Of a stretch of DNA of 27,751 bases, positions 1 to 27,751 are shown piece after piece. Made by a program: the position numbers and the translations under genes. The first letter of the stretch is position 1, and every line of letters begins with the position of its first letter. The DNA lies in contig NZ_JBEWSZ010000018.1 of assembly GCF_040537815.1 (NCBI RefSeq), positions 1 to 27,751 on the forward strand. Direction: 5' to 3'. The notes beneath the pieces are model-generated. The model was not told where the DNA came from. It did no database searches and saw only the letters and a program-made list of their open reading frames with translations. Source of the stretch: Mesorhizobium shangrilense. GTDB lineage: Bacteria > Pseudomonadota > Alphaproteobacteria > Rhizobiales > Rhizobiaceae.

Positions 1-123
1 CCAGGCTTTCAGCGTGGACCATTTCTTCGTTCGGTGCAGGAGCACGCTGGCCGCCTCGTAGAGATAGGTTCGCAACAGCCGATCGCCCCAGCGTGAGACG
101 CGGCCATTGATATCCGTTTCACC
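1..123 (-). pseudogene. IS110-type transposase, C-terminal fragment
   Basis: Positions 1-123 are, base for base, the reverse complement of 6328-6450, which lies inside the C-terminal (transposase_20) part of the IS110-type transposase further right. The match stops at 123, where the IS3-type element begins, and runs off the window at position 1. Only about 41 codons are visible, including the region after the conserved Ser-Gly-Glu stretch. It is a partial second copy of the same insertion sequence in inverted orientation. Whether the rest of the gene is intact outside the window cannot be seen. Confidence 0.85.
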
Positions 124-184
124 CTTATGTCATCGTGTGCAAAATTACCCCATAAGTGGAGTGCGCCCCTCGGAGCGGACAGGA

Positions 185-478
185 TCAAGCGGTAGTTTTG
201 ACCATCTGCCGGGCGTGTTGGTTCTCGAACTGTTGCGGGCTGAGATAGCCGAGCGCTGAGTGCAATCGGCGGGTGTTGTAAACCTCATCGATGAAGCGGG
301 GAAGATCCTCAGCGACGTCGGTGAAGGTTTCATAGGCCATCGGGTAGACGGCTTCGACCTTCATCGTCTTCATGAAGCTTTCCGCTTTCGCATTATCGTA
401 GGGATTGCCACGCCGCCCCATCGATCCAATAAGATCGTGCTCGGCGAGAAGATTGCGGTAGAGGCGTGCAGCATATTG
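185..478 (-). pseudogene. IS3-type transposase OrfB, C-terminal part
   Basis: This is the downstream half of the OrfB transposase. It carries the last catalytic acidic residue in the stretch [18 protein letters not shown] and the usual C-terminal [16 protein letters not shown] motif of the IS3 family, and it stops at 185-187. Reading continues in frame from the N-terminal half (1939-2445) when the IS30-type element and one TTG copy are removed, restoring [14 protein letters not shown] across the join. The gene was therefore intact before the insertion and is now split. Residues before the join in the present sequence come from the inserted element's end. Confidence 0.9.
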
Positions 479-1938
479 GGCGGATTCAAGCGATCGTCGC
501 AACATCGACTGTGTGTCCTCATGGCAGCAACTCGTCAAGCGCCTCCGCCGGCGTTTTCCAGCCCAGGGTTTTTCTCGGTCGGGTATTGAGGGCTGCCGCC
601 ACGGCGGCGATCTCGTCGGCGGAGTGGACGCTCAGGTCGGTGCCTTTCGGGAAGTACTGACGCAGCAGCCCATTGGTGTTCTCGTTGGTGCCGCGCTGCC
701 AGGGGCTTTGCGGATCGCAGAAGTACACTTGGACACCCGCGTCGATCTTGAAACGATCGTGCTGAGCCATTTCGGCTCCCTGATCCCAGGTCAGCGAACG
801 GCGCAGTTCTTCGGGCAAGGTGATGATGGTGCGCGTAATCGCGTCACGCACGGCCTCAGCTCCATGTCCCGCTAGCGCAGGCCCGTTCTTCATGCGCGGA
901 GCTTCGCCATGCCCCGCGAGCCGGGGAAGATGCAGTAGCATCGTAAAGCGCGTCGTGCGCTCGACCAGCGTGCCGATCGCCGAGCTGCCAAGACCAAGGA
1001 TGAGGTCTCCCTCCCAGTGACCCGGCACCGCGCGATCGGCCGCTTCGGCGGGGCGTTGACTGATCATGATCTCCGGCGAGACAAAGCTCTTGCCTCGCCT
1101 GCGTACGCGCGCCCTGGGGACCCGCAGCACGCGACCCGTTCGCAAGCAGGCCGACAGTTCGCGGCGTAGCGCTCCCCGACCCTGAACGAAAAGGGCTTGA
1201 TAGATGGCTTCGTGACTGATGCGCATCGTCTTTTCGTCCGGGAAGTCGATCGGCAAGCGTTGGGCAATCTGCTCCGGGCTCCAGGCCCTGGCCCATCGCC
1301 GATCCTTTCGCTGGCCATGCCGGCGGCCCTTCCACGGAACGGCGGGACCAGGAACGGCGGCGCCACTCGGGGTCATGACCACGCCGGCCAGTCGCTGCTC
1401 CACATAAGTGCGCAAGGTGGTGTTGAGCGCAAGCTTGGTCAATTTGGGTCGACGGGCCGATCGCTCCGCGTGCCATTGGGCTGTCGATGCACGATACTCC
1501 AGGCCGCCGCTGCGCGTCGCGGCATTGCGTCGTAGCTCGCGGGAGATGGTCGAGGCGGATCGGCTAAGTCGGCGTCCGATCTCGCGTCTCGAAAGGCCCT
1601 GAACGCGAAGAAGTGCGATCTCCTCACGTTCCGCAAACGAGAGGTACCGCCCGGACGGCGGCTTGGTCGAAGATCTGAACATCGCTGGTGCCATGCCGCC
1701 CGCCTGTCGGAACAATCTGGTTCCGACAGGCTGCGACATACCAGTCGCCAGTGCAGCATCCTCCCTGGTCATCCCCTGCGCTATCCCCAACCAGAATCGC
1801 TGGAGTTCAGATCGCCCCGCTACTGGCGGTCGTCCCGGTGACGGCAACGGCGCTCGTCCAGAACGGTGTGATCGTCGCTTTCGAATGCCCATCGCAACCT
1901 CCTTCGTTCAGGTGTTGCGACGACCGCTTGAATCCGCC
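479..1938 (-). mobile_element. IS30-family element, complete, with 3-bp target duplication
   Basis: Terminal inverted repeats of 25 bp with one mismatch lie at 479-503 and 1914-1938, each starting GGCGGATTCAAGCG at the tip. They are flanked by a direct TTG repeat at 476-478 and 1939-1941, which fits the 2-3 bp duplications known for IS30-family insertions. One long transposase gene fills the element. Everything needed for transposition appears present, so this is probably the youngest insertion in the left-hand stack. It is nested inside OrfB of the IS3-type element. Confidence 0.93.
519..1892 (-). CDS. IS30-family transposase
   Basis: A 457-residue DDE transposase. A helix-turn-helix region of the type that precedes IS30 catalytic domains lies at about residues 84-122 ([20 protein letters not shown]). 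The integrase-core catalytic acids can be placed at D296 in [11 protein letters not shown]370 in LTWDQG and E404 in TNENTNG, all standard IS30 motifs. The ATG at 1892 is preceded by GGAGG at a good distance. Length is somewhat above the usual 320-400 residues because of an N-terminal extension and an insertion around residues 325-345 ([20 protein letters not shown]). No stop or frameshift is seen, so the protein is probably functional. Confidence 0.95.
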
Positions 1939-2445
1939 TTGCGCGCCTCGGTCCGAGTGATGGACGCAGCCCGGCGGTGGCTTTCGCCGTTCGATTGCCG
2001 CCTTCAATGCTGCAACGGTCAAGCGCACGTCGATCGACCGGCCGATGGCGTAACCAACGACCTTGCGTGACCAGGCATCTAAAATGACCGCGACGTAGAC
2101 GAAGCCCGCCGCAATCGTCACGTAGGTTATGTCGCTTACCCAGAGCCGGTTCGGGCCGTCGAGTGTCACGTCCTTCGCCAGGTTCGGGAAGATCGGCCAT
2201 TCATGATCGCTGTCCGTGGTGGCGATGAAGCGTCGCCTGATCCTGGGCTGCAGATCATGCTCGCGCATCAAGCGTCTGACCTTCTTGTGGTTCACGACGA
2301 TGCCGCGCTGCCGCAGTGCCGCCTGCATGCGGCGATAGCCGTAGGCTTCGAAGCTGTCGGAGATCTCACCCATCGTCTCGACGAGCGCTGTGTCATCCAC
2401 GGCGGTTTCGGGCTGATCGTAGTAGGTTGATCGCGCGATCCCCAT
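1939..2445 (-). pseudogene. IS3-type transposase OrfB, N-terminal part
   Basis: This is the upstream half of OrfB, starting at ATG 2445, which overlaps the orfA stop as TGATG, a translational-coupling arrangement. It contains the HTH_21-like region (SFEAYGYRRMQAALRQRG) and two catalytic aspartates, in WVSDITYV and in HHSDRGAQ. Reading continues into the IS30-type element and ends at an unrelated stop, so the C-terminal third with the catalytic glutamate is lost. The remainder lies at 185-478. Confidence 0.92.
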
Positions 2446-2795
2446 CAGCCGGCATCCTTCAGCGATACAGACACCGCGGGGCCGGTGATCACGGATGTAG
2501 GCCCGCTTCTGGGACGTGGTGCGCTTTTCAGAGCCCCCTTTAGAAACTCGATTTCCAAGGCTTGCCGGCCTACCAGCCGCTCCAGCGCGGCGATCCGCGC
2601 CTCATAGGTCTGCATCGTTTCGGCCGCCGCCACATCCTCGTCGAAGGCGCCGGCCTCGTATTTCTGGACCCAGATACGGATCAGGTTACGCGCTAGCTTG
2701 TGTCGCCTGGCGAGACCATGCAGCGTCTCGCCGGAGAGGAACTCTTGCACTACCTGACGTTTGAACTCGATGCTGTGCGCGCGATGAGCAATCAT
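2445..2795 (-). CDS. IS3-family OrfA (transposase helix-turn-helix subunit)
   Basis: A 116-residue protein of the HTH_Tnp_1 type. The N-terminal half (HSIEFKRQVVQEFLSGETLH followed by a helix-turn-helix up to about residue 45) resembles the DNA-binding part of IS3 OrfA. A leucine-rich helical segment (ARIAALERLVGRQALEIEFL, about residues 66-85) resembles the dimerising zipper. It overlaps orfB by one base. OrfA itself is intact, but with OrfB disrupted it has no catalytic partner here. It could still bind the ends of related elements. Confidence 0.88.
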   Translation of the reverse strand: MIAHRAHSIEFKRQVVQEFLSGETLHGLARRHKLARNLIRIWVQKYEAGAFDEDVAAAETMQTYEARIAALERLVGRQALEIEFLKGALKSAPRPRSGPTSVITGPAVSVSLKDAG

Positions 2796-2982
2796 GGGCT
2801 TCCATCCTTCGAAAGCCCGGCTTCCAAGTCAATTCTGCTTGGTCAATCTGTCCGCTCCGAGGGGCGCACTCCAGATCGGGGGTCAGTTTTGGAAACGATG
2901 ACGTAATTGCTGCCGTCGCTCCTTTGAACGAAGACTCGGCTGACGGCAAAAGCCGCCGACCATTGAGATCAAGGAGGCCGCA

Positions 2983-3652
2983 GTGAAGCAATATGTCGGA
3001 CTGGATGTGTCGCAGAGAGAGAGACGAGCGTCTGCGTGGTCGATGATGCTGGAAAGACGGTGTTCCAGGGAAAGGCGAAGTCCGATCCGGGAGCCTTGAC
3101 GGAGTTGCTGCGTAAACGTGCGCCTCACGCCGAGCGCATCGGATTTGAGACTGGTGCCATGTCCAGCTGGCTCTGGCACGAGCTGAAAAGGGTCGGGTTG
3201 CCGGTCGTCTGCCTTGATGCTCGGCATGCAAAGGCAGCGCTTTCAGTCCGAATGAACAAGAGCGATGAGAACGATGCCCGCGGCCTGGCCGAACTGGTTC
3301 GCGTCGGCTGGTATCGGGAAGTGAGGGTCAAGAGCGCAGAAAGTCAGGCCACCCGGTCCATGCTCGTCGCACGGTCAAGACTTGTCGAGATCCGTCGCGA
3401 TCTCGAAAACCAGACACGGTCCATGCTGAAGGAATATGGGCTGCAGTTCAGTCGATCGATTGGCTCACAGTTCCGGCGAAAGGTTTGGGAACTGGTTGCT
3501 GACGGCCATCCGCTTCGCCCTTTGGTTCAGGCGCTTCTGTCTGTCCATGAGCGGGTCTGCTGTGAACAGGAGAAGCTTGATCGGCAGGTCCGGCATCTCG
3601 CTCGTGAAGACGAAACCACACGCCGGCTGATGACAGTCCCCGGCATCGGTGC
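2983..3652 (+). pseudogene. IS110-type transposase, N-terminal part, frameshifted
   Basis: The likely start is GTG 2983 after AAGGAGG, giving the family's first motif [10 protein letters not shown] with its catalytic Asp. Between about 3011 and 3022 a GA run carries two extra bases, which throws the gene out of frame. The correct frame resumes near 3028 as [13 protein letters not shown]. The rest holds the remaining RuvC-like acidic residues (Glu in [12 protein letters not shown], Asp in [16 protein letters not shown]). Reading ends at the helix-hairpin-helix motif MTVPGIG, where the serine-recombinase element begins. Two independent lesions make it a pseudogene. Confidence 0.9.
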
Positions 3653-3670
3653 AACAACTTCATAATGCCC
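3648..3670 (+). other. Left attachment half-site of the serine-recombinase element
   Basis: The GG at 3648-3649 is followed by ten bases and then TCATAATGCCC. In inverted orientation this matches the right border in both motif and spacing. It lies at the PGIG codons of the IS110-type transposase. Confidence 0.7.
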
Positions 3671-4122
3671 GCTATCAGTCGGGTGAAGCGATTATCCGCT
3701 ATCGATTTCATCCCCGTTACGGGGAAGCGGTTTTTGTTGCCGGGCGCAATCGCCATGGTGACGAGGTCGCTCTGATCATCCGCCAGCCTGACGGCACCCT
3801 GGTGCAGTTGCCGATCTGGATGACGGAGGATCGTGCGGAGGCGATGATGGTGACGGAGATTCCCCGTCTGCCACTGACAAATCTGCGCGAACTTCGTCTG
3901 AAGCTCGATGCCTGTCTAAGCTTGCTACGCGACGATTCCCGTTGCGAAGGAGGAGACAAGCATGAAGCATCGTCAATCCTGTCACCGCCAACTCGATCTC
4001 TTCGTGGCCAAGACCCCACCGGCACCGATAGCACCGGCCGAGCGGACGAAGCTGTTGCCACTGGTGAGTGCGCTGCTGTCGGAAGCACGCGGCGCAGCCG
4101 CAGCGACGGAGGCCGGCGATGA
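3649..4122 (+). CDS. DUF5372-like protein of the serine-recombinase element
   Basis: The first roughly 100 residues ([18 protein letters not shown], then [18 protein letters not shown] and [20 protein letters not shown]) resemble small DUF5372-type proteins that I associate with recombinases in Rhizobiales elements; the function is unknown. The only in-frame start near the left border is GTG 3649, whose first base is the border G. The GG-TG junction would be recreated in a circular form, so the start would be kept there too. From about codon 105 the frame overlaps the next ORF and reads low-complexity sequence, so the true C-terminus may have been lost to a frameshift. The family name is from memory of the sequence pattern. 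Confidence 0.55.
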
Positions 4123-4135
4123 AGATCACGTCTGA
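3962..4135 (+). CDS. Small 57-residue protein of the serine-recombinase element
   Basis: ATG 3962 follows a near-perfect Shine-Dalgarno AAGGAGG at about seven bases. The product begins [17 protein letters not shown] and continues with a Pro/Ala-rich middle and an acidic end. Its stop at 4133-4135 overlaps the recombinase start (ATG 4119) by 17 bases, as expected for coupled translation. I do not recognise a domain. Its strong ribosome site and fixed position between the DUF5372-like ORF and the recombinase argue it is real, perhaps a recombination accessory factor. Confidence 0.6.
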   Translation: MKHRQSCHRQLDLFVAKTPPAPIAPAERTKLLPLVSALLSEARGAAAATEAGDEDHV

Positions 4136-5975
4136 CCACCTGGCGCGCGGCGCCTTTATCTACATCCGCCAATCGACCGTCGACCAGCTTGCCAACAATC
4201 ATGAGAGCCGGCGGCGTCAATATGGTCTTGCCGAGCGCGCCCGTGCTCTTGGCTGAACGGATGTGACAGTTATCGATGACGACCTTGGCCGCTCGGTTCG
4301 GGCGTCAGTCGTCCGGGCTTCGAGAAGCTGCTGTCAGCGATCTGTGAAGGCCGTGTCGGTGTTGTGTTCGCAATCGAAGTGTCGCGTCTGGCGCGCAACG
4401 GACGCGACTGGCACACGCTGATCGAATTTTGCGGTCTGGTTGGCGCGGTGATCGTCGATGAGGATGGCATCTACGAACCCCGCCATCCAAACGATCGGTT
4501 ATTGCTGGGCATGAAAGGGACAATGAGCGAGCTCGAACTGTCGCTCCTGCGGGCCCGTTCGATGGAAGCCTTGAAGCAGAAAGCACGACGGGGCGAGCTC
4601 TTCTTCACGGTCGCCGTCGGCTATGTGAAAGTGGGCTGTGACAAAATCGAAAGGGATCCCGACCTGCGCGTGCGCGAGGCGATTGGGTTGGTGTTCTCCC
4701 GTTTTGCCGAGATGCAGAGCATCCGCCAGGTGTTCTTATCGCTTCGCAGTGACCAGATAGCGCTGCCGTACATCAACCCCAGGATCTCCGGACAGCAGCA
4801 CGTGCTATGGAAACCTCCAGTCTACACGACGGTGAGCAACCTTCTCACCAATCCTGTTTATGCTGGTGCTTATGTCTTTGGCCGAACCGGAAGTCGGACG
4901 ATAATCGAAAATGGCCGCAAGCGAATCGTGCGCGGCCGTCGCAAAGCTCGCTCAGATTGGGCAGTCTTGCTCGTTGATCATCACGAAGGCTATTTGCCCT
5001 GGGCAGACTTTGAAAGGACTCAACGGCTGATTACTGACAATGCCAACGGCAAGGGCATGATGGTGCGCGGGCCGGTGCGCAAGGGAGAGGTTTTGCTCGC
5101 CGGGCTATTGCGTTGCGGTCATTGCGGCCGCCGGCTGCTTGTTGGCTATAATGGCGCCAAGGGTGATGTCGGCCGCTATAAGTGTGACGCGACCCGGAGC
5201 ACTCCCGACGGTGATCCCTGTATCTCGTTTGGCGCATTACGGGTCGACGAGGCGGTGGGAGCCGAGATCGTGCGGTTGCTGCAGCCGCTCGGCGTTGAAG
5301 CGGCCATCCAGGCGATCGCGCAGCGCGAGCATCAGTCTTGGCGAAAAACAGCGCCAGATCGAGTTGGCGCTCGAACAGGCGCGATATGAGGCAACCAGAG
5401 CGCGCCGGCAGTATGACACGGTCGACCCTGAGAATCGTCTGGTTGCTCACGAACTCGAGCGCCGGTGGAACGGCGCCCTCGCGACCGTACGCGCACTCGA
5501 GGAAGAACTGGAGGCCCTGGTCCGACAGCGGCCGGCCGCTTTGAGCGCCGAGGAGCGCCAGCGCCTATTGCAAATGGGGGCCGACCTGGAAGCCGCGTGG
5601 CATCATCCAGCGGCCACTGCCGTCACGCGTAAGCGCATCATCCGGGTCGTGTTGCGCGAGGTCGTGGCACACGTCGAGGGTGACCAGATTCATCTGTTGT
5701 TGCATTGGCAGGGCGGCGATCATACCCGCCTGATGGTGAGAAAGAACCGGCGGGGTCAAACGCGGTGGTCCGTCGAGCCGGAGACGGTAGAGCTGATCCG
5801 CGCCTGCGCGCGACTGATGCCCGACAAGGCCATTGCCGGACTACTCAACCGGGCAGGAAAGCGGACAGGTCGATCGAATGGATGGTCGCAGTCGCGTGTG
5901 CGGAGCTTCCGCAACACGCACGGCATCGCGGTCTACAGGGATGGCGAATGGCCGAGCGCGGCGAAGTCACGTTGA
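4119..5975 (+). pseudogene. Large serine recombinase (resolvase/invertase family), decayed
   Basis: In order the sequence encodes a resolvase catalytic domain with the nucleophile in FIYIRQSTVDQ (Ser about residue 19) and the conserved VVFAIEVSRLARNGRDWHTL, a Recombinase domain (about 4610-5050), and a zinc ribbon with CGHCG and later Cys residues (about 5110-5225). A coiled-coil segment (EKQRQIELALEQARYEATRA, about 5340-5400) and a C-terminal DNA-binding region follow. Three lesions break it: TGA at 4254-4256 where Trp is expected after RARALG, a one-base loss near 4294-4300, and a one-base shift near 5328-5336. The intact length would be about 615-620 residues. It overlaps the downstream helix-turn-helix ORF. 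Confidence 0.88.
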
Positions 5976-6184
5976 CTGAAGCCGCCAGGATGCTCAATCT
6001 GAGCTCCGCGACGGTCCTTCGCCAGATTGCCGCCGGCATCATTCCTGCCGAGCAATATTGCAAAGGCGCACCATGGGTCATCAAACGACGGGATATCGAA
6101 GATTCGCGTCTGATCGAGTGCGTCAGGCACTCAAGGCGCCCGTCATCACCAAGTGCGGAGCAAAAGACCCTTGACTTTCAATAA
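5948..6184 (+). CDS. Helix-turn-helix protein (excisionase-like), 78 residues
   Basis: The ATG at 5948 lies within the recombinase 3' end (28-base overlap). Residues 6-30 (EVTLTEAARMLNLSSATVLR) form a MerR/excisionase-type helix-turn-helix, followed by WVIKRRDIE, the typical wing after such domains in helix_turn_helix_17 proteins. In related integrative elements small proteins of this type act as directionality factors or repressors; that role here is inference. The ORF is undamaged although the recombinase is not. It ends 34 bases before the right border. Confidence 0.7.
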   Translation: MAERGEVTLTEAARMLNLSSATVLRQIAAGIIPAEQYCKGAPWVIKRRDIEDSRLIECVRHSRRPSSPSAEQKTLDFQ

Positions 6185-6195
6185 CGTAGCCAGAT

Positions 6196-6218
6196 GGACA
6201 TTATGACGCGGGACCAGG
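6196..6218 (-). other. Right attachment half-site of the serine-recombinase element
   Basis: GGACATTATGA (6196-6206), ten bases, then GG at 6217-6218. Read on the minus strand it mirrors the left border, sharing TCATAATG-Y-CC and the TG next to GG. Confidence 0.7.
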
Positions 6219-6582
6219 CGTGGTGACCGCGCTCACCTTCCGCCACACAATCGACGATCCCTCGCGCTTTCGCTCGGCCGCCAACGTAGGAGCCTATCTC
6301 GGCCTGACTCCGCGACGAAAGCAGTCCGGTGAAACGGATATCAATGGCCGCGTCTCACGCTGGGGCGATCGGCTGTTGCGAACCTATCTCTACGAGGCGG
6401 CCAGCGTGCTCCTGCACCGAACGAAGAAATGGTCCACGCTGAAAGCCTGGGGGATGCGTCTGTCGAGACGGATCGGCTTGAAGAAGGCGAAGGTGGCGGT
6501 GGCACGCAAGATCGCCGTTCTTCTTCATTGCATTTGGGTTGACGGCACCAGCTTTGAGTGGGGTAACGAAAAGATGGTTTAG
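6219..6582 (+). pseudogene. IS110-type transposase, C-terminal part
   Basis: Continuation of the transposase after the inserted element: [13 protein letters not shown], then [19 protein letters not shown], which contains the serine conserved in the transposase_20 domain, and [15 protein letters not shown] to the natural stop at 6580-6582. This piece has no lesion of its own. An inverted copy of 6328-6450 lies at window positions 1-123 with no mismatch seen, so the two copies are very recent relatives. Confidence 0.9.
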
Positions 6583-6830
6583 TCGACTCCACCCCAAACG
6601 AGTTCTCGGGCTGCTATCAACGCGGAACTCGTGATGTCCCCGCCGGGACGGTGGTTGCGGCGACCTCGGTCAAACGGCTGACAGCAGTTCATCTGCATCT
6701 CGTTGGAAACGTTGAGGCGCCCGACCCGAACATCATCATGAGGCATTCGACCTCGGAAAGGACCATGACCCCGGCGATGGCAATGCGAGATCCGGATTGA
6801 CAACTACCCGCAATTAAAGGGCCGTTTGAC
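6583..6830 (+). other. IS110-type 3' non-coding end, possible bridge/seek RNA region
   Basis: No reading frame is credible here. The stretch has a perfect 8-bp stem, ACGAGTTC (6598-6605) with GAACTCGT (6625-6632) and a 19-base loop. It is followed by a short GTCCC/GGGAC hairpin. IS110-family elements encode a structured guide RNA in one non-coding end, and in the IS1111 group it lies 3' of the gene. The short 5' leader and long structured 3' end fit that layout. No transcript evidence is available, so this is a candidate only. Confidence 0.35.
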
Positions 6831-6831
6831 A

Positions 6832-6915
6832 ATCGGAACGGTGGCCGGCTTCAAATCGGAATGGTGGCCGGTCTTTGATCGGAATGGCGGCCGGCTTCAC
6901 GTCGGAATCCGCAAG
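6832..6915 (+). repeat. IS21-like terminal repeats, solo end
   Basis: Three units of the form ATCGGAANGGNGGCCGG begin at 6832, 6855 and 6878, and a fourth partial unit (TCGGAATCC) starts near 6902, a strict 23-bp period. Arrays of this type are found at the ends of IS21-family elements, where they bind the transposase. No istA or istB gene follows. The array directly truncates the 3' end of the HAD pseudogene. Confidence 0.65.
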
Positions 6916-6934
6916 GAACGGCGACCACCACCGA

Positions 6935-7690
6935 ACGAGGCGAAAATGGCCGCGTGATGCCCCCAGCTTTTTCATGCTCCCATAGGGAGGCCCTATCGCC
7001 CAAGTCACCAGCTGCGTCCCTATGTATGCCGTTGGCGACGAAGAGCACGTCCATACCCACGTTTCGACCACCCGCAACGTCGGTCCGTAGCGAATCACCC
7101 ACTGCGAGCACTTCATGTCTCTCGTAGCCGAGGAGGTCAGGGCGCGTCGGTAAGCCGATGGATACGGCTTTCAATGGTAGAAAACATTCCCTCCCAACGC
7201 TTCGTATTGCTCAGCGAGCGCCCTCGCACAAACAACAAGTTGATCGCCAACTAAAACGACCAGATCGGGATTCGCGCAGACCATTGGAAGTTTGCGCGAA
7301 GCACATTCCTTCAACAGTGCCGCAACTTCATCTGGCGGCTGAGTGGTCCCCCCGGTGGTTAAAATAAAGTCGGCGTCCCGAGGTGAAAAGACCTCGAACC
7401 GATCTAACCCCCGGAGCAAGCCCGCCAGCTCAGGTGGTCCGATATGGAAGTAGCGAGTTGCTAGTGCTCTATGCCAGTCGTCTGAGGCAATTTCTAGCGC
7501 CTTGGGTAGAGTTCGACAGGAGGCAGATATCAAGCTGCTTGTTTCGCAAAGCGTTCAGGGCAGCGATCGCGTGAGGGAAGGCAACTTTCCCGTCGTGCAA
7601 TACGCCCTATAGATCCAGAACGACGGCACAATACTTTTCTATGACCGCCGCAATGCCTTCAATCATGATTGGCGCTTGCAAATTATTCAT
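6935..7690 (-). pseudogene. HAD superfamily class IIA phosphatase, decayed
   Basis: Translated pieces match the NagD-like HAD-IIA group (TIGR01459 type). They are motif I as VVLDL-stop-GVLHDG, motif II as ICLLSNS, a middle part ending YEALGGNVFYH, and motif IV as VLAVGDSLRTDVAGGRNVGMD then VLFVANGIH. Lesions are a TAG at 7607-7609 where Trp is usual, a frameshift near 7515-7530, a TGA at 7171-7173 where Gly is usual, and another shift near 7130-7150. Its ATG (7690) overlaps the end of the EamA gene by eight bases, so it was the third gene of the racemase operon. The 3' end is replaced by the IS21-like end. Confidence 0.8.
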
Positions 7691-8603
7691 TGAGCTTAGC
7701 TCCTTTTTTCACGCCTTCCTGAAACTCCTGAGACAGCCAAACGTCAGCGTTACGGCGTGCCGCGAGTCCGGCCATCGCTAGAAGGTATCCAACTGTTGAT
7801 GCGGTAATGATCCCACCCCCAACGAGGGTCGACAGGGAGGGTGTTTCGCCGAATGCGAGCCACACCCAAAATGGCGCGAGCGGCGTTTCTAGCGCTCCAA
7901 TCAAGGAGGCTTGCGAAGCTGGAACGCGACGAGCGCCAGCCGAATAGAACACAAAAGCCAATCCCACTTGCACCAGGCCAAAGAGCGCAAGATATACCAG
8001 ATGTCTCAGACTTGGTGATAGCGGCGTAGCGAAGCACAAGCTGACCAGTGTGACGAAAACGTTGGCCGCGCAGACAGAAGCCAGAAGCGATTCTTCGCGA
8101 TGCCGGCGGATACACACAGCAACAAACGCGGTCATGAAGGTCATGGCGGCGGCAAGAGCGTTGCCAACAAAGTCGGAGTCTAGACCTGTGCCCCAGACGA
8201 GCACGCCGGTACCTGCAGCCATCGCTACTATTGCCAACATGGTCGCAGGACGAATTTTCTCTCCCAGCCAAAGCCACCCCAGGACGGCCGTGAAGACCGG
8301 CGTCGTCCCATAGAGGGCTGCTACGTTGGCGATCGAGGTTAACTGACAAGCGGGGATGAACGCTAGCAGGGCGATTGCCAACGCAGCTGCAACAATCATC
8401 CCTCGCCCTGTTGGGCGGAGGCTATGTCTTGGCCCATCTACAAAGAGATGAATTGCCAGGAAAGCCGCTGCAAACAGACTGCGCCAGAACAAAATTGTCC
8501 AAGCGTCAAGTGGCAGGACCCTAACGAACAGCCCTGCGGTGCTCCACGCGACTGCAGAGATCGTGACAAAAAGAAGCCCTTTCGTATAATTATCTAGAAA
8601 CAC
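7683..8603 (-). CDS. EamA/DMT-family membrane transporter
   Basis: About ten hydrophobic segments in two EamA-type halves: GLLFVTISAVAWSTAGLFVR at the N-terminus and LIGALETPLAPFWVWLAFGE, a typical second-repeat signature, near the C-terminus. I choose GTG 8603 (VFLDNYTKG, 306 residues), which gives the usual length. An upstream in-frame start would add 45 polar residues that overlap the racemase gene deeply. It overlaps the racemase stop by 14 bases and the HAD start by eight, indicating one coupled transcript. Members export amino acids or metabolites; substrate unknown. Export or uptake of the racemase's substrate or product is a reasonable guess. Confidence 0.88.
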   Translation of the reverse strand: MFLDNYTKGLLFVTISAVAWSTAGLFVRVLPLDAWTILFWRSLFAAAFLAIHLFVDGPRHSLRPTGRGMIVAAALAIALLAFIPACQLTSIANVAALYGTTPVFTAVLGWLWLGEKIRPATMLAIVAMAAGTGVLVWGTGLDSDFVGNALAAAMTFMTAFVAVCIRRHREESLLASVCAANVFVTLVSLCFATPLSPSLRHLVYLALFGLVQVGLAFVFYSAGARRVPASQASLIGALETPLAPFWVWLAFGETPSLSTLVGGGIITASTVGYLLAMAGLAARRNADVWLSQEFQEGVKKGAKLNE

Positions 8604-9741
8604 GGCAGTCGGGCCTCTTCGCTCCAGCCAGGGATGGCGCGCGGATCGTGGCCAGGACCCGCATTTGCCTCGCGCAACCGACACCAAGCCGCGTGAGCAC
8701 TTCCTGTGGATAGATGCCAGAGGCTGCGGCAAGGTCATCGACGGTGAGATCTTCGCCCAGCAGCTCTACGCAGCTGCCCGGACCACAGAGCGCCTCAGGA
8801 ACATCCGTAATATCAATCGTTGTGTATTCCATGGACATCCTGCCAATTAGAGGAGCAGAATATCCAGCGAGCCGGACGGATACCTTGTTGGCGCGGCCCC
8901 ATGGAAGGCCATGCTTGTAGCCGATCCCGACGCTCGCTATGCGGCTGGCTTGGGCCGTGCGAAAGGTGCCACCATATCCAACAGCCTTACGCCTCGCCAC
9001 CTTGCGCACGTCGAGTGTTTTCGCCCTGCGGCTGGCAACGGGCTTTAGAGGATTTGGTCGAATGCCGGCATTGTTGAGTCCATACAATGCTGAGCCAACC
9101 CGTGCTATGTCGAAATGATAGGGTGTACCTAGCCAGAAACCGGCGGAGGCTGCGAGGCTGCGAAGTGTGGGTTTAAGCACATCTGACATCGCCAGAAAGC
9201 GGTTCCTTTGCAGCATATTCATTGCGTCCCCAACGCGTTCGCTGCATGCGAGGTGACTGAGCACGACCGAAGGTGGATGCTGTTTGAAGGACCCAGAAAG
9301 ATACTTGCGCCGAAGGTCGTCGAAAGCGAGGCTAAGGCGAGAGAGGCGGGTCTCTATGCTGAGAAAGTAGGCTTGCGGATCCCCTGCGGTGCCAATGGCA
9401 TCCAGTTCAAAGCAATTGTTCACAACGGGTATGAGGCCGTTCGATCGATAGTCTCCGCCATACCTCGCAAACTCATCGCAAAGAACCGCAACTGCCGCGC
9501 CCGTATGGGAAGACCTCAGAAGCAGCGCTTCGTGCAGATTGCCGACGAAGAGCAGATCACACCCGGCGTCAATGAGCGCGCCTGCAACCCTCAGGAGACC
9601 AAGTCCGTAGGCGTCGCATTTGACGACAGCAGCTACCCTTACCTGCGGACCAACAAGGGCCGAGATGGTATGAAAGTTCGGCTGAATCGCGCTGAGATTG
9701 ATTTCGAATATAACATCAGCAGGCCGTACCGAGGTCAGCAT
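8590..9741 (-). CDS. Alanine racemase family PLP enzyme
   Basis: A 383-residue fold-type III PLP protein. The PLP lysine is K41 in AVVKCDAYGLG, and the second catalytic base Y256 is in AVGYGGTF, as in alanine racemases. IGRMSMEYTTID matches the GR-x-x-MD region. Differences from housekeeping Alr include IETRLSRL in place of the usual DTGMNRLG-like motif and a shortened, altered end at GVGCARQMRVLA. It may act on another amino acid. ATG 9741 follows GGAGAG at a good distance. It is the first gene of a three-gene minus-strand operon. Location beside a D-amino-acid dehydrogenase-like gene suggests a catabolic rather than cell-wall role (inference). Confidence 0.87.
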   Translation of the reverse strand: MLTSVRPADVIFEINLSAIQPNFHTISALVGPQVRVAAVVKCDAYGLGLLRVAGALIDAGCDLLFVGNLHEALLLRSSHTGAAVAVLCDEFARYGGDYRSNGLIPVVNNCFELDAIGTAGDPQAYFLSIETRLSRLSLAFDDLRRKYLSGSFKQHPPSVVLSHLACSERVGDAMNMLQRNRFLAMSDVLKPTLRSLAASAGFWLGTPYHFDIARVGSALYGLNNAGIRPNPLKPVASRRAKTLDVRKVARRKAVGYGGTFRTAQASRIASVGIGYKHGLPWGRANKVSVRLAGYSAPLIGRMSMEYTTIDITDVPEALCGPGSCVELLGEDLTVDDLAAASGIYPQEVLTRLGVGCARQMRVLATIRAPSLAGAKRPDCRVSR

Positions 9742-9943
9742 GTCTTACTCTCCACTTTCCCTGGCTGCCCGCCTTTCGAAGCACCGCAAATTCGCCGGGA
9801 GGCATGTAGACCGTTGCATCGCTCAGCCTCACTCCATACCTCCTGCCACACATCAGCGAGTATCAGCCGTAGGCGCGTTATAGACAGAGAAGAACAGAGA
9901 AATTGCTTCCGGGATAGTGGCCATATTATAATATAATGTAAAA

Positions 9944-9972
9944 TGTATATTGCAATTGTTTTACAAGTGCAA
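9944..9972 (-). promoter_or_regulatory. Candidate promoter of the racemase operon
   Basis: On the minus strand TTGCAC (9972-9967) and TATACA (9949-9944) are separated by 17 bases in an AT-rich patch between two divergent gene sets. The -35 box equals that of the promoter at 20555. The bases ATTGCAATATACATT in this patch resemble the operator motif seen at 10510 and 20573 with a base missing, so shared control is possible but weak. Confidence 0.4.
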
Positions 9973-10052
9973 CATAAAATTCACAGAACTCTCCTTCCAT
10001 CCTTGCGAACGCCACTGTACAACTTCATCGGCAACTAGAGTATCCGTCTTGG

Positions 10053-10140
10053 TCAAGGAATGTCTGGAGCCCATTTTCGGTCGTCCCTGATGAGCGCGTT
10101 TGCGAGGACGACAAGCTTTCGCATGATTGCGCTTCCGCCG
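10053..10140 (-). pseudogene. IS110-type transposase, C-terminal remnant
   Basis: The minus strand reads AIMRKLVVLANALIRDDRKW followed by a few residues and a stop at 10053-10055. This matches the typical last 25 residues of a different IS110-family group (usually RKLIVLANALLRDGRKW). Nothing recognisable of the gene remains upstream of about 10140. Confidence 0.7.
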
Positions 10141-10254
10141 AAGCCTGGATCGTCATCGCAAACATACCGATTCAGACACTAAAGGCAAAATACGAAAGCC
10201 TCCGAGCAGGCGGAAAACCTGCAAAAGTCGCCATAACCGCACCCCAAGGCTCGC

Positions 10255-10450
10255 AAGGCCGCGAAATAGCGACAGTCATCGCGCGCGGCCTGCTGGTCGG
10301 GCTCGTCGTCCATGCCGCCGACATTCAGGACCGCGACGGCGCGCCAGCTGTCCTGAAGGCCATCCTCGAACGTTGGCTGTGGCTGCGCCCACGTCTTCGC
10401 CGATGGCGCGGCTGACCCCTTCTCAGCGACTTCAAGGAGATCAGGTCCGT
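10255..10450 (+). pseudogene. IS5-family transposase remnant
   Basis: One frame gives GLLVGLVVHAADIQDRDGAP followed by AVLKAILERWLWLR, the highly typical first-aspartate region of IS5/ISL2-like DDE transposases. After a one-base shift near 10388 it continues HVFADGAAD, the second aspartate region normally read HVFADGGYAG. Neither the N-terminus nor the glutamate part is present. It lies just upstream of the promoter of the transporter operon. Confidence 0.75.
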
Positions 10451-10491
10451 TTTTCCGCCATTCCTTATTTGAAGACGCGAATTTTTTTATA

Positions 10492-10519
10492 TTGCGCCAT
10501 CTCGTGAGAATGATATAGT
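10492..10519 (+). promoter_or_regulatory. Candidate promoter of the transporter operon
   Basis: TTGCGC (10492-10497) and TATAGT (10514-10519) are separated by 16 bases. The same -10, spacer length and near-identical -35 occur at 20555-20582. The operator repeats overlap and follow the -10 box, as expected for repression. Confidence 0.5.
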
Positions 10520-10545
10520 GCAATGAACAAATGATATAACACAAT
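10510..10545 (+). promoter_or_regulatory. Tandem operator, two direct repeats 21 bp apart
   Basis: ATGATATAGTGCAAT (10510-10524) and ATGATATAACACAAT (10531-10545) share ATGATATA and CAAT and start exactly 21 bp apart, two turns of the helix. The same arrangement is found at 20573-20608, while the flanking sequences are unrelated. This favours a protein-binding site over a recent duplication. Confidence 0.6.
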
Positions 10546-10560
10546 CAGGGAACCATAACC

Positions 10561-10743
10561 ATGTTGCGCCCCGCAGCCCCGATCAAACCTCATCCAGTTT
10601 TTTCGGAAGAGGGACATCGAGAGCGACTGGCCCCCGAGCACGGTTGGATCGAATGCTACGACGTTACCCGTGAATCGGACGAACGGTTCGAGACCGATAC
10701 AAACTTCCTAACCCATACGCGCATGCGGTCTGCAGCTGGTTAA
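10561..10743 (+). CDS. Hypothetical 60-residue ORF
   Basis: First reading frame after the tandem operator, ATG 10561 with a weak AGGG upstream. The product is polar and charged (EEGHRERLAPEHGWIECYD) with no signal or membrane segment. I do not recognise it. It could be a leader gene, a truncated gene, or non-coding sequence. A 9-bp hairpin lies between it and the binding-protein gene. Confidence 0.3.
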   Translation: MLRPAAPIKPHPVFSEEGHRERLAPEHGWIECYDVTRESDERFETDTNFLTHTRMRSAAG

Positions 10744-10865
10744 AGCGTCCTGATCGGCGGTGCTTATCTGCCGACAGACAATGGCCTGGATGCATACCGG
10801 CGGGGATCTGGAGCTAACCGAGACATAAGTTCGAAACAGCAGTGGAGGGAAGAAGCAAAGGCCGA

Positions 10866-10900
10866 TGTGTCGCGTGCAACGCTCCCGTCGTCGCGACACA
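10866..10900 (+). repeat. 9-bp perfect stem-loop upstream of the binding-protein gene
   Basis: TGTGTCGCG (10866-10874) and CGCGACACA (10892-10900) pair perfectly across a 17-base loop. It sits 46 bases before ATG 10947. No T-run follows, so it is more likely an mRNA leader structure or operator than a terminator. Confidence 0.4.
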
Positions 10901-10946
10901 ATGAACGCAACCGGGAGTGAACCCAATAAAATCAGGGGAATGACCA

Positions 10947-12059
10947 ATGAAAATCACAACCATGAAGCTTGCAGTCGGTGCGGCGCTTCTGTTGGCATCG
11001 TTGCCAGCTGCCGCACTCTCAGATGAAATTCCCGAAAACCTCAAGGGGACGGGCGAACTTGTCACCACGACTGGCGGCGGAGGGGCATTTGATGATGCCC
11101 GAATGAAGGCGTGGTTCGCGCCATTTACGCGTGATACCGGCATCAAAGTAGTGGTGGTTCCAGCAACAAATGCGAAGCTCATGGCCTCGGTAAAGGTTGG
11201 ACAGCCTGAAGCTGACCTGACGTTTGTCAGCGGAGGTGAAGTTCCGAACTGGGTCGACAAAGGGTTTGTCGACAAGATCGATTACAGCTACTTTGCGAAG
11301 GAAACGCTGGCAGGCATCCCCAAAGAGGCGAGAAGTGAATATTCATTTCGCTCTCACACTTACTCTGTCGTTCCTACGTATAGCACCATAAAATACCCGC
11401 AAGGCACTAAGCATCCCGAAAACTGGGTCGACATTTACGACGTAGCGAAGTTCCCGGGGAAGCGGGCCCTTCCGAATTGTGGTAATACCCTTTACGGCGG
11501 GTTGCTCGAAGGAGCGCTCTTGGGTGACGGCGTTCCGCCGGAAAAACTTTATCCGCTCGACTTTGATCGCGCTTTTGCCAAGCTAAAGCAGATTGCTCCC
11601 AACGTCGGACGCTGGTGGGGATGGGACGAGGGTGGTTTGGCTCCGCAGAGTCTTATCGACGGCGAAGCTGATATGGGATCGGCCTGGAATGGTCGAATTA
11701 CCAGCTTGCAGAAGCAAGGCGCACCGGTGGCTTTGTCTTGGGATCAATCTCTCCTGCAGTATGATGATTGGGTGGTCGTGAAGGGCTCCCCCAACCAAGT
11801 AAACGCGGCCAAGTTCCTCGCCTATATTGCGCGTCCAGAAGCACAGGCCGCGTTTGCGGAAGCGATTCCCTATGGCGTTGTGAACAAAGACGCATACAAA
11901 CTCATTCCAAAAGAACTCGCCGAGAACTTGCCTGGAGCGCCTGGGATCGGAGAGAAGCAGATTACCCAAGACTACGCGTGGTGGTCAAAGTCCAGACCCG
12001 ATGGCAAAACCAACCTAGACTACGCGATCGAACGCTGCCAGGCAGTTTTGGCAAAGTGA
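10947..12059 (+). CDS. ABC transporter periplasmic binding protein, PotD-like (polyamine/opine/iron class)
   Basis: 370 residues with a Sec signal peptide at the N-terminus (MKLAVGAALLLASLPAAALS, residues 6-25). The mature protein has the family-1 binding fold signature order: ELVTTTGGGGAFDDARMKAW, then TFVSGGEVPNWVDKGFVDKI near the first hinge, and RWWGWDEGGLAPQSLIDGEA, typical of the PotD/AfuA-like group that detects small cations or amines. ATG 10947 follows AGGGGAA at eight bases. It heads the operon with the permease and ATPase genes; a strong hairpin follows the stop. Substrate cannot be read from the sequence. Confidence 0.9.
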   Translation: MKITTMKLAVGAALLLASLPAAALSDEIPENLKGTGELVTTTGGGGAFDDARMKAWFAPFTRDTGIKVVVVPATNAKLMASVKVGQPEADLTFVSGGEVPNWVDKGFVDKIDYSYFAKETLAGIPKEARSEYSFRSHTYSVVPTYSTIKYPQGTKHPENWVDIYDVAKFPGKRALPNCGNTLYGGLLEGALLGDGVPPEKLYPLDFDRAFAKLKQIAPNVGRWWGWDEGGLAPQSLIDGEADMGSAWNGRITSLQKQGAPVALSWDQSLLQYDDWVVVKGSPNQVNAAKFLAYIARPEAQAAFAEAIPYGVVNKDAYKLIPKELAENLPGAPGIGEKQITQDYAWWSKSRPDGKTNLDYAIERCQAVLAK

Positions 12060-12066
12060 TCCGCCT

Positions 12067-12095
12067 GCCGCTGCGGCAAGCATAGCCGCAGCGGC
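12067..12095 (+). promoter_or_regulatory. Intercistronic stem-loop after the binding-protein gene
   Basis: GCCGCTGCGGC (12067-12077) and GCCGCAGCGGC (12085-12095) form a perfect 11-bp stem with a seven-base loop, eight bases after the stop codon. There is no T-run. In binding-protein operons such hairpins stabilise the upstream mRNA or attenuate read-through so that the binding protein outnumbers the permease; that role here is inference. The rest of 12096-12334 holds nothing I recognise. Confidence 0.75.
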
Positions 12096-12334
12096 ATTCT
12101 AGGACGCGGGCGTTAAGCAAGTCCAATAGGGTTAGTTGAGATCCAGCCAAGCCCGCGCCACTTTAGATAACCAAAATCCATGTGGCGTCATTGGCAGATA
12201 TCTGAGCGCCCGAGACGGGCCCGGTCCTTGGCGCATGACGAAAGCATCGATTATAGAAGATGATTCCGTATCGTCGGTCACCGCTGAAAGGAATTAGAGT
12301 CGGATATGACGGCTTAGGGAAGGAGCAAAACCAC

Positions 12335-14176
12335 ATGGCCACTCTCCTGGCGAAAGAGAAGGCCGCGGATGCGGCAGTCGTAAAAGTGGCTAGGAGCCAA
12401 AATTACCTGAACGGGCTACTAGCACACCAACGGATTCGCGGTGCCATCATTGCCTCGCCGATAGTGGTGCTCCTAGTTGGATTCCTCGTCATCCCGCTAT
12501 TGATTATCCTTTGGGGTAGCGTCGAAGGTGACAAATTGACCTTCTCGCATTATGCACGCATATTCTCCGACGAGACAAATCTCAGCGTCATGCTTCAGAC
12601 CCTGAGGGTTGGGTTGATTGTCACGCTTGTGTCACTAGTCGCTGCTTACCCCGTCGCTTACCTGCTGACACAAATTAAGTCGCGCGCTTTGTCACTTGTA
12701 ACCTTGTTCATTCTCGTTCCATTGTTCACGGCCTTCCTCATCCGGACTTACGCCTGGATGATCATCCTCGGTCGCCAAGGGCCCATAAATAACACATTGA
12801 TCTGGCTCGGACTCATCAGAGAGCCGTTGCCACTCCTCAACACGACCTTTGCCGTTGTCATTGGGATGGTACACGTGTTGATGCCGATCGCGATCTTCAC
12901 GATGTACTCCTCGATGGTGCGGATCGACCACAACGTTGCGCGAGCGGCACAAATACTAGGCGCCAAACCAGTCCAAGCCTTCCTGCGCGTGTATTTCCCT
13001 CTGTCGCTACCCGGCGTCTTTTCTGCCGGCATTCTGATTTTCATCATTGCGATTGGTTTCTACATTACGCCTTCCCTTCTCGGGGGCCCACGCGATGCAA
13101 TGATAACGCAGTTGATTGTCACGCAATTGACAACGCTTTTGAACTTCGAACTTAGTTTTGCGTCGTCAATTGTGCTCCTGTTAGTCACGATCGGAATTCT
13201 CTTCTTTGCAAGCCTTTTCATTCCGCTCGAAATGATCTGGTCTTCCTCTACCGTCGAAATCACAAGCCAAAAGCTTCGGTCGAAATCTCCTTTTTTCGGA
13301 AACATGAAACAGGCAGTGCAGCCAATTCTGATCACAGCAGAAGCCCTGATCCATTTGGTGACTAAGCCATTTCTAACACGTAAAGCCCGCTGGCTTTGGG
13401 CCTACACGATCCTGGTTCTTCTGTTTCTAATAGCGCCCCTGGTTGTGGTTTTCCTACTCTCGTTCAGTTCGTCCCTTTTCGTGGTATTTCCTCCCCCAGG
13501 CTTTTCGCTACAGTGGTGGGAGAAACTTGTACACGCATCGGATTGGCAAGAATCGTTTCTATTTTCCGTTAAGCTCGGGTTCTTCTCTGCATTCTTTGCT
13601 ACGATCATTGGAACCATGGGCGCTTTTTGGCTGGTGCGTACAACGCTACCGATAAAGAGAGCATTGTTCCTGTTTTGTCTGTCGCCCCTTATGGTGCCCG
13701 GCATCATCATCGCGACGGCTCTCTACATCTTTGAGGCACGCATTCACTTGCTTGGCAGCTTCGCCGGGCTAGTGATCGGTCATGTCCTCCTGTCGGTACC
13801 CTACGTTGTTGTCGTCATGGCCGCGGCATTGCGTGGTTTTGACCAGTCTCTCGAAAAGGCAGCCGCCATCCATGGCGCCCGTCCGATGCAGGTCCTCCGC
13901 CTCGTGACATTACCGCTCCTCAAGCCGGCGCTGCTGACAGCGGGTTTGCTCGCATTCCTAACTTCGTTCGACGAACTGCTTATCACAATGTTCATGATCG
14001 GACGGCAGACGCTGACGCTACCCTTCAAGTTTTGGAACGATATCAAATACGAACTCAATCCGCTGCTCAGTGCGGCCTCGACGTTTATCGTCCTGCTCGT
14101 CGCGGTAGCAATATTGACAGCACAGTGGATCAAGGTGCGGCACGACAGGCGTACCTCTGCTCGCACAGGGAAATGA
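12335..14176 (+). CDS. ABC transporter permease, two permease domains fused (PotB-PotC type)
   Basis: 613 residues from ATG 12335, chosen because AGGAG lies nine bases upstream; an earlier in-frame ATG at 12260 lacks a good site. The first permease half (about residues 35-310) has its ATPase-contact loop at RAAQILGAKPVQAFLRVYFP. The second (about 350-605) has it at KAAAIHGARPMQVLRLVTLP. Both fit the EAA-G motif of binding-protein-dependent permeases, and each half has about six membrane segments. Most Pot-type systems use two genes, so this is a fusion. It lies between the binding protein and the ATPase in the same direction. Confidence 0.92.
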   Translation: MATLLAKEKAADAAVVKVARSQNYLNGLLAHQRIRGAIIASPIVVLLVGFLVIPLLIILWGSVEGDKLTFSHYARIFSDETNLSVMLQTLRVGLIVTLVSLVAAYPVAYLLTQIKSRALSLVTLFILVPLFTAFLIRTYAWMIILGRQGPINNTLIWLGLIREPLPLLNTTFAVVIGMVHVLMPIAIFTMYSSMVRIDHNVARAAQILGAKPVQAFLRVYFPLSLPGVFSAGILIFIIAIGFYITPSLLGGPRDAMITQLIVTQLTTLLNFELSFASSIVLLLVTIGILFFASLFIPLEMIWSSSTVEITSQKLRSKSPFFGNMKQAVQPILITAEALIHLVTKPFLTRKARWLWAYTILVLLFLIAPLVVVFLLSFSSSLFVVFPPPGFSLQWWEKLVHASDWQESFLFSVKLGFFSAFFATIIGTMGAFWLVRTTLPIKRALFLFCLSPLMVPGIIIATALYIFEARIHLLGSFAGLVIGHVLLSVPYVVVVMAAALRGFDQSLEKAAAIHGARPMQVLRLVTLPLLKPALLTAGLLAFLTSFDELLITMFMIGRQTLTLPFKFWNDIKYELNPLLSAASTFIVLLVAVAILTAQWIKVRHDRRTSARTGK

Positions 14177-14189
14177 AAGGGAGGCAACA

Positions 14190-15260
14190 ATGTCCACCAG
14201 TCTCGAAATGAAGAAAATCCAGAAATGGTACGGCGGGCTCCACGTCGTGCGCGACTTCGATCTCTACGTTGAGCCGGGCGAATTCGTGACGTTTCTTGGC
14301 CCGTCCGGTTCCGGCAAGACTACCGCGCTGAAGATGATCGCCGGCTTCGAGCCGCCTAGTGGCGGCGACATGTTGCTCGGCAGTCGCTCGATTGTGGACG
14401 TCCCACCTTATGAGCGTGGTATCGGCATGGTCTTCCAAAACTACGCGCTGTTTCCACACATGACAGTGGCTGAAAACGTCGCCTTCCCTCTCAAAGTTCG
14501 CAGTGTGGCAAGGGCCGAAACCGAGCAGAAAGTCTTGCGCGCTTTGGAATTGGTGAAGATGGGTGAGTATCGCGGACGCTATCCCAACCAGCTCTCTGGT
14601 GGACAGCAGCAGCGAATTGCGCTTGCCCGTGCCATCGTCTTCGACCCAAGCCTCCTGCTAATGGACGAACCGCTCGGTGCTCTCGACCGCAATTTGCGCG
14701 AACACATGAAAATCGAGATCATGCGTATCCAAAAAGAGTTGAATATGACCGTCATCTTCGTCACTCACGACCAAGACGAAGCACTGGTTATGTCCGATCG
14801 GATTGCCGTGATTAACGAAGGCAGGCTCGTTCAGGTCGCGGACAGCAAGAACCTCTACTATAATCCAAAGGACCGCTTTGTCGCGTCTTTTGTCGGCGAA
14901 TCTAACCTTCTGCCTTGTCGCATCGACGAAATAGACAACGGAGCCGGCACGGTGACCATTGGCGGCCGAGATTCTGGCGTGGCTCGCTTAAACGGACAGT
15001 CACGGGGCGAATCCGGTTGGCTCTTTGTACGACCGGAGCATGTTGATATCAGCCCGCGCGGCGCGATCACCGATGTCCGGAATGTCCTTGATGGAGTTGT
15101 TGAGAATGCACTGTTTCTGGGCGAGTTGACCCGCTACGCGGTTCGCTGCGGAAAAGAAAGCATAACAGTCAAGCAACAGAATCGGGGGCAGACTCAGTTT
15201 ACCAGCGGAACTCCCGTGTCTGTTTCATGGAATGTGAGCAACTCTATGGTGTTAAACTGA
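14190..15260 (+). CDS. ABC transporter ATP-binding protein, PotA-like
   Basis: 356 residues. Walker A GPSGSGKT (37-44), Q-loop in VFQNYALFPH, signature LSGGQQQR (135-142), Walker B LLLMDEP (155-161), H-loop His193 in FVTHDQDEA. The C-terminal third is a TOBE-type domain as in MalK/PotA importers (RPEHVDISPRG). ATG 14190 follows GGGAGG, 13 bases after the permease stop, so it is co-translated. It energises the fused permease. Confidence 0.95.
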   Translation: MSTSLEMKKIQKWYGGLHVVRDFDLYVEPGEFVTFLGPSGSGKTTALKMIAGFEPPSGGDMLLGSRSIVDVPPYERGIGMVFQNYALFPHMTVAENVAFPLKVRSVARAETEQKVLRALELVKMGEYRGRYPNQLSGGQQQRIALARAIVFDPSLLLMDEPLGALDRNLREHMKIEIMRIQKELNMTVIFVTHDQDEALVMSDRIAVINEGRLVQVADSKNLYYNPKDRFVASFVGESNLLPCRIDEIDNGAGTVTIGGRDSGVARLNGQSRGESGWLFVRPEHVDISPRGAITDVRNVLDGVVENALFLGELTRYAVRCGKESITVKQQNRGQTQFTSGTPVSVSWNVSNSMVLN

Positions 15261-15702
15261 CGGACACCCAAAATCATGGAATCGGTGGACTTCCGCCTTC
15301 GCGAATTCGACACGACGGAACCCGAAAAAGTCGTCCGGTTTGATCGAATCTGCAGTCGAAAGACCTCATCGCGAGCTGAATTGTGCTTTCGGCAAGGCTG
15401 TCTACAGTTTTAGAAGGCGACAGAAGGCATTAGACGATAGAAACAATCATCGATGTCGCGAGCGACTGTGGGACGAGGCGAAGCTTCTGTCAATGGCCCT
15501 CCACTTTGAGCAGCTGCCGTGCACCGCATTCCTAGCAGTCGTCTGCGGCGATGTCGCGAGCCTCATCGAAGCAAAAGTTGCCCGCGATCGAGGTTTCCGT
15601 AAAAAAGGCGTTAATTTGTTACCCAAGGCAAATCGAATCTAGCGCACAGCCGCGACTGCGGCGGTGACAGATCCGGGATTGAAGAACCTAAAGGAGATAT
15701 TG
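15261..15702 (+). other. Intergenic region with an unrecognised 100-codon frame
   Basis: An open frame at 15340-15642 starts without a convincing ribosome site. Its product (basic, with LWDEAKLLSMALHFEQLPCT) matches no family I know. It may be a remnant. No terminator with a T-run is obvious after the ATPase gene, so the M24 gene may be read from the same transcript. Confidence 0.4.
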
Positions 15703-16869
15703 ATGGTCAAGCCAGCGTTCCAAGCTTTCTCAGAAACAGAACATAGGTCCCGACTCAAACGCGCTCGTGAAGAGCTTGCCGCGGCTGGTTATGACGGGTG
15801 TGTTATTGTCGCGCCAGAAAACCTCTTTTACCTCACTGGGTACGATTCAGTTTGCGCCAACATATGTCCACAAGCTCTCATACTCAGCGTCGATGAAAGC
15901 CGAGATCCAACATTGTTAGTTCGTAACCTGGACCTTCCATTGGTGAAGGAAACATCTTGGTTGACAGATGTCCGGACGTATCAACTCTTCGCGGACGATG
16001 TGGCTGAGTTGGTCAGAGAAATCGCTGACGATCACCGAATAACGAATGGTCGCTTGGGTTTAGATATGCAGTCACCGGCGGTTACCGGGAGTTATATGCG
16101 GGCCCTCGAAGCTGCCATTAAGTCACAGTTTGGGGACATAAGTCACTTACTCAACAAACTCCAACTCATAAAGTCGCCAGCTGAGGTCCAATACATGCGA
16201 GAGGCCGCCTGCTATGCAAATCTGGGTGTCGAAGCGGCGCGGAAAAGCCTGCAGCCCGGCATTAGCGAGCTCGCACTTTGCGCAGCCGTGGAACAGGCAG
16301 CCCGAGAAGCAGGTAGTGATTATCCAGCGCTTCCGACCGAATGTGGGAGTGGAACGCGCTCAGCAAGCGGCCATGCAACCCCTATGCCGAAGATTATTGG
16401 CAGAAATGAACTTGTTCACCTAGAGTTCGCAGGCGTAGCTCGGCGATATCACAGTGTGGCGATGATAACCATGGCTACGGGCGATCCGGGTGAAGGCGCG
16501 CGCAGATTGCATGACATCGGGCGCGAGTCGCTATTGGCCGGGCTGGAAGAATGCCGCCCTGGCGCGAGAGTCGCTGACATCGACATCGGTTCACGTAAGC
16601 CAATCGAGCGTGCCGGTTTGGGCGAAGCTGCGCAGATGCGCTTTGGTGTCGGCATTGGTATCGCCTATCCCCCGATTTGGTTGAGTTCACTTCAACTCGA
16701 TCGATTTTCTAGCGGTACGTTAGTGCCCGGTATGACCTTTTATGTCCATTCGTGGTTATCGCTCGCCCGCGAGGGGCTTGGTGTGATGTTGGGCGGAACT
16801 TACTTAGTCACTGAAACCGGTATCGAAGCGCTCTCCGGGGCGGGTCCAGCCGACCTGTTCTCCATCTGA
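15703..16869 (+). CDS. M24-family (pita-bread) hydrolase, creatinase/ectoine-hydrolase-like
   Basis: 388 residues: a creatinase N-terminal domain (about 10-150, with VAPENLFYLTGYDSV) and a pita-bread catalytic domain (about 160-380). The start is ATG 15703 after AAGGAG. The five metal ligands of aminopeptidases are not kept. The first-Asp region reads LVHLEFAGVARRYHSV, the His region reads MRFGVGIGIAYPPIW, and the last Glu site reads GVMLGGTYLVTE. This pattern recalls metal-independent creatinase and ectoine hydrolase (DoeA), which open cyclic or guanidino C-N bonds. SGHATP keeps a histidine like creatinase's catalytic one. It probably cleaves an amide or lactam-like compound taken up by the upstream transporter (inference). 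Confidence 0.82.
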   Translation: MVKPAFQAFSETEHRSRLKRAREELAAAGYDGCVIVAPENLFYLTGYDSVCANICPQALILSVDESRDPTLLVRNLDLPLVKETSWLTDVRTYQLFADDVAELVREIADDHRITNGRLGLDMQSPAVTGSYMRALEAAIKSQFGDISHLLNKLQLIKSPAEVQYMREAACYANLGVEAARKSLQPGISELALCAAVEQAAREAGSDYPALPTECGSGTRSASGHATPMPKIIGRNELVHLEFAGVARRYHSVAMITMATGDPGEGARRLHDIGRESLLAGLEECRPGARVADIDIGSRKPIERAGLGEAAQMRFGVGIGIAYPPIWLSSLQLDRFSSGTLVPGMTFYVHSWLSLAREGLGVMLGGTYLVTETGIEALSGAGPADLFSI

Positions 16870-16882
16870 GAACTTGGAGCGG

Positions 16883-16930
16883 TAGGTTCTGCTGCTGGCC
16901 GATATGAATATACAAGCAGCAGCCTATTTT
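16883..16930 (+). terminator. Rho-independent terminator after the M24 gene
   Basis: TAGG plus CTGCTGCT (16883-16896, with a TT bulge) pairs with AGCAGCAG plus CCTA (16915-16926), followed directly by TTTT. It lies 14 bases after the M24 stop and probably ends the transporter-hydrolase transcript. Confidence 0.65.
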
Positions 16931-17462
16931 GCTCGGAACATTTGTCAAGCGTTGTGAAGATTGACCGCTCATGTTGCCTCACCCAAGAATGTTACTGACA
17001 ATGTTTGTGCTGAGGCAGCCCGCATCTCCTCCCGCCGCCGCGGGGGGAGATACAAGCGCGAGTTCAACCAGGCCCATCGAGTATGATTTGACCTGCAATT
17101 TCCACTTGCTAAGCTTTAAGCCCAATTTGGACCGTCTGCAGGCTTTTCTTAGTAAAGGGATGGATCAACGCCCATAAGCCGCTGCAGAAACAAGGCTGCT
17201 GAGATCCCCGAATCCGCCTCCACTCGGGTAACGCATTGACATCCGGTAATGCTTCGCGTGGGGCTTCGGGAACATCAAAACGCGCTCAATGTTTCAAAGC
17301 TATAAATACGCCAATAGTTTGCTCCTCTGAAAACAGCCTGCTAATCGTAACCATCCGGCGAAGACGTCACCGGAGGGGTACTGCTAATCCAAATTTCCTG
17401 TAGAGCACAAAAACCCCTTGTGCACCTCTAAAAGGTGTACTAGGTCAATGCAGGGCGTGCGT
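16931..17462. other. Intergenic region, no gene recognised
   Basis: Short open frames here have no ribosome site or recognisable product. A near-perfect dyad, GTGCACCT (17420-17427) with AGGTGTAC (17433-17440), lies 23 bases before the operator-like palindrome and may be regulatory. Confidence 0.4.
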
Positions 17463-17484
17463 CGCATTGAGCTATATCAATGCG
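17463..17484 (+). promoter_or_regulatory. Operator-like palindrome upstream of the FAD dehydrogenase gene
   Basis: CGCATTGA and TCAATGCG are perfect 8-bp arms around GCTATA. The core ATTGAGCTATATCAAT matches the reverse complement of the motif at 10510 and 20573 (ATTGCACTATATCAT) at nearly every position, so it may be the symmetric form of the same binding site. It lies about 90 bases before ATG 17576. Confidence 0.5.
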
Positions 17485-17575
17485 AAATGGCAATAGCGAG
17501 CCGTCAGTGTCGGCTGACTCATGTTCTGAACGTCCGCGACGGTGTGAAACGACCCAGCACGAAGAGTGGCCCAAA

Positions 17576-18811
17576 ATGTCTGAGCGTCGCACTGTGGCTG
17601 TTATTGGTGGAGGTGTCGTCGGCGTAAGTTGTGCACTAATGCTGGCCCGTGAAGGGCACCAGGTTACGATGTTCGAAAAGGGTCGTGTTGGCCATGGGTG
17701 CTCCTGGGGCAATGGAGCTCAATATAATGCGGGCTCCTCCCTACCAATGGCGTATCCGGGCATTATACGCCAGGCCGTGCGGTGGCTCATCGACACGAAT
17801 GGTCCGGTACGTTTTGCGCCGCGGGAACTTCCGCGCACCTTTCCTTGGTTGCTTCGGTTCCTCGGTACCGGACGCCTAAAGAATTGGGCGCCTGCTTACG
17901 ATGCGCTGCACGCTCTAAACGCTCAATGCGCCAGCCTCTATAGAGACATGCTTGGAGAGGTTGACTGGAACCGGCATTTTCGACCGAACGGCGCACTGCA
18001 TGTTTTCAGGGGCGATTCACTGGGGCCGCTGGATCACATGGTCGACGTGATGCGGAGCGAAAAGGGCGTTCGATTTCAGAGAATCTCAACCGACGAGGTA
18101 TTCGAATTAGAGCCCCAATTGTCTCGCGCCTATCGCCGCGGCATCTTCTTTCCCGACAGCGGCCACGTGACATCCCCACCAGGTCTCGTGAAAGGATTAA
18201 TGGACAGGGCGGCTTCGCTAGGGGCATCGGTGCAGACAGCGACTGTCGTGGCCATAGAGCCGGATACAGAACGAGTGAAGGTCCAGACAAATTCGGGCGC
18301 CCGAGGCTTCGATTCTGTCGTTATTGCCGCTGGAATCGCGAGCCGAGATTTGGCACGCTCGCTTGGTGTCACTTTGCCTTTAGCGAGCGAGCGCGGCTAT
18401 CACATCACCATGCGCGGCGCTGATAGCGGCGTAAGCCGCCCGGTTACAGACGCGGCTTCAGCATTCGTGGCGACGCCCCTAAGCGAAGGTCTCCGTATCG
18501 TTGGGATCGCCGAGTTCGACGCACCTGATGCTCCGCCGAACAAGGATCAGAGCAAGAAGCTGCGGGCATCCGCTCAAGCGATGCTGCCTGATCTCTCAGT
18601 CGGTCAAGTGAGCGAGTGGATGGGCGTGCGACCGTCAACACCAGACAGTCTGCCCATCATCGATCGCCATCCCCGACATCCCTCCGTGTTCTTTGCCACA
18701 GGGCACGGCCACATGGGCATTAGCGGCGCGCCGATGACAGCAGCACTCATCTCCGATCTTGTCGCGGCCCGTGCGCCTCGGCTCTCCTGCATACCTTATC
18801 GCCTTAGATAG
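17576..18811 (+). CDS. FAD-dependent D-amino-acid dehydrogenase-like oxidoreductase (DadA/DAO family)
   Basis: 411 residues. The N-terminal dinucleotide motif VAVIGGGVVGVSCALMLARE followed by an acidic residue (FEK) marks FAD binding. The GCSWGNGAQYNAGSSLPMAYPG region and the C-terminal GVRPSTPDSLPIIDRHPRHP and FFATGHGHMGIS stretches are typical of DadA-type enzymes, which oxidise D-amino acids or secondary amines such as hydroxy-D-proline. ATG 17576 is chosen because the Rossmann motif begins soon after; the upstream in-frame extension is polar and unlike the family. A terminator and an operator-like palindrome precede it, so it has its own promoter. Substrate unknown. Confidence 0.9.
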   Translation: MSERRTVAVIGGGVVGVSCALMLAREGHQVTMFEKGRVGHGCSWGNGAQYNAGSSLPMAYPGIIRQAVRWLIDTNGPVRFAPRELPRTFPWLLRFLGTGRLKNWAPAYDALHALNAQCASLYRDMLGEVDWNRHFRPNGALHVFRGDSLGPLDHMVDVMRSEKGVRFQRISTDEVFELEPQLSRAYRRGIFFPDSGHVTSPPGLVKGLMDRAASLGASVQTATVVAIEPDTERVKVQTNSGARGFDSVVIAAGIASRDLARSLGVTLPLASERGYHITMRGADSGVSRPVTDAASAFVATPLSEGLRIVGIAEFDAPDAPPNKDQSKKLRASAQAMLPDLSVGQVSEWMGVRPSTPDSLPIIDRHPRHPSVFFATGHGHMGISGAPMTAALISDLVAARAPRLSCIPYRLR

Positions 18812-18889
18812 AGTGAAGAAAAGAGACCTCGGCATTAGCTACGTGATGATCAATCAGCAATCATAAAAACGAGAAGGTGGAGCGAGCTG

Positions 18890-18943
18890 ATGAAACTTGG
18901 ACTGGTTAAATTTGTCGGATACGCGAACGAGGAGAGATTGTGA
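18890..18943 (+). CDS. 17-residue upstream ORF coupled to the hydrolase
   Basis: ATG 18890 has AAGGTGGAG at a good distance; the product is MKLGLVKFVGYANEERL. Its stop TGA overlaps the next ATG (18943) as TGATG, classic translational coupling. It may be a leader peptide, or the amino end of a lost gene, since several fumarylacetoacetate-hydrolase-type proteins begin similarly; the latter is a guess. Confidence 0.4.
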   Translation: MKLGLVKFVGYANEERL

Positions 18944-20155
18944 TGGGGACGCTCGAATTCAACGGGCATCACTATCTCGACGGTCGCGCGTCTGATCCAC
19001 GAGAGCTCGGCTGGATGCGAGGTGCGCCACCGCCAAGCGACACGCGAATCACGTTTGAGACCGGCACATTCCGCGACTTCCCACAAATCCGCTGGTCGTT
19101 TTCGCACATGCGCGAACTCATGCCCACGGTGAACGTGTGGCGCGGGAGGGAAAGACCCTCCCAGTTCGAGCGTGGCGACAAGTTCGACGAGATTGACGCG
19201 CTCCCTTTCGCGGACGTAAACGGTGTAATCAGGCGCTTCGATGACGCGCTGATCGACACCTACGTCGATGGCATCATGGTACTGCATCGCGGACGAATTG
19301 TATACGAGCGCTACTTCGGTGCACTCGAGGCCCAGTCGTGCACGAAGTCTTACACCGGCACGCTCATTGCAATACTTGTTCACGAAGGCGTGCTCAATGA
19401 GTCTGAGAGCATCTCGCACTATCTGCCAGAATTGCGAACCACGGCATGGGAGGATGCCACTCTGCGCCAGGTAATGGACATGCAGATCGGCCTGGCCTTC
19501 AAAGAGGGCTACGACGAGCACTCTGACATCTGGGCGTATAGATGGGCCTTTGGACGACTACCGCGGCCGGCTAGCTACGACGGGCCCCGGACCTCATGTG
19601 ATTACCTGAGGACTGTGCTCAAGCAAGGCGCGCACGGCGAGTTCGCCTACCAGAGCCTTAACACGCAGGTGCTGGCTTGGGTCATGATGCGCGTTACCGG
19701 CCGCTGGTTCGCTCAGTTGTTGCAGGAGCGCCTATGGGCGCCGCTCGGCTGCGAGGAGGATGGTTATCTCGAGATTGACCCTGGCGGCATGCCGCTGGCT
19801 GAGAGTGGCCTGAGCGCGACCCTGAGAGACTTTGCGCGCTTTGGTGAACTAATGCGGTGCGAAGGCGAATGGCATGGAAAGCAGCGCATTCCCGCATCTG
19901 TCGTGCATGACACAAAAAGGTGGAAAGCGAGCAAACGTTGAAGCTGGTTACTCGTATCGCAGTTAGTGGTGGGTGTCGAACAACGAGTTGGGGGCGTTCG
20001 AGGCACGGGGCATTCACGGCCAGCGCCTCTATGTCGCACCGGAGGCGGAGATGGTTGTGGCGCTTTTTGCGTCCCACCCTGTCGCCGACAGCGCCGGCGA
20101 CACGATCACGTCTGCGCAGTTGCTGACACTAGGGAGAATGCTGCGGGCAGAATGA
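18943..20155 (+). pseudogene. Beta-lactamase-fold serine hydrolase (6-aminohexanoate-dimer hydrolase-like), broken
   Basis: The first frame (to 19941) holds the SxxK motif as S132-C-T-K135 in AQSCTKSYTG and a Tyr-x-Ser motif in AYQSLNTQ, both typical of NylB/EstB-type class-C-like hydrolases that cut amides or esters. A frameshift near 19912-19920 produces a stop at 19941. The corrected frame continues GGKRANVEAGYSYRS, meets TAG at about 19969 where Gln or Lys is expected before WWVSNNELGAF, and reaches the usual C-terminus GRMLRAE at 20155. About 400 residues when repaired. The two catalytic motifs survive in the first part, but the C-terminal strands are missing. Confidence 0.85.
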
Positions 20156-20554
20156 GCAGTGTCTACATCGCAGAGTTAACTCTTGCCGCGCCTGAGGTTT
20201 CGATTTCCTGTGTCCGCTAAAGCAGTCCCAAACCGAAATTGAATCAGGACGATTATAGCATGATGACGGCTTGGAGATCTTAGAGCCGGCGGAGATGGGT
20301 GTGCATCACGTGTTGTCGAGGTGGTTAGTCACAAGGTCGTCGCCTTGAAACTCCACGTTCACCGGAAGCTGGGAGACTATCTCGCTCCGATCGACCGCAT
20401 CCGCAGCCGAACGCAGGTTGGGCGGCCCTCATAGCATTTTGGCGGCAGCTTCTAGGCAACGTGAACAGCTCCTACACGCTTAAAACACAACCGTGCCTGT
20501 CAGGCATCCGAGCGATGACATAGCTGACAGTTAAAGAGAGGACACAAGATTAAC
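20156..20554. other. Intergenic region, no gene recognised
   Basis: An open stretch of about 45 codons (CASRVVEVVSHKVVALKLHV) around 20300-20430 has no start or known family and may be a gene remnant. Nothing else is recognised. Confidence 0.35.
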
Positions 20555-20582
20555 TTGCACCATTCTAGCCAAATGATATAGT
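20555..20582 (+). promoter_or_regulatory. Candidate promoter of the binding-protein remnant / dapA-like operon
   Basis: TTGCAC (20555-20560), 16 bases, TATAGT (20577-20582): the same geometry as the promoter at 10492-10519. The tandem operator overlaps its -10 box. Confidence 0.5.
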
Positions 20583-20608
20583 GCAATGAATTAATGATAT
20601 ATTCCAAT
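20573..20608 (+). promoter_or_regulatory. Tandem operator, second copy
   Basis: ATGATATAGTGCAAT (20573-20587) and ATGATATATTCCAAT (20594-20608) again start 21 bp apart. The first repeat plus three bases (18 bp) is identical to 10510-10527, while the surrounding sequence differs. Confidence 0.6.
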
Positions 20609-20626
20609 CCACAGGGGGAGGCTCCA

Positions 20627-21000
20627 ATCGACCGTTTTGTTAACGCAATGGTCGCGGCCGCAATCAGTGTGGTCACCTTGATCTGGCCGGCGTCTGTGCC
20701 AGCCCGAGTTGAAGACCCATTGCCCGTCCTCCAGCACATCAAAGCAAGCGGCGTTCTCAAGTTTCCAATGATGGTCGCGAAAGGGCGGGGCTACATCACG
20801 GATCCGCGCACCGGCTACTGGAGTGGCAACTTTATGGACTGGGGGAAGAATATTGCCGGCTTGTTGGGCGTGAAGATCGAGTACTATGAAACACCGTGGA
20901 GCAATTTCGCGGCGGATTTTCAAGCTGATAAAATCAATCTCGAGGTGGGATTGAATCCCAATCCCGTGCCTTTGTCTTGTCGTCGATTATTTCCTTGGCG
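20627..21000 (+). pseudogene. Family-3 (amino-acid type) ABC binding protein, N-terminal remnant
   Basis: Encodes a signal peptide (AAAISVVTLIWPASVPARVE) and then IKASGVLKFPMMVAKGRGYI and GYWSGNFMDWGKNIAGLLGV, WSNFAADFQADKINLEVGLNPNP. These are the lobe-1 motifs of polar-amino-acid binding proteins. The frame breaks near 20965; in another frame LVVDYF fits a short continuation, after which similarity is lost. A GGGGGAGG ribosome site at 20614-20621 is followed at proper spacing by ATC (20627) where an ATG might once have stood. Downstream 21000-21200 codes for nothing I recognise. No matching permease or ATPase genes are present. Confidence 0.7.
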
Positions 21001-21212
21001 GTATTGTGGAGGGACTGGGGACGCTTGGAGCCCGTCCCGGCCCGGAACCGAAGTCCTGGCGCGGCGACCGGCGTGAACTCTTGCTGTCGGACGGTAATCC
21101 GAGGCTTGCCGCTGTCGTCGGACGCTTTTGGGAACAGACTCGCGTTCTCGGCCCACTGGCCGTGCTGGCTTTTGCACCTTCAACGATATCTTCTAACAAA
21201 GGATAGTGGATT

Positions 21213-22112
21213 ATGACCAATGTAAATTGGAGCGGTATCTTTCCCGTTCTCGTTACTCCCTTCGGAGCAGATGGCTCCATCAATGAAACGCGTTATAAAG
21301 AACTCGTTGACGATGCAATCGCCAACGGCGCACAGGGCGTGGTGGCGGCTGGTAGCACGGGCGAATTCTATGCTCTCACCAAAGCGGAGCGCGCGCATCT
21401 TCACAGGGTAACAGTCGATCATGTGGCTGGCCGCGTGCCTGTTCTGGCAGGCGTCGCAGATTTGCGCGTCGAAGATGTACTGGAAGCATGTCAGTCAGCT
21501 GTCGCAGCGGGCTGCGTTGGTGGAATGATCCTGCCGCCAATATATGCCATGCCGAGCCCGCGTGAGATCGTAGCCTTCTTTGAGTACATTTCTCGCAACA
21601 CATCGCTCCCGCTGATGCTCTACAATAGCCCGCGCCGGGCTGGCATCGACATCACCCCGGCTCTCGTGGAGCAGCTTTCCGCGCTGCCAACCGTGGTCGC
21701 CATCAAGGACAGCTCCGGCGTCATTACCCAGGTGAGTGAACTGGTGCAGCGCGTGGGTGACAAACTCCGCGTCTTCGTCGGCTACGAGACCATGATCGTT
21801 CCGGCCCGCGCCGTTGGCGCTCACGGGGTCGTCGCCATGGCGCACCAAATCGCCGGACCGCTGATCCGCGACTATTGGGACAAGGCACTCACCGGAGACA
21901 AGGTAGTAGATGAGCTCGGGCGCGATGTCTTCGCCTTCTACCGTTGCTTCCAGTCCGGTGCGTACTACGCGGCCATCAAAGAGACCATGGGCCAGCTTGG
22001 CCGAGGCGCAGGCGGTCCGCGCCTGCCGTTGCTGCCGTTGGCCGAGGAACAGAAAGCAACCATTGCAAAGATCATCTCTGATGCTGGTCTTGCGCGTTGG
22101 GCCAACCCTTAA
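21213..22112 (+). CDS. DapA-like aldolase/deaminase (DHDPS/NAL family)
   Basis: 299 residues, full family length. Schiff-base lysine K165 in VVAIKDSSG, catalytic tyrosine Y137 in LMLYNSP, and the carboxylate-binding GSTGE (48-52). Family members include dihydrodipicolinate synthase, N-acetylneuraminate lyase, keto-deoxy-sugar aldolases and the pyrroline-4-hydroxy-2-carboxylate deaminase of hydroxyproline catabolism. The neighbouring aldehyde dehydrogenase and FAD dehydrogenase favour a catabolic deaminase or aldolase rather than lysine synthesis (inference). ATG 21213 has AAAGGA upstream. Ninety bases separate it from the aldehyde dehydrogenase gene, same direction. Confidence 0.92.
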   Translation: MTNVNWSGIFPVLVTPFGADGSINETRYKELVDDAIANGAQGVVAAGSTGEFYALTKAERAHLHRVTVDHVAGRVPVLAGVADLRVEDVLEACQSAVAAGCVGGMILPPIYAMPSPREIVAFFEYISRNTSLPLMLYNSPRRAGIDITPALVEQLSALPTVVAIKDSSGVITQVSELVQRVGDKLRVFVGYETMIVPARAVGAHGVVAMAHQIAGPLIRDYWDKALTGDKVVDELGRDVFAFYRCFQSGAYYAAIKETMGQLGRGAGGPRLPLLPLAEEQKATIAKIISDAGLARWANP

Positions 22113-22202
22113 AGAGGATTCTGTACGCGATACCGCAAGCAGATCAAAAAAGCTCTCGCCGACTAGCGTTTGAGAGCCCCCTACCTTGCCTAAGGAATAG
22201 AT

Positions 22203-23636
22203 ATGTATACGAAACTGGCACTCCTCATCGACGGCGAATGGATCGAGGAAACCAAAGCTGGAAGCGAAACCGTTCTCAATCCTGCTACGGAACAGTCGCT
22301 CGGTACACTGCCGCACGCAGGCAAGCCCGAGCTTGACCGCGCTCTTGCGGCAGCAAGCCGCGCCTTCGAGGGCTGGAAGCGCACCTCGCCTTACGAGCGT
22401 GGCCAGGTCCTGCGGCGTGCCGCTGGCCTGATGCGTGAGCGTCTAGACCACATTGCGACTGTGCTAACGTTGGAGGAAGGTAAGACCTTGGCGGAGGCCA
22501 AGGGCGAGATCACAGCTGCGGCGGAATTCTTTGACTGGTTCGCAGAAGAGGGTCGACGCAGCTATGGCCGTATCATTCCTGCGCGAGTAGCCGATATGCG
22601 TCAAACAGTGACACAGGAGCCTGTTGGTCCAGTCGCCTGCTTCACCCCTTGGAACTTTCCAGCAGTGACGCCAGCGCGCAAGATCGCGCCCGCTCTCGCC
22701 GCTGGTTGCACCTGCATTATCAAGCCGGCCGAGGAAACGCCGGGCACTACCCTTGAAATAGCACGGGCCCTTACCGATGCTGGTCTGCCCAAAGGCGTGC
22801 TTAACGTTGTGTTTGGGGTGCCGGCTGAAGTATCTGAGTATCTCATTCGGTCGCCCATCATTCGCAAAATCTCCTTTACCGGATCCACCCCGGTTGGGCG
22901 CCACCTCGCTCGGCTTGCCGGAGAGAGCTTGACCCTTGCTACCATGGAGCTTGGCGGTCACGCACCCGTGATTGTCGCAAAGGATGCTGATGTTCAGCGT
23001 GCTGCAGAACTTTCGATGGCTATCAAATTTCGAAACACCGGTCAGGTCTGCACATCGCCAACCCGATTTTTTGTAGAGCGTCCAGTTTACGAAGAGTATC
23101 TGGAACATGCGCGGGCCTTCGTACAGAAACAGGTCGTGGGCGACGGCTTGCAATCGGGCACAACCGTGGGACCAGTGGCCAATCCCCGCCGTATCGCAGC
23201 CATGGACGATCTCATCGCAGACGCCTTGTCCCATCAGGCGCGGCTAATCACGGGAGGGCAGCGCATTAACGCTTCGGGCCTGATGTACATGCCGACGATC
23301 CTGGCGGACATTCCTGAACAGGCGAGGGCAATGACAGAGGAGCCGTTTGGTCCACTTGCGTTGGTTCAATCTGTTGATGATATAGAACAGGGGCTCGCGC
23401 GAGCGAATGCATTGCCATATGGTCTGGCTGGATACGCCTTCACCCGCTCCGCGGCGACCGCTAACCGTATCTCGGAGGCTATGGAGGTCGGCGTAATCGG
23501 CATCAACCAGATGGTGGTAACGATCCCAGAGACTCCGTTCGGCGGCATCGGCGATAGTGGCTGGGGTCGAGAGGGCGGTATCGAAGGTTTGGAATCTTAC
23601 ACCGTTAAAAAATATGTCGGTCATCTTCATGTGTAG
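22203..23636 (+). CDS. NAD(P)-dependent aldehyde dehydrogenase (succinate/oxoglutarate semialdehyde type)
   Basis: 477 residues. Catalytic C283 in NTGQVCTSPTRFF, general base E249 in TMELGGHAP, N151 in FTPWNFP, and the cofactor-binding FTGSTPVGRHL. The overall pattern (EEGKTLAEAKGEI, IPETPFGGIGDSGWGREGG) is that of GabD/alpha-ketoglutarate-semialdehyde dehydrogenases. Together with the DapA-like gene it would turn a dicarboxylic semialdehyde into a TCA-cycle acid. AAGGAA precedes ATG 22203. It is the last intact gene of the catabolic segment. Confidence 0.93.
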   Translation: MYTKLALLIDGEWIEETKAGSETVLNPATEQSLGTLPHAGKPELDRALAAASRAFEGWKRTSPYERGQVLRRAAGLMRERLDHIATVLTLEEGKTLAEAKGEITAAAEFFDWFAEEGRRSYGRIIPARVADMRQTVTQEPVGPVACFTPWNFPAVTPARKIAPALAAGCTCIIKPAEETPGTTLEIARALTDAGLPKGVLNVVFGVPAEVSEYLIRSPIIRKISFTGSTPVGRHLARLAGESLTLATMELGGHAPVIVAKDADVQRAAELSMAIKFRNTGQVCTSPTRFFVERPVYEEYLEHARAFVQKQVVGDGLQSGTTVGPVANPRRIAAMDDLIADALSHQARLITGGQRINASGLMYMPTILADIPEQARAMTEEPFGPLALVQSVDDIEQGLARANALPYGLAGYAFTRSAATANRISEAMEVGVIGINQMVVTIPETPFGGIGDSGWGREGGIEGLESYTVKKYVGHLHV

Positions 23637-23668
23637 GAGATGAGAAATAGGAAAGGAGGCGCGGGACA

Positions 23669-23722
23669 TGACCTTTGGACAGAACGTTATCAGGCTGGCG
23701 GCCGCGGCTGCTCTCCGCTGAG
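23669..23722 (+). pseudogene. Start of a secreted-protein gene cut off by the IS91-type element
   Basis: AAAGGAGG sits before ATG 23669. The frame MTFGQNVIRLAAAAALR looks like the start of a signal peptide, then stops at 23720-23722 beside foreign sequence. It lies 32 bases after the aldehyde dehydrogenase gene, so it was probably the next operon gene, for example another binding protein. The identity is a guess. Confidence 0.4.
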
Positions 23723-23881
23723 GGCCCGCGCTATCTTGCACTAGAGCGTTTCCTGTTTTGAGAGAATCGTAGGATTGAACGAAGCCGCTGACGCGGCATT
23801 TGGTGCACGGGTTTGCGGATGACGCTTCTGTTTTGAAGGATTGCTGCTGTTGAAGCGCAACCTTGAGAACAGGAGTTTGAG

Positions 23882-24742
23882 ATGGCCGAGTTGATCCCGC
23901 TTCGCCGACGCATGATCGAGGACATGACGATCCGCAATCTGTCGCCGGCCACCCAGCGATCCTACGTGCACGCGGTGGCCAAGTTTTCGCGCTATTTCGA
24001 CCGCTCGCCGGACCGGCTCGGCCTGGAGGACGTCCGCGCCTTCCAGGTCCATCTGGTTTCGGCGGGAGTCTCGTGGCCGGCGCTGAACCAGACGGTGTGC
24101 GCGCTGCGGTTTTTCTACGGCGTGACGCTGGGCCATGCCGAGATCCCGGAGCGGATCGCCTATGCCCGCGCGCCACGTACGCTGCCGGTGGTTCTCAGCG
24201 CTGACGAGGTTGTCCGCTTTCTCGAGGCGGTGCCGAGCCTGAAGACGCGCACCGCCCTGACGACGGCCTATGCCGCCGGCCTTCGCGCTTCGGAGACTGT
24301 CGGACTGAAGGTCGGCGACATCGACAGCGGACGCGGCGTGATCCGGGTCGAACACGGCAAGGGCGGCAAGGACCGCACGGTGATGCTGTCGGCGCAGCTT
24401 CTGCGCATCCTGCGGGTCTACTGGCGGCTGGCAAAGCCGCAGGGCTGGCTGTTTCCGGGCCGGGATGCAAATCGACCCATCGACGTTCAGGTATTGTACT
24501 CGGCGTGCCGCTCGGCGCGTGCGGCCGCCGGCATCGACAAGCGCGTGACGGTCCACACGCTCAGGCACGCCTTCGCCACGCATTTGCTGGAGAACGGCAC
24601 CGACATCCGCATCATCCAGGTGCTGCTTGGTCACAACAATCTGTCCTCGACGGCGCGCTACACCAAGGTCTCGAACGGTCTGATCCGGCGCACGACGAGC
24701 CCGCTCGATCGGTTGAACATCGAGGTGGTGCCGCCGGGCTGA
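23882..24742 (+). CDS. Tyrosine recombinase/integrase of the IS91-type element
   Basis: 286 residues. SAM-like N-terminal domain (MTIRNLSPATQRSYVHAVAK). Catalytic residues are visible: Arg in AAGLRASETVGL, Lys in GKGGKDRTVML, HxxR in HTLRHAFATHL, His in LLGHNNLSSTA, and the nucleophile Tyr in ARYTKV. No lesion is seen. Thirteen bases separate it from the transposase gene, indicating co-transcription. Confidence 0.93.
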   Translation: MAELIPLRRRMIEDMTIRNLSPATQRSYVHAVAKFSRYFDRSPDRLGLEDVRAFQVHLVSAGVSWPALNQTVCALRFFYGVTLGHAEIPERIAYARAPRTLPVVLSADEVVRFLEAVPSLKTRTALTTAYAAGLRASETVGLKVGDIDSGRGVIRVEHGKGGKDRTVMLSAQLLRILRVYWRLAKPQGWLFPGRDANRPIDVQVLYSACRSARAAAGIDKRVTVHTLRHAFATHLLENGTDIRIIQVLLGHNNLSSTARYTKVSNGLIRRTTSPLDRLNIEVVPPG

Positions 24743-24754
24743 TCGGTTCCGCCC

Positions 24755-25945
24755 ATGTCGGCGAGACTGGAGGTGGCGGATATCTTCCGCCGCCATGGCG
24801 AGGCGTATCGACAGGTTCATGACGGTCATCTCGGACGCGTCGAGCGGCGTGTGATGAGCGCCATCGAACTGTGTCGGACGGCCGAACTGGGCGGCCATGT
24901 CGAGGGCTGCCGGTCCTGCGGGGCGATCCGCGTGGCCTACAATTCCTGTTGCCACCGGCATTGCCCCAAATGCCAAGGGCAGGCCTGCAGGGAATGGCTC
25001 GCCGCGCGGCAGGACGAACTTCTTCCGGTTGCCTACTTCCACGTGGTGTTCACGCTGCCGGCCGCGATCGCCGCGATCGCCTTCCAGAACAAGGCGGCGG
25101 TCTACGCGATCCTGTTCAAGGCGGCCGCCGAGACGCTGCGCACGATCGCAGCCGACCCAAAACATCTGGGCGCCGGGATCGGTCTCATCGCGGTGCTGCA
25201 CAGTTGGGGCCAGAACCTGCACTATCACCCCCACCTCCATTGCATCGTGCCGGGCGGTGGCGTCTCGCCCGACGGCTCCCGCTGGGTCGCCTGCCGGCCG
25301 GGGTTCTTCCTGCCCGTGCGCGTGCTGTCGCGCCTGTTTCGGCGGCTGTTTCTGGAGGCGTTGCGCACCGCCTTCGACGCGGACGGCCTCAAGTTCTTCG
25401 CCGATCTCGCCGGCTTGGCCGAGCCAGCCGCCTTCACCCGCCTGTTGGCCGAAGTCCGTCGCCTCGCATGGGTCGTCTATGCCAAGCCGCCGTTCGGCGG
25501 GCCAGAGCAGGTGCTGGCCTATCTCGGTCGCTATACCCACCGTGTCGCCATCGCAAACTCCCGGCTCGTCAGCATAGCCGACGGCAAGATCGTGTTCCGC
25601 GGGAGAGATTATCGGCAGGGCGGCAAGGCAAAGCTCATGACGCTGGATGTGCACGAGTTCATCAGGCGCTTCCTGCTGCACACCCTGCCGGACGGCTTCC
25701 ACCGCATCCGCCATTACGGGTTCCTCGCCAACGGCCATCGAGCCGCAAAGCTCGACCTGTGTCGCAGGCTGCTGGCCGGATCGCAGCAGAACGAGCTCGA
25801 ACCGGATGCCGAAAGCGCCGCTGTCGCCGCCGAGCGCCTTGCGGTGGCGCATCGCTGCCCATGCTGCGGAGAGCCAATGATCACGCTCGCCATCTGGCGG
25901 TGCGGCCAGGCGCCGCCGCGCCCCTTCTGGAACGACACCTCATGA
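24755..25945 (+). CDS. IS91-family HUH transposase
   Basis: 396 residues. N-terminal zinc-binding part with CRSCGAIRVAYNSCCHRHCP. The HUH motif reads YHPHLHCIVPGGG (His-x-His) and the nucleophile region YLGRYTHRVAIANSR holds the Tyr. A second Cys pair (CPCCGEPM) lies near the C-terminus. It is a rolling-circle-type transposase, apparently intact. ATG 24755 lies just after the recombinase stop. Confidence 0.93.
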   Translation: MSARLEVADIFRRHGEAYRQVHDGHLGRVERRVMSAIELCRTAELGGHVEGCRSCGAIRVAYNSCCHRHCPKCQGQACREWLAARQDELLPVAYFHVVFTLPAAIAAIAFQNKAAVYAILFKAAAETLRTIAADPKHLGAGIGLIAVLHSWGQNLHYHPHLHCIVPGGGVSPDGSRWVACRPGFFLPVRVLSRLFRRLFLEALRTAFDADGLKFFADLAGLAEPAAFTRLLAEVRRLAWVVYAKPPFGGPEQVLAYLGRYTHRVAIANSRLVSIADGKIVFRGRDYRQGGKAKLMTLDVHEFIRRFLLHTLPDGFHRIRHYGFLANGHRAAKLDLCRRLLAGSQQNELEPDAESAAVAAERLAVAHRCPCCGEPMITLAIWRCGQAPPRPFWNDTS

Positions 25946-26371
25946 CCACGCCGGGTGCGTCCACATCACCCGGAACGGTACCCGTCGCCATGGGCGCCGG
26001 CACCCCGACCCTTGTCCCGCCGCACAAAGCCGCAAGCAGACAGTCCGGCGATCGAAGGCACTGCAGCCTATCCGACGGCTCGCGCCATCACGGTTCCGCC
26101 TTCCACCGCGCCATCCTTCGCTGTGGCCGCATCGTGAACGCCCTTCATCAGCCTGGCGAAGACGATCCCGACCGCTCCTGCCGGCTACAATCCCCATAGC
26201 GCCAGTCTTGCCCGCGGCTCCGTTCAATCCGGCTTGCAATGAGGTCCGACAACCAGCCGGACGCTCCGTCGTGCCTGCAGACCTCACAGAAGCCTCCAGA
26301 TTCTCATCCAGATTGTCGCGCGCTTCCGCATTGCATCGCCTGAACTGCTCCCGGATGTTGGGCCGTTGCCC
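25946..26371. other. 3' part of the IS91-type element and unassigned sequence
   Basis: High-GC sequence following the transposase. A minus-strand frame (25940-26374, starting MGQRPNIREQFRRCNAEARD) is open, but I recognise no family. It probably contains the origin end of the IS91-type element. Confidence 0.35.
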
Positions 26372-26417
26372 CATCTGATTTGCTCCCCGCAGTTTTGGGG
26401 CGGGAGCAAATCAGATG
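26372..26417 (+). repeat. Perfect 16-bp inverted repeat at the left end of an insertion sequence
   Basis: CATCTGATTTGCTCCC (26372-26387) and GGGAGCAAATCAGATG (26402-26417) pair completely around 14 bases. The right arm continues as GAGGCGG and resembles, in inverted form, the sequence near 27670-27692, so it is the left tip of the next element. The left arm lies outside it. Confidence 0.75.
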
Positions 26418-27692
26418 AGGCGGATAAGCATGGCGACGCGGATGAGCTGGTGAAGGTGGTAGCGGAGCGCTACGCCCGAGGCGATCGGGCAGAGAAGTCG
26501 CGCATTCTCGATGAATTCGCGGCGGTAAGCGGCGTTCACCGCAAGCATGCCATGCGGTTGCTGCGGAATGGACCACAGGCGCAGCGTTCGGGGACCGGAG
26601 CGCCGGCTTCATGACGACGCGGTGCGCGAAGGGCTGATCGTGCTCTGGGAAGCTTCGGATCGCATCTGCGGCAAGCGTCTGAAGATGCTGATTCCGATTC
26701 TGATGGAGGCGATGGAGCGTCACGGGCATCTGCACCTAACCGCCGAGATCCGCACACGGCTATTGGCGATGAGCGCGGCCACGATCGACCGCGCCCTTCG
26801 CGAGGTTCGAGACATCGCTGGTGGGCCGAGACGCCGTCGCAGTACAGCGTCCACCGCGCTGCGGCGCAGCATTCCGATCCGGACCTTCTCCGATTGGCAG
26901 GATCCTCCGCCTGGATTCGTCGAGGCCGACCTGGTGGCGCACAGTGGACCGACGACGCGGGGAAGCTTCATACAAACGCTTTGTCTTACCGACATCGCGA
27001 GCGGGTGGACGGAATGCGCGCCCTTGCTGGTGCGTGAACAGAAGCTGTTGAGCGAGGTGCTGACGGTATTACGGCGGCTCCTGCCATTTCGGCTTCTCGG
27101 ATTCGACACGGACAATGACAGCGTGTTCCTGAACGAGACGATACGCGACTACTGTCTGGATGCCGGCATCGAGTTCACCCGCTGCCGTCCTTACCGCAAA
27201 AATGACCAGGCCTTCGTCGAACAGAAGAACGGCGCCGTGGTGCGACGTATTGTCGGGTATCGTCGGCTGGAGGGGCTTGAAGCCGCTGCTGCCCTTGCAC
27301 AGCTCTATTCGACGGTTCGGCTGTTCGTGAACTTCTTCCAACCCTCCTTCAAGCTGGCCGGAAAGGAACGGGACGGCGCCCGCGTGCGCAAGCGCTATCA
27401 CCCTGCGGCAACACCGTGCCAGCGACTGCTGGCAGATCCACGCACGCCTGAACCGGTTCGTGCCAAGCTTGCGCAAACACAGGTGAGGCTGGACCCGGTA
27501 AAGCTGCTGCAGGAGATGCGATCGGCGCAGCAGCGCCTCGTCGACATTGCCGATGAATCCTGCACGCCGGCGCTGGTGGTGAGCGATCCGGCGCTGGACC
27601 ATGCGGCGCGGCAATCAACGTGAGAGCGCGTATTGCCTCACCGTGGAATGCTCCCGACCGACATTGTCCGTTGCCTCATCATAATGTTCCCC
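26402..27692 (+). mobile_element. Insertion sequence with integrase-core transposase
   Basis: The left tip GGGAGCAAATCAGATGAGGC (26402-26421) and the right tip, read on the minus strand from 27692, GGGAACATTATGATGAGGC are imperfect inverted repeats. A further copy, GGGAGCATTCCACGGTGAGG, lies just inside the right end (around 27628-27650). One transposase gene fills the roughly 1.29 kb between them. Family placement among unclassified (ISNCY-like) elements is tentative. Confidence 0.6.
26430..27623 (+). pseudogene. Integrase-core (DDE) transposase, frameshifted
   Basis: The N-terminal piece (KVVAERYARGDRAEKSRILD, then GVHRKHAMRLLRNG) and the main piece from about 26590 (LHDDAVREGLIVLWEASDRI to the stop at 27623) lie in different frames. 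The ATG at 26430 is out of frame with both, so base losses or gains near 26440 and 26575 are needed. The DDE core is visible: FVEADLVAHSG, LLGFDTDNDSVFLNETIRDY, and NDQAFVEQKNGAVVRR. Repaired length is about 395-400 residues. A single programmed frameshift is possible, but two shifts argue for decay. Confidence 0.75.
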
Positions 27693-27751
27693 ACGACTGG
27701 GATCCGGATCAATTCGTCATCGGGTCGATTGCCGGCTCGAACTGCATCGCG

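Follow-up and report, generated by a model that had tools for sequence, protein, structure and literature searches.

A compact serine-recombinase element in an IS110 transposase gene, with relatives at conserved codons of other mobile-element enzyme genes

An IS110 transposase gene split by a compact element

The window (the whole stretch of DNA that was analysed, 27,751 nucleotides) carries an IS110-family transposase gene that is split at its PGIG codons by 2,569 bp at positions 3650-6218. The features of this region are as follows.

2885..6831, + strand: host IS110-family insertion sequence; its ends are approximate, being where identity with the uninterrupted L056 and L062 stops
3036..3649, + strand: 5' part of the IS110 transposase gene (DEDD_Tnp_IS110, Pfam PF01548), up to PGI and the core GG; restored by the join
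3648..3649, no strand: left 2-bp core GG, attL crossover, from border comparison
3649..4122, + strand: 5' ORF, weakly DUF5372-like (E 0.0085, below the Pfam cut-off)
3650..6218, + strand: serine-recombinase element, 2,569 bp, without a match in nine uninterrupted IS110 stretches and 95.4% identical to the L048 element
3660..3670, + strand: left attP arm TCATAATGCCC, 11 bp, with an exact 10-bp spacer to GG
3962..4135, + strand: 57-codon ORF overlapping the recombinase start, from the ORF list
4119..6184, + strand: recombinase pseudogene with Resolvase, Recombinase, Zn_ribbon_recom and C-terminal HTH_17 domains (Pfam on its pieces; compared with L048)
6196..6206, - strand: right attP arm, reverse complement TCATAATGTCC, 11 bp, with an exact 10-bp spacer to GG
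6217..6218, no strand: right 2-bp core GG, attR crossover, from border comparison
6219..6582, + strand: 3' part of the IS110 transposase gene (Transposase_20, Pfam PF02371), with cross-join matches in seven of nine relatives

A sequence-only reading of this DNA had proposed that excision of 3650-6218 restores the transposase frame, that GG occurs at both borders with inverted arms 10 bp away, and that uninterrupted relatives of the gene would show the rejoined site. All three proposals agree with what we found. Deletion of 3650-6218 leaves a single IS110 reading frame whose joined protein contains both DEDD_Tnp_IS110 and Transposase_20, the domain pair by which it belongs to the IS110 family, and the GG cores and arm spacing are exact in the window. 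When nine uninterrupted IS110 relatives (L056-L064) were compared with the joined sequence, seven matched across the join, with L056 giving the best match (96.2% over 1,231 nt). Six of them (L056, L057, L058, L059, L062, and L063) form a single long alignment over the join, at 92-96% identity for L056-L059 and about 82% for L062 and L063; in L061 a 739-nt match spans the join and the sequence is rearranged farther left, and in the remaining two (L060 and L064) the alignment stops short of it. The predicted empty-site reading, CCCCGGCATCGG-CGTGGTGACC, is present in L057 and L059, and the element sequence itself had no match in any of the nine stretches. Identity with L057-L059 stops within ~40 bp of the host IS110 ends at 2885 and 6831. 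Beside the host IS110, ORFs 519-1892, 1807-2445, and 2445-2795 resemble transposase genes by eye.

The window recombinase lies in four pieces (4119-4355, 4295-5347, 5340-5951, and 5951-6181), and comparison with the L048 protein shows that it is disrupted by frame changes near 4295-4355, 5340-5347, and 5951 as well as by an in-frame TGA (4254-4256). Judged from its sequence it is a pseudogene, and the copy in the window is dead and incapable of moving itself. The intact recombinase of L048 is one 689-aa protein with a C-terminal HTH_17, and the Resolvase catalytic, Recombinase, and zinc-ribbon domains are all present in the recombinases of L048, L031, L053, and L055. A separate helix-turn-helix gene, which had been listed in the original ORF set, is therefore rejected, as intact relatives carry HTH_17 as the recombinase C-terminus; the recombinase of that set is upheld, and its DUF5372 likeness is weak and below the cut-off. 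A similar 5' ORF was found in 23 of 24 translated elements (the exception being L090), and a Pfam search with the 5' ORF of L048 gave no match. At the place of the 57-codon ORF, an ORF of similar size is annotated in 9 of the 20 plasmid stretches described below. The predicted gene content is that of a compact large-serine-recombinase element comprising the 5' ORF, the 57-codon ORF, and one 689-aa recombinase.

Two contig ends of the same genome (C22 and C20) carry pieces 98% and 97% identical to the element, which also run into IS110 sequence at PGIG-site codons; they are probably parts of one second element copy. L004 and L005 among the relatives probably represent the two ends of one copy.

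Relatives, their target codons and their recombinases

Searching with a recombinase piece yielded 35 loci in species genomes and 486 plasmid records, from which 20 plasmid stretches were picked as a non-random sample, and a whole-genome search of the order added 30 further loci. Of 397 genomes in the order, 165 had some match; weak matches of ~25% identity to other serine recombinases make up most of the places listed. Borders were located using the conserved arms as a guide; exact arm strings, instead of the scoring scan, set those of the window, L006, L007, L022, L034, and L086. Both borders were resolved in 43 loci, namely the window and 42 relatives found via the recombinase (22 of the 35 species loci, 16 of the 20 plasmid stretches, and 4 of the 30 whole-genome loci), and arm-like sequence at equal spacing occurs on both sides in these loci. 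The related pairs L075/L079 and L027/L028 were kept.

Among the species loci left out, five have one border in IS110 (L009, L030, L035, L036, and L039), two have only a left border, in IstB by eye (L012 and L040), two have one border, in a tyrosine recombinase by eye (L019 and L032), and four have borders that were not resolved (L021, L033, L037, and L038). The plasmid stretches left out are L076-L078 (near-duplicates of L075) and L082 (right border only, in IstB by eye), and the whole-genome loci left out are L087 (the same as L023), L091 (the same as L090), L088 (the window itself), and the rest, which have no border calls. The claim covers none of the distant recombinases (~34-44% identical), which come without reliable borders: the second recombinases of L006, L014, L053, and L084, together with L047, L093, L094, L096, L097, L100, and L102.

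In all 43 two-border loci, joining the flanks rebuilds an enzyme gene, and the insertion lies within a conserved motif of that gene, always at a fixed codon. Targets were assigned by similarity to reference proteins (by eye for L017, L055, and L086), and one reference protein derived from L062, a wrong ORF, was excluded from frame assignment. Five enzyme families are involved, with insertion points (^) distributed as follows.

IS110 transposase, PGI^G: 5 of 43 loci
IS21 IstB, codon preceding GxGK of the P-loop: 17 of 43 loci
Tyrosine recombinase, LL^LGH: 12 of 43 loci
IS66 TnpC, FAGS^xGG: 3 of 43 loci
IS66 TnpC, R(P/G)(I/V)^A: 4 of 43 loci
IS66 TnpB, R^xD: 2 of 43 loci

Pfam agreed with the target in all ten joined examples tested, and in the 40 loci with a correctly scored frame the core occupies codon positions one and two.

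For the window's clade, the attachment site falls on the Gly codon of the PGIG motif of IS110 transposases. As had been anticipated, its nearest relatives sit at the same codons in different IS110 genes, both borders being read in L006, L007, L008, and L048 and a single border in L004, L005, L009, L030, L035, L036, and L039, with the motif varying to PGVG in L030 and L036 and to PDIG in L039. Every IS110-clade border read has GG and the same arms. The IS110 proteins of these nearest relatives are ~29-56% identical to those of L057 and L059, which are uninterrupted and related to the window IS110, and two ~20-residue stretches reach 57-63% identity. These data bear on the simplest alternative, an ordinary nested insertion in which a transposon happened to hit an IS110 copy. 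Nesting is frequent among IS elements, and the ORFs neighbouring this one look transposase-like by eye; however, a constant codon and a GG core at all IS110-clade borders, in genes this dissimilar, argue against chance, and since every one of the 43 two-border loci lies at a conserved codon we reject this explanation as extremely improbable.

Among the tyrosine-recombinase targets, the longest ORF within 2.2 kb downstream was examined in ten of the twelve loci (without L020 and L025) and is an IS91-type transposase in six (a partial match in L022), a further tyrosine recombinase in one, and an unrelated gene in three (L029, L034, and L052). Five of these twelve targets (L020, L025, L029, L034, and L052) have no identified parent element. 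Taken together, 38 of the 43 targets are either IS genes or tyrosine recombinases that neighbour an IS91-type transposase or another tyrosine recombinase.

The sequence-only reading had counted related elements at unrelated sites with different border dinucleotides as evidence against itself. Taken literally, distant relatives do occupy such sites, but the sites are non-random: they are conserved codons in four other mobile-element enzyme genes, and the kind of gene tracks the recombinase clade. These sites widen the idea. In a quick tree of 51 recombinases, 39 of which were labelled by target (L009 and L082 from the right border only), the six target labels need five changes, the least possible, and on these sequences the target type follows the recombinase tree. 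IstB targeting is found across the core clan, with the clades that target IS110, tyrosine recombinases, and TnpC-FAGS placed among IstB rows. The tree is midpoint-rooted, and the direction of target change is thus not proven; the run warned of long branches for L085 and for TnpB with the L090 group, and counted L019 as an outgroup despite its left border in a tyrosine recombinase.

Core dinucleotide, orientation and movement

The core is identical at both borders in 37 of the 43 loci and differs by one base in the other six (L011, L018, L026, L049, L055, and L080). Core matching is expected of serine integrases, and the six mismatches run against that expectation. Two of them, GG/GT in L049 and GT/GG in L080, lie in related IS21s and look like reciprocal products of a mismatched heteroduplex resolved by replication.

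Orientation is nearly uniform within most target types. All five IS110 insertions (core GG) and all twelve tyrosine-recombinase insertions (core CT, with TT/CT in L026) are in sense orientation, all three insertions at the TnpC FAGS site (core TC) are antisense, and 16 of the 17 IstB insertions are antisense, the exception being L081, which has CT on the sense strand, a core matching its near-identical relatives L075 and L079. At the palindromic GC site of TnpC there are two insertions in each direction; the pair of TnpB insertions lie in opposite orientations, and one of them has the core CG. This pattern is consistent with orientation being set by the core dinucleotide and matches the core-orientation rule for serine integrases in the available text of PMC3556126. 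Since IstB cores vary (CT, GG, GT, GC, CA, and GA), even between close relatives, while orientation stays nearly constant, features besides the core may also contribute to IstB orientation.

Comparison of elements with their flanks points to movement independent of the host gene. The elements of L079, L080, and L081 are 100.000% identical over 2,575-2,578 nt, and the IS21 flanks are 43-54% identical in forced alignment, i.e., this is one element in three different IS21s of Sinorhizobium plasmids. Likewise, the window and L048 elements are 95.4% identical and their flanks 48-49% in forced alignment. The joined flanks of L075 align without gaps to an empty IS21 copy at 99.72% identity over 2,506 nt, so that empty sites in both IS110 and IS21 indicate precise insertion with an attB that would be restorable. 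The composite of IS21 plus element occurs in three contexts in S. meliloti (L075, L077, and L079), with no target duplication seen at the IS21 ends, and L079 has a divergent patch of ~97 bp, with 17 differences from L077, adjoining its left border. These composite data are compatible with independent infection of IS21 copies, with transport together with IS21, and with recombination between copies.

We weighed two further explanations of why such sites are used. The recombinase may simply read a DNA motif conserved in transposase genes, making the element a commensal that avoids harm to the cell and for which the mobility of the transposon is irrelevant. This is a credible alternative, if one we do not favour: the element also moves on its own between different IS21s, and a joint move of host transposon and element is not proven, the S. 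meliloti composites lacking visible target duplications. Against it, host genes offer similar motifs (HhH proteins, other P-loop ATPases, and XerC/XerD), but 38 of the 43 targets fall in the group of IS genes and tyrosine recombinases counted above, the remaining five are tyrosine recombinases not tied to a parent element, and clades change motif yet keep to enzymes of this kind. Alternatively, the element might be kept for the benefit of the host as an off-switch for transposons that is reversible because the element excises precisely, in the manner of a skin- or fdxN-type element. Excision would rebuild a complete enzyme gene, and XisF, the fdxN element recombinase, is the best NCBIfam match of four recombinases (E 5e-22 to 2.5e-30), though at 78-106 bits far below the cut-off of 375; we nevertheless regard this as quite unlikely, because scattered presence in many genera and plasmids and broken copies would better fit a spreading element than one maintained within a lineage.

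The preferred reading is that this is very probably a small autonomous element moved by a large serine recombinase, whose natural attachment sites are conserved codons within enzyme genes carried by other mobile elements. The integrated element would circularise, joining its ends as attP (arm-N10-core-N10-inverted arm). The border anatomy indicates crossover at the 2-bp core, so that attL and attR both carry the core and excision would be precise. The core dinucleotide would set orientation, and integration splits the transposase gene in two, as in the window. By using a gene that is present in many copies and moves horizontally, the element would gain many landing places at no cost to host genes, and the host transposon could carry the element between replicons. 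The original proposal of a small site-specific element whose attB lies in the gene of another transposon is thus borne out by the PGIG borders of relatives and by the empty sites, and hyperparasitism as a target strategy is well supported by these comparisons. With more reserve, we lean towards a broader view, in which a clan of minimal serine-recombinase elements has specialised on active-site and other signature codons of mobile-element enzymes (IS110, IS21, IS66, and IS91-associated tyrosine recombinases), has had its recombinases retargeted between motifs without leaving mobile elements, tolerates single-base core mismatches, and consists of hyperparasites that disarm transposons and ride them across plasmids.

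A clan of site-specific recombinases that lands on other mobile elements would offer natural replicates of target switching, in which a single recombinase scaffold is paired with six motif sites, attP and attB come as matched pairs, and orientation turns out both ways. It may serve as a ready data set for target choice by large serine recombinases, which is relevant to genome engineering, and makes hyperparasitism among transposons testable. Moreover, some interrupted IS genes in rhizobial plasmids would be precise and potentially reversible insertions rather than decay.

Comparison with known systems

The group II intron RmInt1 has its home in ISRm2011-2. In Sinorhizobium meliloti it is an example of one mobile element housed in another (available text of PMC4238363), but it is a ribozyme/reverse-transcriptase element that splices from RNA, whereas the element here is based on a DNA recombinase and cuts the gene. 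Membership in the IS607 family, whose serine transposase is small and has its domains in inverted order (PMC4058570, as far as its text is available), was rejected, as the recombinase has 689 aa and an N-terminal catalytic domain. With regard to XisF, the element is, as far as seen, not a developmental excision element.

In TndX/TnpX transposons (Tn5397 and Tn4451), a serine recombinase drives excision and insertion, as proposed here, and a PDB sequence comparison gave five weak matches, with TnpX as one of them (E 7.9e-5). However, the targets of the element are precise to the codon. DUF4368, present in 63% of the TndX/TnpX-type multi-targeting clade (available text of PMC10083194), had no Pfam match in the four intact recombinases (L048, L031, L053, and L055), which speaks against placing them in that clade. 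The same source reports, together with the multi-targeting clade, large serine recombinase targets enriched in magnesium chelatase homolog and competence genes, and the available part of its main text does not name transposases as targets. No description of the clan was found in an open-access library, which is weak evidence of absence given that most subscription papers lie outside this coverage.

Serine integrases of the phiC31, Bxb1, and A118 type share with the element the Resolvase, Recombinase, and zinc-ribbon domains and paired arms around a 2-bp core, and A118 has a GG core, as in the window's clade, with orientation tied to the core (available text of PMC3556126 and PMC3783163). In contrast to these integrases, the element is minimal (2.6 kb, without phage or conjugation genes seen), its recombinase bears a C-terminal HTH_17, one-base core mismatches occur in 6 of 43 loci, and it targets enzyme genes that belong to other mobile elements. 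As a kind, large serine recombinases are already known, and this clan is notable for its hosts.

Target-like codons and neighbouring genes in the window

An uninterrupted recombinase-like reading frame in the window is followed by a transposase gene:

23882-24742, tyrosine-recombinase-like ORF, uninterrupted
24755-25942, IS91-type transposase

This ORF has VLLGH codons whose core CT lies at about 24626-24627, and they resemble the unoccupied form of the site targeted by the sister clade, the relatives seated in tyrosine recombinase genes. The stretch 10947-23633 looks like a catabolic region, and it encodes an ABC transporter set (binding protein, permease, and ATPase), an M24 peptidase, an FAD oxidoreductase, a PF00144 (beta-lactamase/esterase family) protein, a DHDPS-family protein, and an aldehyde dehydrogenase.

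Possible additional layers within and beside related elements

Two related elements contain internal extra DNA, about 3.9 kb in L006 (border-to-border distance 6,479) and about 1.9 kb in L007 (4,492). As this DNA sits within the element itself, nesting in both probably goes three layers deep. At two loci where the element lies in IS66 tnpC, the adjoining tnpB is overlapped by a second recombinase:

L053:8330-10923, second recombinase, about 35% identical, end overlapping annotated tnpB
L084:7735-10588, second recombinase, about 35% identical, end overlapping annotated tnpB

The IS66 of these loci may have been infected twice.

Crossover cores and border sequence

In L049, L080, L011, L018, L026, and L055, a single base distinguishes the attL core from the attR core, as if a mismatched core were tolerated during strand exchange. 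The Sinorhizobium composites L077 and L079 (IS21 plus element) are near-identical outside a patch of ~97 bp adjoining the left border of L079 (about 4180-4280), which carries 17 differences from L077 and resembles a conversion tract with its end at the crossover site.
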